Shown here: positions 1 to 64,000 of the stretch, in pieces
Layout of the letters: every line of letters starts with the position of its first letter
Numbering within the stretch: the stretch's first letter is position 1
Source of the DNA: Comamonadaceae bacterium
GTDB lineage: Bacteria; Pseudomonadota; Gammaproteobacteria; Burkholderiales; Burkholderiaceae_C
NCBI GenBank assembly: GCA_009996515.1
Contig: JAACZV010000014.1
Span: 5,529 to 69,528, forward strand
Direction: 5' to 3'
Length of the DNA stretch: 64,000 nt
Translations under genes and position numbers: made by a program
The notes under the pieces: model-generated
Database searches by the model: none
Seen by the model: only the letters and a program-made list of their open reading frames with translations
Told to the model about the DNA's origin: nothing

Positions 1-729
1 CAAGGCATAGGCCGCCGCGTCGTCGAGCGGCTGCTGGAAGAGGGCGCGCAGGTCGCGGCCATCGACCGCTCCGAGCTGGTGCACGAGCTGCGTGCGCTGC
101 CCGGCGCGGGCGGCCGTGTGCTGACGCTGACCGCCGACCTCGAGAAGTTCGCCGACTGCAGCGCCGTCATGGCCGCCACGCTGGAGCGCTTCGGCCGCAT
201 CGACATCCTCGTCAACAACGTGGGCGGCACGATCTGGGCCAAGCCCTTCGAGCATTACGCCGAGGCCGAGATCGAGGCCGAGGTGAGGCGCTCGCTGTTC
301 CCGACGCTGTGGTGCTGCCGCGCGGCTCTGCCGGCGATGCTGGAGCAGGGGCGCGGCGCGATCGTCAACGTGTCGTCCATTGCCACGCGCAGCATCAACC
401 GCGTGCCCTACGGCGCGGCCAAGGGCGGCGTGAACGCGCTGACGGCCTGCCTGGCCTTCGAGACCGCGCAGCGCGGCGTGCGCGTCAATGCCACGGCGCC
501 CGGCGGCACCGAGGCGCCGCCGCGCCGCATCCCGCGCAACGCGGCGCCCCAGAGCGAGCAGGAGAAGGCCTGGTACCAGCAGATCGTCGACCAGACGGTC
601 GAGTCCTCGCTGATGAAGCGCTACGGGACCATCGACGAGCAGGTCGGCGCCATCCTCTTCCTGGCCTCCGACGAGGCGGCCTACATCACCGGCGTCACGC
701 TGCCCGTCGGCGGCGGCGATCTCGGCTGA
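1..729 (+). CDS. benD: cis-diol dehydrogenase BenD (5' end missing)
   Basis: Short-chain dehydrogenase that oxidises 1,6-dihydroxycyclohexa-2,4-diene-1-carboxylate to catechol with NAD+, the second step of benzoate dihydroxylation, in the cytoplasm. The frame is open from base 1, so the start and the glycine-rich cofactor motif begin upstream (QGIGRR is its visible edge). The NNVGG motif, the catalytic S in NVSSIATR and the YGAAK Tyr/Lys pair are present, and wording such as EVRRSLFPTLWCCRA is typical of BenD rather than other SDRs. It is followed by an intrinsic terminator and a BenK-like transporter, which fits a ben cluster continuing to the left. Confidence 0.9.
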   Translation, partial: QGIGRRVVERLLEEGAQVAAIDRSELVHELRALPGAGGRVLTLTADLEKFADCSAVMAATLERFGRIDILVNNVGGTIWAKPFEHYAEAEIEAEVRRSLFPTLWCCRAALPAMLEQGRGAIVNVSSIATRSINRVPYGAAKGGVNALTACLAFETAQRGVRVNATAPGGTEAPPRRIPRNAAPQSEQEKAWYQQIVDQTVESSLMKRYGTIDEQVGAILFLASDEAAYITGVTLPVGGGDLG

Positions 730-736
730 ACGCCCC

Positions 737-765
737 AAGCCCCGCACAGACGGGGCTTCTTTTCG
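737..765 (+). terminator. intrinsic terminator after benD
   Basis: A perfect 8-bp stem (AAGCCCCG / CGGGGCTT, 6-nt loop) is followed by a T-rich run. It lies just after the benD stop codon and before the transporter gene, so the transporter may be partly uncoupled from the upstream ben transcript. Confidence 0.85.
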
Positions 766-790
766 TTTTCACAACCACGGAGACAAGGCC

Positions 791-2155
791 ATGAGCCCAC
801 AATCCATCGACGTGTCGAGACTCATCGACGACGCGCGCTTCAACCGCTTCCACTGGATGGTGCTGTTCTGGTGCGCGCTGATCATCATCTTCGACGGCTA
901 CGACCTCGTCATCTACGGCGTCGTGCTGCCGGTGCTGATGAAGGAATGGTCGCTGACGCCGCTGCAGGCCGGCGCCTTGGGCAGCTATGCGCTGTTCGGC
1001 ATGATGGCCGGCGCGCTGGTGTTCGGGCCGCTGTCCGACAGGATAGGGCGCAAGAAGGCGATCACGATCTGCGTCGTGCTGTTCAGCGGCTTCACGGTGC
1101 TCAACGGCTTCGCGCGCAACCCGACCGAGTTCGGTGTCTGCCGCTTCATCGCCGGGCTGGGCATAGGCGGCGTCATGCCCAACGTCGTGGCGCTGATGAG
1201 CGAGTACGCGCCGCGCAAGATCCGCAGCACGCTGGTGGCCATCATGTTCAGCGGCTACTCGGTGGGCGGCATGCTGTCGGCGGGCCTGGGCATGGTGCTG
1301 TTGCCGACATGGGGGTGGCAGTCGGTCTTCGTCGTCGCCGGCGTGCCGCTGCTGCTGTTGCCCATCATCATGAGCTTTCTGCCCGAGTCGGTCGGCTTCC
1401 TGATTCGCCAGGGCCGCGTCGACGAGGCGCAGCGCATGCTGCAGCGTGTGGAACCCAGCCACCGCCCGCAGCAGGGCCAGACGCTCACGATGCCCGCGCT
1501 TAAGGCGGACAGCGCCCCGGTGCTGGAACTCTTCCGCGACGGCCGCGCGCTGCGCACCGTGATGCTGTGGGCGGCCTTCTTCTGCTGCCTGCTGATGGTC
1601 TATGCGTTGAACTCCTGGCTGCCCAAGCTGATGACGAAGGCCGGCTATGGTCTGGGCTCGTCGCTGAGCTTCCTGCTGGTGCTGAACTTCGGCGCCATCT
1701 TCGGCGCGGTGGGCGGCGGCTGGCTGGGTGACCGTTTCAACCTGCCGCGTGTGCTGGCGGTGTTTTTCGCGCTGTCGGCCGTGTCCATTGGGCTGCTGGG
1801 CTTCAACAGCCCGAGCTGGGTGCTCTACAGCCTCATCGCGGTGGCGGGCGCCACCACCATCGGCTCGCAGATCCTGCTCTACGCCTGCGGCGCGCAGTTC
1901 TACGGCCTGGCCATCCGCTCGACGGGCCTGGGCTGGGCGTCGGGCATAGGCCGCAACGGTGCCATCCTCGGCCCGGTGCTGGGCGGCGCGCTGATGAGCC
2001 TGGCGGTGCCGCTGCCGGTCAACTTCCTTGCTTTTGCGCTGGCTGGGCTTGTGGCCTGTTTTGCAATGGTCGCCTTCGCTTGGGGGGATCGCGCCGAATC
2101 TTCGACACGCCGAACCAATGGCTGGAAGACGAGGGCACTTCAAAGCGCTGCATGA
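791..2155 (+). CDS. benK: MFS aromatic acid:H+ symporter, BenK-like
   Basis: Inner-membrane major facilitator protein of the aromatic acid:H+ symporter family, 454 residues, likely importing benzoate for the adjacent ben pathway. About twelve hydrophobic segments are visible. The DGYD motif in TM1 (FDGYDLVIYG) and the loop 2-3 signature GPLSDRIGRKK are hallmarks of the AAHS group. The ATG start has a purine-rich GGAGACAAGG just upstream. The C-terminal tail after the last membrane segment (about 25 residues, Arg/Ser/Thr-rich) is not typical and may be a local alteration. The substrate is inferred from context; PcaK-type 4-hydroxybenzoate transport is the alternative. Confidence 0.85.
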   Translation: MSPQSIDVSRLIDDARFNRFHWMVLFWCALIIIFDGYDLVIYGVVLPVLMKEWSLTPLQAGALGSYALFGMMAGALVFGPLSDRIGRKKAITICVVLFSGFTVLNGFARNPTEFGVCRFIAGLGIGGVMPNVVALMSEYAPRKIRSTLVAIMFSGYSVGGMLSAGLGMVLLPTWGWQSVFVVAGVPLLLLPIIMSFLPESVGFLIRQGRVDEAQRMLQRVEPSHRPQQGQTLTMPALKADSAPVLELFRDGRALRTVMLWAAFFCCLLMVYALNSWLPKLMTKAGYGLGSSLSFLLVLNFGAIFGAVGGGWLGDRFNLPRVLAVFFALSAVSIGLLGFNSPSWVLYSLIAVAGATTIGSQILLYACGAQFYGLAIRSTGLGWASGIGRNGAILGPVLGGALMSLAVPLPVNFLAFALAGLVACFAMVAFAWGDRAESSTRRTNGWKTRALQSAA

Positions 2156-2430
2156 GCGCTGGGACCGAACGGCCTGTCGCCTGCCGGCGTAAGAGGCCGC
2201 TGACGCGCAGCACCACCAGGTGCGTCTCCATGGCGTCAAGGAGGTCGAACCGCAACGGCCTGGTCAGGGCCGTGCCGTTCCGGACGGCGACGCGATAGCG
2301 GCTGCGTTGGGTGGGCGCTGCCAAGAGGGTCTCCAGGACATGAGGAGACTCCTGCAGTCAGGCAGTTATCTGTGATCGACCCCTGTGCCAGCGACCGGCG
2401 TTCTGCGGCACAGATTGGGCACAGAAGCCC
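2156..2430. other. chromosomal stretch without a convincing gene
   Basis: Between the transporter stop and the displaced tRNA terminator no reading frame has a credible ribosome binding site or a recognisable product. A minus-strand open frame (2019-2324) overlaps the end of the transporter gene and resembles nothing I know. Confidence 0.4.
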
Positions 2431-2463
2431 TGAAACAAAAACAGCCGCGGAGTCCGCGGCTGT
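2431..2463 (-). terminator. original tRNA-Pro terminator, displaced by the insertion
   Basis: Read on the minus strand, a perfect inverted repeat (ACAGCCGCGGA / TCCGCGGCTGT) is followed by TTTTTGTTT. It lies 28 bp beyond the partial 3' tRNA-Pro copy at 2492-2540, where the terminator of a minus-strand tRNA gene should be. The intact tRNA is now at 49658-49734, so the element has separated the gene from its terminator. Confidence 0.85.
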
Positions 2464-2488
2464 TCTGTGACCTTGGTTTCCAAGGAAA

Positions 2489-2540
2489 TCCTGGTCGGGG
2501 TGAGAGGATTCGAACCTCCGGCCTCTACGTCCCGAACGTA
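2489..2540. repeat. left att repeat with 3' tRNA-Pro fragment
   Basis: Perfect copy of 49655-49706. Positions 2492-2540 (minus sense) correspond to the tRNA from the anticodon stem to the encoded CCA. The fragment has no 5' half and cannot make a tRNA. The repeat edge falls in the anticodon stem-loop, the usual crossover region of tRNA-targeting tyrosine recombinases. Confidence 0.92.
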
Positions 2541-2628
2541 CTGTGCCCACCCATACCGAGCAGGAGCCCCAGTATAGCCTGTAAATGAATCAATGACTTA
2601 GCGTCGGTGGCACGAGCTTTTCGTCCCC

Positions 2629-2673
2629 GTTCGTGCAGGTTCGCGAAGGTGCACGAACCACCGATTTACCACC
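2629..2673. promoter_or_regulatory. candidate recombinase arm sites, left end
   Basis: A perfect 8-bp inverted repeat (GTTCGTGC at 2629-2636, GCACGAAC at 2651-2658) runs into a 17-bp sequence, ACCACCGATTTACCACC (2657-2673), that recurs in the same orientation at 49572-49588 near the other end. The 17-mer itself holds ACCACC twice. Shared subterminal repeats fit integrase arm-type binding sites; this role is inferred. Confidence 0.55.
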
Positions 2674-2730
2674 GTGCCACTGAAAGGTGGCAGCGGACTG
2701 TCATGGGGTCTGAAATCGCCTATACATGGG

Positions 2731-3090
2731 ATGCACCCGCATCCCAATCAGCCCCCGAGTTCCCAGTTCCAACCCCTCACCAAGGAGGACGTCGCGGACA
2801 TCCTCGGCGTGACCGTACGGTGCATCGAAAACTGGGTCGAGGAGGGCGTGATTCCCTCCTGGCGCAAGATTGGCACCCGCTGCTTTTGGCACCCCGATTT
2901 GTTCTTCGGCTGGTTGGCGGATTACCTGAAATCGGACTCGCCTGAGCTCATCGAGGCGCCGCCCAAGCTTCCCAAAGCGCCTCGTTTCAAGAGGGTTGAG
3001 TCCGCAGGCGGCGTGCACGCGCTGAACGCGGGACGTCTGGCGAAGATTGCCGCAGGGGCCGCTAGGCAACCCAGGGACGGCTCAGCTTGA
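2731..3090 (+). CDS. helix-turn-helix protein, excisionase/MerR-like fold
   Basis: Small DNA-binding protein of 119 residues from the ATG at 2731; an upstream GTG at 2674 would add 19 residues but overlaps the candidate arm sites. After a Pro/Gln-rich start, residues near 16-65 match the compact winged-helix pattern of excisionases and phage-type MerR proteins (LTKEDVADILGVTVRCIENW, then a tryptophan-rich wing). The basic C-terminal third has no known domain. Its place as the first gene inside the left end suits a recombination directionality factor or a control protein for the replicon module; neither is shown. Confidence 0.6.
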   Translation: MHPHPNQPPSSQFQPLTKEDVADILGVTVRCIENWVEEGVIPSWRKIGTRCFWHPDLFFGWLADYLKSDSPELIEAPPKLPKAPRFKRVESAGGVHALNAGRLAKIAAGAARQPRDGSA

Positions 3091-3111
3091 GTCGAGAGGC
3101 CGGGGCTAGGG

Positions 3112-3672
3112 CTACAGCGCCGGCGGCAGCGCAACACCACCGCCCTTTCGCAGGTAGTCCAGAGCCTTGTCCAACTCGACAAACGTCGCAGCGGCCTTCA
3201 TGTCATGAGCCGCGTTCCCCCAGAACCACACCTCGACGTTCCACTTCTTCCTCTTGGCGCGGTCGACCAGGCCCTTGAAGTCGGCGTCGCCGGCAGCGAT
3301 CACCAGCGTCTCTGGAGGCGTCACCTCGAACATACGTTCGACGACGTCCATGCCCATCTCCATGTCGACGCCCTTTTCCTTGTCACGGATGTTCCGGTCA
3401 AAGAGCTTGACGTCAAAGCCTTCCCGGCGGATTTCGTTCCACACGGTGTCGTCAGGCGGGGGGCGCGAGCCGTAGAGCACGGGAACCTGGGCAAGCAACC
3501 GATCTCCGCGGCTTTTGACCAGGTGCAGGAACTTCCCCCAATCGAGTTCGTAGGTGTCGTCGACCTTTGGACACCGAAGGCCGCCGTTGTGCCGCTTCGC
3601 GAACGCCAATCGACCGCCCTCGATCTTGACGTTGGAGTTGTCCACAAACAGGTGGACCTTTGCCTTGGTCAT
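3112..3672 (-). CDS. NYN-domain protein (PIN-like nuclease fold)
   Basis: LabA/DUF88-type NYN protein of 186 residues. It opens with VHLFVDNSNVKIEGGRLA, carrying the first acidic residue (D in VDNSN). It continues with DMEMGMDV and ends the domain with LVIAAGDADF, which supplies the other conserved aspartates of the metal site; such proteins are predicted RNases. The start at 3672 is chosen because GAGGGAGGGGAAC lies directly upstream; an in-frame start 16 codons earlier has no such site. It converges with the HTH gene (22 bp between stops). Its role in the island is unknown; NYN proteins occur in both housekeeping RNA turnover and defence loci. Confidence 0.75.
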   Translation of the reverse strand: MTKAKVHLFVDNSNVKIEGGRLAFAKRHNGGLRCPKVDDTYELDWGKFLHLVKSRGDRLLAQVPVLYGSRPPPDDTVWNEIRREGFDVKLFDRNIRDKEKGVDMEMGMDVVERMFEVTPPETLVIAAGDADFKGLVDRAKRKKWNVEVWFWGNAAHDMKAAATFVELDKALDYLRKGGGVALPPAL

Positions 3673-3971
3673 GTTCCCCTCCCTCAGCCTTTGATAGCTG
3701 TTCAGCGCATGCTCGCACATCGCGCGGGGAAGTCATCTGGGGGTGCCCCCAACCGCTCTTGGCCTTTGCGGGAGACCCGGCGCTGGGCCGGTCCCGGCAA
3801 GCAGGCGCCCGACTGTTACATCTTCAAAAGGGGCCGCTGATTCCAGCTCGATTTCGCTCGGCAACACCGCGACGTGCATTTCATGGCTGTCTCTTCAGCC
3901 TATACGTCTGAGGCCCTCACGAATCCAACAGGCGGACGGTGAGGGCAACAACCTCAACGTGTGAAATCAAG

Positions 3972-4742
3972 ATGGTCAGTCGGTATCAGGTCGGACAGAA
4001 GTGCGCGCAGGCGCTCGCGGGGTATTGCAACGCGGTGGTGCGCCAGCGCTTGCACGGGACGGAAGGTTCTGTCGAGATGGCGCTCCTTGCCCTGCGCGAC
4101 CAGTATGGCCCGTCACGGCAGCACACCGATGGCGCTGAGCTTGTGGCTGCCCTGGCGCGCGTGGGGATCGTCGTTGAACGCATCACGGGAGACGTTGAGG
4201 ATCGCGAGTGCCCGCTGCGCGTGGTCTTCCAGCCTGCCTTGCTGCACATGTCCTTCCGGCGCCTTCCGCAGCGCGCTTCTCCGCGGTTTGCCTTTCGTCT
4301 GGACGCCCGTCCTCCCAAGTGCCGTGCTGCTCTGGCTGGCGGTAGGAAGGCCGAAGACTCGAGGTACGCCGGCGGCATCTCTGACGCAGACCAGCTACGC
4401 ATGCAGGTCGAAATTCTTCGGCAGGACCTTGAGGGCTTCAACTTGTCCGTCGACGCGGCATTGGACGAGCTGTGCCAGAACGCGACGGACCCGCGCGTGG
4501 AAGCGCTGGAGCGGTGCGACCAGCTGTCGCTTGCGCTTGGTGAGATCGGTCTTCGATTCCAGCCTGCATTGAAGTCATGGCGCCTGCCTCGGGCGGGTGT
4601 GCTGGTGCTGAGTGAGCCAGACAAGCTTGTTCGTGCCTACCCGCACCTTGCCTTCTTCGAGCCTGACCAGTTCCTGGAGATGCCAGTCGTGGACCGCCCG
4701 GCTCGCGCCGGCAAGGTGGTGAATCAGGGCCTGTTGTTCTGA
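3972..4742 (+). CDS. hypothetical protein
   Basis: Unrecognised protein of 256 residues from ATG 3972; a GTG at 3939 is an alternative in the same frame, and neither start has a strong ribosome binding site. It looks like a normal soluble protein with no signal peptide or membrane segment. A basic, proline-containing middle (about 100-140) is followed by an acidic, helical stretch and a C-terminus rich in FEPDQFLEM-type turns. It precedes the hairpin-rich gap and the primase/helicase gene on the same strand, so a replication accessory role is conceivable but not supported by any motif. Confidence 0.55.
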   Translation: MVSRYQVGQKCAQALAGYCNAVVRQRLHGTEGSVEMALLALRDQYGPSRQHTDGAELVAALARVGIVVERITGDVEDRECPLRVVFQPALLHMSFRRLPQRASPRFAFRLDARPPKCRAALAGGRKAEDSRYAGGISDADQLRMQVEILRQDLEGFNLSVDAALDELCQNATDPRVEALERCDQLSLALGEIGLRFQPALKSWRLPRAGVLVLSEPDKLVRAYPHLAFFEPDQFLEMPVVDRPARAGKVVNQGLLF

Positions 4743-4791
4743 CGCGCGACGGTCTCAGTGCGATGGGCGATTGCCGCGCCGGGCCGCTGGC

Positions 4792-4825
4792 TGGTGCGTC
4801 CGTGATGCATTTCACGGACGCGCCG
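4792..4825. other. strong hairpin downstream of the hypothetical gene
   Basis: A perfect 10-bp inverted repeat (GCGTCCGTGA at 4796-4805, TCACGGACGC at 4812-4821, 6-nt loop) is extended by G-C and G-T pairs to about 14 bp. No T-run follows, so it is not a standard intrinsic terminator. It is the first of three strong hairpins in the 500-bp gene-free gap (4743-5241) ahead of the primase/helicase gene. Confidence 0.6.
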
Positions 4826-4952
4826 CCTCAGCGACTGATTTTGGGCTGCCGGCTTTTGCGGCGGCACTACATTCGCGTCCCTCGTGCGCCAACTGCGCCC
4901 GTTCCCCCCGCCCCATTTGGCGGACTCTCGACCTGGCACCCTCGCCGGCTCG

Positions 4953-5030
4953 GTTTAGGAGCGCATTTACCTCTAACCCTGGTCCTCTGGCTCGGGTACG
5001 CATCCCTATGCGTCGGTAGTGCTCCTAAAC
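4953..5030. other. nested inverted repeats upstream of primase/helicase
   Basis: The outer arms are GTTTAGGAGC (4953-4962) and GCTCCTAAAC (5021-5030), a perfect 10-bp inverted repeat. Inside lies a second perfect hairpin, ACGCAT-ccct-ATGCGT (4998-5013). The structure sits about 210 bp before the primase/helicase start and could be an untranslated leader element, an operator or a single-strand initiation site. The rest of the gap 4743-5241 shows no gene. Confidence 0.5.
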
Positions 5031-5241
5031 AATTCGACTCCAACACTGCTGTCACCGTGGCCATTGGCCATGCGCAGCGCTATGGCCGCACATCCTGCGG
5101 CCACACAGAGCACTCGTCCGGGAGGACCGTGCTCGCCATCTACCACATGAAGTCGCGGACGAGGCGCCTTGCGCCGTCCTGCGACCAATTTCCAACTCAA
5201 TCAGTTCCAGCGCCTTAAGAGCGCGGAAACAAGGACTTCCT

Positions 5242-6990
5242 ATGAACGCAAACAACATCCATTGGCTCGACAACGACGACCACCTTGACCAGGACGAGAA
5301 GCTGCCTGACAACGTCCTGGACGAAGAGCCTGAAGGCGGCTTCGTCCCCCTCGGCATGGCCGGCCCTTTGACGGTCGTCTTTTCCAAAATTCAGAAACGC
5401 GTTTTCAAGCTCAAGGCGGCGGAGCTTCGCGGCCTCAGCCTAGAGGTCGTGCTCGGCACGGCCTGGGTCAAGTACCGGCTCGCGCAGCTCGAGAGTCCCG
5501 ATGCGGGCGATGCCGGGTTGCTCGGCAAGAACCCGGCCGAACGGTTGAGCAGCAGCATCGTCAAGGCGTGCCAAGAAGTTGGCCCGTATGTCGAGGCCCT
5601 GGAACGCAAGGCCGGCGTCTGGATGGACTCGGATGGCGAGCTGCTCGTTAGCGGCAACGAGCTCTGGCGTCCAAGCGATGGCTCCGTGATGCCGCACGGC
5701 ATTCAAGGGGGGTATGTCTACCCAGCTGTGAAGTGCTCGGGCTTCGACCTTCACACTCCTATGGCTCGGCCGGAAGAGGTCCAGCGCGTCCTCGAGGCCT
5801 TCCGTTCGTTTGAGTGGTCCACGCCGATGGCTGCAGAGATCGTTCTGGGCTGGCTCGGCATCGCTTTCATCGCGACCGCGGCCCATCGCCGTCCCCACAT
5901 CCTTGTCACCGGGCCAGCGGGCTGCGGCAAGTCGACGCTCATCGAGCAGGTGGCCTTGCTGCTGGGCGACAAGGCCGCAGCGGTCACGGGTGCCCCGACA
6001 CTCGTCGGGCTGAATCAGTTGCTGCGCGACCGCGCATGCTCCGCGGTGGTGATCGACGAGTTCGAGGCAGATGGTCGAAGCACCCGTAGCAAGCAGACCT
6101 TCGAGGTCGCGCGCTCCGCATACTCGCTGCAGGAAGGCGATGCTGGGCTTGTCCACGGCTCGCCCACTGGCACGGCGGTGTCCTATCGAATTGCGGCCCC
6201 GTTTTTGGCCGCCGGCATCTCACCTGGCCGGCTCGAACCCGCAGACCAGTCACGGTGGCTCATCCTCGAAGCTCTTCGCCTGTCGCCCGCAAAGCGAAGC
6301 CAAGGAGCCCTGCTTGCGGATGACGAAGCCGCGGTGCTCGGGCAACGGCTTGGCCGTCTCTTCGTCGGGCGTTGGGCCTCATTCCAGGCGAACCTGGCTG
6401 TGGTCCGCGCTGCCATCCGGGCGGGTGGCGGCGATGCTCGGCTGAGCGACACGCTGGGGTATCCCCTCGCGGCGTACTCCACGTTCCTTCGCCCGGAGGT
6501 CATCACGGCGGGGGAGGCCGACCAGCTAGTTGCCGCCGCTGAGGTGGCAGAGCGCGCGGAAAGTCAGGTCGTCCACGACGAGGTGGAATGCCTCACTCGA
6601 ATCCTCACGTACGTGACGACGTTCGAACTCCGCGAGGGGCTGCAAGAGGTCAAGCGACGTCTGTCGATTGGGCAGGCGCTGAAGCGCGTTGTTGCAGATG
6701 TCTCGACGACGGAGTCCATCGCCAGTCGCCTTGCGCAGTTGGGCATTCGCGTCCGCCTCACGGCGGAAGGCTGGGTTGTGATGGTGGCGAATTCGTCCTC
6801 ACATGCAGAGTTGCGCAAAGTCTTCTCGTCGAGCAAGTGGTCGAGCGGCGGTTGGCCCATCGTCCTGAACCGCCTGCCGGGTGGCGCGCAAAGCGTGCAG
6901 CGCCTAGGTCAGGGCATGCCCTCGTGCAGGGTCACGCTCTTCCACCTTCCGGCGGAGCTGATGCCGACCCACCTGCGGCTCGCGGCATGA
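5242..6990 (+). CDS. replicative primase/helicase-type AAA+ ATPase
   Basis: Protein of 582 residues with a central ATPase core: Walker A GPAGCGKS at 224-231 and Walker B AVVIDE at 268-273, followed by an Arg-containing segment typical of ring helicases. The arrangement matches the DUF927-like C-terminal helicase of plasmid and phage 'DNA primase/helicase' proteins. The N-terminal 200 residues lack a clear zinc finger or toprim primase motif, so primase activity is not shown. Translation starts at ATG 5242 behind AAGGA. Followed by iterons and a Rep-like gene, it is probably the helicase of an element-borne replicon. Confidence 0.7.
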   Translation: MNANNIHWLDNDDHLDQDEKLPDNVLDEEPEGGFVPLGMAGPLTVVFSKIQKRVFKLKAAELRGLSLEVVLGTAWVKYRLAQLESPDAGDAGLLGKNPAERLSSSIVKACQEVGPYVEALERKAGVWMDSDGELLVSGNELWRPSDGSVMPHGIQGGYVYPAVKCSGFDLHTPMARPEEVQRVLEAFRSFEWSTPMAAEIVLGWLGIAFIATAAHRRPHILVTGPAGCGKSTLIEQVALLLGDKAAAVTGAPTLVGLNQLLRDRACSAVVIDEFEADGRSTRSKQTFEVARSAYSLQEGDAGLVHGSPTGTAVSYRIAAPFLAAGISPGRLEPADQSRWLILEALRLSPAKRSQGALLADDEAAVLGQRLGRLFVGRWASFQANLAVVRAAIRAGGGDARLSDTLGYPLAAYSTFLRPEVITAGEADQLVAAAEVAERAESQVVHDEVECLTRILTYVTTFELREGLQEVKRRLSIGQALKRVVADVSTTESIASRLAQLGIRVRLTAEGWVVMVANSSSHAELRKVFSSSKWSSGGWPIVLNRLPGGAQSVQRLGQGMPSCRVTLFHLPAELMPTHLRLAA

Positions 6991-7018
6991 CGCCGTAGCG
7001 GGACGCATCGGAGCGGCT

Positions 7019-7057
7019 GTTACGCCGTTACGTCCGTTACGGCGTTACCTCCGTTAC
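7019..7057. repeat. iteron-like GTTAC direct repeats, candidate replication origin
   Basis: GTTAC occurs five times, at 7019, 7027, 7036, 7044 and 7053, with spacings 8, 9, 8 and 9, giving a 17-bp repeat unit (GTTACGCCGTTACGTCC, then GTTACGGCGTTACCTCC, then a third partial unit). Iterons of this length just upstream of a rep gene are the usual binding sites of a Rep initiator. Autoregulation of the rep gene through the same sites is also possible. Confidence 0.75.
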
Positions 7058-7068
7058 GTCGCAACTCC

Positions 7069-7124
7069 TGCGGGCAGAGAACGTCTCTGCCCGCACCTCG
7101 ATCTGGCTCGCGCGCTGCGCGAGC
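7069..7124. other. twin perfect hairpins between iterons and rep gene
   Basis: The first hairpin has a perfect 12-bp stem with a 3-nt loop (TGCGGGCAGAGA at 7069-7080, TCTCTGCCCGCA at 7084-7095). Eleven bases on, the second has a perfect 8-bp stem with a 3-nt loop (GCTCGCGC at 7106-7113, GCGCGAGC at 7117-7124). Such twin hairpins beside iterons resemble single-strand initiation or origin structures; the second could also act as a weak terminator, since ACTTTT follows. Confidence 0.65.
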
Positions 7125-7145
7125 GTCTACTTTTGGAGCAGTTAT

Positions 7146-8153
7146 ATGAAAGAACGCCGTACACACGCCCTGGTGCGTGGCGTCAAGAAGGTGCAGCCGT
7201 ATTGGCTTGCTAAGTTTGACCATGCGTCAGTTGTTACTCCGGGCCTGTTCCGGAGTTTGAACAAAGGGACGGCAGAGCGTAGGCAGCCGCTGTTCATCGA
7301 GCATGTGTTCGAGGACAGCAAGACGGTGATTCGAATCCGTTCGCCGGAGCTGCTGGGTGGCGATGACCTGAAAGTCTTGCAAGGGCTGGTCGGCATCGCG
7401 ACGGAGGCGGCGCGTCCATACTGCAACGCCTTGCAGGAGTTCAACGATGGTGGCCGTGACGTCCCGCCCGAATCTGTCAAAGCCCGCGGCACTTGCACGA
7501 TGCCGGAGCTGTGCCGCGCGAGCGGATACAAGAGCCGCTCGACCACTGGCTATGACTGCATGCGGGACAGCATTCGTCGGCTCGCTCGGGTCACGATTGA
7601 AGTGATTGTGCAGGGTGTGGCACCGCCTCCGAACGCCGAGCCATTCCTGACAATCCATCGCCTGGACGACGAGGCTCCCAACATCGTCGACGTCGGCTTT
7701 CATGCCGCGCTTGGTGCCGCGATCCTCGCGGTGGGGGACGGCGAGGTCTACGTTAAGGTCAACCTCGACGAGGCTCGCCAGCACACGTCCATTCCGGCGC
7801 GTGTACTTCATCATCGGCTGTCGTACCTAAACGAGGGGCGCAAGCAGGAGTTTCGGCCTCAGACACTGGAGGCCTACATCTGGCCAGGCGAAGACCTCTC
7901 TGGTCAGGTTAGGGCTCGCTCCGATAGGTCATTTAAGGCGGCTTTAGCCTTCAATGCTTTGAAATCGGCCAGCGGTTGGGCCGTGGAGGAAGATGCCAAG
8001 GGCTTGGTCTCGATCAGGCGCAAGCGTGATGCGCGGTCGAATCCGCTGCAGGCCCAACGGCAAGCCGAAGGGCGGCGCCGGAGCCCGACGAGCGATGCGC
8101 AAAATGACTTCCTTCGGCGTGCGCAGTATGGCTTCCGGGGAGGCGCAATTTAG
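7146..8153 (+). CDS. Rep-like plasmid replication initiator
   Basis: Protein of 335 residues with the features of iteron-binding winged-helix initiators (RSF1010 RepC / RK2 TrfA-like group, assigned by general resemblance). A region of short strands and IRIRSPELL near residues 55-65 is followed by DDLKVLQGLVGIA, the helix that opens the initiator domain. A basic HTH-like stretch (TMPELCRASGYKSRSTTGYD, about 118-137) comes next. The C-terminus is highly basic. The start has GGAGCAG 6-7 bp upstream. Placement immediately after the iterons supports the assignment. Confidence 0.65.
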   Translation: MKERRTHALVRGVKKVQPYWLAKFDHASVVTPGLFRSLNKGTAERRQPLFIEHVFEDSKTVIRIRSPELLGGDDLKVLQGLVGIATEAARPYCNALQEFNDGGRDVPPESVKARGTCTMPELCRASGYKSRSTTGYDCMRDSIRRLARVTIEVIVQGVAPPPNAEPFLTIHRLDDEAPNIVDVGFHAALGAAILAVGDGEVYVKVNLDEARQHTSIPARVLHHRLSYLNEGRKQEFRPQTLEAYIWPGEDLSGQVRARSDRSFKAALAFNALKSASGWAVEEDAKGLVSIRRKRDARSNPLQAQRQAEGRRRSPTSDAQNDFLRRAQYGFRGGAI

Positions 8154-8183
8154 TGGCAAGGGGTTGAAGCGCGGGGGTGAAAA

Positions 8184-8209
8184 ACTGCCTCCAATCGGAG
8201 GTAGCTTTT
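8184..8209 (+). terminator. probable terminator of the rep gene
   Basis: CTGCCTCC-AATC-GGAGGTAG forms an 8-bp stem with one G-U pair, followed by CTTTTC, 30 bp after the Rep stop. The remainder of the gap 8210-8492 holds two further inverted repeats (GGAAGAGCCG at 8302-8311 with CGGCTCTTCC at 8336-8345; ACGCGGC/GCCGCGT at 8424-8441) but no gene. Confidence 0.55.
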
Positions 8210-8492
8210 CAAAGCGCGTCGGCTGCTTCGTCGTCGGTAAACGTATTAACAACTGGACTCCAAAAACAACTACTGCAGCCGGTCTGTGCCTCCCCAGGCA
8301 TGGAAGAGCCGGGCCAGTCTGAGCCGTCGCGGACACGGCTCTTCCCACAGCAGCCTACGGCTGCTTCAACGCTCGATCTGAGCATCCTGGCCTCTGAAGT
8401 AGGCGCAGCGCTGTAGTGGACTCACGCGGCCATCGCCGCGTCCTGGTTGGACTCTGCTACTTGCATCATCTGCAGTCGGACTGTGTAGAGGA

Positions 8493-8741
8493 TCAGCGGC
8501 TACACGACCGATGATCCCGCCTAGCGATGGCCTGATTCATGTCCTCGATGGATACGGGCGTAGCGGGCTTCGAGAACATTCCCTTGAGCTCTGTCACGGA
8601 GCGATTGATGGCGACCACCAGGTACTCGCCTGCTTCCATCTGCGCGAAGTGGAGGCGATCACCAACGTCGATGTTGAGCGCGCGCCGCAGGTCGACGGGG
8701 TTGGTGATTTGGCCTTTGGAACCGACAGTGGCCTTGCTCAT
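8493..8741 (-). CDS. AbrB/MazE-type antitoxin, apparently orphan
   Basis: Protein of 82 residues beginning MSKATVGSKGQITNPVDLRR, the SpoVT-AbrB swapped-hairpin DNA-binding domain used by MazE and VapB antitoxins; the usual GQ(I/V)T-(I/V)P core is intact. The start at 8741 is preferred over one eight codons upstream because AAGGAG lies 8 bp before it. A toxin gene would be expected just downstream on the same strand (below 8493), but that stretch has no open frame resembling PIN or MazF toxins. The gene may therefore be a solitary regulator or the survivor of a broken toxin-antitoxin pair. Confidence 0.75.
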   Translation of the reverse strand: MSKATVGSKGQITNPVDLRRALNIDVGDRLHFAQMEAGEYLVVAINRSVTELKGMFSKPATPVSIEDMNQAIARRDHRSCSR

Positions 8742-8899
8742 CGGATGGGCTCCTTGATCCGACAACTGTACGCACCCATAGCTTGACCCAGTCCATCCAG
8801 GGCCGGCAGCTAAGGCTGCCGGCGAGGAGTACGCTTGCCTTCAACAATCGGCAACGGCTACGAGCTTGGCCACATGAGCCGAACCAGGGAGGGAGTGCG

Positions 8900-10066
8900 A
8901 TGTTCTTCTACGTCGATGAAAGCGGCCACACTGGCGCGAACCTATTCGATGAGGCGCAGCCGACGCTGTTTTACGGGGTGTTGTCCAGCGCCGTGCACTT
9001 GGACTACGTCGCGGAGCCCCGATTAGCGGCCCTACGCCGCAATCTGGGGGTCGAGCGGCTCCATGCCGCGCAACTTGGCAACGGTCGCTTGGCGCAGATT
9101 GCTGGCGAGCTGGTCGACCTGCAGAAGCGCTTCCGCCTGCGCTTCGACTTCTATCGCGTCGTCAAGCCGGACCATGCGGTCATCTGCTTCTTCGACCAGG
9201 TCTTGGACCAGGGGATGAATCCCGCAGTTACATGGACCGGCTACTGGACCCCGCTGCGCTACATCCTGCTGATCAAGGTGGCGGCGCTATTTGATGAGCA
9301 GCTAGCTCGGCGGGCATGGGCCGCTCGCATCAACGTGAACAACGACGCCGCGGATGCCGAACTGGTGGCCGTCTGCGAGGAACTTCGAACAAGGCTGGAT
9401 CGCCTGCCGGATGCTCGTTCACGTCAGCTGATTGGCGACGCCTTGACGTGGACCATCGCCAACCCCCGCGAGATTCACTACAACGTCAGCGACCAAGCAC
9501 AGGTTCTTCAGGTAACGCCTAACGTCATCGGCTTCCAGTCCGTGATGCATGGCATCGCTGGCCGTTTGCGCGAGTCCGGAAAGACGGCGTCTCGGATCAT
9601 CGTGGACCGGCAGTCACAGTTCAACAAGGCGCAGCGGACGTTGGCCGAGTGGTACGCTGCTGCAGCAGGGATGCACCTGCCGATGGGCCCCGGCATGCCG
9701 GGGATGAATCTACAAGGCATGCCAACAGTGCCCATCGAGTTCAAGCCGGGCACGGAGAGTGCCGGTCTTGAACTTGTCGACATCTACCTATGGCTGTTCA
9801 AGCGGGTGTACGAGCAGAAGGAAATCGCCAGGGAACTGGGCCCGATGGTGACGTATCAGTACAACCGAGGGCGCACTGACGAGATTTCGCTCGCTGCCAT
9901 CGAGGAGCGTTGGTCACGTTGGGAGCGGAACCTGCCGCAGATCGAGCAGATGTCGCCCGAACAGATCGCACAGGGTTGGGAACTTCAGTTGCTCCAAGAG
10001 ACCAGGCGCCTCGCGGCGATGCAGGCGTTGCCAGGCGGCGGTGCGGGACAGGTCGCCGGGGCGTGA
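8900..10066 (+). CDS. DUF3800 domain protein
   Basis: Protein of 388 residues whose N-terminus MFFYVDESGHTG is the signature of DUF3800, a family with a predicted RNase H-like fold in which the first Asp-Glu pair is probably metal-binding; a second acidic site is visible in VDRQSQFN (residues near 230). The start at 8900 has AGGGAGGGA upstream. It opens a same-strand series that continues with a small unknown protein, a PD-(D/E)XK protein and an OLD nuclease. DUF3800 genes are frequent in islands and next to restriction or defence genes, but no molecular function is established. Confidence 0.8.
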   Translation: MFFYVDESGHTGANLFDEAQPTLFYGVLSSAVHLDYVAEPRLAALRRNLGVERLHAAQLGNGRLAQIAGELVDLQKRFRLRFDFYRVVKPDHAVICFFDQVLDQGMNPAVTWTGYWTPLRYILLIKVAALFDEQLARRAWAARINVNNDAADAELVAVCEELRTRLDRLPDARSRQLIGDALTWTIANPREIHYNVSDQAQVLQVTPNVIGFQSVMHGIAGRLRESGKTASRIIVDRQSQFNKAQRTLAEWYAAAAGMHLPMGPGMPGMNLQGMPTVPIEFKPGTESAGLELVDIYLWLFKRVYEQKEIARELGPMVTYQYNRGRTDEISLAAIEERWSRWERNLPQIEQMSPEQIAQGWELQLLQETRRLAAMQALPGGGAGQVAGA

Positions 10067-10235
10067 ACGGGCGTGCGAAGGTCGCCTGCATCGCGGGCCG
10101 ACGAGGGAATATTGCGCACGTAGCGGATCGCTGTCTCCCTCCCCTTGCTTCGAGCCAACTATCCTGCCGCGCGAAGTCGCCACTGCTTGGCGGCACGGAT
10201 GAAGCCAGTGGGCCAGCAGGCTCGCGATTGCCCCT

Positions 10236-10616
10236 ATGAGCGACCACACAGACGAGCACGACCCAGAGGTCCTTGAAACCCGCGCCATTGACGACGTGCT
10301 GGTCAATTACAAGCACTTTCTGCCATGGGTCAGTCACGACGGCTTCAGGCCAGCTGCCTATGACGCGAAGCGGAGCGCTGAGCGCGCCAAGGCAACCATG
10401 CCGTTGATCGACGCCATCGCGGCGCGCTGGGTCGAGATGCGCGATGTCATGCCTCCCTTGCCGCTGACCTTGATTGCCCTCCGCCGAGGACTGCAGCGAC
10501 ACGACCTTGGACTGTATGACGCCGAGGTGGCGTGGCTGGTGCACACACTTCAAACGCGGCTCGGTGCGTCGAACGGTCATTGGAAGTGGGACCAGCACGG
10601 GCGCGCTCTGCACTGA
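10236..10616 (+). CDS. hypothetical protein between DUF3800 and nuclease gene
   Basis: Unrecognised soluble protein of 126 residues, mostly helical with alternating acidic and basic residues (ending GHWKWDQHGRALH). It follows the DUF3800 gene after 169 bp and is only 11 bp ahead of the next gene, so cotranscription with the nuclease gene is likely. No motif suggests a function. Confidence 0.55.
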   Translation: MSDHTDEHDPEVLETRAIDDVLVNYKHFLPWVSHDGFRPAAYDAKRSAERAKATMPLIDAIAARWVEMRDVMPPLPLTLIALRRGLQRHDLGLYDAEVAWLVHTLQTRLGASNGHWKWDQHGRALH

Positions 10617-10627
10617 GCCAAACAAGG

Positions 10628-11131
10628 ATGGCTAGCACGGAGGAAGAACTCGACAGGGTGCTTGCACAAGCGCTGATGGACGACCCGCTGTTCGCGCGGT
10701 GGTTCCTCGATCAGACGCGCTTTGCCGGGTTGGATGCCCGCTGCGTGGAGGTCCGCGCAGACAACCCGTGGAGCCGCGTGACGCTCACCATGCCGGTAGG
10801 CCTGGATGGCGCCTCGACTGAAGTGGTCCGCGATGCGGAGACCGATGTTCTGGCCATCTACGTGACCGCGGATGAACGCCGCCTCGCTTTGCACGTCGAG
10901 AACAAGCTTGCGGGAGGGGCCTTCACGCCGCATCAACCCGAGTCATACCGTGCGCGCCTTCAGCAGTGGCAGGGCCGCGCCAGGCTGGGCATGTACGTAG
11001 ACGCAACCAGCGTGCTGATAGCGCCGCGCGCCTTCTACGAGGCGAATAGGGTTGCTGCAGACGTTTTTGAGGCTTACGTGCCGCACGAGGTCCTTGCCGA
11101 GCATGTGCCGGCGTTCAGAAGCGGGATGTGA
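10628..11131 (+). CDS. PD-(D/E)XK nuclease-like protein
   Basis: Protein of 167 residues with a likely PD-(D/E)XK core. An aspartate in ETDVLAIYV begins one strand, and the next strand carries ALHVENKLAGG, which supplies the E-x-K part; the helix FTPHQPESYRARLQQW follows as in related bacterial proteins. The ATG at 10628 directly follows AAGG and lies 11 bp after the preceding gene. Relatives often seem longer at the C-terminus, so truncation near 11131 is possible. It may act with the OLD nuclease encoded 107 bp downstream. Confidence 0.6.
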   Translation: MASTEEELDRVLAQALMDDPLFARWFLDQTRFAGLDARCVEVRADNPWSRVTLTMPVGLDGASTEVVRDAETDVLAIYVTADERRLALHVENKLAGGAFTPHQPESYRARLQQWQGRARLGMYVDATSVLIAPRAFYEANRVAADVFEAYVPHEVLAEHVPAFRSGM

Positions 11132-11238
11132 GCCGTCTGAGCTGGCGCCTCGTTGCCAGGAATTGCACCTGCTCTTCGTCGATTGCGGGCGGTGCCGGCC
11201 GCGAGCAGAATCTCCGCAAACAACAGTCTGGGAGGGCT

Positions 11239-13101
11239 ATGAAGCTGGAGAGTCTTCGTGTGCGCGGGTTTCGGTGCTTCGAGAAGGAGACCGAGTTGCT
11301 GGTCGGCGGATTCACGGCCGTGCTGGGACGAAACGACATCGGCAAGTCGGCTTTGCTGGAGGCCCTGCAACTGTTCTTCGACGACGCTGCGCCCGATGCC
11401 GGCGACGTCAACAACAGCATCGACGACCGACAGGTCGTGATCATCTGTGAGTTCGGTGACCTGCCAGACCGTCTGGTGCTTGATGCAAGCCACCCCACAA
11501 CGCTGGCCGATGAGCATCTGCTCAATGCAAAGGGGCGGTTGGAAATCCATAAGGTGTACGACGGCAAGTTGAAGGCGCCGAAGCTCGCCGGCACCTACGC
11601 TATGGCTGAGCACCCCTCGCACGTCGGCTACCAGAACCTTCTGGAACTGAAGCACGCGGGTCTCAAGGCGATGGCCGATGGATTCAAGGTCGACCTGACT
11701 GATGTCCCGAAGAACGTCAGCACCGCGCTGCGTCGCGCTCTGTGGGCGCATGCCACGGAAATGTATGGAGGCCTAAAGCTGCAGCCGACGCTTCTGGACC
11801 TTGGCAAGGATGGGACCAAGCAAGTTTGGGCGCAGCTGAAGGAGGAACTGCCGGTGTTCGCCCTCTTCAAGGCGGATCGGGCCAGTACAGACCAAGATGC
11901 GGAAGCGCAGGACCCGATCAAGGCGGCGGTAGTCGAGGCGCTCAAGGCTCAGGAAGCCAAACTGGACGAACTTCGCGAGGCCGTGGAGAAATCCGTACTC
12001 GAAGTGGCCGCTCTGACCCTAGACAAGCTCAAGGAAATCGACCCCCATCTCGCGCAAGAACTCAAGCCCACAGTGGCGCGTCCGAACTGGGCGTCCGCCT
12101 TCAAGATCGCGCTGACCGACGAGTCGGCGGTTCCGGTGAACAAGCGCGGTAGCGGTGTGCGACGTCTGATCCTTTTGAACTTCTTCAGAGCTCAGGCCGA
12201 GCGCCGCAATCGTGAGGCGCAGGGACCAGGCGTCATCTACGCCATCGAGGAACCTGAAACCAGTCAACATCCGCACAACCAGCGGCTTCTGCTGCGGGCC
12301 TTCCTTGAGCTGTCCGAACAGCCAGGCTGCCAAGTGCTGATCACAACGCATAACCCTGCCTTCGCACGCGGGCTGCCCGTCGAGTCACTCCGCCTGTTAT
12401 GCCGAGCCGAGGACGGGAGTCGGCAGTTGCTTGTGGGGACGGAGGGCGTCTACGCACAGGCCGCGAAGGACCTGGGCGTGCTTCCGGACAACTCGGTACA
12501 GGCTTTCGTTGGTGTTGAGGGCACGAACGACATCAACTTCCTGAAGGTCATTTCGCGCACGCTGTCTCAGGTCGAGCCTGACATACCTGACTTGGTCGCC
12601 GCTGAAGACGCTGGTCGCCTGATCTTCATCCCGCTCGGCGGATCGAACCTCGCGAACTGGATCGGCCGCTTCTCCCACCTGAACCGGCCCGAGTTTCACC
12701 TGTTCGACCGTGATACAGAACCCCCAGCCGCACCGAGGTATGAGGACGCCGCCAACAAGATCCTGGCTCTCGGCTGTTGGGCGGAGCACACCGACGCGCG
12801 GGAGATGGAGAACTACATCCACCATGCAGCCATCAGCGCGCAATGGCCGGCACTAGGCTGGGCGGCTCACAACGCAAGGACTGACGTGCCATTGGTGCTG
12901 ACTCAAATGGTCGTGGCCGCAGCTGGTAAGGACTGGGGCGCGTTGGAGGCACAGGGCCGCAAGGACGCCCAGGCCGGCATCAAGGCGAAGCTGAACAAGG
13001 AGGTAGTGGGCCGTATGACACCCGCTCAGCTCACCGAATCCGACCCTAATGGAATCGTGCGTGGTTTCTTGCGTCGGGTTGGCGTTGCTCTAGCGCAGTG
13101 A
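11239..13101 (+). CDS. OLD-family ATP-dependent nuclease
   Basis: ATPase-TOPRIM protein of 620 residues (overcoming-lysogenization-defect family). Walker A GRNDIGKS is at 30-37, a signature-type segment NKRGSGVRRL near 301-310, Walker B VIYAIEEPE at 332-340 and an H-loop THNPAF at 370-375. A TOPRIM domain follows, with VEGTNDINFL near 426-435 and an acidic FDRD near 495. This is the domain order of class 1/2 OLD nucleases and of GajA. No UvrD-like GajB gene follows, so this is not a standard Gabija pair. The start is set by GGGAGGG ahead of ATG 11239. Several such proteins cut phage DNA; here that is inference. Confidence 0.85.
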   Translation: MKLESLRVRGFRCFEKETELLVGGFTAVLGRNDIGKSALLEALQLFFDDAAPDAGDVNNSIDDRQVVIICEFGDLPDRLVLDASHPTTLADEHLLNAKGRLEIHKVYDGKLKAPKLAGTYAMAEHPSHVGYQNLLELKHAGLKAMADGFKVDLTDVPKNVSTALRRALWAHATEMYGGLKLQPTLLDLGKDGTKQVWAQLKEELPVFALFKADRASTDQDAEAQDPIKAAVVEALKAQEAKLDELREAVEKSVLEVAALTLDKLKEIDPHLAQELKPTVARPNWASAFKIALTDESAVPVNKRGSGVRRLILLNFFRAQAERRNREAQGPGVIYAIEEPETSQHPHNQRLLLRAFLELSEQPGCQVLITTHNPAFARGLPVESLRLLCRAEDGSRQLLVGTEGVYAQAAKDLGVLPDNSVQAFVGVEGTNDINFLKVISRTLSQVEPDIPDLVAAEDAGRLIFIPLGGSNLANWIGRFSHLNRPEFHLFDRDTEPPAAPRYEDAANKILALGCWAEHTDAREMENYIHHAAISAQWPALGWAAHNARTDVPLVLTQMVVAAAGKDWGALEAQGRKDAQAGIKAKLNKEVVGRMTPAQLTESDPNGIVRGFLRRVGVALAQ

Positions 13102-13196
13102 CGCCCATTGGATGCGGTGGCGTCTATGGCACGGTCATCGCATCGACGCCTGGTCGCAACCATCTTGACAGTCAAGGCTGGCCCATCGACTGGCGC

Positions 13197-13463
13197 CTAT
13201 TTGATCGGCGAGCCGCCGCTTGGTCGGCGCTCGGATGCCATCTGCCCGCTATTGGCAGGATGAAGAGACTCATGCCACTCGAGCCATTCTTCGTAGTAAA
13301 CCGCCTTACTGCCATCTGCGAGGAGAAGCAGGGCGCGCCGGCCGCGGGCGTAGAGCTCGCATTTGTCGCGAAGGTAGGGGGCGACATCGTTGAGCAAGAT
13401 GTATCGGATGCCTAGTGGCGTTGCGTTGACCGACGTAAACCTCGATCCTGGCGTGCCCACCAT
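13197..13463 (-). CDS. small hypothetical protein
   Basis: Unrecognised protein of 88 residues. The start at ATG 13463 is chosen because GGAGG lies 5 bp upstream; in-frame starts further up lack a site. It contains an aromatic, acidic stretch (YYEEWLEWHESLHP). It is the last of four small genes on the minus strand (14473 down to 13197) that converge with the OLD gene, with strong ribosome binding sites and short gaps suggesting one transcript. Confidence 0.5.
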   Translation of the reverse strand: MVGTPGSRFTSVNATPLGIRYILLNDVAPYLRDKCELYARGRRALLLLADGSKAVYYEEWLEWHESLHPANSGQMASERRPSGGSPIK

Positions 13464-13529
13464 GTGCTCCTCCATCGTCCCGTGATCGTATTGAAGCAGT
13501 TCGAACGCAGGCAAGGCAAGTTGGTTCGG

Positions 13530-13769
13530 CTACAGGTCGTCGATGCGCACCTGGTCCATCCACATCTCTACCAGCTTGCGAGCATCGCTGCGCGCATCCT
13601 GAAGCGCCTGCTCGCGCGTGTCCCTGAACCGGATGCACTCGTGTCGCACCGAACTGAAGGTTCGCCCGGCCGGCGAGAAGTTGACCATGCCTACGAAGCC
13701 AAGACGATGCGGCCAAGCGGTCGCCCAGGCCGTCGATGAGCCGTCAGTGGCGATGAACAGGTTTTGCAT
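13530..13769 (-). CDS. small hypothetical protein
   Basis: Unrecognised protein of 79 residues starting MQNLFIATDGSSTAW, with GGAGG just before ATG 13769. The sequence suggests a small alpha/beta protein; the C-terminal helix is rich in Arg and Asp. Third gene of the minus-strand group of small unknown genes. Confidence 0.55.
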   Translation of the reverse strand: MQNLFIATDGSSTAWATAWPHRLGFVGMVNFSPAGRTFSSVRHECIRFRDTREQALQDARSDARKLVEMWMDQVRIDDL

Positions 13770-13821
13770 GGAGCCTCCGATGATCCTGGAAGCGTAGGCA
13801 CGGCGGGCAGCCTGTTCAACC

Positions 13822-14163
13822 CTACGATCCGGAGGACTTGCGCAGCAGTAGGTCGCCGTGTCCGAGTTCCTGCCAAAGGACTTTGGCCTGATGGCCAACA
13901 ACGAGCGAGAACCGGTGAAACGCCTCGTCTCCCATCTCGCCTCGAAGCTCGAATGACCTGCTCTGGCTGATTTCATCGTCGTACACGACCCAGCCCCAGT
14001 TTCCGTGCTCGTCGATCTGCTCAAACTCGAAGAAGAAGCACAGCCCGCAGCGATGCCACGCCTGAGGCATGGGCTTGCTCTGTTCCTTCATCTCCCACAG
14101 GTCGCGCCAGGTTTCGGCCCACGAACTTGGATCCAACTCCGGAAGATGCTGTGGTCTGGACAT
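13822..14163 (-). CDS. small hypothetical protein
   Basis: Unrecognised acidic protein of 113 residues, rich in Trp and Phe in the middle (CGLCFFFEFEQIDEHGNWGW). GGGAG precedes ATG 14163. It begins 34 bp after the stop of the preceding small gene. No signal peptide or metal-binding pattern other than a single CGLC. Confidence 0.55.
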   Translation of the reverse strand: MSRPQHLPELDPSSWAETWRDLWEMKEQSKPMPQAWHRCGLCFFFEFEQIDEHGNWGWVVYDDEISQSRSFELRGEMGDEAFHRFSLVVGHQAKVLWQELGHGDLLLRKSSGS

Positions 14164-14197
14164 GGGCGTCTCCCTCACCTTGGCAACTGCATCGCGA

Positions 14198-14473
14198 TCA
14201 CGCGGCAGCCAAGTCCCGTCGCAGCAACTCAACCGCAGACATCCTTGAGCGACGTTCGCTCTGAATGGCCTCTTGCTGCTGGCGCTCTTTGACGGACCGA
14301 GCGAGCAGGGCTTGCAACTCCGTGCTGCCCGTGATGCGGCGTCGTGCCTCCAGGATCGCGGGCGCGAATTCTGGGCTGACCCGGAGCTTGTAGTCTAGGT
14401 AGCTGTCATGCCGCTCGGGCAGCACCGACCACCAGCGGACGATGCTCTCTACGTCGTTTAGGTCCAGCAACAT
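14198..14473 (-). CDS. small hypothetical protein
   Basis: Unrecognised protein of 91 residues (MLLDLNDVESIVRWW start), helical, with a basic C-terminus RRSRMSAVELLRRDLAAA. GGAG lies 6-7 bp before the ATG. First gene of the minus-strand small-gene group; its promoter would lie in 14474-14520, right at the edge of the dnaE2 remnant. Confidence 0.55.
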   Translation of the reverse strand: MLLDLNDVESIVRWWSVLPERHDSYLDYKLRVSPEFAPAILEARRRITGSTELQALLARSVKERQQQEAIQSERRSRMSAVELLRRDLAAA

Positions 14474-14521
14474 GGCGCTCTCCTCGATCAGCCGAACAGG
14501 TCACCGGTTGTTGGGCCTGGC

Positions 14522-15478
14522 AACTCAGGTGGTTTCCCGGAGTCGCACGCAGCCAGCTTCGCGCTGCTGGTCTACGCCAGCGCCTGGCTCAAGTGCCACC
14601 ACCCGGCGGAGTTTCTGGCTGGCCTGCTCAACGCGAGCCCGCTGGGGTTTTATACCGAAGGGCAGCTCATTCGCGATGCCATCAAGCATGGCGTCGAAGT
14701 GCGCCCGCCAGACGTGCTCTACAGCGACTACAACAGTACGCTGGAGGACATCTCGACCAGGCCAGCCGTGCGGCTGGGGCTCCGGCTCATCAACGGCATG
14801 AAGGAAGCAGCCGCGCAACGCATCGTGGCTGCGCGGGCCGATGCGCCGTTCATCAGCGCCGAAGACCTGTGCTTGCGTGCACGCCTTGAGCAGCCGATGA
14901 TGAAGCTGCTCGCTGGCGGTGACGCCCTGATGAGTCTTTCGGGTCACCGCCGGCAACAAGCCTGGGATGCCGCAGCTCTTGGCCTCCAGCCAGCGTTGCT
15001 GGAGGAAGTGCCGATACAAGAAGACTTCCTTGAGCTGGAGGCCGCACCCGAGGCTCAGGAGGTCGTGCACGACTACGCCAGCGTCGGCTTCACGCTGCGA
15101 AGCCACCCGATGGCACTGCTGCGCGACAAGCTCGATGGTCTCAAGCTGCGCCTGCTGAAGTCCAGCCAGTTGGAGCGGGTGCCGAACGGCAAGACCGTCC
15201 GGACCTGCGGCATCGTCACGCTGCGCCAACAGCCCGAGACCGCCAAGGGCACCACCTTCGTCTCGCTCGAGGACGAGGAAGGCGAAGTCCAGGTCATTTG
15301 TTGGAAGAGCGTGCGAGAAGAGCAGGAGAGGGTGCTGCTGCGGTCGCGGTTGCTGGCGGTCGAGGGCACCTGGCAGGCGCGTGACGGTGTGACCGTCCTG
15401 GTGGCTCACAAGCTCAGGGACCTGACGCCGCTGCTTGGGCAACTGGCTGGCTCGACGCCGAGTCGGGACTTCAGGTAG
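14522..15478 (+). pseudogene. dnaE2: C-terminal remnant of error-prone DNA polymerase DnaE2 (ImuC)
   Basis: About 318 codons encode the end of DnaE2: the palm/fingers edge GFPESHAASFALLVYASAWL, the tandem helix-hairpin-helix part and the OB-fold (VRTCGIVTLRQQ, FVSLEDEEGEVQVICW). The full protein is over 1,000 residues, so roughly the first 70% is missing, and no imuA/imuB genes are nearby. Homology begins abruptly near 14522. A later in-frame GTG (14699) could start a 259-residue peptide, but without the polymerase active site. It is a scar of an earlier SOS mutagenesis cassette or of recombination with the chromosomal copy. Confidence 0.85.
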
Positions 15479-15681
15479 CGAATCTCCCTCAGAAAACCTC
15501 GATGTCGTCACTCACAGCGCAACACGCCGTCTACCGCATTCCGATGGTGAGCGCTCGCCAGCGTAGGATTGCTACTGCTCACCGCAGCTATGCGGCGAGG
15601 AGCAGCGTAGAACTGCCTCCCGCCCCCAAAGGCTGTGCACGTCATTCGTTCTGCTACCGCACGGTGGCGCAGGGAGGGGGA
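15479..15681. other. gap ahead of the Lamassu-like operon
   Basis: About 200 bp without a gene, which must hold the promoter of the three-gene operon. I see no clear sigma-70 boxes. Confidence 0.3.
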
Positions 15682-16974
15682 ATGCAGGATGGCAATCGGC
15701 CCATCGCGCTTGGCATACCGGACCAGGTAGATGGCCTAGCTACAGCGCCGACAGACCGCGGCGACGAGATGCAGGAGCGTCTCCGATACCAATGGTCGAT
15801 AGGGGTGTGTCTGCTGGCTCAAGGTCTGGTGGGCATCCGCGACATGCGTGCCCTCTGGTGTGAGCACCATGATGACTATTTGATCGAGCTCTCGTCTGGT
15901 CAGTACGTCGCCGTTCAGGTGAAGACCGACTCTCGCGAAAACATCAGGTGGCGGTGGAGCGAAGAGGCCCTAGTCGAGTCAATCGCTCGGTTCTGTGTTC
16001 TGGAGCAGAAGCACGGGGATGCCATCGCGTCCTTCGAGTTTCAGTCGAACGCCGCGCCATACATCCCTGCATCCTCGACGGAATCAGAGCAGCGCCAGGT
16101 CTCCAGTCCGATGCGCTTGGTCGAGTGCTGCCAGAGGGCTGCCGACGTATCAAGCATCGAAGCGCCGTATGACAAGGCCTTCAAAGCGCTGCTGGCAAAG
16201 ACTGGGAGCGGTGACGAATGCCTGTTCAACGTGCTTCGCAAGCTGGAGTTCCTTCAGGGGCCCTCGCTACGAGGGCTGGACGACTCAATGAGCGGTCGCG
16301 TCGTGCCGATGCTGCCGGACTGCTCAGCCTTGCCAGCAGTGCGATGCTGCCAGCTTCGTGACGACCTCATCTCGTTGGTTCAGGGTGCTTGCCACCTCAA
16401 GTCTGAAGGTCTCGACGGGGTGCTCGACTACATCGCGAGCAACGGACGGCCCCAGTCCGTCTTGCGGGGCAAGTGCCTGACCCTAGATGTGGCGAAGGCG
16501 CGCATTGCCAGCATGCGGCAGCCTTCCTTCCGATTCGTTTACAGCGGCCCGAGCCTTCCGCTTGCTGACGCAGCCGGCAGGTCGGGGGTTCTCCAACGCA
16601 AGATGCGAAACGCATACATCCTGGGCCAGTACGAGGGGCTTCAGATGCGTGTGGAGTCGGCCGAACAGCACCTTTTGGGCCGCGCGCTCAACGAACCTGA
16701 AGAGTTCGAGAACATTGCAGCCCAGCTCCAGGCAGTGGTGCTAACCGAGTGCAAGGACATCGAGGCGTTGAACTCGAGCCATCCTGACGAAAAGCGCCGC
16801 GGCAGCCTCATCTACCAGGAGATTCTCAAGCGCATGACAGGGCTCGCCAAGGACGAGCCAGCGCAGGTCTGTCGAGAGTCCAAAGACACGCTGATGGGGA
16901 TCGCAGGGATGCTCTCCGGCGAGTGCCGGTTCGCTTGGGGCCTGCCTCTCGAGGAGGACGACCATGGCGCTTGA
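15682..16974 (+). CDS. DUF4297/Cap4-type nuclease effector of a Lamassu/ABC-3C-like system
   Basis: Protein of 430 residues. The N-terminus shows the DUF4297 pattern of Cap4 and LmuA effectors: DRGDEMQERLRYQWSIGV (helix), then an acidic E61...D65 and the strand QYVAVQVKTDSRENIRW, giving the E-D-QxK site of a PD-(D/E)XK dsDNA nuclease. The remaining 300 residues are helical and unrecognised. The start at ATG 15682 follows AGGGAGGGGG. Its stop overlaps the start of the next gene. The operon order (nuclease, small middle subunit, SMC ATPase) is that of Lamassu and of ABC three-component systems, which defend against phage and plasmids. Confidence 0.8.
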   Translation: MQDGNRPIALGIPDQVDGLATAPTDRGDEMQERLRYQWSIGVCLLAQGLVGIRDMRALWCEHHDDYLIELSSGQYVAVQVKTDSRENIRWRWSEEALVESIARFCVLEQKHGDAIASFEFQSNAAPYIPASSTESEQRQVSSPMRLVECCQRAADVSSIEAPYDKAFKALLAKTGSGDECLFNVLRKLEFLQGPSLRGLDDSMSGRVVPMLPDCSALPAVRCCQLRDDLISLVQGACHLKSEGLDGVLDYIASNGRPQSVLRGKCLTLDVAKARIASMRQPSFRFVYSGPSLPLADAAGRSGVLQRKMRNAYILGQYEGLQMRVESAEQHLLGRALNEPEEFENIAAQLQAVVLTECKDIEALNSSHPDEKRRGSLIYQEILKRMTGLAKDEPAQVCRESKDTLMGIAGMLSGECRFAWGLPLEEDDHGA

Positions 16975-17518
16975 ACTCGCACGCGCTCTCGCAGCTACGG
17001 AGAGGGACGACCACCTGCACATGGCTCGGTTGCTCCTCCTGATGGCCGCTCACGCGGGCACGAAGAAGCGGCCTGTGGAAGGCCTGACCAAGCTCGCGAA
17101 GCTGGACTTTCTCCTTCGATACCCGAACTGCCTTGAGCGTGCTCTTGTCGCCGATGGTCGAGATCCTGCGATTGCTGGCGTCAAGGAGTTCGAGCGCACC
17201 ACTATCGAAACCAAGATGATCCGATTTCGCTATGGCCCCTGGGACCATCGCTACCGGCGTTGGGTTGCGCTGCTGGCGGCGCGCGGCTTGGTTGTTGCCT
17301 CTGTTGTGGGAAAGACGGTCAACATCTGGCCAACAGAGGAAGGTGAGGCCATGGCGGCAGCGCTGGCTGACTCGCTTGCGCTTGAGGACCTGGCCAAGAG
17401 GGCGCAGCTCGTGGCAAAGCGGTTCGGCAACCGCAGCGGGACCGGCCTGAAGGAGTTCGTCTATCAGACGTTCCCGGAGCTCACCGAAATGAAGTGGGGG
17501 GAGGAGATAGAGATATGA
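16964..17518 (+). CDS. middle component of the Lamassu/ABC-3C-like system
   Basis: Protein of 184 residues, helical at the start with a winged-helix-like core (TKLAKLDFLLRYP; MIRFRYGPWDHRYRRWVALL; GLVVASVVGKTVNIWPTEEG), as in ABC-3C middle components and LmuC/DdmB-like subunits, which bridge the nuclease and the SMC ATPase. It overlaps the nuclease gene by 11 bp and the ATPase gene by the 4-bp ATGA, so the three proteins are translationally coupled. The assignment rests on size, position and fold-like pattern rather than a catalytic motif. Confidence 0.7.
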   Translation: MALELARALAATERDDHLHMARLLLLMAAHAGTKKRPVEGLTKLAKLDFLLRYPNCLERALVADGRDPAIAGVKEFERTTIETKMIRFRYGPWDHRYRRWVALLAARGLVVASVVGKTVNIWPTEEGEAMAAALADSLALEDLAKRAQLVAKRFGNRSGTGLKEFVYQTFPELTEMKWGEEIEI

Positions 17519-19512
17519 GGCTGGACCTTACGAAACTTCGCCTGGAGCTGCGGCGGTCCGTTGAGACCATTGACCTGCCCAGGGTTAACTACTTCTATGG
17601 CCCGATTGGCTCGGGCAAGTCGAGCATCGGACGTCTCGTCGACTACTGCCTCGGAGGGTCATCGAAGTGGACACCTGCGTTGCAATCGGAGCTTGTTTCG
17701 GTTGCGCTTGAGCTCTCGGTCAACGACACGCCGCTGACCCTATACCGTGACCGCGATTCAACGCGCCTGGTTGCGACATGGCAGGCTGGGGATGACACCC
17801 TGCAGGTTCTCATTCCTGCTAAGGATGCAGGCGCGGAGGTGCTCCCTGACACGGGCGTCATGGTCCTCTCTGACCTCCTGTTCTATCTTGCGCGCGAGGA
17901 ACCCCCGTATGTCCGTCGCAGGAAGGGCGCGCCGGACGAGCGATTGGAGCGCCTTAGCTTTCGGGACCTCTTCCGCTTCTGCTATCTCGATCAAGATGGC
18001 ATGGACAACGTGTTCTTCCGGCTCGACTCGGAAAACTACGCGCTTGCCCAGAAGAGCGTGGACGCCATGCGCTACGTGCTGGGCTATCGAACTGAGCAGG
18101 TGGCTGAGCTTGAGTCCCGCCTTCAAGCGCTCCGCGAAGAACGGGTCGGCCTCGCTGCCGGCGCAAATGCGCTTGAGAAGGCACTCGAAGAATCAGGTCT
18201 GAACGACCTGGTCGACTACGACGCAAAGATTGAACGCCTACGTGCCGACATCGACCGTGCGCGCCAGGCAGCGAAGGCGGCACGGAGCGCGCGTGACTCG
18301 GTGCCCCATGCGGTCGAGGAGATTCGGGATCACGCTCGCCGCCTCGCCATGGAGGAGATGGCGCTTGAGCAAGCGCGCATCGAGATCGACGCCCGTCGTG
18401 GAGACCTCGAGCGGCACGTCAACGAGCTGGACATGCTGTCGGTGAGGTATCAGAGAACCGCATCGGCGCGGATGCTGCTCGGCGGCGTCGCGTTCACTTC
18501 CTGCCCCCGCTGTACGCAGGCGCTGCCGGTACGAGACCCGCAGTGCTGCAGCGTCTGTGGGCAACAGGAGCACATCGTCGAAGCCGGCGGTGCACTTTCA
18601 GAGGCCGTTGTGAAAGAGGACCTGAGGGCGCGTCGGAGCGAGCTGAAGGACTCGCTTGACCGGCTCGCAAGGGAGCGTGGGGTCATCGGCCGCCGAGCGG
18701 AGGAAATTGCGTCAGAACGTCGCGCGGCGAATCAATCGCTTGAAGCGCGTCTCGTGGAGTACGACTCCGCCTTCCTGTCGCAAGCGCTCCAGCACGAGCG
18801 ACGGGTGGTGACGCTGGAGCAGCGCCTCAATGGCCTGCTCAGAAGTCGCAAGCTGCCTGACGTTCTCCAAGCTCAGCGCGACCGCGCAGCATCCTTGCAG
18901 GGAGACGAGGCGGAGCTGCGCGTGACCATCGAGGCTGCCAAGCGTTTGGCGTTCAACGACAGAAAGAGCATCGACCTGTTGGGGCGACTGTTCTTGGACT
19001 GCTTGGTCCGTGCGAAGTTCCCTGACGTGAAGAAGACGTATCACGTCGACATCAATCCGACGGACTTCTATCCACGCATTCCGCTTGGGCAGCATGAGGC
19101 CCTGGTGACTCTGGCGTACGACAACGCTGGAAGTGGCGGCATGAAGGCGCTGTTCAAAACCTGCTTCGCGCTGGCGCTGCACCGCGTGTGCGCGCAGATG
19201 CCGGACTCACGCCTCCCGCCAGTCCTCGTGATCGACACCCCTACGAAGAACGTCAGCTCCATCGAGAACCCAGAAGTCATTTCAGCCTTCTTCCGCCTCG
19301 TCTATGAGCTGGCTGCCGGAGAGCTCGCACAGACGCAGTTCATCATCATCGACAACGAGTTCAACCCAGTTCCGCCCGATGTGGAACTCGCAGTCCAGAA
19401 GCGCCACCTCGTCAAGGGAGACCCGGAGAACCCGCCTTTGATTCCCTATTTGGCGGGAGACTTTTCGCAAGACGAGGACGGCGACGCAGAACCCGCAGAG
19501 GTGCCGTTCTAG
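17515..19512 (+). CDS. SMC/Rad50-like ABC ATPase of the Lamassu/ABC-3C-like system
   Basis: ATPase of 665 residues: Walker A GPIGSGKSS at 29-37 followed by LVDYCLGG as in DUF3732-type ATPases, then two long coiled coils (about 190-315 and 365-475). These are separated by a zinc-ribbon-like apex with CPRC (330-333) and CSVC (345-348) rather than a single Rad50 hook. The C-terminal lobe holds LVIDTPTKNVS (Walker B region) and FIIIDNEF. It probably senses foreign DNA ends or structures and releases the nuclease. GGGGAGGAG precedes its start, which overlaps the middle gene. Confidence 0.85.
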   Translation: MRLDLTKLRLELRRSVETIDLPRVNYFYGPIGSGKSSIGRLVDYCLGGSSKWTPALQSELVSVALELSVNDTPLTLYRDRDSTRLVATWQAGDDTLQVLIPAKDAGAEVLPDTGVMVLSDLLFYLAREEPPYVRRRKGAPDERLERLSFRDLFRFCYLDQDGMDNVFFRLDSENYALAQKSVDAMRYVLGYRTEQVAELESRLQALREERVGLAAGANALEKALEESGLNDLVDYDAKIERLRADIDRARQAAKAARSARDSVPHAVEEIRDHARRLAMEEMALEQARIEIDARRGDLERHVNELDMLSVRYQRTASARMLLGGVAFTSCPRCTQALPVRDPQCCSVCGQQEHIVEAGGALSEAVVKEDLRARRSELKDSLDRLARERGVIGRRAEEIASERRAANQSLEARLVEYDSAFLSQALQHERRVVTLEQRLNGLLRSRKLPDVLQAQRDRAASLQGDEAELRVTIEAAKRLAFNDRKSIDLLGRLFLDCLVRAKFPDVKKTYHVDINPTDFYPRIPLGQHEALVTLAYDNAGSGGMKALFKTCFALALHRVCAQMPDSRLPPVLVIDTPTKNVSSIENPEVISAFFRLVYELAAGELAQTQFIIIDNEFNPVPPDVELAVQKRHLVKGDPENPPLIPYLAGDFSQDEDGDAEPAEVPF

Positions 19513-19547
19513 GAAGGTGGGCGATCCTGTCGCCCACTCTGGGGAAG

Positions 19548-20111
19548 TCAGCTTTCCAAGCTCAGACTGGTCGCTCTCGCAAGCTTGACGTCCAGTTTGC
19601 GAAGCGGGCGTGCTCGCATTTGCTGCATGGTTTCGGCGAGTCGCGCCTTCTCGGCACTTTGAGCCGCGGCTTCAAGCGCTTGGGCAAGGGCGTTTGCAGC
19701 GAGTAGCTTGCGCCTCGCAGCCTCCCGCACCTCCCTCGACTTCTCCACCGCTTGCCACTTGGACTGGACCGCAGACCCCAACTGCGATTCAGCTTCGGAC
19801 AAACAGCAGATGGCTTCGGCCAGCGCACGATGCGACACGGCGTTGAAGTCCTGACCGTCAGGGGGATCCTGAGTTTCAGACGTTTCTTGGGCGTCGTGTG
19901 CAGCGGCAATTTTCTTCTTGAGCGCCTTAACGTCCTGCTGCAGTGCGGTCATGACAGAGCTTGGGTTTCCCTGGCCGAACCATTCTTCAGTCTTCTGGCA
20001 GTTCTGCTCAGCGAGAAGAAACTCCACCTTCAGCGCATCCGCGGTGGCTTTTGCATTGGCAAGCGCAACCGTGAATTCGTTTTTGCGGGGGATAGAGGAG
20101 GTCTTGTTCAT
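19548..20111 (-). CDS. coiled-coil hypothetical protein
   Basis: Alanine-rich protein of 187 residues, predicted almost wholly helical with heptad-like spacing (residues about 10-90 and 100-170). No membrane segment. The start at ATG 20109-20111 has AGGTG upstream and is preferred over an in-frame start 10 codons earlier. It converges with the SMC ATPase gene (35 bp between stops). Function unknown; a structural or virion-like role cannot be excluded. Confidence 0.55.
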   Translation of the reverse strand: MNKTSSIPRKNEFTVALANAKATADALKVEFLLAEQNCQKTEEWFGQGNPSSVMTALQQDVKALKKKIAAAHDAQETSETQDPPDGQDFNAVSHRALAEAICCLSEAESQLGSAVQSKWQAVEKSREVREAARRKLLAANALAQALEAAAQSAEKARLAETMQQMRARPLRKLDVKLARATSLSLES

Positions 20112-20246
20112 TATTTCACCTAAAGGAATGTCAGCGCCCACGCCACGGTGGCGTGATTTGCCGAGATCGGTGAACTAGAGGAATGGCCTGCGGCAAGCCC
20201 AGTTCGGGCGCCGCGCGGCCTTCTGTATCTGCTTGCGTTTAGCCCC

Positions 20247-20723
20247 TCAGGCAGAGATGGGCTGTTCAGCGCGAGTAGGGCGCGCGCACTCGTACTTAAA
20301 CCGTAGGGTTTCAACAGCCTCTGCGTCCTGCGCTGGGGTGAGTGTCAGGACATAGCTACCTCGATAGCCCGACAACTGTTCGGCGCTGGTCAGATACCAA
20401 CCGGCAGACTTACGCTCGATTCGCACCTTCGTGAGCTTTCGGCTGAACTTGTAGGCGTTCGCCACCGTGCCGCCAGAAACCGCAACAGCGAACGCTCCGG
20501 CGCGACGACCCTTTGCGATACCCAACGCTTCCAACTGCCGCTCGGCCCGCTCTGCTAGCTGCTCAAGTTCTTGCGCTCGAGTAAAGCTGTGGGCGGTGGC
20601 GTTGCCGTTCACCTCAAAGAGCGCCGTCGACAGCTTATTACTGTGGTCGGCGTCAATCTTGATGGTCTTCGCGCGGCGAGCTGCTGCGGCGATATTCAGA
20701 GGGGTGCTGTTCGGAATGGACAT
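20247..20723 (-). CDS. hypothetical protein
   Basis: Unrecognised basic protein of 158 residues. The N-terminus is alanine- and lysine-rich (NIAAAARRAKTIKIDADHSNK), and a later segment (GWYLTSAEQLSGYRGSYVLTLTP) looks like a small beta domain. It is the first gene after a good sigma-70 promoter at 20839-20867, and the coiled-coil gene downstream could be on the same transcript. Confidence 0.5.
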   Translation of the reverse strand: MSIPNSTPLNIAAAARRAKTIKIDADHSNKLSTALFEVNGNATAHSFTRAQELEQLAERAERQLEALGIAKGRRAGAFAVAVSGGTVANAYKFSRKLTKVRIERKSAGWYLTSAEQLSGYRGSYVLTLTPAQDAEAVETLRFKYECARPTRAEQPISA

Positions 20724-20838
20724 TTGAGAACCAGTTGATAAGAGGGCTACCCTCAGCGAAATGCTGAGGACTCAGATCAATGGCTTTCGCCGAACAGTGA
20801 TTCAAAAGACGAGCTTGTCGACTTATTGAATGGAGCGC

Positions 20839-20867
20839 ATTCTAACGTGAAAGCGCGCTCGTGTCTA
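20839..20867 (-). promoter_or_regulatory. sigma-70 promoter for the 20723 gene
   Basis: On the minus strand, TAGACA (20867-20862) and TAGAAT (20844-20839) are separated by exactly 17 bp; each differs from consensus at one position. It lies in an unusually AT-rich gap and points at the gene starting at 20723. Confidence 0.7.
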
Positions 20868-20938
20868 GCGGTAATGTGACTTTTCGTTGACTGACATACT
20901 CGCAAAATGCATTTAACAAGTCTGCAATCCGGGTTTAT

Positions 20939-20964
20939 TGCCTGATAACCCACATTATCAGGTA
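20939..20964. promoter_or_regulatory. dyad operator candidate CCTGATAA-N6-TTATCAGG
   Basis: Perfect 8-bp inverted repeat (20941-20948 and 20955-20962), extended to 11 bp arms with one mismatch, located 75 bp upstream of the promoter at 20839-20867. It resembles a repressor or activator site; the cognate protein is unknown. The remaining bases of the gap 20724-21069 show nothing else. Confidence 0.5.
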
Positions 20965-21069
20965 AGAATTAATGGCATCAAACCGGGGCAGGCCGCTCTC
21001 ATGCCCTGAAAGCGACCCTTTGCAGACGCCGGACTAGCCGTTCGCGCCGCCGGCCTGCGTCGCTCAGCC

Positions 21070-21477
21070 TTACGCCATCCGCGTGAGTGCCAGGAACATA
21101 GGGACGTCGAGCTCATCAATCACCGGATAGCTGTTCGCGCCGACGTCCGGATTGGAGACGTGGAGCCAGCCTTCATGGCGGCAATCCATGCCATCGTCGG
21201 TGACGACGTACTCAATACCAGCGTCCCACAAAGCGAGGGCAACCTCCGCCGTCTCCTTGGAACGTTCCTTCGCCCGCGGCGGGGCGTCTCGCAGGTCTCG
21301 AACGTGAGCATTGAGCGCGGCCCAAGCTTGGCCGACGGACATGCCAACGGATTGGAGACGGAGACCGAGGAGGGCGGTGCGAATGTCGTTCACCTCACCG
21401 TTGTTCGTAGGAGCCTGCGGGGCAAGGGTGCGTTCGCTCGGGGCAGTGCAGTTCATAGAGGTCGAAATGGTGGGCAT
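21070..21477 (-). CDS. hypothetical protein
   Basis: Unrecognised protein of about 135 residues. Starts at 21477 and 21456 are both possible and neither has a strong ribosome binding site. The second half reads like a compact alpha/beta protein (ALWDAGIEYVVTDDGMDCRH, then SNPDVGANSYPVIDELDVP). Follows the gene at 21498-21971 on the same strand by 20 bp, so the two are probably cotranscribed. Confidence 0.5.
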   Translation of the reverse strand: MPTISTSMNCTAPSERTLAPQAPTNNGEVNDIRTALLGLRLQSVGMSVGQAWAALNAHVRDLRDAPPRAKERSKETAEVALALWDAGIEYVVTDDGMDCRHEGWLHVSNPDVGANSYPVIDELDVPMFLALTRMA

Positions 21478-21497
21478 GGGGTTGGCGGGGAACGCGG

Positions 21498-21971
21498 TCA
21501 GTTGTAGTCGTGTCGACGGCAGCGCAACAGGGTGAAGAGCTGTGACCCACCACCCCACGGGGCGAGTTCTGGGAACCGCGCCACCAACCGCGCCGGGTCG
21601 ACGATCTGCAGAACGCCTTGAGTGCTCAAGTCCCACTGCGGGCGCGCCGGGATGTATGCGAGCCCGACGTCGTACAGGCGCTCGAGATTCCGGCAACGGT
21701 GCTCCTCGTCATCGCTGTCCAAGACGCCGCGGACCATCTTCTTGAGGGTGATTTCCTCAATGGCGCCCCATGCGCCGTCAACGGTTAGCCCACGGCCGAG
21801 GAGTTGATCCAGCACCAGGATCTTGAACTGGACGCGGAAGAAGAGCTGGACCTGTGGGACGGGCTCGAGGTCGAGAACCTCCGCTTGCGCGACGAGGTCA
21901 TTCATGGCGCGAGCCTGCTCGGCGTTTTTTTGAACCAGGTCGGAGATGGCGGGGATGGTGGGGTTGTTCAA
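21498..21971 (-). CDS. hypothetical protein
   Basis: Unrecognised protein of 157 residues, probably starting at TTG 21971, which has AAAGGA 6-7 bp upstream; no ATG or GTG fits. It is helical in the first half (VQKNAEQARAMNDLVAQAEV) and has a middle part FRVQFKILVLDQLLGRG. No known domain. First gene of a two-gene minus-strand unit. Confidence 0.5.
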   Translation of the reverse strand: MNNPTIPAISDLVQKNAEQARAMNDLVAQAEVLDLEPVPQVQLFFRVQFKILVLDQLLGRGLTVDGAWGAIEEITLKKMVRGVLDSDDEEHRCRNLERLYDVGLAYIPARPQWDLSTQGVLQIVDPARLVARFPELAPWGGGSQLFTLLRCRRHDYN

Positions 21972-22159
21972 GTCAGTTCCTTTAGATCAGCCGCAAGGGC
22001 CACCCACACATGTAGTGCTAACAGGGCGACATGAACTGCGTCAAAACCGGCGGGCGCCGAAATGTCCGAGCAATCGCTGGGTGATATTTCAATGTAAAGA
22101 AATGCGAACTACGGTGGGCTCGCGAAGCCCATCTGACAGCGCTGGACGCGCGGAAAAAG

Positions 22160-22229
22160 GCGGCGTCCGAGGAGTGGACGCCGCGGAAGGCTCAGTTGCC
22201 GAGGACGTGACGCGGAGGACGCGCGTCAC
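22160..22229. other. two adjacent GC hairpins in the 22.0-22.4 kb gap
   Basis: The first is GCGGCGTCC (22160-22168) with GGACGCCGC (22176-22184), a 9-bp perfect stem with a 7-nt loop. The second is GTGACGCG (22207-22214) with CGCGTCAC (22222-22229), an 8-bp perfect stem with a 7-nt loop, followed by CCTTTG. They lie between divergent genes (21971 and 22447), where terminators are not needed, so they may be leader or operator structures. Nothing else is seen in 21972-22446. Confidence 0.45.
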
Positions 22230-22446
22230 CCTTTGTATAGCTCGATGGAACCTCCTTAAGTCGGTCCGCCGTCACCTCAAACGGCCCGGAAATTCAAGGT
22301 CGTTTCGGCAGTGTTGCGCGGACCAATAAGTGCATTTTGAGCGGAAGCCCCCTCGCACATACGCTGTCCCCAACAGCAGTGCGCACACCGGCGCCCCTCA
22401 TCGAACTGCTGCCATTTTGCAGCTCATAGAAGGGTTATGTTTTGAC

Positions 22447-23220
22447 ATGCCACAGTCCGTATTCATAGACACCGAGTTCATCGAGACACCGCACGGTCCA
22501 CGCTTCATCAGCGTCGCACTTCTGCCCCAAAGCGGCGCGGAGCTATACAGCGAGGTCAGCAATGACGAGGCCGAATCGCTTCTGAAGGCCTTTCCGAACC
22601 AGTTCGTGCGTGAGCACGTCGTGAGCCAACTGGGGCGCTGGCCCGCAGTTCCATGGGCTGAGTTGCCTGGCGCGCTCGCGGCTTGGCTAGACGCACTCGG
22701 CGAGGAAGCCGTTGATGTGATCTACGACTACTCCAGCGACTTCCTGCTGCTGGAGCAGTTGCTGCAATCCTGCCCCGAGCGACTCAAGACCCGGCTGCAT
22801 CCAGTACATGTCGGCTACTTGCTCGACGATGAGGACGGCAAGCGCGCCGCTGCGGCGACGTGGAATGCGGTGGAGCACGTATGGGGGCTGAGCCGGCACC
22901 ATGCCTTGGCAGACGGGTTCGCGCTGAGGGCAAGGTTCGAAACCGTGCACCCACCCGTACCCCCACCTCGGAACCCCAGGACGATTGAAGTGCTGGTGAC
23001 GGTATCCGTTGTCATCAGCGAGTTCGAGCTGGTGCACGCAGAGTCAGACGATGGGCAGCTGACCATCTCTATCGGCAAGCGGACCAGCGGTGTCGACTGG
23101 CGCAGCTTGACGCCCGGCCAGCGTCTTCGTTGTGTTGTGCATCTTGACCCGACGCGCACGCTTTCCGCGGAACTGCTTTCCCCATCGGACCCCATGGGGG
23201 ATTTCGACAATGACAAGTGA
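22447..23220 (+). CDS. 3'-5' exonuclease-like (DEDD) protein
   Basis: Protein of 257 residues. The N-terminus SVFIDTEFIETPHGPRFISV has the D-x-E of DEDD exonucleases and resembles Rv2179c-type (DUF5051) 3'-5' exoribonucleases. A second acidic motif, YDYSSDFLLLEQL (about 93-105), and the terminal RHHALADG (about 153-160) give the third Asp and the H/D pair. The last 90 residues form an extra domain with beta-strand character. The ATG at 22447 lies about 12 bp after AAGGG. It overlaps the next gene by 11 bp. Substrate is unknown. Confidence 0.65.
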   Translation: MPQSVFIDTEFIETPHGPRFISVALLPQSGAELYSEVSNDEAESLLKAFPNQFVREHVVSQLGRWPAVPWAELPGALAAWLDALGEEAVDVIYDYSSDFLLLEQLLQSCPERLKTRLHPVHVGYLLDDEDGKRAAAATWNAVEHVWGLSRHHALADGFALRARFETVHPPVPPPRNPRTIEVLVTVSVVISEFELVHAESDDGQLTISIGKRTSGVDWRSLTPGQRLRCVVHLDPTRTLSAELLSPSDPMGDFDNDK

Positions 23221-23686
23221 GGAGCTGCGGCTCGATCCCGTCCCTTCAGACTTTCCGCGCCCATGCAGCGGAGCCCTGAGTGGAGTTCAACCCAAAGTTG
23301 CGGTGCGCTACATCGAGGGCAAGTTCGTCGAGCATGATGAGGCTGAGCATCGGGAGAGGTATGACGCATGCAGCAACATGGTTGAGCAACTGGTCGAGTA
23401 TTCCCATCGAAAGCGCGTCCAGCTCGCGCACCTAAGCCTGGTGGAATACATGCGACGACTTCGAGAGGCCGTTGTTCGAAAGGGCTGGGACGTGGCCCCC
23501 GAGGAGCTAACCTGGGTGATGCAACGGGTGACCATCGCGCTGGGCGGCGACGCTCTTGATGTTCCGCAGCAAGAAACCCTGGCCGTGGTGCAAGACGTCC
23601 AGGCGCAGACGGTCGCGATGCCGGTGGAGACGCTGGTGGATCAAGTGCGGGCTAGGCTGGAGGCACAGCACAGGAAACCAGACTAG
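23210..23686 (+). CDS. hypothetical partner of the exonuclease-like gene
   Basis: Unrecognised protein of 158 residues whose start overlaps the exonuclease-like gene by 11 bp, implying translational coupling and a joint function. The stretch ALSGVQPKVAVRYIEGKFV briefly recalls the HipA motif SGVQPK but the rest does not match a kinase. The middle is helical (ERYDACSNMVEQLVEYSHRK) and the end is rich in Gln and Val. Confidence 0.55.
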   Translation: MTSEELRLDPVPSDFPRPCSGALSGVQPKVAVRYIEGKFVEHDEAEHRERYDACSNMVEQLVEYSHRKRVQLAHLSLVEYMRRLREAVVRKGWDVAPEELTWVMQRVTIALGGDALDVPQQETLAVVQDVQAQTVAMPVETLVDQVRARLEAQHRKPD

Positions 23687-23900
23687 CGGTTGGAAAGTCG
23701 CTGGCGCGCTAACTGCAAAGCGAATGCAACGGTGTAGATGGCGGCGACAGCCGAGACCACGCGCACCCACCTGGACGTGGGCGTTGGCAAGCACCATCAT
23801 CATCAACGAACGCCTACCTGAGAAACTCTCTCAAGCCCCCTCCGCGACATGCCGGCCTCGTGGAAGCGGACAACCCCGGTGTGGGTGCCGGTAGATGCAT

Positions 23901-25630
23901 AGCTCTTTCCGCGGGGAAAGCGCTGGAGCGGCGCCAGCGTGCGACCTGCAGTGTGCATCCGTCCGATGTTCGTTCCGGCGCATGCCCTCGGAGGGTGCCG
24001 AGAGGATGCCTGCGCGGCATATTGAGGATGACCTGGCGGAGATAGCAGCCTGCGTTGATCCGGGGCCTGCCTGAGGCGTAAGTCCGGACCAGCGTGTCGC
24101 CGCGCGAGCGCCGACCGACTTTCCCCAGGGAAAGTCTCGACGTGTATTCCGGCGCGGATGCCGTCGCAAGCCCGCCCGCATGCTGGTCGTCGGTGTCATT
24201 TGGAGCACCGGCCGTGAACACCGGGCGTGCTCAATGGTTGACGCTACTTGCATCGTGCAATGTGCTCCAGCTCTGTACGGCGCTAGTGGCGTCAACTGCC
24301 CTGACCGATGGTCCGTCGATCCTTCCGAGCAGAAGGATGTTGAGTAGTACCGCGCGGAACCGCTGGCGTGTTCTGGAACGGAGTCGCACGCGGTCGCTGC
24401 AACTGGCAACCGGTGTCAATGTCGATGCTCAGCCACTGGAAGCCTTGCCCTGATTCTTCATGGTGCGAGACCGGTGCTGCCCGCTGGTGTAGGTCTGGGC
24501 AACGAACTTTCCTGCAGGAAAGTCCGCCGCTGTTGCAAGCATGATGCACTGAGTGGCAACCGGTGCGACGCTGGCTGCGGCTTCTCGCCAGTGCACTTTG
24601 GCTACCCCGCGGAAGTAAGGCGCCCTATCGTCATCGGCGGCACGGGGCGCGCTTCGGCGGGTGCAAGCAACAAGTTAAGGACCTTCCCCGAGGAAAGGTC
24701 CGCGCAGGTGCCTGACGTGGTGGCTCGGCGGAGGGGTGAAGGATGATGCCGCGTTCGCCAGAAGCAGCGCGCGGAAGGGGGCTGCGCGGCACCGTCAGGC
24801 GGTCTTCGCGAGATGCACATCGCGACGTTCGGTGCGGTCGGCGATAGGTACATGCCTGCTCCCAGGAAGGTAAGTGCGGTGGCATCGTCCTGGTGACCAG
24901 TGACGTCATTGTCTCGTGCTTGCGGGGACTCCCCAGTTGTGCTCCGGACTGGTTATCACCATGTGACCGGCAGCTGCGACGAACTGTGCACTCGAACAGT
25001 CTCCTCGCGGCACCAGCCGTGATGTCGCTGTGGTGCCTCCGGCGGTGCTGGTTCGTACGCCACCGAGTGCGCGCAAGCGCACGTCGGGAATGCAGCGACG
25101 CGACCAACGCAACGTCCCAAGCGACGTGCACAGAACTTTCCCGTCGGAAAGTTCCTGAGGATTCCAGTGCAGGGACTGCTGCTGTTCTACAGCGTGGCAG
25201 GGAGGGATAGTGGCCATGAGCAACGACTTTCCCTGAGGAAAGTCGCGCCGCCTGTCGCGACAGCGGGCACCGCACCGCGTCAACTTGATGCTGCAGTTCA
25301 CCGTGGGCTAACGCACGCGAAGAGCTATCAAGGCGCGTGCATCGCAGCGTCTGGGTGTTGGTCAACGGGATGCACATTTGCGGTGTCATCAAAGCGAGCG
25401 GCGTAGGGAGCATCGACCGTGCACTCGAGCAATCCCACGCGGCGGTTCGGACAAGTCTCCATCGCGTGGCCTGTGCAGTGCACCCGTGCTGTGCCGTCAG
25501 GTGCTGCTGTTTTCGCCGCGCACCTTCTCCATCGGCGTCAGGGAGTCGTGGGTTAGTACGGGAGGGCCGGGCGCATCTGCGGGCGCAAGTAAGCGTTGCC
25601 ATCGCCGTCGATCTTTCCTGCAGGAAAGTT
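23901..25630. repeat. array of CTTTCC-N4-GGAAAG palindromes
   Basis: Seven copies: 23901-23924, 24117-24136, 24506-24523, 24679-24701, 25133-25154, 25224-25245 and 25611-25630. The inner CTTTCC...GGAAAG arms are kept while the 4-nt centre varies (GCGG, CCAG, TGCA, CCGA, CGTC, CTGA, TGCA). Outer pairs vary but stay complementary in most copies (GA/TC, GAA/TTC, CGA/TCG, GGAC/GTCC), and copy 4 has one arm base deleted. A looser relative, ATCCTTC...GAAGGAT, lies at 24319-24338. None is followed by a T-run, so they are not terminators. Confidence 0.8.
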
Positions 25631-26797
25631 GGTGCTGAACGCCAGCGGCGAAGGCGCGGGCGGCGGCGCTGACGTTCGCACTGCTGAATCGCTAACAAGC
25701 GTTACTAAGGAATATGCCTGCGCTAGCTCGTCGCTCCCTGTGGCGGCTCGCGACGGAGGTGGTGGTGGCGCTTAGCCTCCCCGTGTGTTCCGACCTCATC
25801 AAGTTCAAGGCTCGGCGGAGAGGTCGGAAAGGGCGTCCTACCTGTATGACTCTACTCAGACGTCGGAGAGCTCGACCACCCTACGACTCGGCACCCACGT
25901 CTTTGGCAACGTAGCCCCTGGCAGGCCCCGCGTCCCGCGACCCTGAGCCCAAGCGAACCACGCGCCCACTTGCGCCCCATCACCGCGCTGCGCCTTCGAT
26001 ACCCGGAATGGCCGTAAGAAGCCCCTCACGCTCGCCCATTGATCGCCGCTGCACCCGCAGATGAACCTACATGGCCAGACCTAAGGAGCCCCGCTGGGGG
26101 GCTGTGCCGTCCCGAAGGCGCTGAGTGCGTTCCGCCTCCCCGGAGGCTCGCTGACCTTGGCATGTCCAGGAAGAGCCTCTGCCGGCTACGAGCCAGCTGC
26201 CGGCCCGGCGCCGCGAATCGCTGGCCGCCTCACTACGCCAGCGTCTGCCTGTGCGGCAGGCGCAGCCTCGCTCGGCTCTGCGCTGGCCTCCATGAAGCGG
26301 TTGCTCGGAGGTGAGGGGGCATGGATAGACCGGGAGCGCCACTTACATGCGTGGTTTGAGTGCCTGGGAGCCGCCTTCCGATCCGGCCAAGCCGGGCCTG
26401 CCGGCGCGCTGCGATAAGGGCTTGCTGCGCGACGACGGCGTCGTTGCTCAGTGTCCCGGTTTGAGTTGCCAGCCCCCTTTCGCGTGGGGCAGCTCGATGA
26501 CCAGGCTGGCCCCGCTCCGCGCATCCACAGCGGTGCTTGCGCGCGCCATCTCGCGCCCCTCGTCACAGCTCAGTCTGCCGCACGGGCGAAAAGTCCTGCC
26601 GTGCGTTGGAACCCGAGGCGGCGATGACGTTCTTGCTGCCGGGTGTCCCGCCGCCTCGCCTGGATGCCCGGCTCTCCGGCCGAAGCGGGGCGGCCGACAG
26701 CCCCGGTCTTGCGGTGACGAGGCCGTTGATAAGTGAGCGAAATCGTTCGGCTCATCGTCGAGGCTCAGCCACCGCAAACCGGCCATTGCACGCGCAT

Positions 26798-26813
26798 CTT
26801 TTCCTAGGAAAAG
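26798..26813. repeat. related palindrome CTTTTCCTAGGAAAAG
   Basis: A perfect 16-bp palindrome resembling the array motif but without the 4-nt centre. It lies 200 bp upstream of the XRE regulator gene and 1.2 kb after the last array copy, so it may be an outlying member or an operator. Confidence 0.5.
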
Positions 26814-27012
26814 TCGAGCACCGCCTCCGCCTCGCACGCGAGCGACTGACGAGTGGGATGGGGGAGTTCAACAGGAAGGTGGTCGGTCTGGCACTCGGGC
26901 CTGGGCGCTTCGCGATCACCACCGCGCGGCGACGGATGCATCCGCAGCGTTGATGGCGCGCGCCCGGGGCGTGACATTCGCCGGGAACTTTGGCTTCTTA
27001 TGATGCAGGCCC

Positions 27013-27441
27013 ATGCCCATCAACCTTCAGACCCTAGGCTCGAAGCTCGCCAAATATCGCGCGCAGCTGAAGGAGTCGGTTGTCGAGGTTGCCTCAGCCA
27101 CAGGCATCGGCACAGAGCGCCTTGTCGCCATCGAGGGAGGTCAGATCGAGCCCACCGGCGATGAGGTCCTCATCCTGGCTGACCACTACCGCTGCGACTT
27201 CAAGTTCTTCATCTCCAACGAGCAGCTCGCGCCGTTTGAACAGACCGAGACGCTCTATCGTGCGCACGGCGACGACTTCACCAAGGATGATCGCCGAGCA
27301 GTTCAGGACTTCCTCTACCTGTGCGAGACAGAGGAGTTCCTGATGCGGGAACTGGGGCGCCGGGTCCCCGACGATGCACGAGAAGCGGAGTCGTCCCTGC
27401 TTCCGCCCAGGGCCGCGCGGCCCGTGGGAAATCCAGTTTAG
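27013..27441 (+). CDS. XRE-family regulator, C-terminally truncated
   Basis: An HTH_3/XRE domain covers residues 8-62 (LGSKLAKYRAQLKESVVEVA ... LVAIEGGQIEPTGDEVLILA). It is followed by the linker CDFKFFISNEQLAPFEQTETLYRAHG and a helical part ending MRELGRR, which in relatives leads into an ImmA/IrrE metallopeptidase domain. Here the similarity stops near residue 118 and about 24 Arg/Pro/Ala-rich residues finish the frame, so the peptidase half is lost. The gene runs into the 3' end of the LysE gene after 10 bp, marking a probable deletion junction at about 27,370-27,450. Confidence 0.7.
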   Translation: MPINLQTLGSKLAKYRAQLKESVVEVASATGIGTERLVAIEGGQIEPTGDEVLILADHYRCDFKFFISNEQLAPFEQTETLYRAHGDDFTKDDRRAVQDFLYLCETEEFLMRELGRRVPDDAREAESSLLPPRAARPVGNPV

Positions 27442-27451
27442 CGAAGCGGCT

Positions 27452-28069
27452 TCAGGTGCCGCGCCGCGCAGTGGCCAGGAAAACGCCCAGCACGACCATC
27501 GTGCCGCCCGAGACGCGGCTCAAGACCTTCGCCCGAGCTGCCCGAGCCTTGCTGGATTTCAGCATCCGGTCGGCGCCGAGCACAGCGAGAACGTCCGCGA
27601 GGGTGTTCAGCGCGACGCAGATGCATCCCAGCACCACCAGTTGCGATGCCAGTGGCGAATCAGGCACCGTGAACTGCGGCAGGAAGGCCAGAAAGAACAA
27701 GGCCGTCTTGACGTTCAAGGCTTCGACCACGATGCCTTCCGTGAACGCGCGCCGTGCTCCTTGAGCACTGACCGTCGGCGCGGCGTCGTCAGGGGTGCGG
27801 TGCAGCAGCATGCGTACGCCCAGGTAGACGAGGTAGGCGGCACCGACGTACTTGACCAAGTTGAACGCCCACGCCGACTGCGCGATGAGCAGTGACAGGC
27901 CGAAGGCGGCAGCCAGCACGTGGACCAGGCCACCGATCCCGGTGCCGAGACAGGAGGCCAACCCTTCGGTGCGGCCACCGGCCACGGTACGGGCCACCAC
28001 GTAGGCGATGCCGGGGCCTGGGGTGATGGCCAGGACCACAGCAGCGAAGATGAAGGCGAGAAGCGACAT
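27452..28069 (-). CDS. LysE/RhtB-family exporter
   Basis: Inner-membrane exporter of 205 residues with about six hydrophobic segments. The N-terminus LAFIFAAVVLAITPGPGIAY carries the family TPGPG motif, and GVRMLLHR and VVEALNVKTALFFLAFLPQF are further LysE landmarks. Probable substrate: an amino acid or related small metabolite. It is the last gene of a minus-strand unit (PaiB, GST, ABM, LysE) divergent from a MocR-type regulator. The start at 28069 gives the normal family length. Confidence 0.85.
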   Translation of the reverse strand: MSLLAFIFAAVVLAITPGPGIAYVVARTVAGGRTEGLASCLGTGIGGLVHVLAAAFGLSLLIAQSAWAFNLVKYVGAAYLVYLGVRMLLHRTPDDAAPTVSAQGARRAFTEGIVVEALNVKTALFFLAFLPQFTVPDSPLASQLVVLGCICVALNTLADVLAVLGADRMLKSSKARAARAKVLSRVSGGTMVVLGVFLATARRGT

Positions 28070-28079
28070 GGCTGGATGC

Positions 28080-28427
28080 TCAGGGTTGGTGTGATGGAGG
28101 CGTGCCGGTAGCAGCCGCGAGCGGATGACCGATACCGCCGTCACCGTAGGAGCGGATGACCTGGGCGACGACGATGTGATAGCCGTTGATCCACTGAGCC
28201 TGCTTCCGCTTGGCGGCGATGTGAGCTGGATGCTCGACCAGCTGCTGCAGCGCTTCCAGCGTCTCCCAGTAGTAGACCGTCGAGATGAGCCCCGCAGTCG
28301 GGTTCTCCCACGCTTCCTCACCAAGGTAGCCTGGGATGCCCTTGGCTACGTCGGCAATGACTTTGTCGAGATGGTGGAACTCGTCGTCGTACTCGCCCTT
28401 GGCGAAGGTGAAGGTGGCGCTGTACAT
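28080..28427 (-). CDS. antibiotic biosynthesis monooxygenase (ABM)-like protein
   Basis: Small protein of 115 residues with the dimeric alpha/beta barrel pattern of ABM domains (MYSATFTFAKGEYDDEFHHL, then GYLGEEAWENP, STVYYWETLEALQQLVEHPAH). These proteins often monooxygenate phenolic compounds, but many have no known activity. The ATG at 28427 is 7 bp after the GST stop, so translation is coupled. The C-terminal 20 residues are Pro/Gly-rich and beyond the domain. Confidence 0.7.
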   Translation of the reverse strand: MYSATFTFAKGEYDDEFHHLDKVIADVAKGIPGYLGEEAWENPTAGLISTVYYWETLEALQQLVEHPAHIAAKRKQAQWINGYHIVVAQVIRSYGDGGIGHPLAAATGTPPSHQP

Positions 28428-28434
28428 CCGCCCC

Positions 28435-29055
28435 TCAGCCCAGCAAGTCGTAGGCGGCCTGCCAGCCCGGAATCTGCGCGATGCGCCCCATCCATGCAGC
28501 CATGTTCGGGTACTCGGTCTGAATGTCGAAGCCCAGCTCTTCCTTGGGATAGAACACATAGCCCGCCAAGGACAGGTCGGCGATGGTCAGTCGATCCCCG
28601 ACGATGAATTGCTGCGTGCCAAGGTGCTTCTCGACGATGTCGAAGGCGCCCGCGGTGCGCTGGCGCATGAAGGCCAGCACCGCCTCGTGTGGGGCCGGCG
28701 TCGCGAAAGTCCGCAGCCAACGGTAGGTGGCCAGGTTGGCGGTGAACTTGTGGTTGTCGAACAGCACCCAGCGGAGAACCTCAGGGCGTTCCTCTTCAGA
28801 CAGGCGCAATGCATTGGCGTGTTCAGCCAGATGCAGCAGGATCACGCCCGACTGGGACAGCTTCCGGCCATCGACCTCCAGCACGGGCACTTCGCCAAGC
28901 TCGTTCACCTCAGCCCGCCAGGCCGGCTGGCGAGTCTCGTCGCCAAAGTAATCAACGACGACCTTGTCCCACGGCAGGCCGGCGATGGATAGAGCCAACG
29001 CCACCTTGTACGAGTTGCCCGATTCCTTGAAGCAGTGCAGCCTGTATGGCGTCAT
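28435..29055 (-). CDS. glutathione S-transferase family protein
   Basis: Cytosolic GST of 206 residues. The thioredoxin-like N-domain starts YRLHCFKESGNSYKVALALS, where the serine of the SGN stretch is the likely glutathione-activating residue, and contains the cis-proline GEVPVLE. The helical C-domain has the N-capping box VGDRLTIADLSL. The start overlaps the PaiB stop by the 4-bp ATGA. Within the operon it probably detoxifies a compound also handled by the LysE exporter; substrate unknown. Confidence 0.85.
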   Translation of the reverse strand: MTPYRLHCFKESGNSYKVALALSIAGLPWDKVVVDYFGDETRQPAWRAEVNELGEVPVLEVDGRKLSQSGVILLHLAEHANALRLSEEERPEVLRWVLFDNHKFTANLATYRWLRTFATPAPHEAVLAFMRQRTAGAFDIVEKHLGTQQFIVGDRLTIADLSLAGYVFYPKEELGFDIQTEYPNMAAWMGRIAQIPGWQAAYDLLG

Positions 29056-29690
29056 GACGAAGCCTTCGGCGCGGTGTCCTTCATGGCCTGCGCGAGGCCC
29101 TGGTTCCCGCGAGCTTCCAGGCCACGGATGGCGCCCTCGCGGTCCTGAGGCTGATGGTGCTGGTTCAGCTTGCGCTTGCCTTCCAAGCGACTCAGCCGGA
29201 CTTCAATGCCAACGATGTGCTTCAGCTCCTCGGTGATGTAGTCGGGCGGCGCGTCGCCCATCTTCCAGGGCTCGGCCTGGTCAGCCTCGTATTGACGTGT
29301 TAGCCGGGCCACGACGCCTCGAATGAACTTTTCGTCGTCACGGATATGGATGGCGCCGTGCGCATGAACCACCTCGTAGTTCCAGGTCGGCACACGTCGA
29401 TGCGTCTCCTTCTTGCCGGGATACCAACTCGGGGAGATGTAGCCGTTCACGCCACGGAACACAACGAGCACTTCGTCGCCATCGCGCACGTCCTTCCAGA
29501 CAGAATTCGCCCGTGCAACGTGCGCGGTCAAGGTGGCAGCACCCGCCGCATCGCCATCAAGCAGGAACGGCAGGTGGTTGGCCTCCAGCCCACCGGCAGT
29601 GTTCGTCACCAGCGTCCCAAGCGAGTTCTCGCGGACGATGCGGTGGAGCTCTTCAATCCGAGGTTCGGCAAATTGCTTGGGCAGGTACAT
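29052..29690 (-). CDS. FMN-binding protein, PaiB-like
   Basis: Protein of 212 residues of the PaiB/FMN-binding split-barrel family: MYLPKQFAEPRIEELHRIVR, then GTLVTNTAGGLEANHLPFLL, ISPSWYPGKKETHRRVPTWN and IVGIEVRLSRLEGKRKLNQH are the family blocks. PaiB proteins are described as negative regulators in Bacillus, but most homologues bind flavin and may be enzymes. First gene of the minus-strand operon, 110 bp from the divergent MocR-type regulator. Confidence 0.85.
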   Translation of the reverse strand: MYLPKQFAEPRIEELHRIVRENSLGTLVTNTAGGLEANHLPFLLDGDAAGAATLTAHVARANSVWKDVRDGDEVLVVFRGVNGYISPSWYPGKKETHRRVPTWNYEVVHAHGAIHIRDDEKFIRGVVARLTRQYEADQAEPWKMGDAPPDYITEELKHIVGIEVRLSRLEGKRKLNQHHQPQDREGAIRGLEARGNQGLAQAMKDTAPKASS

Positions 29691-29800
29691 GGGCGTGCCG
29701 GCTGTCGATGTAGCCGGAACTCCGGCGAAGGCGTCACTTTGCGCCGATGCTGGCCCGTGGAAAATAGCCAGTTCTGCATCAGTTCACCAGACCAGTTGCC

Positions 29801-31306
29801 ATGTCGACTGACGAACGCCGGACCGGCCTGAGCCGGGCGCTCTACGAAGAATTCCGCGCACGCATCGCGGATGGCACCTACGCTGCCGGCGCACCGCTGC
29901 CTTCGACGCGCGCTCTGGCTCTGGAACGCGGTCTGTCACGCGCCACCGTCTCTCTGGTGTACGAGCAACTTGCAGCCGACGGCTTCATCGAAAGCAGAGC
30001 CGGCGCAGCCAGCCGCGTCACCGTTGGAGCCGCACAGGCGGTGCCCGCAGGCCGAGCCAAGCGTGAGCGAACGAAGCCAACCGCACCAGACCCGCTCGCC
30101 GGCTCACTGTCTGCCATTGGTCAACATATCGCTGCGCTCAAGCTGAGCGACTCGAGGCCGACGGCGCTTGGCGAGATTGACTTCGTCTACGGGCCGCTGT
30201 CAGGCAGCGACTTTCCGACGCTGACCTGGGTGAAGGCGATGCGCGCCGTTGAAAGTCAGCGGAGTCGGCGCCTTGAGTACGAGGACCCGCGAGGCAATAT
30301 GGAGCTTCGCCGGGCTCTACAGGCGCACCTCAGCCAGGCTCGCGGTCTCGCCTGTTCGGTCGAGCAGCTCATGATCGTCAATGGCTCGCAGCAGGCGCTC
30401 GACCTTTGCGCCCGCTTGCTCGTCGATCCGGGTGGCGGCGTGGTCGTGGAGAACCCCGGCTATCGGATGGCGCACCATGCCTTTGAAGCCTACGGTGCAC
30501 AGTTGCTCTGCGCCGACGTTGACGCGCACGGCCTGGTCACCGAGCAACTGGGGAAGCTGGGCCCGGCAAAATTGGCCTATGTCACGCCGACGCATCAGTT
30601 CCCGCTGGGCTCCTTCCTGCCCATCGCGCGGAGGCGGCAACTGTTGGACTGGGCTGCCGAGCAGCGGGCATGGATCATCGAGGACGACTACGACAGCGAG
30701 TACCGCTACGCAGTGCGGCCAGAGGCGACGCTGCAGTCGCTCGACACCCGTGGCTGCGTCATCCACGTGGGCACGTTCTCCAAGACCTTGTCGCCACAAA
30801 TGCGGATGGGCTATATGGTGCTGCCTCCTGCATTGGTGCAGCCCTTTGCCGACGCCAAGCGGGTGACCGACCGACATGCGGCGACTGCTGTGCAGCGAGC
30901 CTTGGCCCGGCTGCTGGAGGACGGCAGCTATGACCGGCATGTCCGCCGAATCCGCCGCCTGCAGCAGGCAAGGCAGCGCGCGTTGGTGGACGCGCTGGGC
31001 CGTCATCTGGGCGATGAGGTTGAGGTGCAAGGGGCCGCCAGTGGCTTGCACGTCGTGGCGTGGTTTCGAGCGGTGCCGGCGGCGGCAGAGAGCGCCCTGA
31101 TCGACGCGGCAAGGCATCAAGGCGTGCGCGTGCATCCCATCAGTCCGTTGTTCCATCCGAGCAAGGCCGCGCTGACATCGACACGCTCAGCCGGCCTGGT
31201 CATGGGCTATGCGCTGCTGGACGTGGACACCATCGAAGATGGCGTTCGCCGTCTGTCAAAGGCGCTTCTGCACCTCAGGCGGAAGGCAAGCTCGCATCAC
31301 CACTGA
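29801..31306 (+). CDS. MocR/PdxR-type GntR-aminotransferase regulator
   Basis: Protein of 501 residues. A GntR winged helix covers about 10-75 (ALYEEFRARIADGTY ... LPSTRALALERGLSRATVSL), followed by a linker and a class I aminotransferase fold with the PLP lysine segment HVGTFSKTLSPQMRMGY and the aspartate IIEDDYDSEYRY. MocR proteins sense PLP-linked ligands. It is divergent from the PaiB-GST-ABM-LysE operon with a 110-bp shared control region, and probably regulates it. Confidence 0.85.
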   Translation: MSTDERRTGLSRALYEEFRARIADGTYAAGAPLPSTRALALERGLSRATVSLVYEQLAADGFIESRAGAASRVTVGAAQAVPAGRAKRERTKPTAPDPLAGSLSAIGQHIAALKLSDSRPTALGEIDFVYGPLSGSDFPTLTWVKAMRAVESQRSRRLEYEDPRGNMELRRALQAHLSQARGLACSVEQLMIVNGSQQALDLCARLLVDPGGGVVVENPGYRMAHHAFEAYGAQLLCADVDAHGLVTEQLGKLGPAKLAYVTPTHQFPLGSFLPIARRRQLLDWAAEQRAWIIEDDYDSEYRYAVRPEATLQSLDTRGCVIHVGTFSKTLSPQMRMGYMVLPPALVQPFADAKRVTDRHAATAVQRALARLLEDGSYDRHVRRIRRLQQARQRALVDALGRHLGDEVEVQGAASGLHVVAWFRAVPAAAESALIDAARHQGVRVHPISPLFHPSKAALTSTRSAGLVMGYALLDVDTIEDGVRRLSKALLHLRRKASSHHH

Positions 31307-31510
31307 GCGAGCTGCTTGAGCGTGTTCAGCAGTCTGTCGCTCAGGCGCTGAGCAACGAATGACTCAGATCAGCCTTGAGCCGACTTCGGGCTAGCTAGAG
31401 GCGGCTGTGCAGCGATTGCGGCCCTTCGGCACGGCGGGCCGAACTCACGCTTTGGCCCCTGGAGCGGTCATCGCCGCTGCCTGAGGACCGTCGCCTCAAA
31501 GGCCTGACTT
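31307..31510. other. gap without a gene
   Basis: About 200 bp between the regulator gene and the SMP-30-like pseudogene, with no credible reading frame. Confidence 0.3.
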
Positions 31511-31861
31511 TCATCGCTTGATGCGCAGGGCCACCAATGTGCCCTTCGCCTTCGCGCCGCCAGAGAACGCCCCCCATCAGTGGCCACGTACAGCGTGTCG
31601 CGGTCGTCGGCGCTTGTGCCGAACTTTGCGTCGGTCGGCCCAACAATGCCCTGGGCTGCCCTGGGCTGCCGTGGCGACGATGGCGCGTTTGCCGTCCTGG
31701 GTGACGCGGACGATGGTGTTGAACGGGTGGGTGGTGATGTAGAGCGTGCCATCACTGTCGATCGCAAAGTCGTCCCCGGGAATGCCTTCGGCAAACACAT
31801 GTGGCGCCCCGAACGTGCCGTCCGCGTTCAAGGGGAACTGCCGGTTGCCACAACTATCCAC
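31511..31861 (-). pseudogene. SMP-30/gluconolactonase-like beta-propeller remnant
   Basis: The C-terminal third of an SMP-30-like hydrolase in three pieces. GIPGDDFAIDSDGTLYITTH...VATAAQG is in one frame. After a perfect 10-bp tandem duplication (31651-31660 and 31661-31670), IVGPTDAKFGTSADDRDTLY follows in another. After a C-run at 31570-31575, FSGGAKAKGTLVALRIKR and a stop follow in a third. The 5' two-thirds is absent; the join with the HNH gene is at about 31,862. Confidence 0.8.
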
Positions 31862-31870
31862 CCGCTGTTT

Positions 31871-32112
31871 GTGCTGTACTCAGAGAGCTACGCCGCGTAC
31901 CTGGCGTCACCCGAGTGGAAAAAAATTCGTGCGCGGGTGCTGAAGCGAGATGGGAAGCGGTGTCAACACTGCTCGGCGAAGGCGCAGTGCGTGCATCACA
32001 TCAGCTACGACGAGCCCGTGATCATTGGCGAGCGCGACGAGGACCTGATCTCGCTTTGCAATAGTTGCGTGAGGCCATTCACGACCCATCCTCCCGAGGA
32101 GGATCGTCATAG
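31871..32112 (+). pseudogene. HNH endonuclease fragment with 3' frameshift
   Basis: From a GTG at 31871 the frame reads YLASPEWKKIRARVLKRDG, then CQHCSAKAQCVHHISYD and LISLCNSC, an HNH domain with two zinc-binding CxxC pairs and the catalytic HH. The expected final CH...IH motif is out of frame. Reading shifts after the last cysteine (32066-32068), and the next frame gives EAIHDPSSRGGSS and a TAG at 32110. The unshifted frame runs on to 32137 without the motif. One base appears lost, so the domain is probably inactive. Confidence 0.65.
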
Positions 32113-32653
32113 GAATCCAGCCCCTCATAGAGATTGACATGGAAGGCCACAGTCGAGTCAGGGATTGGCCGGCTCAATGCCTCGTCGAACCAGTGAAACA
32201 GTTCCTGCAGAACTAATTTGCTGTCATGCGGCATTTAGCGGATCGGCAAGGATGGTGACTCATGGTCCCAGCTTCTGCGCGTCAGCCTACCTGAAAGCAG
32301 ACCTTGCTGACCGGCGGCTCATGGCCAGGCCTGCCGTTCAAGCGAGCACGGCGATCGGTGCATATTCCGAAGCTACCTGAGCACCCGGTCAAGCGTCTGT
32401 TGAGCACCGAATCCGGCGCCTACCGAACACCTTGTCCGGAGATGTCGTGCAGGGGCGAGTCCGGTGCCTTGACCACCTGCTCCGGCGTCGAGTGCAGCTA
32501 GTCCAGCGACCTGCGCACCTGATCAAGCGTGCTGCGCAGGGCGCTGAGACTCCTGCGCAGCGTGCTGCTGCTCTTAGACAGCCTGGAACGTCTTCGCAAG
32601 CGTCGGCGAGCCCGTCTTAACTCGCGTTGCACGGCCCGACGGACCCTGTAGGG
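32113..32653. other. 540 bp without a convincing gene
   Basis: No frame has a ribosome binding site with protein-like sequence. A minus-strand frame through about 32390-32600 reads like a heptad-rich, helical remnant but has in-frame stops, so it may be an old pseudogene. Confidence 0.35.
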
Positions 32654-32986
32654 TTACGCGCTGCGTGGCCCAAACATGATGATGGCCATCCCTGCCAAGC
32701 TGACCATAATCCCCACCCAATCGGTCGTCGAGGGTCGCACGTTGTCGACGAGCATCAGCCACACCACGGCCACGCCGATGTACACGCCACCATAGGCCGC
32801 GTAGACACGTCCAGAAGCAGTCGGATGAAGCGAGAGCAGCCATGCAAACAGCACCAGGCTGGCAGCCGCTGGGATGAGAAGCCAGAAGGTCTTGCCTTGC
32901 CTGAGCCACAGGTATGGCAGGTAGCAGCCAACGATTTCCGCGACGGCGGTCACGACGAACAGCGCCAGGGTCCTCAGAGGTTCCAT
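32654..32986 (-). CDS. YnfA-family (UPF0060) small membrane transporter-like protein
   Basis: Inner-membrane protein of 110 residues with four hydrophobic helices, beginning [20 protein letters not shown] and ending [10 protein letters not shown], the YnfA pattern; the acidic residue of AEIVGCY in TM1 resembles the SMR drug-exporter glutamate. Homologues are linked to small-cation or drug export. The start at 32986 trims 11 non-family residues. It is divergent from the membrane/MerR cluster at 33078, with about 90 bp between. Confidence 0.85.
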
Positions 32987-33077
32987 CGGCCAATTGTGGT
33001 CGTATCGCTTGCCCCTCAAGCTACTTGAGGTCCTACCGTTGCGACGTGGGCGTTGTGCTCAAGCATCGGAGACGGAC

Positions 33078-33359
33078 ATGAGACCTTGGAAGGCTGTTTT
33101 GGGCGTGGGTGCGGCATGCGCGGCATGCTGCGCAGTCCCGCTTATGGGTGGCGCTGCAGCGCTGACGACAGGCACGGCAACGCTCTCGGCCGCTGGTGCT
33201 GCATTGCTGGCCTGTGCTGACGACCTGGCGCCCCTCGCGGGAGGGCTGTTGGGGTTGGCCGCAGCGGCGGGCGTCGTCGTTTGGTGGAGGCGCCGTGCTC
33301 GGCGCCAGGTTCAACCGACTGCTGGCTGCGGAGGCAACTGCAATGCAAGGCACAGCTGA
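33078..33359 (+). CDS. small membrane protein with CAACCAVPL motif
   Basis: Membrane protein of 93 residues with three hydrophobic stretches; the first carries CAACCAVP, resembling the paired cysteines of mercuric transport proteins (MerT/MerC-like), and the tail has CGGNC. It probably handles a soft metal. A CGGAGACGGAC site precedes the ATG. It overlaps the next gene by 17 bp and belongs with the MerR-type regulator. No merA is present, so mercury resistance is not implied. Confidence 0.6.
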   Translation: MRPWKAVLGVGAACAACCAVPLMGGAAALTTGTATLSAAGAALLACADDLAPLAGGLLGLAAAAGVVVWWRRRARRQVQPTAGCGGNCNARHS

Positions 33360-33702
33360 CACTCCTATCGCCTGCACCCTATCAACTGCTGAGCTGCCAG
33401 AGCGACTGGCCTGGATTCGGCTAGTCACGGCGCAGAGCCTGAAGGCACACCGGTTGGACGGCACGACATTGCACCTGACCTATGCGCGCGAGGCTCGGGC
33501 GGAGCTGGAGCGCATCATTGCCGGTGAACGGCAATGCTGCAGCTTCCTTCGCTTCGACCTTCAAGACACGCCGGGCGCCGTTGAACTGACTATTCATGCC
33601 CCTGGTGACGTTGGCACCGATGCGAGATGGCTGTTCGACCAGTTCCTGCCCGAGCCGATTGCAGCGAAGGCGTGTGGCTGCTCGCCAGGCGCCTGTAGGT
33701 GA
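33343..33702 (+). CDS. hypothetical cysteine-containing protein of the metal cluster
   Basis: Soluble protein of 119 residues. GERQCCSFLRFDL in the middle and CGCSPGACR at the C-terminus are likely soft-metal ligands. Start ATG 33343 has GGAGG upstream and overlaps the membrane gene. Proteins of this sort occur beside MerR regulators and small transporters in Burkholderiales; their activity is unknown. Confidence 0.6.
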   Translation: MQGTADTPIACTLSTAELPERLAWIRLVTAQSLKAHRLDGTTLHLTYAREARAELERIIAGERQCCSFLRFDLQDTPGAVELTIHAPGDVGTDARWLFDQFLPEPIAAKACGCSPGACR

Positions 33703-33719
33703 GTGGCTAGGATGGTGAC

Positions 33720-34175
33720 ATGAGCGCAAGACTCTCCATCGGGCTTGTTGCCCGTCGTACCGGCGCGACGGTGCCCACGGTCCGGTACTACGAGGACATC
33801 GGGCTCCTGCCACCAGCCGCAAGAACCGAGGCCGGCCAACGCACTTACGACGAGGCGACCATCCGACGCCTCGTCTTCATCCGCCGATGCCGGGACTTTG
33901 GCTTTTCCATCGAGCAGGTGCGGGAACTGGTCGGGCTTGTCGACCAGCCCGACCGCCCGTGCGCCGAAGTGCGCGACATCGCCGCCGCCCACCTGGCGCA
34001 GGTGCGACAGAAGCTTGAAGAACTGAAGGCGCTCGAAGCCAGCTTGAACGCGTTTGTCTGCAGTTGCGACACCGCTTGCTCGGGCGGCCCGGCCGTCGAT
34101 TGCACCATCCTGGAGGACCTAGCCTTGCCGGCAGAGAAGGCCCAGGTTGTGCGCGCAGCTGGTTGCTGCGGATAG
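33720..34175 (+). CDS. MerR-family metal-responsive regulator
   Basis: Regulator of 151 residues: winged helix at 6-75 (IGLVARRTGATVPTVRYYED, RRLVFIRRCRDFGFSIEQVR), a dimerisation helix, then a metal-binding region with CAEVRDIA near residue 80, CSCDTACSGG near 116-125 and a terminal CC. The pattern suits soft-metal sensing (CueR/PbrR/ZntR neighbourhood). It is the third gene of the plus-strand metal cluster, not divergent as in classical mer operons. Confidence 0.85.
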   Translation: MSARLSIGLVARRTGATVPTVRYYEDIGLLPPAARTEAGQRTYDEATIRRLVFIRRCRDFGFSIEQVRELVGLVDQPDRPCAEVRDIAAAHLAQVRQKLEELKALEASLNAFVCSCDTACSGGPAVDCTILEDLALPAEKAQVVRAAGCCG

Positions 34176-34216
34176 CAGCCCAAGCGTCCGAGCCAAGCTG
34201 CCCGATAGCTACTTCG

Positions 34217-34516
34217 TCAAGGCACATAGCTGACGGCGTCTTTGGCCCTGGCGGGATGCCCGAAAAACGCCCTCAAGTTGTCGTGACCACCCACGCGCTG
34301 GCCGTCGATGAAGGTCTGGGGCGTCGTCTTGACACCATGCGCCTTCTTGAAGGCTTCCGGCTCCTGATGCGTCTTCAGGTGATGACCCTCAACTTCGTAA
34401 CCGTGCCGCTAGAGCAAATCCAGCGACTTCGAGCCGTAGGGACAGTTGTGCTCCGGCATGACCATGCGGTAAAGCACAGCCCGTTTCGCTTCACCCGCGG
34501 CGCTCAGCGTTGTCAT
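34217..34516 (-). pseudogene. glutaredoxin-like gene with one nonsense codon
   Basis: A 100-codon frame from ATG 34516 encodes MPEHNCPYGSKSLDLL, then a TAG at codon 36 (34409-34411), then RHGYEVEGHHL and TTPQTFIDGQRVGGHDNLRA to a normal TGA. This is a glutaredoxin with the CPYG active site, the TTPQTFI cis-proline and the GG motif all intact. Only one base change is needed to restore it, so decay is recent (or sequencing error). Its neighbours are the MerR gene and the sorAB operon. Confidence 0.85.
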
Positions 34517-34629
34517 CGCAGACCTCTTCCATCAACAGCACGTGTAGACCGTAGGCCCGTCGATGGCCGCTGCCTGTAGCCATGGCGCAGCGCGCGGGTC
34601 AGCCGCATCGGGCGACCCGCGTCGAGCGT

Positions 34630-34959
34630 TCACTTCGGCTGCTCGTTGCCGTAGGTCTTGGCCAGGTAGTCCACGATGGCCGGCATGTCCGCGTCATCGA
34701 TGGGCGCCTTGAAGACGACCTTCATGCGCTTCACCATGGCGTCCCAGTAGGGGCGCGGCGCGGTGGCCGGCTGGTATTGCATGTACTCGGCCGAATGGCA
34801 GGCCACGCAGTTGGCCTGGGCCTTGGCATAACCCGGCAAGGAGCTGGGCTTGAGCTGTGCGCCGTCGGGCGGCAGGTCGATGCTCTTGGAGCCTGCAGCG
34901 GCAAGGCTGGCGCCGGCCAGCGAAGCCACGATGGTGAGGATCATCAATGCTTGCTTCAT
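34630..34959 (-). CDS. sorB: sulfite dehydrogenase cytochrome c subunit
   Basis: Periplasmic monohaem cytochrome c of 109 residues with a signal peptide (MKQALMILTIVASLAGASLA) and the haem site CVACH; the methionine in AMVKRMKVVF is a candidate axial ligand. It lies 10 bp after the molybdoenzyme gene, as in sorAB operons, and accepts electrons from sulfite oxidation for transfer to the respiratory chain. Confidence 0.85.
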   Translation of the reverse strand: MKQALMILTIVASLAGASLAAAGSKSIDLPPDGAQLKPSSLPGYAKAQANCVACHSAEYMQYQPATAPRPYWDAMVKRMKVVFKAPIDDADMPAIVDYLAKTYGNEQPK

Positions 34960-34969
34960 GGCTGTCTCC

Positions 34970-36196
34970 TCAGGCTGCCGTGACCTTGACCGACTCGACG
35001 ACGTTGCGCATGTAGCCCGCCGGCTGCCAGAGCGCTTCCATCGGCTGGCTCTGGCCTGAGCGGTTCCAGGCGCGCACGCGCAGGTCGTGCGTGCCGCGTT
35101 CCGGCGTGAAGCCGAAAGTGAACTCGCGGAAGGAGTAGCGCCCCAGCTCGGTCCCGAGCTTGGCGCCGCGCCAGGTCTGGCCGCCATCGGTGGAATACGC
35201 CACCTCGCGGATGCCCTGGCCGCCGTCGAAGGCGATGCCGCGCACGGCCATCTCGCGGCCAGCGGTAACGCGCGCGCCATCGCCCACCGACGTGATGAAG
35301 GAGCGCACGTTGAAGCGGCCGATGGGCCGCGTGGCCGCGGGCGTGGTGCCGGGCTCGACGCAGGCGCAGTCGTTGTCCGGGATGCGGTAAGCGGGCTTCA
35401 TCCAGAAGCCGTCGAACTCCTGGTCGATGACCTCGATCTCGGACAGGTGCTTGACCCAGTAGGTGCCGTAGTAGCCCGGCACGATCAGCTTGACCGGGTA
35501 GCCGTTCAGCATCGGGATGTCCGCGCCGTTCATCTGGTAGGCCAGCATCACCTCGCCGTCCATGGCGTGGCTCACGTTCAGCGCCTTGACGAAATCGCCG
35601 CCACCGAACAGCGCAATGTCCAGCCCGTTGAACGTGACCTGGCGGGCACTGTTCTTCACCTCGGCGCGGGCCAGAACGTCCTTCAGCGGCACGCCCAGCC
35701 AGCGCGCATTGCCCATCGCGCCGTTGGCGAGCTGGCCGCCCGTCACGCGCGGGTTGAACAGGCCGCGGCTGTTGCCCGAGCATTGGTTCACCGCCACCAT
35801 CTCGATCGGCTTGAACTGCGTGCGCAGTTGCGCGACCGTCAGCTCGAAGGGTTTGCCCACCGCGTTGCCGCCGATCTTGATGACGTGCTGGTCGCCGTCG
35901 ATGGAGGTCGGGATGCCAGCGTTGTGATAGCGCACGAAGAAGGCATCGTTGGGCGTGATGAGCCCATCGTTGAACACCTCGAAGGGCGTCTCCAGCTGCG
36001 GCGGGCGCGAGGTCAGCACGATCAGCGGCCGTTTCTCCGGATAGGCCACGAGGTTGCGGTGGCCGTTGGCGAAGGGCTGCTCCAGCGTGCCGCCGGCGGC
36101 CGAGGCGGGCCGGCTGGCCCCCAAGCCTGCGGAAGCCATCATGCCGGCGGCCAACAGCCGGCGGCGCAACGGGTCGGTCGGGTCGTGATCACGCAT
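34970..36196 (-). CDS. sorA: sulfite dehydrogenase molybdopterin subunit
   Basis: Periplasmic molybdenum enzyme of 408 residues of the sulfite oxidase family. It has a twin-arginine leader (RRRLLAAG) and, in VNQCSGNSRG, the cysteine that binds molybdenum. The Mo-cofactor and dimerisation domains follow (LIVPGYYGTYWVKHLSEIEV; EVAYSTDGGQTW). It oxidises sulfite to sulfate and passes electrons to the SorB cytochrome encoded next. The preceding genes for an ECF sigma factor and a membrane protein suggest sigma-controlled expression. Confidence 0.9.
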   Translation of the reverse strand: MRDHDPTDPLRRRLLAAGMMASAGLGASRPASAAGGTLEQPFANGHRNLVAYPEKRPLIVLTSRPPQLETPFEVFNDGLITPNDAFFVRYHNAGIPTSIDGDQHVIKIGGNAVGKPFELTVAQLRTQFKPIEMVAVNQCSGNSRGLFNPRVTGGQLANGAMGNARWLGVPLKDVLARAEVKNSARQVTFNGLDIALFGGGDFVKALNVSHAMDGEVMLAYQMNGADIPMLNGYPVKLIVPGYYGTYWVKHLSEIEVIDQEFDGFWMKPAYRIPDNDCACVEPGTTPAATRPIGRFNVRSFITSVGDGARVTAGREMAVRGIAFDGGQGIREVAYSTDGGQTWRGAKLGTELGRYSFREFTFGFTPERGTHDLRVRAWNRSGQSQPMEALWQPAGYMRNVVESVKVTAA

Positions 36197-36245
36197 GTCG
36201 TTGTCTCCTGGGTGTTGTCGTGAAAACGAAGCTGCGGGTGCAGCC

Positions 36246-36839
36246 TCACGCGGGTGACTTGAGCAGACTGGCGGCGGCGACGGCGAGGGCCTTTTTCTGC
36301 TGCGACACCAGCACCAGCGGCTTGCCGTCGCGGGACATGACGACCTGCCAGTGCACGTTGCTCCACCAGCCGCTGCCTTCCTTCAAGGCCACGGGCTGGT
36401 CGAAGGCGAAGACGGTGACCATGCCGCCTTTGTCGAAGAAGGTGGTCAAGTGGTAGACGAGGTGGCCGTCGATGTCGCAGGGGCGCATCAGCTGCGGGAA
36501 GCCCGGCACGGCCTTGCTCTGCGCCAGGCCCAGGTGCTGCAGCAGCGGCTGCGCTTCCATGAAGTTGCCACGCAGCGTGCGCTCGTAATACTCGTGATCG
36601 ATGGCGCCGCGCACCAGCGTCGGCGGGCTGGTGGCCATCACGGTGCCCGTGGCGACGCTGGCCAGCATCAGCCCGGCGAGCACGCGGCGCATGCCGCTGC
36701 GATGCCAGATCGGCGGGGGCTTGCGAAACAGCTGCGATGGCGGCTCGCCTGGCTCGAACGCCAGCGACATCTCGGCGCGCGCGCGCAGGTCGAAGCCGCT
36801 GTCTTCGGGCAGGGGGGGCGGAGCGTCTTTCATGGGCAT
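36246..36839 (-). CDS. membrane-anchored protein, probable anti-sigma factor
   Basis: Protein of 197 residues: an N-terminal cytoplasmic part of about 50 residues, one membrane segment (VLAGLMLASVATGTVMA, about 54-70), and a periplasmic domain. It begins 1 bp after the ECF sigma gene stop and precedes sorA by about 50 bp. A single-pass protein coupled to an ECF sigma factor is typically its anti-sigma factor. No zinc-binding HxxxCxxC motif is present, so the class would be atypical. Confidence 0.65.
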   Translation of the reverse strand: MPMKDAPPPLPEDSGFDLRARAEMSLAFEPGEPPSQLFRKPPPIWHRSGMRRVLAGLMLASVATGTVMATSPPTLVRGAIDHEYYERTLRGNFMEAQPLLQHLGLAQSKAVPGFPQLMRPCDIDGHLVYHLTTFFDKGGMVTVFAFDQPVALKEGSGWWSNVHWQVVMSRDGKPLVLVSQQKKALAVAAASLLKSPA

Positions 36840-36840
36840 C

Positions 36841-37377
36841 TCAAATCTTGCGCAGCGGCAGCACGTTGCCCTCCGCCTGGACGGCCGGCTGCGCTGGCGT
36901 GCCGGCGCCCATGGCCAGCTTCAGCGCGTCGCGCGCCCGGGCCAGCCGGGACAGCACGGTGCCGGGCGCAATCTCCAGCGCCTCGGCCATGCGTGCAGTC
37001 GGCATGTCGTCGAAGTAATACAGCACCAGCACCTCGCGGTGGATGGGGGCGATGCGGGCTAGCGCCTTGACGACGTCGAGCTTGTCGTCCAGCCCGGTCT
37101 CGGGCGCGACGGGCTCCGGCAGGTCGGGGTCGTCGATGGAGACAGGGCCAGGCACCATGTGGCGAAAGGCGTGCCGGCGCATGATCTGGAACAGCCAGGC
37201 GCGCGCGGAGGTGGCCTGCTTCAGCTGCTCGCGATAGCGCCAGGCCGCGGCGAAGCAGTCCTGCACCACGTCTTCCGCGATGGCGCGCGAACCCGTCAGC
37301 GCCCAGGCGCTGCGCAGCAGGAACCGGTAGTGCTCGCGCACCCAGGCGTTGTAGCGGGACTCGGCGGACGGGAACAT
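36841..37377 (-). CDS. ECF-type RNA polymerase sigma factor
   Basis: Sigma-70 family ECF protein of 178 residues. Region 2 covers about 10-75 (LLRSAWALTGSRAIAEDVVQ, then RAWLFQIMRRHAF) and region 4 about 110-160 (PIHREVLVLYYFDDMPTARM, GTVLSRLARARDALK). It is followed by the probable anti-sigma gene. It likely directs transcription of the sorAB genes and perhaps the propeller and NTF2-like genes upstream; the signal is unknown. Confidence 0.9.
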   Translation of the reverse strand: MFPSAESRYNAWVREHYRFLLRSAWALTGSRAIAEDVVQDCFAAAWRYREQLKQATSARAWLFQIMRRHAFRHMVPGPVSIDDPDLPEPVAPETGLDDKLDVVKALARIAPIHREVLVLYYFDDMPTARMAEALEIAPGTVLSRLARARDALKLAMGAGTPAQPAVQAEGNVLPLRKI

Positions 37378-37488
37378 GGTCTGTACAAGAGCAAGGCGGC
37401 GGCCGTTTCATTCCATGCTGCCGCTCAGTACTTTCCCTAGATTTGGGCGCAGCCCAAGGCCCGAGCCTCGGGCCCGCGCCCAGCGCCG

Positions 37489-37923
37489 TCAATAGCCGGT
37501 GGCGACCATGAGCTTGGGGTCGATCTGCCAAGTCTCGCTGACGATGCGGCCTTCGCGGAAGGTCAGCACGTAGCGCACCTTGATCGGCGCCTTGCCTTCG
37601 AACACCACGTTGGCGGAGACGGTGGCGCCCTTGGGGTTGGCCGACTCTTCCAGGCGATCCACGCTGAGCTTCAGCGGGCCCTGCGAGCCGGTGAACTTGG
37701 TCCACACGCCCCGGATGGCGTCGGGCGTGGCATAGCTGCCGTCCAGCGGGCCGCCGATCCACTCGAAGCGGGCGTTGTCGGCATAGCCGCGCATGACGAC
37801 CGCGAGGTCGCCGGAGGCAATGGCCTGGAAATGGGTGCGCGCATCGTCCGCAGGGGCTGCGAAGGCGCTGCCGGCGACGGTGACAAGGGCGGCGCCAACG
37901 GCGGCCAGGGTGGTCTTGATCAT
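37489..37923 (-). CDS. secreted SnoaL/NTF2-like protein
   Basis: Periplasmic protein of 144 residues with a signal peptide ending SAFA-AP and an NTF2-like cone fold (RTHFQAIASGDLAVVMRGYA, DNARFEWIGGPLDGSYA, YVLTFREGRIVSETWQIDP). Such domains serve as enzymes or ligand-binding units. The start at 37923 removes 28 residues that do not fit a signal peptide. It lies between the propeller gene and the ECF sigma gene, on the same strand. Confidence 0.75.
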   Translation of the reverse strand: MIKTTLAAVGAALVTVAGSAFAAPADDARTHFQAIASGDLAVVMRGYADNARFEWIGGPLDGSYATPDAIRGVWTKFTGSQGPLKLSVDRLEESANPKGATVSANVVFEGKAPIKVRYVLTFREGRIVSETWQIDPKLMVATGY

Positions 37924-38050
37924 GAAGGCTCCTGAAGGGATGGTGGGGTGGGAATAGAGGTCCTGCGGGCCGGTTCGGCCCTGCAATGACGCTGACTGCT
38001 GCTGCACGCCGTGTATTCCGTCGGCGCGCGGACAGGTTCGTGGCGCGGGT

Positions 38051-39076
38051 TCAGAACTTCGCCAGCACCTCGGCCGGCGCGCTCAGCGTGGCGACCACGC
38101 GCTGGGTGCCGCGATCGACGCGGGCGACGCTCAGGTCCTCGTTGAGCACATAGGCGAACTGGCCGTCTCGCGTGAAGATGATGGCCTGGCGCGGCTGCTT
38201 GAAGCCCTCGATGGTGGCGACCACCTTCAGCGTGGGCACATCGATGACCGACACACTGTTGTCGGCCAGGTTGCCGGCATAGACGAAGCGGCCATCGGGC
38301 GTCAGCGCTGCGCCGTAGGGGTCGCGACCCACGGGCACTGTCTTCGTGATGCGCCGCGCGGCGATGTCGACCACCACGATGTCGTTGCTGCCGCTGTTGG
38401 CCGCGAACATCGTCTTGCCATCGGCCGTGACCGAGATGGCGCGGATCTTGTTGAAGCCGCTGATCTCGCCGTCGATCTTGTCGGTCTTGGTGTCGACGAT
38501 GGTGACCTTGTCGCCCAGGAAGTTGGTGACGTAGAGCTTGTCGCCGTCCGGGCTCAAGCGCACGCCCTGGCGTGGCTGCGCGAAGCCGGTGATCACCGCG
38601 CGCGCCATGCCGCTGGCCGTGTCCAGGCGCGTCACGGTGCTGCTGGCCTGGTTGTTGATGTAGAGCGTGCCGCCGTCCTTGCTGAGCACCGTGCCAAAGG
38701 CGCCCGCGCCAGCGCCCAGCTTGGTGGTCGTGGCCAGCGTCGTCGTGTTCACACGGGTCACCGTGCCCAGGCTGGAGTCCGACACGTAGAAGCTGTCGCC
38801 GTCCGGCGCAAAGACGATGTTGCGCGGCGTGACGTAGCCCCTGAGCACGCCGCGCACGGCGTTCTTCTGCAGGTCGTAGACGATGACCTCGGCGCGCTCG
38901 CTGTAGGACACGACGGCGGTGCGCTCGTCCGGGCTCAGGGCCAGCGAGTTGTTGCGGATCTGGCCGTCGAAGGTCGTCCGCGCTGGAGCGGGCTGGGCGA
39001 CGGCAGAGGTCGCCGTGCCCAGCAGGGCAGCGCTGCTGCACAGGGCGATCAGGGTGAGGCGAAGAAAGCGGTTCAT
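38051..39076 (-). CDS. secreted YncE-like seven-bladed beta-propeller
   Basis: Periplasmic protein of 341 residues: signal peptide ending AVAQ, then seven YVTN-type repeats with motifs such as LSPDGDKLYVTNFLGDKVTI and LTPDGRFVYAGNLADNSVSV. These propellers usually bind a partner protein or metallocofactor rather than catalyse. It heads the minus-strand series that ends with sorAB. The start at 39076 puts the signal peptide at the very N-terminus. Confidence 0.85.
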   Translation of the reverse strand: MNRFLRLTLIALCSSAALLGTATSAVAQPAPARTTFDGQIRNNSLALSPDERTAVVSYSERAEVIVYDLQKNAVRGVLRGYVTPRNIVFAPDGDSFYVSDSSLGTVTRVNTTTLATTTKLGAGAGAFGTVLSKDGGTLYINNQASSTVTRLDTASGMARAVITGFAQPRQGVRLSPDGDKLYVTNFLGDKVTIVDTKTDKIDGEISGFNKIRAISVTADGKTMFAANSGSNDIVVVDIAARRITKTVPVGRDPYGAALTPDGRFVYAGNLADNSVSVIDVPTLKVVATIEGFKQPRQAIIFTRDGQFAYVLNEDLSVARVDRGTQRVVATLSAPAEVLAKF

Positions 39077-39175
39077 CGGCAGGTTCCTCAAGTTGGGAGA
39101 TTCAGGACGGGGGGCCTGGTGCAAGAGAGCGCGGCGGCGGCGGTTTGATTCCATGCCACCTGAAATTTTTTGGGC

Positions 39176-40294
39176 TCAGTCGATCAGCGCGGGCACCCAG
39201 CGGTTGATGGCCGCACCGCCCACGACGAGCCAGGCGAAGAGGAAAAGAGCCAGCAGCAACGGCTTGATACCCGCCTTGCGGATGGCGCCCAGGTGGGTAG
39301 ACAAGCCCAGCGCTGCCATCGCCATGGCGAGCAGCACGGTGTCCAGGCTGGTGGCGGCGGCAACGACGGGAGCCGGCAACCAGCGCAGCGAGTTGAAGAG
39401 CACCACGGCGACGAAGCCGAAGGCGAACCAGGGCATGGCCAGCGGCGTCTTGGACGCCTGGTCGCTCGGTGCGTCGGCGCGACCCGCGCGAGCCAACCAG
39501 GCCGACAGGCCCACCAGGAAAGGCGCCAGCATCATCACCCGCACCATCTTCGCGATGACGGCGGCGTTGGCCGCATCCGGGTTCACCGAGCGGGCCGCCG
39601 CCACGACCTGTGCCACCTCATGGATGGTCGAGCCCGCGTAGATGCCGAAGCCGGTGGCCCCGCCCGGGATCACGCCCCAATGCTGATTCAGTTCGAACAG
39701 CGCCGGGTACAGGAAAATCGCCACGGTGCCGAACACCACCACGGTGGCGACCGCCACCGTCACCTGCTCGGCCCGCGCCTTGACGACCGGCTCGGTGGCC
39801 ATCACGGCTGCAGCGCCGCAGATCGAGCTGCCCGCGCCGATCAGCATGGCCGTCTTGCGGTCCAGGCCGAGCCACCGCGTGCCGATCCATTGCGCCAGTA
39901 GGAAGGTGGAACCCAGCACCATCGCGTCGATGACGACCCCAGCGATGCCGACATGGCCGATGTCCTGCACCGTCAGGCGCAGGCCGTACAGCACCACGCC
40001 CAGGCGCAGCAGGCTCTGCTTGGAGAAATGCACGCCAGCCCCGCTGGCCGCGGCCACCCGCGGATAGACGGTGTTGCCCACCGCCATGCCCAGCACGATG
40101 GCCAGCGTCAGTGCACTGAAGCCGTGGCGCTGCAGCCAGTCGATCTGCCCCAGCGCCATGCCGGCGGCTGCCAAAGCGCCCACAAGTACCAGGCCAGGCA
40201 ACAAGCGGCGCCACGCTGGCAGGCGCTGGTGCAGCGAAGCGGCGGACGGGGCGCGTCCATGGGGCGCAACAGCGGGCAACTCGAGGCTTGGCAT
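39176..40294 (-). CDS. YeiH-family (UPF0324) putative sulfate/anion exporter
   Basis: Inner-membrane protein of 372 residues with about ten hydrophobic helices and the family landmarks GMAVGNTVYP, IGAGSSICGAAAVMA and STIHEVAQVVAA. YeiH proteins are proposed sulfate exporters, which fits a neighbour of a sulfite dehydrogenase producing sulfate in the periplasm or during sulfur-compound metabolism. The gene is divergent from the LysR regulator at 40423, as in many genomes. Confidence 0.88.
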   Translation of the reverse strand: MPSLELPAVAPHGRAPSAASLHQRLPAWRRLLPGLVLVGALAAAGMALGQIDWLQRHGFSALTLAIVLGMAVGNTVYPRVAAASGAGVHFSKQSLLRLGVVLYGLRLTVQDIGHVGIAGVVIDAMVLGSTFLLAQWIGTRWLGLDRKTAMLIGAGSSICGAAAVMATEPVVKARAEQVTVAVATVVVFGTVAIFLYPALFELNQHWGVIPGGATGFGIYAGSTIHEVAQVVAAARSVNPDAANAAVIAKMVRVMMLAPFLVGLSAWLARAGRADAPSDQASKTPLAMPWFAFGFVAVVLFNSLRWLPAPVVAAATSLDTVLLAMAMAALGLSTHLGAIRKAGIKPLLLALFLFAWLVVGGAAINRWVPALID

Positions 40295-40358
40295 CACGAT
40301 CTCCGGTCGCCGCGAGCACCTTCGCTCGCTGGCATGACGCAAATCTAGAGGCGCCCCC

Positions 40359-40410
40359 GTTACCCGTCCAACGGCTTGTCTGGCTATGATTTACCTGAAT
40401 GACGGGTAAC
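40359..40410. promoter_or_regulatory. LysR operator: perfect 10-bp inverted repeat
   Basis: GTTACCCGTC (40359-40368) and GACGGGTAAC (40401-40410) are perfect inverted copies 32 bp apart in the YeiH/LysR divergent region, and the second abuts the regulator's ribosome binding site. Spaced half-sites fit a DNA-bending LysR tetramer. Confidence 0.7.
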
Positions 40411-40422
40411 AAGGAGGCGGGG

Positions 40423-41370
40423 ATGGATGTGCTGCGCCTGACGCTGAGGCAATTGCAGGTCTTCGTGGCAGTGGCGCGCAGCGGCAGCACGACGGCCGCC
40501 AGCGCCCAGATCGCCTTGTCGCAGTCCGCCACCAGCGCGGCCGTCAACGAGCTGGAGCGGCTGCTGTCGCTGAAGCTGTTCGACCGTGCCGGCAAGCGAT
40601 TGCTGCTGAATGACAACGGCCGGGCCCTGCTGCCCCGTGCGCTGGCGCTGTTGGACGGCGCTGCGGACATCGAGCGCATGGCGCGCGACGGCGACGCGCA
40701 GGCGCAATCGCTGCGTATCGGCGCCAGCACGACCATCGGCAACTACCTGCTGCCGCAACTGCTCGCCACCCACCTGCAGGCGCGCGGCGCCAACGCCGCC
40801 CCCACCTGGCAGTCCCGCGTGGTGATCGGCAACACGGCGGAGATCTGCTCCGCCGTCGCGGCCTTCGAGCTGGACGTGGGGCTGATCGAAGGGCCGTGCC
40901 ACGAGCCCACGCTGAATGTCACGGCCTGGTTGCGTGACGACATGGTTGTCGTGGCTGCAACGGACAGCGAGGTTGCAAGGCGCGCCGGCGAAGCGCCCGA
41001 CCGCCGCATCCCGCTGCGCACGCTGCGTGAGCAAGTCTGGCTGCTGCGCGAGCCAGGCTCCGGCACGCGGGAGGCGACCGACCAGTCGCTGTTGCCGCAC
41101 CTGAGGTCCTACCGGCGCAGCATCGAACTCGGCAGCTCCGAGGCCATCAAGCATGCGGCCGCTGCGGGCTTGGGCGTGGCCTGCCTGTCGGCCTGGGTCG
41201 TCGCCGACCTGGTCGCGGCCGGGCGCCTAGTTCGACTGGCCACCACGCTGCCGGCCATGGAGCGCCAGTGCCATCTCGTCGTGCATCGCCAGAAGCACCC
41301 GACAGCGGCGCTGCGCGACTTCCTGGCGTTGGCGACTGCAGAGGCTGGCGAGGGCATGGCAGCTCGCTGA
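40423..41370 (+). CDS. LysR-family regulator (YeiE/CysB-like) of YeiH
   Basis: Regulator of 315 residues: LysR winged helix at about 4-62 (LTLRQLQVFVAVARSGSTTA ... LERLLSLKLFDRAGK), then a periplasmic-binding-like effector domain. ATG 40423 lies just after AAGGAGG and is preferred to an ATG 24 bp earlier. Divergent LysR genes commonly control YeiH; the effector is probably a sulfur oxyanion, by context. Confidence 0.88.
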   Translation: MDVLRLTLRQLQVFVAVARSGSTTAASAQIALSQSATSAAVNELERLLSLKLFDRAGKRLLLNDNGRALLPRALALLDGAADIERMARDGDAQAQSLRIGASTTIGNYLLPQLLATHLQARGANAAPTWQSRVVIGNTAEICSAVAAFELDVGLIEGPCHEPTLNVTAWLRDDMVVVAATDSEVARRAGEAPDRRIPLRTLREQVWLLREPGSGTREATDQSLLPHLRSYRRSIELGSSEAIKHAAAAGLGVACLSAWVVADLVAAGRLVRLATTLPAMERQCHLVVHRQKHPTAALRDFLALATAEAGEGMAAR

Positions 41371-41383
41371 TAGACTGCGTGGC

Positions 41384-41478
41384 ACGGAGATGGCATGCCT
41401 CCGCGAACCGCCCACGGCGCCCTGCGCTGTGGTGTTGATGATGCCTACAGGTCCCGGGAAACGCGGGAGGCTGTAGGC
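41384..41478 (+). promoter_or_regulatory. fluoride riboswitch (crcB motif) with expression platform
   Basis: The aptamer starts GGAGATGGCATGCCTCC (41386-41402), continues AACCGCC and ends TTGATGATGCCTACAGG, the conserved crcB-motif pieces in order. The last part, GCCTACAG (41443-41450), is perfectly complementary to CTGTAGGC (41471-41478), forming an alternative stem that takes in the GGGAGG ribosome binding site at 41465-41470 ahead of an ATG at 41479. Confidence 0.9.
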
Positions 41479-41577
41479 ATGGAAGCAGCCCCTCGTCGAC
41501 CGGGTCGTCAACCGAACCCCAACTTCGACGATGGATACACGATCGCCTTACAAGCCCGGCCGACGCGGAGGCCCCGC

Positions 41578-41970
41578 ATGACGCCCCTGAGCATTGCCGT
41601 TGGCGCCTCGCTCGGCGCATTGCTGCGCTGGCTGCTGTCGACCCGGCTCAACGCCCTGTTCCCCTCCCTGCCGCCAGGCACGTTGGTGGCCAACCTGCTG
41701 GGAGGCTACTGCATCGGGCTGGCTGTGGCCTACTTTGCCGCCCATCCCGACTTGTCGCCGCAATGGCGGCTGCTCATCGTGACCGGCTTCCTCGGCGGGC
41801 TGACAACGTTCTCGACCTTTTCGGCCGAGGTCGTGTCGCACCTGACCGAAGCCCGTCTGGGCTGGGCGCTGTCGGTCATCGCCTTCCACGTGGCCGGCAG
41901 CGTGGCCATGACCTTGGCCGGCATTGCCACGATCACTCTGTTCCGTGCTGTAGCAGCTCACTACGCCTGA
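41578..41970 (+). CDS. crcB: fluoride channel CrcB (Fluc)
   Basis: Inner-membrane fluoride channel subunit of 130 residues with four helices and the family motifs [18 protein letters not shown] and [13 protein letters not shown]. It works as an antiparallel dimer exporting F-. ATG 41578 follows GGAGG and gives the normal N-terminus. An in-frame ATG at 41479, whose own GGGAGG lies in the riboswitch stem, would add 33 residues. It is followed by DUF190 and EamA genes in one operon. Confidence 0.93.
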
Positions 41971-41987
41971 CATTCCAGGAGAACCCC

Positions 41988-42326
41988 ATGAACGGATTCC
42001 AGCTCACCTTCTTCACGCAGCAGGGTCAGCATCAGGGCCATCAGGCCATGGACCGCTGGCTGATCGAACTCGCCCGCTCGCTGGGCGTCGGCGCCACGTC
42101 CACGGCCGGCGTGGAGGGCGTCGGCCATAACGGTCGGCTGCATTCGGCGCACTTCATCGAGTTGGCAGATCAGCCCATCGAGGTGACGATGGTGGCCTCG
42201 CAAGAGCAGGCCGAGCGACTGCTCGCCAGCGTCTCGACCGAGGTGGACCAGTTGTTCTACGTCAAGGTGCCGGTCGTGTTCGGCCGGATCGGCACAGGCG
42301 TTGCCCAGGAGGCACCAGCATCATGA
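41988..42326 (+). CDS. DUF190 protein of the fluoride operon
   Basis: Soluble protein of 112 residues with a ferredoxin-like, PII-like fold pattern (FQLTFFTQQGQHQGHQAMDR ... GHNGRLHSAHFIELADQPIE). DUF190 proteins commonly accompany CrcB and may regulate or assist it. GGAG precedes the ATG, and its stop overlaps the EamA start by 4 bp. Confidence 0.88.
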   Translation: MNGFQLTFFTQQGQHQGHQAMDRWLIELARSLGVGATSTAGVEGVGHNGRLHSAHFIELADQPIEVTMVASQEQAERLLASVSTEVDQLFYVKVPVVFGRIGTGVAQEAPAS

Positions 42327-42754
42327 GCGCATCGACTGGATGGTTCTTCTGGGCGGCGCTCTCCGCCGTGTTTGCGGCAATGACGGCGATCTTCGCGAAG
42401 GTGGGCATCCAGGGCGTCGACTCGGACCTGGCCACGCTGGTGCGCACGCTCATCATCGTGGTCGTCTTGTCCGCCTTCGTCTGGTACGCCGGCAAGTGGA
42501 GCAACCCGCTGACGCTGTCGCCGAGAACCTGGCTTTTCCTCGGGCTGTCCGGACTGGCCACGGGCGCCTCCTGGGTTTGCTACTTCCGCGCCTTGCAGAT
42601 GGGCGAGGCCTCCAAGGTGGCGCCCGTCGACAAATTCAGCCTGGTGCTGGTGGCGTTGTTCGCGGTGGCCTTCCTGGGCGAGCGGCCCAGCCTGCGCGAA
42701 TGGGCAGGCATCTCGCTGGTCGCGGTGGGCGTCCTCGTGCTGTCCTTGAAATAG
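42323..42754 (+). CDS. EamA-family small transporter
   Basis: Inner-membrane protein of 143 residues holding one EamA/DMT repeat of about five helices (ALSAVFAAMTAIFAKVGIQG; GEASKVAPVDKFSLVLVALF). Single-repeat forms assemble as dimers. It is coupled to the DUF190 gene by ATGA and so is under the fluoride riboswitch; it may export another ion or help fluoride resistance. Confidence 0.85.
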   Translation: MSASTGWFFWAALSAVFAAMTAIFAKVGIQGVDSDLATLVRTLIIVVVLSAFVWYAGKWSNPLTLSPRTWLFLGLSGLATGASWVCYFRALQMGEASKVAPVDKFSLVLVALFAVAFLGERPSLREWAGISLVAVGVLVLSLK

Positions 42755-42769
42755 AAGCCCGGCGTCTGA

Positions 42770-43234
42770 CTACTGCGCCAACCGGCAGAAGCAATAGCCG
42801 AACTGCTGGGGGGCGCCCCAGGGCGTGCGATGCAGGGACACGCCGTGATCCAGCAACTGGAAGCGGCCGCCGAACTCGTCATGCAACTGTTCGGGTGAAT
42901 AGCGCGCCACCGGCAGACCACTGCATTGCGCGGGACCTTCCGGGCCGAAGGTGCCGACGATGGCGAAGCCGCGGGGCTTGAGGGCCTTCATCACCTGGCG
43001 GACATACGCGTAGCGCTGCCCGGCACTGTTGAGGAAGTGAAAGACGGCGCGGTCGTGCCACACGTCGATGGACGCCGGCGCGAACGGATGCGCCAGCGCG
43101 TCTGCCGCCAGCCATTGCACCCGCGCAGCCCGCTCCGCCAGCCGATCGCGGCAGACGGCCAGGGCCGTGTCGGAGATGTCGAGCACGGTGACGTTGGAAT
43201 ATCCAGCGTCGAGCAAGTCGTCGACGAGGGTCGC
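42770..43234 (-). pseudogene. class I SAM methyltransferase, N-terminus lost
   Basis: The frame encodes the C-terminal three-quarters of a small SAM-dependent methyltransferase: TLVDDLLDAGYSNVTVLDIS (motif I to II), WHDRAVFHFLNS (motif IV) and the end FGYCFCRLAQ. Relatives have some 50-60 residues more, including the glycine-rich SAM loop, which would lie just beyond 43,234, where copper-protein sequence on the other strand begins. A TTG at 43216 gives 148 residues but no complete SAM site. Confidence 0.75.
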
Positions 43235-43238
43235 CTAG

Positions 43239-43385
43239 CACTCCGACCCGAACATGGCCCACGTCAAGCCCGGCAAGAACGGCGGAATCGTCTGGCAGTT
43301 CACCAAGGTCGGTGAGTTCCAGTTCGCCTGCCTGCAGCCTGGCCACTTCGAAGCCGGCATGGTCAGCAAGCTGACCGTCAAGTAG
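43239..43385 (+). pseudogene. C-terminal fragment of a cupredoxin
   Basis: The last 48 codons of a blue-copper-type protein (NMAHVKPGKNGGIVWQFTKV, then CLQPGHFEAGM), including the Cys-His-Met ligand cluster, end in TAG. An in-frame TAG lies immediately before (43236-43238) and the N-terminal half is absent. It abuts the truncated methyltransferase, marking a deletion junction near 43,235. Confidence 0.85.
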
Positions 43386-43441
43386 TCCACGAGGCGACAT
43401 CGTCATCGCCCGCTACATCCAATTCCAGAAAGGAATCGAAC

Positions 43442-43783
43442 ATGAAGTTCCCACACATCCTCCTCGCGGTGGCAATGGCCATGGCCTCCGGCGTCCATGC
43501 GCAAACGACACCCGCCTCCGGTGCTGACCATGCAGCTCACCACCCAGTGACTGCGGCTGCACCTCAGAGTGACGGCGAAGTGCGCAAGGTCGACAGGGAG
43601 CAGGGCAAGTTGACCCTTCGCCATGGGCCACTCGAGAACCTCGGCATGCCCCCGATGACGATGGTCTTCAAGGCTGCCGACCCCAAGCTGCTCGACGGGC
43701 TGAAGGAAGGCGACAAGGTGAAATTCACAGCTGAGAAGGTCAACGGAGCCTTCGCAGTGACCGCTATTCAGCCGGTGAAGTGA
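43442..43783 (+). CDS. cusF: periplasmic copper-binding protein, CusF-like
   Basis: Secreted protein of 113 residues: signal peptide ending VHA, a His-rich linker, then a CusF OB-fold with EVRKVDREQGKLTLRHGPLE and the copper-binding MPPMTMVF (Met-Trp-type site, here M-x-x-M with Phe). CusF chaperones Cu(I) to the CusCBA pump. The gene is intact with AAAGGA upstream, but its partners on both sides are fragments. Confidence 0.85.
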   Translation: MKFPHILLAVAMAMASGVHAQTTPASGADHAAHHPVTAAAPQSDGEVRKVDREQGKLTLRHGPLENLGMPPMTMVFKAADPKLLDGLKEGDKVKFTAEKVNGAFAVTAIQPVK

Positions 43784-44314
43784 ATGCTCTGCGGCGGGTG
43801 CGGTTGGTCGTGCCAGTGCCCCTGGCTGTCATCTTCGTGCTGCTCTACCTGCTGTTCCGCTCGGCGGGAGATGCGGCACTCGTCATGGCCGCGGTCCCGT
43901 TCTCGCTTGTGGGCGGGTTTTGGCTCATCTGGGCGCTGGGCCATGCCATCTCAGTGGCCACTGCTGTCGGCTTCATCGCCTTCGCCGGCGTAGCAGCGGA
44001 GTTCGGGGTTGTGATGCTGGTCTACCTTCAGAACGCCTCGAAGCAGCGCCTTGCCCCCGGCGCGCCGGCCACCGAAGAGACGCTGCTGGCGGCCATGCGC
44101 GAGGGGCGCGGTCATGCGCGTAAGACCAAAGGCGATGACGGTGGCTGTCGTAATGGCGGGCTTGCTGCCGATCCTGCTAGGCCACGGCACTGGCTCGGAG
44201 GTCATGACGCGCATCGCAGCACCCATGGTGGGCGGCATGGTGGCGGCGCCGCTGCTCAGCATGCTGGTCATCCCTGCGGCCTGGTATCTCTTCCACCGGC
44301 GGAGACTTCGCTGA
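43780..44314 (+). pseudogene. cusA: C-terminal remnant of heavy-metal RND pump CusA, frameshifted
   Basis: Only the last about 180 of roughly 1,050 residues remain: [35 protein letters not shown], then [20 protein letters not shown] and [14 protein letters not shown]. One extra G in GAGGGG (44103-44106) moves the second part out of frame. The remnant starts directly at the cusF stop, so a large internal deletion has joined them. Confidence 0.9.
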
Positions 44315-44698
44315 CTGGAAGTGCAATCTGGCCTGATAGCTTGCGCAACCGAGCGGATAGCCATTTCGACACGGGGAGTGACTGCTGTGGGTGGAAGCGG
44401 TCAAACGAACGGACCAAGGCAGAGGACCGCAACCAGCCTGAAGCGGCCAGCATCCCGGCACCCGGCGCTGGACCGAGTGGTCAAGTCGCCGAAAGACCCA
44501 GTTTCTGACTCAGATCGCGTCCTTCGATGCCGCGAGCGAGGTGTTCATCGCCTCTAACTGTTTGGCTTGGTGCTCGCGCCTTCTGGCCTCGGCCTTCTCG
44601 AAGTCCTTGACCAGCTCGGTCAGCCCTGCGACTTGCCCCGCAGTCTGCGCCGAGGCGCAGGTCGTCCCCGTGAATGCTGCCGTTGAGTACGCCGCCGC
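44315..44698. other. gap without a firm gene
   Basis: About 380 bp. A minus-strand open frame (44510-44698) encodes a coiled-coil-like peptide (LVKDFEKAEARRREHQAKQL) but has no start codon; it may be the tail of a lost gene. Confidence 0.35.
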
Positions 44699-45061
44699 TC
44701 AGCGCGGCTTGGCAACCTGACTGGCCATCAGGTCCCATAGGCGACGTGCTAGCTCGGTGGCGTCGCTGCCTTCGAAGTCGTCCTGAAGCGACCACCACTC
44801 TTCCCAGTCCTCATGGTCGGGCAGGTCCCAGAGCTGACCTTCGACCGAGGCATAGACCCAGTTGCTGCTCCGGGTCGCCAGGGTGGCGGAGACGTGACTG
44901 GCTTCGCAGCGTGCATTGCCGATGCTCAAGAGGAGCTCGCCGCTCGTCGCTTCGCCGTAGAGACGGGCCCCATGGGTGAGCATCGTCATGAATTCATCTG
45001 TGCCTAGCGCCTCAATGAGACGTTGCACGTTGCGTTCGAGTAGCGGGAGGCAGAGGGGCAT
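44699..45061 (-). CDS. hypothetical protein
   Basis: Unrecognised acidic protein of 120 residues, Trp-rich near the C-terminus (EDWEEWWSLQDDFEGSDATE). Soluble, no signal peptide. Divergent from the HNH gene at 45293. The start is an ATG; no strong ribosome binding site is evident. Confidence 0.5.
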   Translation of the reverse strand: MPLCLPLLERNVQRLIEALGTDEFMTMLTHGARLYGEATSGELLLSIGNARCEASHVSATLATRSSNWVYASVEGQLWDLPDHEDWEEWWSLQDDFEGSDATELARRLWDLMASQVAKPR

Positions 45062-45292
45062 GTCGGTCCTGGTTGCGCGTGACTTGAGCCGCGGAGCTCA
45101 GAGGGCTGGGAACCTGTATAGGTCGAAGACGATGGCATGACCGCACCGACCGAACGGTAGACAGCGAAAACCCCTTCTGATCTCGGGCCGTTCTTGCACG
45201 AAGAAAAAGTTGAAGGCAGGCTCTACTCACTGAACCGGCGACCCGCGCGACCAAAATGCTGCCGCAAATCAAAGCAACAGGGAGTGACAACG

Positions 45293-45988
45293 ATGGCTTG
45301 TTCAAGAGGCGCCGCATCGCCTGACTCGCATACCCAGAGAAGACTTTTCGCCGCTTCCGCCGGCTACTGTCAAAACCCCGGCTGCGCCAACGAACTGTTT
45401 GTCGACGCTGGCGGGAAGTCGATTCACATCGCTGAGATGGCGCACGTCTTTGCCGCCAACGATGGTGGCCCCCGCGCGAAGCCCGAGCTCAGCCAGGAAG
45501 AGCGCGGCGCGTTCGAGAACCTGGTCATGCTGTGCGCCAACTGTCACACCATGGTCGACAAGGCGCCGGAGGCCTTTCCCGACGCGATGATGTTGGGCTG
45601 GAAGCGCGATCACGCGCACAAGCTTCTGCAGCTATTCGGGGCGGTGAAGTTCGGAGGGCGTGGCGACGCCCGACAGGTCATAGAGCCTCTGCTGGCGGAA
45701 AACCGTGCCATCTTTGAGCGCTATGGGCCACACATTGATGCTGCTCAAAACCCAGAGAGCGGCGCGGCGGAGCAATGGAAGCGGAAGATGCTGACTCGCA
45801 TCCTGCCCAACAGCAGGCGGATGCTTGCGCTACTCGACGTCAACCGGGGGCTCCTGACTGCCGAAGAGAAGGAAGCACTGGAACGGTTTCGACAGCACAT
45901 TGACGACCTGGAGGCATTTCACATCGAGGGGGTCGACGAAGATGCGTCCCGCTTCCCTGCCGAGTTTGCGCAGATTCTGGAGGGCTGA
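45293..45988 (+). CDS. HNH endonuclease
   Basis: Protein of 231 residues with an N-terminal HNH domain: CQNPGCANELF (zinc pair), IHIAEMAHVFA (catalytic His region), FENLVMLCANCHTMVDK (second zinc pair and final His). The C-terminal half is helical and unrecognised. GGAGTGA lies before ATG 45293. It is followed after 3 bp by an unknown gene and a nucleotidyltransferase-like gene, in a tight three-gene unit that may be a conflict system with the HNH nuclease as effector. Confidence 0.8.
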   Translation: MACSRGAASPDSHTQRRLFAASAGYCQNPGCANELFVDAGGKSIHIAEMAHVFAANDGGPRAKPELSQEERGAFENLVMLCANCHTMVDKAPEAFPDAMMLGWKRDHAHKLLQLFGAVKFGGRGDARQVIEPLLAENRAIFERYGPHIDAAQNPESGAAEQWKRKMLTRILPNSRRMLALLDVNRGLLTAEEKEALERFRQHIDDLEAFHIEGVDEDASRFPAEFAQILEG

Positions 45989-45991
45989 AAC

Positions 45992-46642
45992 GTGGGTGGT
46001 GACATGACCGGGTGGGTGGCCGCGAAGCTGGCTGAACGCAAGGACGTCGAAGTAATCGAACGGACCTCCGAGGGGTTTTTGGCGGTACGAGCAAAGGGAG
46101 GCTACGAGTTTGCGGTTGCCGTCCTGAGCGTGCCTGTTGGCAGAGTCATTGAGCTGCCCGATGTCGACCCGCTCTTCTCAGGACACAACAGGCCTGAGTT
46201 GGTCATCAACGTGCCATCAGGGACGCTATGGAGCGGCGCAGCTATAGACCGTGTTCATGCCGCATTCGCAGCCTTCGGGACGTTGGGCGATGTGGCGCGA
46301 GCCGGAGCGACCGGAAACGCAGGCACCTTCCGTGACAAGGGCATCGGGTTCTTCATCACGGCGATGAAGCAGCATTCGAACGTCACCGGCATCTCGTACG
46401 TCTATGACTCCGTTCTCAGGGCTGAGCGCAGGCAGGGTGGGCCCATCACCGTCGCGGTTGTCGGCGCCTACAACATGGGCGCGGAGGATGTCCGAAACGC
46501 GCGAGCCAGCGTGGGACGCTTCGACGTGATCGTGAAGTCTTCAAGCTACGGCGGCATCAGCGCTGCAGCGCAAGCTGCAGCCTTAGACATGGGCGCGCAG
46601 GCACTCAGCTTCCGCGAACTAATGAAGCGGCTGGGCTCGTGA
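45992..46642 (+). CDS. hypothetical protein of the HNH-NTase unit
   Basis: Unrecognised protein of 216 residues, probably from GTG 45992 (GGAGG 9 bp upstream) or ATG 46004. It has a mixed alpha/beta pattern: a strand-rich first half (GGYEFAVAVLSVPVGRVIEL), then AAIDRVHAAFAAFGTLGDVA and a possible Rossmann-like half (GPITVAVVGAYNMGAEDV). It overlaps the nucleotidyltransferase-like gene at GTGA, so the products probably work together. Confidence 0.55.
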   Translation: MGGDMTGWVAAKLAERKDVEVIERTSEGFLAVRAKGGYEFAVAVLSVPVGRVIELPDVDPLFSGHNRPELVINVPSGTLWSGAAIDRVHAAFAAFGTLGDVARAGATGNAGTFRDKGIGFFITAMKQHSNVTGISYVYDSVLRAERRQGGPITVAVVGAYNMGAEDVRNARASVGRFDVIVKSSSYGGISAAAQAAALDMGAQALSFRELMKRLGS

Positions 46643-46929
46643 TTCGAGAGCAGGTGGTTGCGCGGGTGCGTCAAACCGCGCTGAGCCTCGGCGCGGCAGC
46701 GACGGGCACCGAATGGCACCTCTTCGGCTCTGTCGACCGAGACGAGGAGGATGCGGAGGACATCGACCTGATGATCCTCTGCGCTAGCGATGACCAGGCC
46801 GACTCGCTTCGTCGCTCCATAGACCCCGACGCTTTACTCCTCCCCTTGCATCTGTGCTTCCTAACGTTCAGCGAAGCCGCCGAGCTGGATGCAGTCCGTA
46901 TTCAGCAAAGTAGCGTCATCTTTCCCTGA
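46639..46929 (+). CDS. minimal nucleotidyltransferase-like protein
   Basis: Protein of 96 residues with the pol-beta nucleotidyltransferase signature: HLFGSVDRDEEDAEDIDLMI (GS motif and D-x-D). It resembles MNT-type minimal nucleotidyltransferases, which usually pair with HEPN toxins; no HEPN gene is adjacent, the partners here being the unknown 216-residue protein and the HNH nuclease. Starts with GTG overlapping the previous stop. Confidence 0.65.
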   Translation: MIREQVVARVRQTALSLGAAATGTEWHLFGSVDRDEEDAEDIDLMILCASDDQADSLRRSIDPDALLLPLHLCFLTFSEAAELDAVRIQQSSVIFP

Positions 46930-47048
46930 GCCCGGTTGTCGGATTTGACAGGATGCCTCGGTGCTTCTGCGTGTGGGCGCGTCTGCGTCGCCATCGCGTT
47001 GGCGCTCCGCGCCCCTCAAGTACGACGTTGCGGGGAGGGGCCACGCAT

Positions 47049-47765
47049 CTAGGCACCGGCACCTGGCTTGTACGGACCCCGTACCGGCCTGTCCTTGCGT
47101 CGGTCGTACTGGTTGCCGAGGTCAGGGGACTGCCGTCCCGCGATGTACAGGTGGTAGGGGTTGACGCACGTCTTGTCACCGCAGGAGTGCCTCACGAGAT
47201 CAAGCGGCCGCAGCGAGCCGATCAGCAGCTCGAATACTTTGCGATGTGCCCCCGCGAGGTCGCCAGGCAGCGGCCTGCCTGGCAGTTGGCGGTAGCCGTC
47301 TGGCGTCGCGATCAGCCAGGGCGCATGCACACACTTGAGTTCGTCGCATCCGCCGAACGCAAGGCCGCGGCTAGGAGCCTCGCGGCTCAGGGCGGCCGGA
47401 ATCGGCCTTGTAACCAGGTCTGAAGCGTCCTGATCCGGCACTCGCGGCGCGCTGTAGACAGCCTTGTGCAGCAGCCTGTCCCGGAGGTTCTCGCCATCGC
47501 TGCCGAGATACAGGTGATGCAGGTTGAGGCAAGCCGCGTTGCCGCACCGATGTAGAACCATCTCGGCCCCCAACGGCGAGCCGACGAGCAGCATGAACGC
47601 CAACCGGTGCCCATTGACAGTTCTGGACGACTCCTTCGTGTAATGGGTGGAGTAGCCGCTGCGGGTGCGCCGGTGCCAGTGGGCGACGAAGCATGTGTCA
47701 GGTTCGAAGCCGGCGAAGCGCTGTGCGCTGGCATCTGCAGATTCGGTGTGGACGGGACTATTCAT
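47049..47765 (-). CDS. HNH-type endonuclease with two zinc-binding loops
   Basis: Protein of 238 residues with two related blocks, LHRCGNAACLNLHHLYLGS (about 70-88) and RHSCGDKTCVNPYHLYIAG (about 190-208), the C-x4-C-x-N-x-x-H-L pattern of phage-type HNH_3 endonucleases and DNA-binding proteins. Duplication of the loop suggests two DNA-contacting modules. GGAG precedes ATG 47765. It follows the integrase gene at a distance of 140 bp, convergent in function but on the same strand. Confidence 0.75.
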   Translation of the reverse strand: MNSPVHTESADASAQRFAGFEPDTCFVAHWHRRTRSGYSTHYTKESSRTVNGHRLAFMLLVGSPLGAEMVLHRCGNAACLNLHHLYLGSDGENLRDRLLHKAVYSAPRVPDQDASDLVTRPIPAALSREAPSRGLAFGGCDELKCVHAPWLIATPDGYRQLPGRPLPGDLAGAHRKVFELLIGSLRPLDLVRHSCGDKTCVNPYHLYIAGRQSPDLGNQYDRRKDRPVRGPYKPGAGA

Positions 47766-47907
47766 CGAGGGTCTCCAGAATTCATCCGTGGCGCGCGCCC
47801 GCGAGTAGAGGAGGGCGCTGAGTGAGGCGTCACGGAACAGGAAGGTGACGGCGCATGGCCCGGCTTCGCCGGGCCGCACACAGGGCCGCTGCTGCGGCAC
47901 GAACTCT

Positions 47908-49479
47908 TCAGGCGGCCGGCCGGCGGAAGGCGTTCAGCGAGACGACATTGCCCGTAGGGCGCGGCAACGTGCGCTTGTTGGCCGGCGCCACGATGGGCGT
48001 CTGGACAACCTCGGCCATCGTCAAGGACGCGGACTTGGACAACCGACGGCGCCCGTGGTGCAGGGTGACCTGCGCCTGGTCAGCGAACGCCGCATCCAAG
48101 CGCTTGGCCAGCCCCGAGGGTGTGAGGTGCAGGTAGCGGACGAGCATGCGCAAGTCGCGGTGCCCGCTGAAGGCCTGGAGGTCGGGCAGCATGATGCCGC
48201 CGGGCGTTTTGCTGGCAGCTTCAGCCACCCGGGAAATCGCCTCATGGCGCAAATCGTGAATCCGAAGGCGCTCGCTCACATCGCCGTCAACGGGGATGCC
48301 CGCGGCCTCGCAAATGCGCTTCCATGCCTTCCGGAGGTAGTTCGCCGAGAAGCTGAAGACGTACTCGCTGGTGCGCGGGAGGTCGCGCAGCCACTGCACC
48401 ATCTCGCTGCGCAAGGCGAGCGTCCGCGCGTGACCGTTCTTGGTCTCGGGAAGGAAGGCAGTGTGCTTTTCGAAGTCGATGTCGCTCCACTTGACCTTGC
48501 GTGTCTCGCTCTTGCGGGCACCCGTCATGAGTTGGAACTGGACGAAGATTTCCATCAACGGAATCGGGTCGCACGAGGCTTCCGCCTCCGCACGAACCTC
48601 GCGGATTGCGCTGAGGCGCTGGTACTTCGTCTTCTGCGTCCGTCCGGCGAGCAGTTCGTCAATGCGGCGCTGAACGGCTTGCTGCCGATCCTCTTTCGCA
48701 GCCGCCGCCATCAAGCGTTCTTCCTCTCCTTCTCGAAGCCGCCGATTGCGCTCGTTGAAGTAGTCCGGGCGCTCGAAACCCGAAAAGGGGTCGCAGTGAA
48801 CGTGGATGCGCCACTTGTTGATGGCCAAGCTGCAGACGCGGCGCGCGATGTCCAGCTCGCGGTCTGCCGTGGCGGCCGAGACTTCTTCCATCCGCTCGTC
48901 CAGGTAGTCCTGGAAGTCGTCTGGCTCCAGCTCGGAGAACGGCTTCAAAGCAAACGCCGAAGCCTCGCAGGGTGCGGACATGCGCTTGCCAGTGCGCGCG
49001 GGGATGCGCAGACCCGGCTCGCGAGGGTTAGGGTGAGCCGCGTGGATGGCGGCGATGTCCAGCTCGGGCAGGCCAGCGTCAACTAGCCAACTGTTGATTT
49101 TGTAGGCGGTGATGACAAAGCCCTTGAGGCGCGGAGCCTCCTCACGCAGGTAGCGTTCCAGCAGCTTGTGGAACTTCGTCTGGTGCGCTTTCGTGTAGTC
49201 GACGAAGAGGCCCCGGTGCTGCTCGGCTTCAATCTGCTTTTGGACAGCCACCGCCTCGGCAAAGCTGTGGGCCGTGTGACTACGGCGCTTCCCGTTCACC
49301 TTGAAGCGAACGAGGTAGGCCTCGTCGAGCACTGACATCACCGGCTCGTGGCCGGCCGCGGTCAGCTCAGCGCAGTAGGCGCTGGCAGCCGGCGTTTTGT
49401 TGTGGGGGAAGAGCTTGGTGAGCTCAGGGTGCCGCGCGACGCTGATTTGGGTGCGGGACTTGTTTTCGATGCTTGCCAT
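47908..49479 (-). CDS. int: tyrosine recombinase (island integrase)
   Basis: Integrase of 523 residues. The C-terminal catalytic domain has the Arg of TGARKSETRK (R322), the HDLRHE box (H408, R411), SGHRD (H440) and the tyrosine in VRYLHL (Y449). The N-terminal 180 residues hold arm-binding and core-binding domains; an insertion at about 235-300 is rich in charged residues. The start at 49479 leaves 175 bp to the att repeat, which contains the candidate arm site. It would integrate and excise the island at tRNA-Pro. Transcription from tRNA-Pro may read into it because the tRNA terminator is displaced. Confidence 0.93.
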   Translation of the reverse strand: MASIENKSRTQISVARHPELTKLFPHNKTPAASAYCAELTAAGHEPVMSVLDEAYLVRFKVNGKRRSHTAHSFAEAVAVQKQIEAEQHRGLFVDYTKAHQTKFHKLLERYLREEAPRLKGFVITAYKINSWLVDAGLPELDIAAIHAAHPNPREPGLRIPARTGKRMSAPCEASAFALKPFSELEPDDFQDYLDERMEEVSAATADRELDIARRVCSLAINKWRIHVHCDPFSGFERPDYFNERNRRLREGEEERLMAAAAKEDRQQAVQRRIDELLAGRTQKTKYQRLSAIREVRAEAEASCDPIPLMEIFVQFQLMTGARKSETRKVKWSDIDFEKHTAFLPETKNGHARTLALRSEMVQWLRDLPRTSEYVFSFSANYLRKAWKRICEAAGIPVDGDVSERLRIHDLRHEAISRVAEAASKTPGGIMLPDLQAFSGHRDLRMLVRYLHLTPSGLAKRLDAAFADQAQVTLHHGRRRLSKSASLTMAEVVQTPIVAPANKRTLPRPTGNVVSLNAFRRPAA

Positions 49480-49535
49480 TCGGACGAGTTCGACAGAAGT
49501 TTCTGGAACTCGGTATAGGCAAGTACAAGTGGCAT

Positions 49536-49588
49536 GACGCGAACTTTCTTCGCGTCGGAAGTACAGGGCGTACCACCGATTTACCACC
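49536..49588. promoter_or_regulatory. integrase upstream region: dyad and right arm site
   Basis: A perfect dyad GACGCGAA-N5-TTCGCGTC (49536-49556) lies 57 bp before the int start and may be its operator. The 17-mer ACCACCGATTTACCACC (49572-49588) repeats the left-end sequence at 2657-2673. Confidence 0.6.
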
Positions 49589-49654
49589 AAGGACCCTCTG
49601 GCATCAGCGACCACCAATCCGGTATCCGGATAAGTCGTTGATTTGCAAAGGAAT

Positions 49655-49706
49655 TCCTGGTCGGGGTGAGAGGATTCGAACCTCCGGCCTCTACGTCCCG
49701 AACGTA
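49655..49706. repeat. right att repeat, within intact tRNA-Pro
   Basis: Perfect 52-bp match to 2489-2540. It is the 3' part of the complete tRNA, so the target gene was rebuilt on integration. Confidence 0.92.
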
Positions 49707-49734
49707 GCGCTCTACCAGGCTAAGCTACACCCCG
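49658..49734 (-). tRNA. tRNA-Pro(CGG), intact
   Basis: A 77-nt tRNA with a 7-bp acceptor stem (CGGGGTG / CACCCCG), encoded CCA, T-loop GGTTCGAATCC and anticodon loop TTCGGGA within the stem CTACG / CGTAG, giving anticodon CGG. The 5' part is chromosomal and the 3' part is supplied by the island's att copy. Confidence 0.96.
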
Positions 49735-49754
49735 ATGTCTTTCGTTTCGCGCCA

Positions 49755-50750
49755 TCAGGAATGGCGCTCAACTGACTGAATTGCGAATTCTAGCAGAGAT
49801 TCTGTCCACTTGTTGGAAGGCAGCAACTTGAGGCATTCGGCTGCAGACCTGGCCTCGGCGCGTGCCGCTTCGCGCGTGGACTCCAGCGCGCCGGTCGAGC
49901 GCACGATGGCAACGATCTCCTGCAGCTTTTCCTGCTCGCCGTGCTCGATGGCATGGCGCAGCAGTGCCCGCTGCTCGGGCGTGGCGCGTTCCATCGCGAT
50001 CAGCAGCGGCAGCGTGGTCTTGCCCTCGCGCAGATCGTCGCCGATGTTCTTGCCGAGTTCGTGGGCATCGCCTTCATAGTCCAGCACATCGTCGATGAGC
50101 TGGAAGGCGGTGCCCAGCGCACGGCCGTAGGCGGCGCAAGCCTCCTCGACCTCGGGCGTCGCGTCGGCCAGCACGGCGCCGAGCCGGGCGCTGGCTTCGA
50201 AGAGCTTGGCGGTCTTGAAGCGGATCACACGCAGATAGCTCTCCACGCTGATGTCGGGGTCGTGCATGTTCATCAACTGCAGGACCTCGCCCTCGGCGAT
50301 GACATTGGTCGCCTCGGCCAGCACCTCCAGCACGCGCATGCGGTCCACCGACACCATCATCTGGAAGGCGCGCGAGTAGAGGAAGTCGCCAACCAGCACG
50401 CTGGCGGCGTTGCCGAACAAGGCGTTGGCGGTCGGCTTGCCGCGGCGCAGCGAGGACTCGTCGACGACGTCGTCATGCAGCAGCGTTGCGGTGTGGATGA
50501 ACTCGACGACGGCCGCCAGTTCGAATCGCGCGGCCTGTTCGAAGCCCAACGCATTGGCGAACAGCAGCACGAGCTTGGGCCGCATGCGCTTGCCGCCTGC
50601 GTGAACGATGTAGTGGGCGATCTGGTCGATCAGTGCCACATCGGACTTGAGCCGATTGGCGATGACCGCGTCCACCTGTGCCATTTCGGCGGACAGCAGG
50701 GCGAGGACCTCGGCAACTTGTGATGGGGGCGAGGCAGTCTCGACGCGCAC
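49755..50750 (-). CDS. ispB: octaprenyl diphosphate synthase
   Basis: Trans-prenyltransferase of 331 residues making the ubiquinone side chain. Both Asp-rich motifs are present (LLHDDVVDES and LIDDVLDY), with GGKRMRP near the N-terminus. GTG start at 50750. It is divergent from rplU across a 300-bp gap, the usual order in Burkholderiales. Confidence 0.93.
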   Translation of the reverse strand: MRVETASPPSQVAEVLALLSAEMAQVDAVIANRLKSDVALIDQIAHYIVHAGGKRMRPKLVLLFANALGFEQAARFELAAVVEFIHTATLLHDDVVDESSLRRGKPTANALFGNAASVLVGDFLYSRAFQMMVSVDRMRVLEVLAEATNVIAEGEVLQLMNMHDPDISVESYLRVIRFKTAKLFEASARLGAVLADATPEVEEACAAYGRALGTAFQLIDDVLDYEGDAHELGKNIGDDLREGKTTLPLLIAMERATPEQRALLRHAIEHGEQEKLQEIVAIVRSTGALESTREAARAEARSAAECLKLLPSNKWTESLLEFAIQSVERHS

Positions 50751-51054
50751 TCTGGACTCTCAAGCTAGGGATCGCAAGATTATAGGAAGGGCGTCGAGCG
50801 CCTCGAGCCGAGACGGCTCGTCCACGGTTGTCGCGAGGCTTGCAAGGCGTTCATGGGGCGGGGCATTGCCTGCCCTGTAAACCTCAGGGTATACTCGAGG
50901 GCTCTTTGCGGTTCGTGCGCCCTGGCTTGCGTGCCGCCGAGAGGTCAGACCGACAAAATCGACAAAAAGGCCCGACGAGGGTGGCGGCGTGGGTGAAGCT
51001 CGCGCCAAGCCGCTGGAGCCGGGTGGATGCGCCTTCGGGTGCGAAAGGAAGCAC

Positions 51055-51366
51055 ATGTACGCAGTCATCAAGACTGGCGGCAAGCAATACAAGGTTGCTG
51101 CCGGCGAAAAAATCAAGGTCGAGTTGCTCGACGCGGAAGTTGGCGCCGAGGTCACCCTCGACCAGGTGCTGGCAGTTGGCAGCGGTGACGGCCTGACCGT
51201 CGGCGCGCCCCTGGTCGCTGGCGCCAGCGTCAGTGCCAAGGTTGTCAGCCACGGCAAGCACGACAAGGTTCGCATCTTCAAGCTGCGCCGTCGCAAGCAC
51301 TACAAGAAGAGCCAAGGCCATCGCCAGAACTACACCGAGCTGGAAATCAGCGCGGTCAACGGCTGA
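51055..51366 (+). CDS. rplU: 50S ribosomal protein L21
   Basis: Ribosomal protein of 103 residues ([20 protein letters not shown] ... [14 protein letters not shown]), intact and of normal length. AAAGGA precedes the ATG. First gene of the rplU-rpmA unit; its promoter lies in 50751-51054. Confidence 0.97.
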
Positions 51367-51400
51367 TCCCTCTTCTTACGCTAATTTCTAGGAGCTAAAC

Positions 51401-51664
51401 ATGGCACAGAAAAAAGGCGGCGGTTCCACTCGGAACGGCCGCGACTCCAAGCCCAAGATGCTGGGCGTCAAGGCTTTCGGCGGCGAACTGATCTCCGCAG
51501 GTTCCATCATCGTGCGCCAGCGTGGCACGCGCTTCCATCCCGGCACCAATGTCGGCATCGGCAAGGACCACACGCTGTTCGCGCTGGTCGATGGCCACGT
51601 GAGCTTCACTACCAAGGGTGCCAACAACCGTTCGACGGTCGTCGTCACCCCGCTGGCCGCCTAA
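51401..51664 (+). CDS. rpmA: 50S ribosomal protein L27
   Basis: Ribosomal protein of 87 residues starting [19 protein letters not shown], with the conserved GTRFHPG-type motif. The N-terminus needs no proteolytic trimming, unlike Firmicutes L27. Followed by a strong terminator before obgE. Confidence 0.97.
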
Positions 51665-51702
51665 GGTCGGCAGTCTCGGGCGATCACGCGGCCCGATACC
51701 CC

Positions 51703-51730
51703 AAGCCCCGGCTCGCCGGGGCTTTGTCAT
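51703..51730 (+). terminator. intrinsic terminator after rpmA
   Basis: AAGCCCCGG-CTCG-CCGGGGCTT, a perfect 9-bp stem, followed by TGTCATTT. It separates rplU-rpmA from obgE. Confidence 0.85.
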
Positions 51731-51776
51731 TTCTGAAGTCTGCTCCGCCGCAAGACGGCAGCCGGACCCGATCTAA

Positions 51777-53980
<2,204 letters not shown>

Positions 53981-53989
53981 GGGGCGGGC

Positions 53990-54571
53990 TCAGTTCGGCG
54001 GCGGCTCGCCGTCCGACGTTTCCAGCGGCATGGGCCCGCTGTGGCGCTCGCGGTGTGCCGGCCGCATGCCGGCGCGCAGATAGCGGTTGTGATGGTTGAT
54101 GCGCGGCAGATAGCGCGCCAGCTCCGTCAGCGCCATCTCGTAGACGCCGCGCTTGAACTCGATGACGGCCTCCAACGGCACCCAGTAGTCGTTCCAGCGC
54201 CAGGCATCGAACTCGGGATGGTCGGTGGCGCGCAGGTTCATGTCGCAGTCACGCCCCAGCAGCTGCAGCATGAACCAGATCTGCTTCTGGCCCCGATAGT
54301 GGCCCCGTGCGTCGCGCCGGATGAAGTGCTCGGGCACCTCATAGCGTAGCCAGTCGCGCGTTCTCGCAATGATGCGCACATGCTCTGGCGCGAGCCCCAC
54401 TTCCTCGTGGAGCTCTCGGAACATCGCCTGCTCAGGCGTTTCACCGTGCTTGATGCCCCCTTGCGGGAACTGCCACGAATGCGTCCGGATGCGTTTGCCC
54501 CAGAACACCTCGTTGCGCTGGTTGAGCAGGATGATGCCGACGTTGGGGCGGAAGCCTTCACGGTCGAGCAT
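53990..54571 (-). CDS. rppH: RNA pyrophosphohydrolase (Nudix)
   Basis: Protein of 193 residues that removes pyrophosphate from mRNA 5' ends to start decay. The start [20 protein letters not shown] is the standard RppH N-terminus, reached at 54571 with GAGGTT upstream. The Nudix box runs [20 protein letters not shown]. Convergent with proB (9 bp between stops) and divergent from proS. Confidence 0.93.
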
Positions 54572-54672
54572 AATCAACCTCAAATCTCTAGTTGGTTCGA
54601 TTATTGCATCGGGCCGCGATTGCGGCAGCGCCCTCGCTAACCCGAAGATTTCTCCCTGTTTCGTCGTGACTT

Positions 54673-54700
54673 GGCCGGGTTCTGACCCGGCCTTCGTTTT
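54673..54700 (+). terminator. terminator-like hairpin just upstream of proS
   Basis: GGCCGGGT-TCTG-ACCCGGCC, a perfect 8-bp stem, followed by TTCGTTTT, ending 12 bp before the proS start. Because rppH is divergent and nothing upstream on this strand needs terminating, it may be a leader attenuator of proS. Confidence 0.7.
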
Positions 54701-54711
54701 CATCTCCGCCC

Positions 54712-56457
54712 ATGAAAGCCAGCCAGTTCTTCGTCTCCACGCTGAAGGAAGCCCCCGCCGATGCCGAGGTCGTCAGCCACAAGCTGATGATGCGCGCCGG
54801 CATGATCAAGCGCCTGGGTGCGGGCATTTACAACTACATGCCGATGGGGCTTCGGGTGATCCGCAAGGTCGAGCGCATCATCCGCGAGGAGATGGATGCC
54901 GCCGGTGCGGTCGAGTGCCTGATGCCCGTCATCCAGCCGGCCGAGCTGTGGCAGGAGACGGGGCGCTTCGAGAAGATGGGCCCGGAGCTGCTGCGCGTGA
55001 AGGATCGCCATGGCCGCGACTTCATCGTCCAGCCCACCAGCGAAGAAGTCATCACCGACATCGCCCGCCAGGAGCTGCGCTCCTACCGCCAGCTGCCGAA
55101 AAACTTCTATCACATCCAGACCAAGTTCCGCGACGAGCGCCGGCCCCGCTTCGGCCTGATGCGCGGCCGCGAGTTCACGATGAAGGACGCCTACTCCTTC
55201 GACCGTGACGTCGAGGCCGCAGGCCGCAGCTACGACAACATGTACGCGGCCTACTGCAGGATCTTCGACCGCTTCGGTCTGCAGTACCGCGCCGTCGCGG
55301 CCGACACCGGCGCCATCGGCGGCGACCGCTCGCACGAGTTCCAGGTCATCGCCGAGACCGGCGAGGACGCCATCGTCTACTGCCCCACCAGCGACTACGC
55401 GGCCAACATCGAGCTGGCCGAAGCCGTCGCGCTGCTGCCCTCGCGCGGCGCGGCGACGCAGGCGCTGGCCAAGACCCCGACGCCTGGCAAGAGCACCTGC
55501 GAGGACGTCGCCCAGCTGCTGGGCCTGCCGCTGGCGCAGACGGTGAAGTCGCTGGTGCTGGCCACCGACGAGCTCGACCAGGACGGGAACATCGTCAAGA
55601 CCCAGGTCTGGCTGCTGCTGGTGCGCGGCGACCATGAGCTCAACGAAGTCAAGGCCGGCAAGGTCGAAGGCCTGAAGGGCGGCTTCCGCTTCGCCACCGT
55701 GGGCGAGATCGAGGCCCACTTCGGCTGCAAGCCCGGCTATCTGGGCCCCGTGGGCCTGAAGGCGCCGCTGAAGGTCGTCGCCGACCGCACCGTTGCGCTG
55801 ATGAGCGATTTTGTCTGCGGCGCCAACGAGGCGGACTTCCACCTGACCGGCGTGAACTGGGGCCGCGACCTGCCCGAGCCCGACGTCGTGGCCGACATCC
55901 GCAACGTCGTCGCCGGCGACCCCTCGCCGGACGGCAAGGGCCAGCTGGCCATCCAGCGCGGCATCGAGGTGGGCCATGTGTTCTACCTCGGCACCAAGTA
56001 CTCGGCGGCGATGAACGCCACCTTCCTGGACGAAAACGGCAAGCCCAAGCTGATGGAGATGGGCTGCTACGGCATAGGCGTGACTCGCATCCTGGGTGCC
56101 GCCATCGAGCAGAGCCACGATGCGCGCGGCATCATCTGGCCGGACGCGATCGCGCCCTTCACCGTTGTCATCTGCCCCATTGGCGCGGACCGCAGCGCCG
56201 AGGTCAAGGCGGCGTCCGAGCAGCTCTACGAGGAGCTGAAGGCCCTGGGCGTGGACGTGCTGCTGGACGACCGCGGCGAGCGTCCCGGCGCGATGTTCGC
56301 GGACTGGGAGCTGATCGGCGTGCCGCACCGCGTCGTGCTGGGCGACCGCGGCCTCAAGGAGGGTCAGGTCGAGTACCAGGGCCGCCGCGACGAGGCGGCC
56401 ACCAAGCTGGCCGTGGGTGATGTGGTGGGCCACCTGAAAGGCCTGCTCAAGCTTTGA
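54712..56457 (+). CDS. proS: prolyl-tRNA synthetase
   Basis: Bacterial-type ProRS of 581 residues: class II motifs (motif 2 [20 protein letters not shown]; motif 3 [14 protein letters not shown]), the INS editing insertion between them, and the anticodon-binding C-domain. Charges the tRNA-Pro found nearby. The terminator-like hairpin ahead of it may modulate expression. Confidence 0.96.
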
Positions 56458-57062
56458 AGCGCCGGCTTCTGTTGCTGAGCCTGCTCGGCGCGCCGCTGGC
56501 GGCGCGGGCCGGCGCGCAGGTCGAGGAGCCGCTGGCGGATTCGATCCGTTCGGCCCTGAGTGCCTCCATCGCGCAGAGCGCCCCGCCGCGCGTGCGCTTC
56601 GAGGCCGACCAGGTCGAGGCGCGCATGGCCTATCTGCGCTGGCTGGGCGTGATGAGCGAGCGGCTGAAGAAGCGCAAGACCGAGACGCAGATCCGCATCG
56701 AGTTCCTCGAGACGGTCTGGTACGAGGCCAAGCGCGCGGGCCTGGAGCCCAGCCTGGTGCTGGGCCTGATCCAGGTCGAGAGCGGTTTCCGCAAGTACGC
56801 GATCAGCGTGGCCGGCGCGCGCGGCTATATGCAGGTCATGCCGTTCTGGACGCGCGTCATCGGCGACGGCGATGCCTCGCGGCTGTTCCACATGCAGACC
56901 AATCTGCGCTTCGGCTGCGTGATCCTGCGCCACTACCTGGACGTGGAGCGCGGCAACCTGTCGCTGGCCCTGGGCCGCTACAACGGCAGCCGCGGCCGGC
57001 CGGAGTATCCGAACGCGGTCTTCGGCGCGCGGCGTCAGTGGCTGCTGCCGGGCGAGATGTGA
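56454..57062 (+). CDS. lytic transglycosylase (SLT domain)
   Basis: Periplasmic peptidoglycan-cleaving protein of 202 residues: a signal peptide, then an SLT domain with the catalytic glutamate in [15 protein letters not shown] and the motifs GYMQVMPFW and [14 protein letters not shown], and ALGRYNGS. It starts at TTG overlapping the proS stop (TTGA). MltE/MltC-type enzymes are the closest groups. Confidence 0.88.
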
Positions 57063-57156
57063 ACGGCGGGTAAAGCTGCAGGGCCGAACCGGCGTGCCTT
57101 GTGGCATCGCGCGGCAGACAGGGTAGCCTGCGCGATTCCGTCCACAAGACAGCTCC

Positions 57157-59292
57157 ATGTCCGCTACACGCCGATTCGCGCCCCTGATACTTTCCGCCCT
57201 GCTGGCCACCGGTCTCGCCCAGGCCCAGCCCAATGACAACCCGCTGCTGACCGTCAGCCCGCTGCCGCTGCACTACCCGCAGTTCGACAAGCTGCGCGAC
57301 GAGCATTTCGCGCCGGCCCTGGAGCAGGGCATGGCCGAGCAGCTGGCCGAGATCCAGGCCATTGCCGACAACCCCGCCGCACCCACTTTCGACAACACCA
57401 TCGTCGCCTGGGAGAAGAGCGGCCGGCTGCTGAACCGCGCGACCACGCTGCTGTTCAGCCTGCTGGGTGCCGACGCCAACCCGGCTCGCCAGCAACTGCA
57501 GACCGACTACGCCGCCAAGCTGGCCGCCCAGCGCGACGCGGTGCTGCTCAACCCCAAGCTGTTCGCCCGCGTCGAGGCGCTGTACGCCCAGCGCGACAGC
57601 GCCGCGCCCAACGCCGAAGCCAAGCGCCTCATCGAGCGCTACCGCCGCGACATGCTGCGCGCCGGCGCGCAGCTGAACGATGAGCAGAAGACGCGCATGA
57701 AGGCCATCAACGCCGAGCTGGCGACGCTGACCGCGCGCTTCAACAAGCAGGTGCTGGCCGAGGTCAACGATTCGGCCATCGTCGTCGACAGCGCCGAGGA
57801 GCTGGCCGGCCTGAGCCCGGCGCAGATCGCCGCCGCGGCCGAGGCTGCCAAGAAGCGCGGCCTGGAAGGCAAGTACCTGATCGCGCTGCTTAACACCACC
57901 ATCCAGCCCTTCGAGACCGACCTGCAGAACCGCGCGGTGCGCGAGCGCCTGCACCGCGCCTCGGTGGCGCGCGGCGCGCGCGGCAACGAGTTCGACACGC
58001 GGGCCATCGTGTCCCGCGTGATGACGCTGCGCCAGGAGCGCGCCGCACTGCTGGGCTATGCGACGCCCGCGGCCTTCGTGCTGGAGGAGGAGACCGCCAA
58101 GTCGGCCGACACCGTCAACGCGCTGCTGCGCCAGCTGGCACCCGCGGCCATGGCCTCGGCCCGCCAGGAGGCGGCGGAGCTGCAGAAGCTCATCGACAGC
58201 GAGCAGGCCGCCAAGAAGCAGCCCAGCTTCGCACTGCAGGCCTGGGACTGGAGCTACTACTCCGAGAAGCTGCGCGCCGCCAAGTACGGCTTCGACGAGA
58301 GCCAGCTCAAGCCCTATCTGGAGATGACCAGCGTGCTGGAGAAGGGCGTGTTCCATGCCGCCCACCAGCTCTACGGCATCAGCTTCAAGCGCCGCACGGA
58401 CCTGCCGGTCTACCGCGACGACGTGCGCGTCTACGACGTCTTCGACACCGACGGCAAGCAGCTCGCCATCTTCATCGCCGACCTCTACGCCCGCCCCAGC
58501 AAGCGCGGCGGTGCCTGGGCCAACGCCTATGTCGGCCAGAACGCGCTGGAAGGCACGTTGCCCGTCGTCGCCAACCACCTCAACATTCCCAAGCCGCCGG
58601 CCGGCGAGCCGACGCTGATGACCTGGGACGAGGTCAACACGATGTTCCATGAGTTCGGCCATGCGCTGCACAGCATGTTCAACAAAAGCCGCTACCCGGG
58701 CCTGGCCCGCGTACCGCGCGACTTCGTCGAATACCCGTCGCAGGTCAACGAGGTCTGGGCCGACTGGCCCAGCGTGCTGGCCAGCTACGCCAAGCACTAC
58801 AAGACCGGCGCGCCCATGCCGCGCGAGCTGCTGGACAAGGTCGCACGCGCCAAGCGCTTCAACCAGGGCTATATGACGGTGTCCTATCTGTCCGCCGCCC
58901 TCGTCGACCAGCGCCTGCACCAGCTCAAGGCCGGCGAGATCCCGGCCGCCGAGGCCATCATGGACTTCGAGGCCAAGGTGCTGAAGGAGGAGGGGGTCGA
59001 CTTCGGCCCCGTGCCGCCGCGCTACAAGCTGCCCTATTTCAGCCACATCATGGGCGGCTATTCGGCCGGCTACTACGCCTACATCTGGAGCGAGGTGCTG
59101 GACGCCGACACGGTGGAATGGTTGAAGGCCAAGGGCGGCCTCAAGCGCGCCAACGGCGATGCGCTGCGCGCCAAGATGCTGTCGCGCGGCGGCAGCGAGG
59201 ACGCGATGCAGCTGTTCCGCAACCTGGTGGGCCACGAACCCGACATCAAGCCGCTGCTGGAGCGGCGCGGCCTGGTGGTGCAGAAGCCCTGA
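57157..59292 (+). CDS. M3-family oligopeptidase (Dcp/PrlC-like)
   Basis: Zinc metallopeptidase of 711 residues: signal peptide ending AQAQ, the M3 catalytic motif HEFGHALH, and the downstream glutamate region. The secreted form suggests a peptidyl-dipeptidase of the periplasm, like Dcp, rather than cytosolic OpdA. Cleaves short peptides. Confidence 0.9.
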   Translation: MSATRRFAPLILSALLATGLAQAQPNDNPLLTVSPLPLHYPQFDKLRDEHFAPALEQGMAEQLAEIQAIADNPAAPTFDNTIVAWEKSGRLLNRATTLLFSLLGADANPARQQLQTDYAAKLAAQRDAVLLNPKLFARVEALYAQRDSAAPNAEAKRLIERYRRDMLRAGAQLNDEQKTRMKAINAELATLTARFNKQVLAEVNDSAIVVDSAEELAGLSPAQIAAAAEAAKKRGLEGKYLIALLNTTIQPFETDLQNRAVRERLHRASVARGARGNEFDTRAIVSRVMTLRQERAALLGYATPAAFVLEEETAKSADTVNALLRQLAPAAMASARQEAAELQKLIDSEQAAKKQPSFALQAWDWSYYSEKLRAAKYGFDESQLKPYLEMTSVLEKGVFHAAHQLYGISFKRRTDLPVYRDDVRVYDVFDTDGKQLAIFIADLYARPSKRGGAWANAYVGQNALEGTLPVVANHLNIPKPPAGEPTLMTWDEVNTMFHEFGHALHSMFNKSRYPGLARVPRDFVEYPSQVNEVWADWPSVLASYAKHYKTGAPMPRELLDKVARAKRFNQGYMTVSYLSAALVDQRLHQLKAGEIPAAEAIMDFEAKVLKEEGVDFGPVPPRYKLPYFSHIMGGYSAGYYAYIWSEVLDADTVEWLKAKGGLKRANGDALRAKMLSRGGSEDAMQLFRNLVGHEPDIKPLLERRGLVVQKP

Positions 59293-59375
59293 GCACCCAG
59301 GCGCCTCCCGTGACGGCGCCGGGCGGCAGCGGCTCGCACCGCTGCTAAGCTCGCCCGCCAGTACGGGAGGTCTCT

Positions 59376-60449
59376 TTGCACGAAGCAACGACGCAAAGCC
59401 GGCGCAGGACGCTGGCCGATCATCTGCTGGCCTGGATGTGGCCGCTGCTGGCCTTGGCGTCGGTCGGTTTCTCCCTGGTGCTGCTGGAGGGCAAGCTGCG
59501 AGCCGAAGCCGCGGCGGACCCGCTGATCCGGGCCATGCTCAACGACGGCTTCGTCAACGACGTCGAGGTCATCGCCCGCGTGCTGGGCGAGAAGCTGGCC
59601 TCCATCCCGGCGCGGGGCTATGTGCTGGCCGCGCTGTCCGCCGTGCTCGCCTATGTGGCGCTGGGCTGGTATGACCGCATCGCGCTGCGCCACATCGGCG
59701 TGCAGTCGCGGGTGTCGGTCACGTTCAGCTTCTGGTGCTCCTTCGTGGCCTATGCGCTGGGGCACAACATCGGCGCCTCCGTGCTGTCCGGCGGCGCCGT
59801 GCGGTTGCGGGCCTATGCCGCGCGTGGGCTGAGCAAGGGCCAGGTCGCGATGCTGATCTCGTTCTGCTCGTTCACCTTCGGGCTGGGCGCGCTGCTGCTG
59901 CTGGGCGCGGCGCTGGCCTGGGACCCGACGCTGGCCGCGCCGCTGACGGACCGCCTGCCGCCGGGCTGGGCCTCGCCGTCGGGCATCCGTGTGCTGGCCT
60001 GCGGCATGCTGGCGCTGTGCGCGCTGTACGTGGGCGCGGCCTTTCTGGGCCTGCGGCCGCTGCGCATGGGCCGCTTCCAGCTGCACTATCCCAAGCCGGG
60101 CATCGTGCTGCAGCAGATCGTCGCCGGCCCGCTGGAGCTGGTGGCGGCCGCGGCCATCATCTATTTCGCGCTGCCCGCCGAGGGCAACCCGGGCTTTGCC
60201 ACGGTGCTGGGCGCCTTCCTGATCGCCTTCTGCGTCAGTCTGCTGTCGCAGGTGCCGGGTGGCGTGGGCGTCATGGAAGTGGTCTTCGTCGCGCTGATGC
60301 CGGACATGCCGGCCATGGGCGTCGTCGCGGCCATGCTGGTCTGGCGCCTCTTCTACCTGCTGCTGCCCCTGCTCGCGTCGGCGCCCATCATCCTGGGCTT
60401 CGAGGCCATGCAGTGGCTGCGGCCCCGGGCCACGCCGTCGCTTCGGTAG
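59376..60449 (+). CDS. flippase-like/lysylphosphatidylglycerol synthase TM-type membrane protein
   Basis: Integral membrane protein of 357 residues with about eight hydrophobic helices, matching the membrane half of MprF (UPF0104, COG0392): SFWCSFVAYALGHNIGASVL, RAYAARGLSKGQVA and QVPGGVGVMEVVFV. No aminoacyl-transferase domain is attached, so it is a lipid-flippase-like protein of unknown substrate. It starts at TTG with GGGAGG upstream. Confidence 0.85.
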   Translation: MHEATTQSRRRTLADHLLAWMWPLLALASVGFSLVLLEGKLRAEAAADPLIRAMLNDGFVNDVEVIARVLGEKLASIPARGYVLAALSAVLAYVALGWYDRIALRHIGVQSRVSVTFSFWCSFVAYALGHNIGASVLSGGAVRLRAYAARGLSKGQVAMLISFCSFTFGLGALLLLGAALAWDPTLAAPLTDRLPPGWASPSGIRVLACGMLALCALYVGAAFLGLRPLRMGRFQLHYPKPGIVLQQIVAGPLELVAAAAIIYFALPAEGNPGFATVLGAFLIAFCVSLLSQVPGGVGVMEVVFVALMPDMPAMGVVAAMLVWRLFYLLLPLLASAPIILGFEAMQWLRPRATPSLR

Positions 60450-60462
60450 GCCGGGTCGGCGG

Positions 60463-61026
60463 CTACAGCCCGTTCCAGGGGGTGGGCCGCGCCTGCGCCA
60501 CGCCCGCGAGTTCCAGCACCCGCTCCACCGTCTCGGCGACCATCTCGTCGATGGACTTGGGGTGGTGATAGAAGGCCGGCAGCGGCGGGAAGCAGATACC
60601 ACCCATCTCGGTCACGGCCACCATGTTGCGCAGATGGGCCAGGTTCAGCGGCGTCTCGCGCACCATCAGGATGAGGCGGCGGCGCTCCTTCAGCGTCACG
60701 TCGGCGGCGCGGGTCAGCAGGTTGTCGCCCAGGCCATGGGCGATGGCGGCCAGCGACTTCATCGAGCAGGGCGCGACGACCATCGCGGCGGTGGCAAAGC
60801 TGCCGCTGGCGATGCAGGCGCCGACGTCGCCGGGCGCGTAGGCGTGAGTCGCCTCGGCCTCCAGCGCGGAGCGGTCCAGCCCCAGCTCGTGGTGGGCGTT
60901 GAGGATGCCGGCGGGCGTGGCGATCAGGTGCGTCTCCACACCCAGCTCGCGCGCGCGGCGCAGCAGCCGCAGCGCGTAGGCGGCCCCGGTCGCGCCCGTC
61001 AGCCCCACCACCAACCGTTGCGTCAT
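60463..61026 (-). CDS. ubiX: flavin prenyltransferase UbiX
   Basis: Prenyl-FMN synthase of 187 residues supplying the cofactor of UbiD in ubiquinone synthesis. Motifs GLTGATGAAYALRLL, ASGSFATAAMVVAPCSMKSL and ETPLNLAHLRNM are those of UbiX/Pad1. The start at 61026 gives the usual N-terminus MTQRLVVGLTGA. Confidence 0.93.
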   Translation of the reverse strand: MTQRLVVGLTGATGAAYALRLLRRARELGVETHLIATPAGILNAHHELGLDRSALEAEATHAYAPGDVGACIASGSFATAAMVVAPCSMKSLAAIAHGLGDNLLTRAADVTLKERRRLILMVRETPLNLAHLRNMVAVTEMGGICFPPLPAFYHHPKSIDEMVAETVERVLELAGVAQARPTPWNGL

Positions 61027-61161
61027 GTCGTTGAACCTTAGAAGCGCCCGCACAGGGCGGCAGAGTGCCTGACCAAGTGACTGCCGTGGAACCGGCTTTG
61101 CCGGGCCACTGGCAGCTTCCCCTTGACGGGGGCGCGAAGCGCGTAGGGGGTGGTGGGCCGT

Positions 61162-61476
61162 TTAAGCCGCGGCCAGCGCCTGCTGCAGCTCGCCCGACTC
61201 GTACATCTCCATCATGATGTCCGAGCCGCCGACGAACTCGCCGCCGATGTAGAGCTGGGGGATGGTGGGCCAGTTGGCGTAGTCCTTGATGCCCTGGCGC
61301 ACTTCCTCGTCCTCCAGCACGTTGAAGGTCTTGATGTCGGTGGCACCGGCGGCCTTCAGGATCTGGATGGCGCGACCGGAGAAGCCGCACATCGGGAACT
61401 GGGCCGTGCCCTTCATGAAGAGCATGACGCGGTTGGACTTGACCAGGTCGTCAATGCGTTGCTGAACGTCGCTCAT
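61162..61476 (-). CDS. grxD: monothiol glutaredoxin
   Basis: Glutaredoxin of 104 residues with the CGFS active site (PMCGFSGRA) and WPTIPQLYIGGEFVGGSDIM. CGFS proteins bind and transfer [2Fe-2S] clusters. Separate from the broken glutaredoxin of the island. Confidence 0.94.
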   Translation of the reverse strand: MSDVQQRIDDLVKSNRVMLFMKGTAQFPMCGFSGRAIQILKAAGATDIKTFNVLEDEEVRQGIKDYANWPTIPQLYIGGEFVGGSDIMMEMYESGELQQALAAA

Positions 61477-61530
61477 TGCAGTTCTCGGAAAGGCAAAAGC
61501 CCGATTATCCGAGACGCGGCGCTCGCGGCA

Positions 61531-62103
61531 TCAGTAGCTGTAGGCCAGGCCCAGTTGCAGCAAGGGCTTGAAGCGCAGGTCGCGCATCGCGTCCTCGAAG
61601 CCCTGGGCGCTGCTGCGGCCCAGGCGCAGGCTGCCGTAGGAGCCCGACATCAGGCCGAAGTCGGCGCTGAAGGCCAGGCCGCTGCGGTGCAGGCGGCCCG
61701 TGTAGCCGATGCCGAAGTAGGACAGGTTGGCACTGGGCTCTAGCGCGTAGGCATCCAGGCTGCTCAGCGACAGGCTGCGCCGGCCCGCGGCGATGGGGCC
61801 GCTGCCCAGTGCCAGGCCGCCACTGCTCTGCGACAGCGACAGCGGGCCCAGCAGCAGGCCGCCCGTGGCCCGCAGGCCGCCGTGCAGGCCGCTGAAGCCC
61901 GGGCCGGTCAGGTAGTAGTCGCCCAGCAGGTTGGCGCTGAGCACGCGCGAGCCGCCGAGGTGCGGCCTGGCATCGGAGTCGGCGTCGGCGGCGCTCAGCT
62001 GCAGGCGGGCCTGCCAGCGCGGGTTGGCGTCACCATCGGCCCAGGCCGACGCAGCCACCAGGGCAGAGAGGCTCAGAACTGCAGCGCTGGCAAGGCGGGT
62101 CAT
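61531..62103 (-). CDS. secreted hypothetical protein, outer-membrane-like
   Basis: Protein of 190 residues with a signal peptide (MTRLASAAVLSLSALVAASA-WA) and a Gly/Ser/Leu-rich body of alternating strand-like segments ending in aromatic residue (QLGLAYSY), typical of small outer-membrane beta-barrels. No known family recognised. Confidence 0.65.
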   Translation of the reverse strand: MTRLASAAVLSLSALVAASAWADGDANPRWQARLQLSAADADSDARPHLGGSRVLSANLLGDYYLTGPGFSGLHGGLRATGGLLLGPLSLSQSSGGLALGSGPIAAGRRSLSLSSLDAYALEPSANLSYFGIGYTGRLHRSGLAFSADFGLMSGSYGSLRLGRSSAQGFEDAMRDLRFKPLLQLGLAYSY

Positions 62104-62239
62104 GATTGTCTCCTGCGCGGTGCAACCCGTGGCACCGGAATTCGATCCTACGCCCGCCGACCCCGCGGTGTGGCAAGAACTCGGGGCAAAAGGTCACACT
62201 ATTGCGGCGCCGGGCCTTGGCCGGGCGGCCGGCCCGCTG

Positions 62240-63043
62240 TCAGCCCGGCCAGCGTCCGCCACTGGCGCGGGCGCGGCCGGCGAGGTCGCGGCGCAGACCG
62301 GTCTCGGCGAAGCCGCGCCGCACCAACTGTTGTGCCACAGCATCGGCCTGGTCCCAGCCATGTTCCAGCAGCAGCCAGCCGCCGGGCGTCAGATGCTGCG
62401 GCGCAGCATCGATCAGGCTTGTCAGGTCGGCCAGGCCGTCGCCGCCGGGCGTCAGCGCGGTCAGGGGCTCGTGGCGCAGCGCGGGCAGGTGGGGGTCGTC
62501 GCCAGCGATATAGGGCGGGTTGCTGACGATCAGGTCGAAACGCCGGCCGGCCAGCGGCTGGAACCAGCTGCCGTGCCGCCAGTCCACGGCCAGGCCCAGG
62601 CGTTCGCCATTGGCACGGGCGACGTCTAGGGCCGCGGCGCTGACGTCCACGGCCGAGAGCCGGGCCCGCGGGCAGGCCGCCTTGATGGCCAGCGCGATGG
62701 CGCCGCTGCCGGTACCCAGGTCGACCACCGCGGGTTCGCCGGGCAGGGCGCCCAGGCGCTCCAGCGCCCAGTCGACCAGGGTCTCGGTGTCGGGGCGGGG
62801 GATCAGCGTGTCCGGCGTGACCTGCAGCAGCAGGCCGTGGAAGGGCTGCCAGCCGGTCAGATGGGCCAGCGGCTCGCCGCCGGCCAGCCGGCGCAGCAGG
62901 CTTTCAGCGCCGGGCGCCGGCGCGTCGCCGTGGGTGACGAGCCAGGCCCGGCTCTGGCCCGTCAGGTGGGCCAGCAGCGTCTGCGCATCGCCGCGCTCCA
63001 CGCCGAGCTGGCGGGCCAGGGCCAGCGCTTCGTCGACGGTCAC
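62240..63043 (-). CDS. prmC: release factor glutamine methyltransferase
   Basis: Methylates the GGQ glutamine of release factors. Protein of 267 residues with the SAM motif [15 protein letters not shown] and the catalytic NPPY ([10 protein letters not shown]). The GTG start overlaps the prfA stop (GTGA), the usual prfA-prmC coupling. Confidence 0.95.
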
Positions 63044-64000
63044 GACCGGCCTTCTTCCAGCTGGGCCAGCTGCTCGGCGGCCTGCGCGGCGAGCAGGCCC
63101 TGGATGACGTCGCCCAGGTCGCCGTCCATGATCTGGCCCAGCTTGTAGAGCGTCAGGTTGATGCGGTGGTCGGTGAGCCGCCCCTGCGGGAAGTTGTAGG
63201 TGCGGATGCGGTCGCTGCGGTCGCCCGTGCCGATCAGGCCTTTGCGGGTGGCGGCTTCCTTGGCGGCGCGCTCGCTGCGCTCCTTCTCCTGGATGCGCGC
63301 CTGCAGCACCTGCAGCGCCTTGGCCTTGTTGCTGTGCTGGCTGCGGCCATCCTGGCATTCGGCCACGATGCCGGTCGGCAGGTGGACGACGCGCACGGCG
63401 GAGTCGGTCTTGTTGATGTGCTGGCCACCGGCGCCGCTGGCGCGGAAGGTGTCGATGCGCAGGTCGGCCGGGTTCAGCGTGATGGCCTCGGCCTCGTCGG
63501 GCTCGGGCATCACCGCCACCGTGCAGGCGCTGGTGTGGATGCGGCCTTGCGTTTCGGTCGCCGGCACGCGCTGCACGCGGTGGCCGCCGCTCTCGAACTT
63601 CAGCCGGCCATAGACGCCGTCGCCCTCCACGCGCACCACCAGCTCCTTGTAGCCGCCCAGGTCCGACACGTTCTCCGACAGGATCTCGGTGCGCCAGCCC
63701 TGGCTCTCGGCGAAGCGCAGATACATGCGGGCCAGGTCGCCGGCGAACAGCGCCGATTCGTCGCCGCCGGTGCCGGCGCGGATCTCGAGGAAGGCGTTGC
63801 GCTCGTCGTCCGGGTCCTTGGGGATGAGCGCGAGCTGCAGCTCCTGGTCCAGCGCGGCCAGCGCCGCCTCGTTGGTGGCGATCTCCTCGCGGGCCATCTC
63901 GGCCATCTCGGGATCGGCCAGCATGTCGCGCGCGGCGGCCAGGTCGGCCTCATGCTGTTGATAGCGGCGGTAGCGCTCGACCAGGCCGGCCACCTCGGCC
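63040..64000 (-). CDS. prfA: peptide chain release factor 1 (5' end beyond window)
   Basis: RF1, with the GGQ motif ([17 protein letters not shown]) and the PxT-type codon-recognition segment [20 protein letters not shown]. Full RF1 has about 360 residues; the window ends about 40 residues short of the start. Operon with prmC. Confidence 0.96.

Follow-up and report, generated by a model that had tools for sequence, protein, structure and literature searches.

The DNA analysed here (the window, 64,000 nucleotides) carries a tRNA-Pro (CGG) gene, the end of which recurs as a 59-nt direct repeat, 98% identical, far to its left (Table 1). Plasmid matches to Acidovorax, Methylibium and Burkholderia indicate that the genome probably belongs to the Burkholderiaceae. 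These direct repeats, together with a tyrosine integrase gene beside the tRNA gene, place an array of short palindromes of the form CTTTCC-N4-GGAAAG inside a 47.2-kb island. In addition to the integrase, the island encodes a RepC replication protein, a three-gene Lamassu defence system, the LmuA protein of which has a Cap4-type nuclease domain, and proteins of the AlpA-like, NYN-domain, P-loop and AAA/AriA-like types. The array is located in the largest gap between the called genes of the island, bordered by a two-gene operon on the left and by an XRE-type gene on the right, and the same gap holds a conserved non-coding element of 63 nt, referred to as element E.

Table 1. Features of the island, the palindrome copies, and the copies of element E at other loci.
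Feature	Position	Strand	Basis
Left island end, 59-bp direct repeat of tRNA-Pro end	2482-2540		repeat comparison
AlpA-like HTH gene	2731		protein scan
NYN-domain gene	3112	-	protein scan
P-loop protein gene	5242		protein scan
RepC replication protein	7146-8153	+	domain scan
AAA/AriA-like protein gene	11128		protein scan
Lamassu defence system (LmuA, LmuC, LmuB)	15502-19512	+	system search
Upstream operon gene 1, exonuclease-like (RNase H-like) domain	22330-23220	+	protein comparison
Upstream operon gene 2, 158 aa, no assigned function	23210-23686	+	
Gene-free stretch holding the array	23690-26998		codon-usage scan; largest gap between called genes of the island
Palindrome copy 1, exact	23905-23920		pattern search of window and genome, matrix
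Palindrome copy 2, exact	24119-24134		pattern search of window and genome, matrix
Palindrome copy 4, exact	24507-24522		pattern search of window and genome, matrix
Palindrome copy 5, one mismatch in left arm; one bulged base when folded, longer outer arms	24682-24697		mismatch searches, fold, matrix
Palindrome copy 6, exact	25136-25151		pattern search of window and genome, matrix
Palindrome copy 7, exact	25227-25242		pattern search of window and genome, matrix
Palindrome copy 8, exact	25613-25628		pattern search of window and genome, matrix
Element E, conserved non-coding, with a pair of GCTCTCCGAC-type direct repeats separated by about 40 bp	25816-25878	-	sequence-model search
Palindrome copy 9, two substitutions pairing with each other	26798-26813		two-mismatch search, pair count, matrix
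XRE-type HTH gene encoding the N-terminal portion of an XRE-peptidase M78 protein; interrupted at a recombination joint near 27361-27364	27013-27441	+	
Tyrosine integrase beside tRNA-Pro	47908-49617	-	domain scan
Right island end, inside tRNA-Pro (CGG) 49658-49734	49648-49706		tRNA call and repeat comparison
Element E copy	L249 11702-11765		
Element E copy	L250 9772-9833		
Element E copy	L263 9970-10032		
Element E copy	L264 3588-3651		
Element E copy	L265 9478-9535		
Element E copy	L266 9817-9877		
Element E copy	L267 9814-9872		

The gene pair of the upstream operon is retained in two other genomes, G077 and G218, and is possibly an uncharacterised defence pair. On the other side of the array, the XRE-peptidase M78 protein, of which the window retains the N-terminal part, has a full-length counterpart of 380 aa in G117. 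From 27364 to 31332 (3.97 kb) the window is 98.6% identical to the congeneric genome G299, which is without the array. This segment carries LysE, GST, FMN-binding and MocR-like genes, and its neighbours differ from those of G299 on both sides. Judged from this alignment, a recombination joint is located inside the XRE-M78 gene and the island is a mosaic, the array-bearing stretch ending at the joint or just before it.

The stretch between the operon and the XRE gene had been described in an earlier note on this DNA as lacking a convincing gene, and the codon-usage scan and ORF scores agree. Best-frame coding scores of 300-nt windows starting at 23800-26800 ranged from -0.08 to -0.23, and the seven ORFs of the stretch scored -0.12 to -0.29 per codon, as against +0.05 to +0.28 for six island genes. 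The longest ORF (355 aa, 24631-25698, minus strand) scored -0.27 and displayed no codon bias; ORFs at least as long were present in 11 of 200 shuffles, which is within chance. No gene was called between 23686 and 27013 by a simple gene caller that was trained on 15 window genes and may miss small ones. Decayed coding DNA, which the earlier note had named as a refuting outcome, is rejected on these scores, no relative of the whole stretch having been found for comparison. An old tandem duplication was likewise rejected: masking the palindromes leaves 22 direct matches within the stretch that score at least 12 (12 to 23 in 12 shuffles), the best of them, a single 27-nt pair, scoring 19 compared with 17 for the best of all shuffles, and the flanks of the palindrome copies are unlike. 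No sigma-70 consensus promoter was found in 23500-27100 (0.4 expected). The three terminator-like sites of this interval (2.4 expected by chance) include none of the array palindromes, in keeping with the previous remark that no T-run follows these and that they are not terminators. Plasmid and phage collections contained no match to the stretch.

The window contains six exact matches to CTTTCC-N4-GGAAAG, with 1.1e-4 expected in 23690-26998 from base composition, and none of 100 window shuffles contained any. Seven exact copies had been counted before, one more than is found here; copy 5 has one mismatch. The close relative reported at 26798-26813 was recovered as a copy with two mutually paired changes (copy 9), and the looser one at 24319-24338, a 7-bp stem with a 6-nt loop, does not fit the motif and was left uncounted, which leaves eight copies in the array. 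In the genome of 4,576,037 bases the same six sites are the only exact matches, all of them within 23905-25628; genome-wide scatter, the outcome that the earlier note had set as a refutation, is thus not seen, the motif being confined to one place. Allowing one mismatch, the genome yielded eight sites, seven in the array (copy 5 being added) and one on another contig, and the backwards pattern, used as a control, yielded five. With up to two mismatches the window holds nine sites (1.57 expected), eight in 23905-26813 and one at 1031; exact copies elsewhere in the window, of which none had been noticed earlier, were not found. A matrix derived from the eight copies scored 19.9-26.3 on the copies and at most 12.8 on the rest of the window, a comparison that is partly circular since the matrix was built from the same copies.

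The inner arms are indeed kept and the 4-nt centre free, as had been noticed: among the eight copies the mean pairwise identity is 0.937 for the arms and 0.29 for the centres, with 0.273 expected by chance, and the centre has a length of 4 nt in all of them. Summed flank similarities were 300.5 (left) and 348 (right), compared with 333 +- 34 at random places of the stretch, and these scores were reached by 171 and 53, respectively, of 200 random sets. Because centres and flanks are near chance level, the copies are not recent duplicates or insertions, which would still be alike, and because the arms remain alike while centres and flanks drift, the arms appear to be kept by something that reads them. 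The further claim that outer base pairs change together stood weakly. Over positions +-1 to 4 of the eight copies, Watson-Crick pairs occupy 18 of 32 places (12.25 expected; 904 of 40,320 permutations reach 18), with a p value of 0.038 after correction for the choice of depth; when G-T was counted as a pair, this value rose to 0.053. For the six exact copies alone, 16 of 24 outer positions are paired (4 of 720 permutations). In the output of a pair counter applied to the eight copies, pairing extends to 82.5% of the cells, a level attained by 6 of 500 shuffles, and the covariation score is 0.200, attained by 9 of 500; the numbers of doubly changed pairs and of different pair types are unremarkable (attained by 86 and 237 of the 500, respectively). 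These data are compatible both with recognition of duplex DNA and with recognition of hairpins.

Element E was first traced through a weak match in the congeneric genome G313, and is found in seven other genomes of the family. A model built from three copies identified 12 places in eight of 349 family genomes, nine of the places being outside the model; eight have E-values of at most 3.7e-6 (three being the model's own) and four have E-values between 1.8e-4 and 0.0051. The two direct repeats of E change together, reading CTCTCC in most copies and CTCGCC in G077 and G373. According to the same simple gene caller, the gaps without genes that contain E measure 0.8 to 4.0 kb, and the genes near its copies include restriction-modification, HipA, integrase and primase-helicase genes, the copies occurring in islands and defence loci across the family. 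Searches of plasmid and phage collections gave no match to E. As an RNA it is unconvincing, with consensus folds of -6 to -7 kcal/mol. In G077, which belongs to another genus, a homologous island of about 28 kb is inserted in tRNA-Pro (CGG) (contig C33, loci L270 and L267), and is arranged in the same succession as that of the window: one end, the AlpA-like gene, RepC, E, HNH-integrase and the other end. Nucleotide matches between the two islands are limited to E, their ends, the AlpA-like gene and the HNH-integrase block. This colinear conservation makes E a candidate cis-site of such islands; with RepC found in just two of the eight E-bearing genomes, a role of E as the RepC origin is disfavoured. 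Other short repeats lie around some of the E copies. TGGCYTTTGCTACACG repeats are present twice in G077, twice in G373 and four times in G313, and TTCACC-N3-GGTGAA-like palindromes, partly in 20-bp steps, lie in gene-free DNA near E in G313: seven of the 13 matches of L249 fall within 467 bp (10329-10795) and three of the 10 matches of L250 within 81 bp (9685-9765), totals that were reached by 5 and 12 of 200 shuffles, respectively. Our impression is that the short repeats around E may be ends of insertion sequences.

The related loci that were searched for the motif, as the earlier note had suggested, yielded no comparable array. There was no such site in the examined DNA around the relatives of the upstream operon (two close, at 55-57%, and one further), and no array near the two relatives of the XRE gene or near the five Lamassu relatives examined of the six found. 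None of nine E loci contained three or more like palindromes (six-base arms, spacer 2-6), one of them (L263) having a cluster of palindromes with five-base arms (TCGAC). The integrase has matches in 18 other genomes; 18 stretches from 11 genomes with related integrases contained neither the array nor E, and among them were one single TTTCC-N4-GGAAA and two loose GC-rich clusters of four. Since the homologous island and the other E loci are without it, the array is not part of a shared backbone. The exact motif occurs in 26 of 299 family genomes, including its own; 24 of the 25 others have it once and one has it twice, on different contigs. A control pattern matched in 17 of the 299, and one or two stray copies elsewhere in the family are what is expected by count. 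Among like palindromes of any sequence in the 1.63 Mb of DNA examined, no cluster was as large, and smaller clusters of four or five were present, some of them at loci selected for this motif. Genome contigs were scanned for pairs of motif sites separated by 70-100 bp, and of the 20 stretches obtained none has Burkholderiaceae in its title; the one with the most copies, from Tsukamurella spumae, has five, which all have the centre CGCG and overlap ORFs; viral contigs gave 1, 0 and 0 stretches for gaps of 70-100, 160-190 and 185-215, the contig scans covering only these spacings. A Verrucomicrobiaceae MAG contains four CTTTCC-N4-GGAAAG sites, with ANTT-type centres, in each of two similar clusters (L206 4450-4715 and L214 6915-7180). 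The literature search found no report of the motif among titles, and no paper with the motif strings.

The best and most economical reading, which we put forward tentatively and with somewhat less than even confidence, is that the palindromes are sites for a symmetric factor in cis-acting, non-promoter DNA of the island, of an origin-, partition- or transfer-like kind. Each of the eight copies would then be recognised by a twofold-symmetric factor, most probably a homodimeric protein of the helix-turn-helix type for which (A)CTTTCC in both halves matters and the 4-bp centre does not. Such sites would serve the island itself and not a promoter, and several bound dimers might form a nucleoprotein patch on its non-coding control DNA beside E, for the replication, partition or transfer of the excised island. 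The placing of the copies away from gene starts, in DNA with neither called genes nor a sigma-70 consensus, supports binding sites of this kind. The sole near-match outside the array in the genome search has a mismatch, so that no other promoter carries the exact site, and this exclusive, clustered and promoter-free placing favours a role in structure or maintenance, as opposed to the usual control of genes. A role as cis-acting DNA is also supported by the presence on the island of RepC, the AlpA-like gene and the integrase, and by E being kept colinear in the homologous island. Counting against it are the weak covariation of the outer pairs, which is unexpected if a duplex is read directly, the absence of the array from the homologous island and the other E loci, and the fact that the array is seen in one example only. 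The dimer sites proposed in the earlier note hence fit best as to fixed arms, free 4-bp centre and a single gene-free cluster, yet no island protein was tied to the motif; the function and the binder of the array are putative, and that the factor is island-encoded is a proposal.

Several known systems resemble the array in part. The operators of dimeric HTH proteins such as the phage P22 c2 repressor, Rex and FNR have inverted half-sites of 5-7 bp with exactly 4 free base pairs between them. The array shares with these the fixed inverted half-sites and the 4-bp centre of fixed length, but differs in half-site sequence and in having eight sites in gene-free DNA, none of them at a promoter. parS clusters and Noc sites are palindromes of 14-16 bp that are clustered in one region of a replicon and have a conserved centre, and the Noc binding site is TTTCC/GGAAA-like. 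The array is likewise clustered and resembles the Noc site in sequence, but its centre is free, and no ParA or ParB domains were present among the island proteins scanned, which comprise part of the island ORFs. Mycobacteriophage repressor stoperators, as described in PMC9283540, are many copies of one site, some away from promoters; the array is similar in having many copies of one putative site away from promoters, and is unlike them in being palindromic and in one cluster, stoperators being asymmetric and distributed across the phage genome.

The main rival, second to the binding-site reading and in our estimate unlikely, holds that each unit works as a hairpin, whether within a long RNA, in several small RNAs or in DNA that is single-stranded while being transferred or replicated, and that a protein would read the stem and accept any 4-nt loop. 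The excess of outer pairs, the covariation score and the fraction of paired cells given above favour it, as do copy 5, which stays paired around a bulge, and the paired double change of copy 9, but the two other pair-counter measures were ordinary, and the stem bases hardly vary although structure alone would permit variation. Folding of the plus strand is stronger in 24001-25350 than almost anywhere else in the window (running mean fold score -1.41, second-lowest of 836, against an average of -0.30 over all windows; the minus strand is 45th with -0.97), a signal that is a hint only because the palindromes themselves contribute to it and neighbouring values overlap; as single strands, copies 8 and 9 are poor (z -0.98 and -0.43). 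Moreover, no Rfam family reached its cut-off in 20000-30000 (one match had 23.5 bits against a cut-off of 70) and the array region is without a promoter consensus, so that for the suggested RNA units the slight covariation and the low plus-strand fold score stand against the lack of both. Operators of the XRE protein are a much less probable explanation. This HTH protein adjoins the array, and 7+4+7 dyads with a free centre are typical of such repressors, but TTTCC-N3-6-GGAAA is missing from the roughly 39 kb examined around each of its two close relatives (82%), and the DNA directly upstream of both is without such a dyad.

A small mobile or REP-like family of palindromes that has spread within the stretch is improbable, if less so than the XRE operators. 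Like REPs, the copies are several short palindromes of one kind in intergenic, non-coding DNA, and Nocardioides aequoreus, which accounts for eight of the 20 stretches with the motif pair (L198-L200, L204, L205, L207, L211 and L212, with pairs about 100 bp apart in several places and contigs), seems to have a REP-type family of this kind. However, the exact motif occurs nowhere else in the genome and centres and flanks share nothing between copies, which disfavours the tiny mobile palindromes that had been suggested earlier. REP elements have a high copy number, spread over the genome (PMC2817692), usually above 100, compared with the 6-8 copies in one place here, and carry a GTAG or CGTC tag at one end (PMC3733652); no common tag of this kind was present in the flanks of the eight copies. 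Least probable of all is a link to the Lamassu system encoded 4.4 kb upstream in the same island, for which the array could be a decoy or built-in trigger. The idea is attractive because DdmABC (Lamassu) senses DNA stem-loops or palindromic sequences according to two reviews (PMC12904381, PMC12409362), but the stems of the array are short, and the five Lamassu relatives examined, just one of which is close (71%), give no support, having no palindrome cluster nearby.

On a wider view, which we consider doubtful, the stretch might be the site at which a hitherto undescribed system acts in cis to maintain or transfer tRNA-Pro islands, with E as the core conserved across genera and with each island adding its own clustered sites, here CTTTCC-N4-GGAAAG and elsewhere TGGCYTTTGCTACACG or TTCACC-N3-GGTGAA. 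As word counts gave no comparable array near the E copies, the notion of own site clusters beside E is a conjecture. Once excised, an integrated island has to replicate or move, and the DNA sites that it uses for this, being devoid of genes, are hard to find. What is new here is the place of the array in a tRNA-Pro (CGG) island with integrase, RepC and Lamassu, and the presence of element E in the same stretch. Should the units work as hairpins, the array would be unusual in combining stems constrained in sequence with loops that are free. Located in one gene-free place of its island, beside an element conserved in other islands, the array offers a defined piece of DNA in which to test for such a site.
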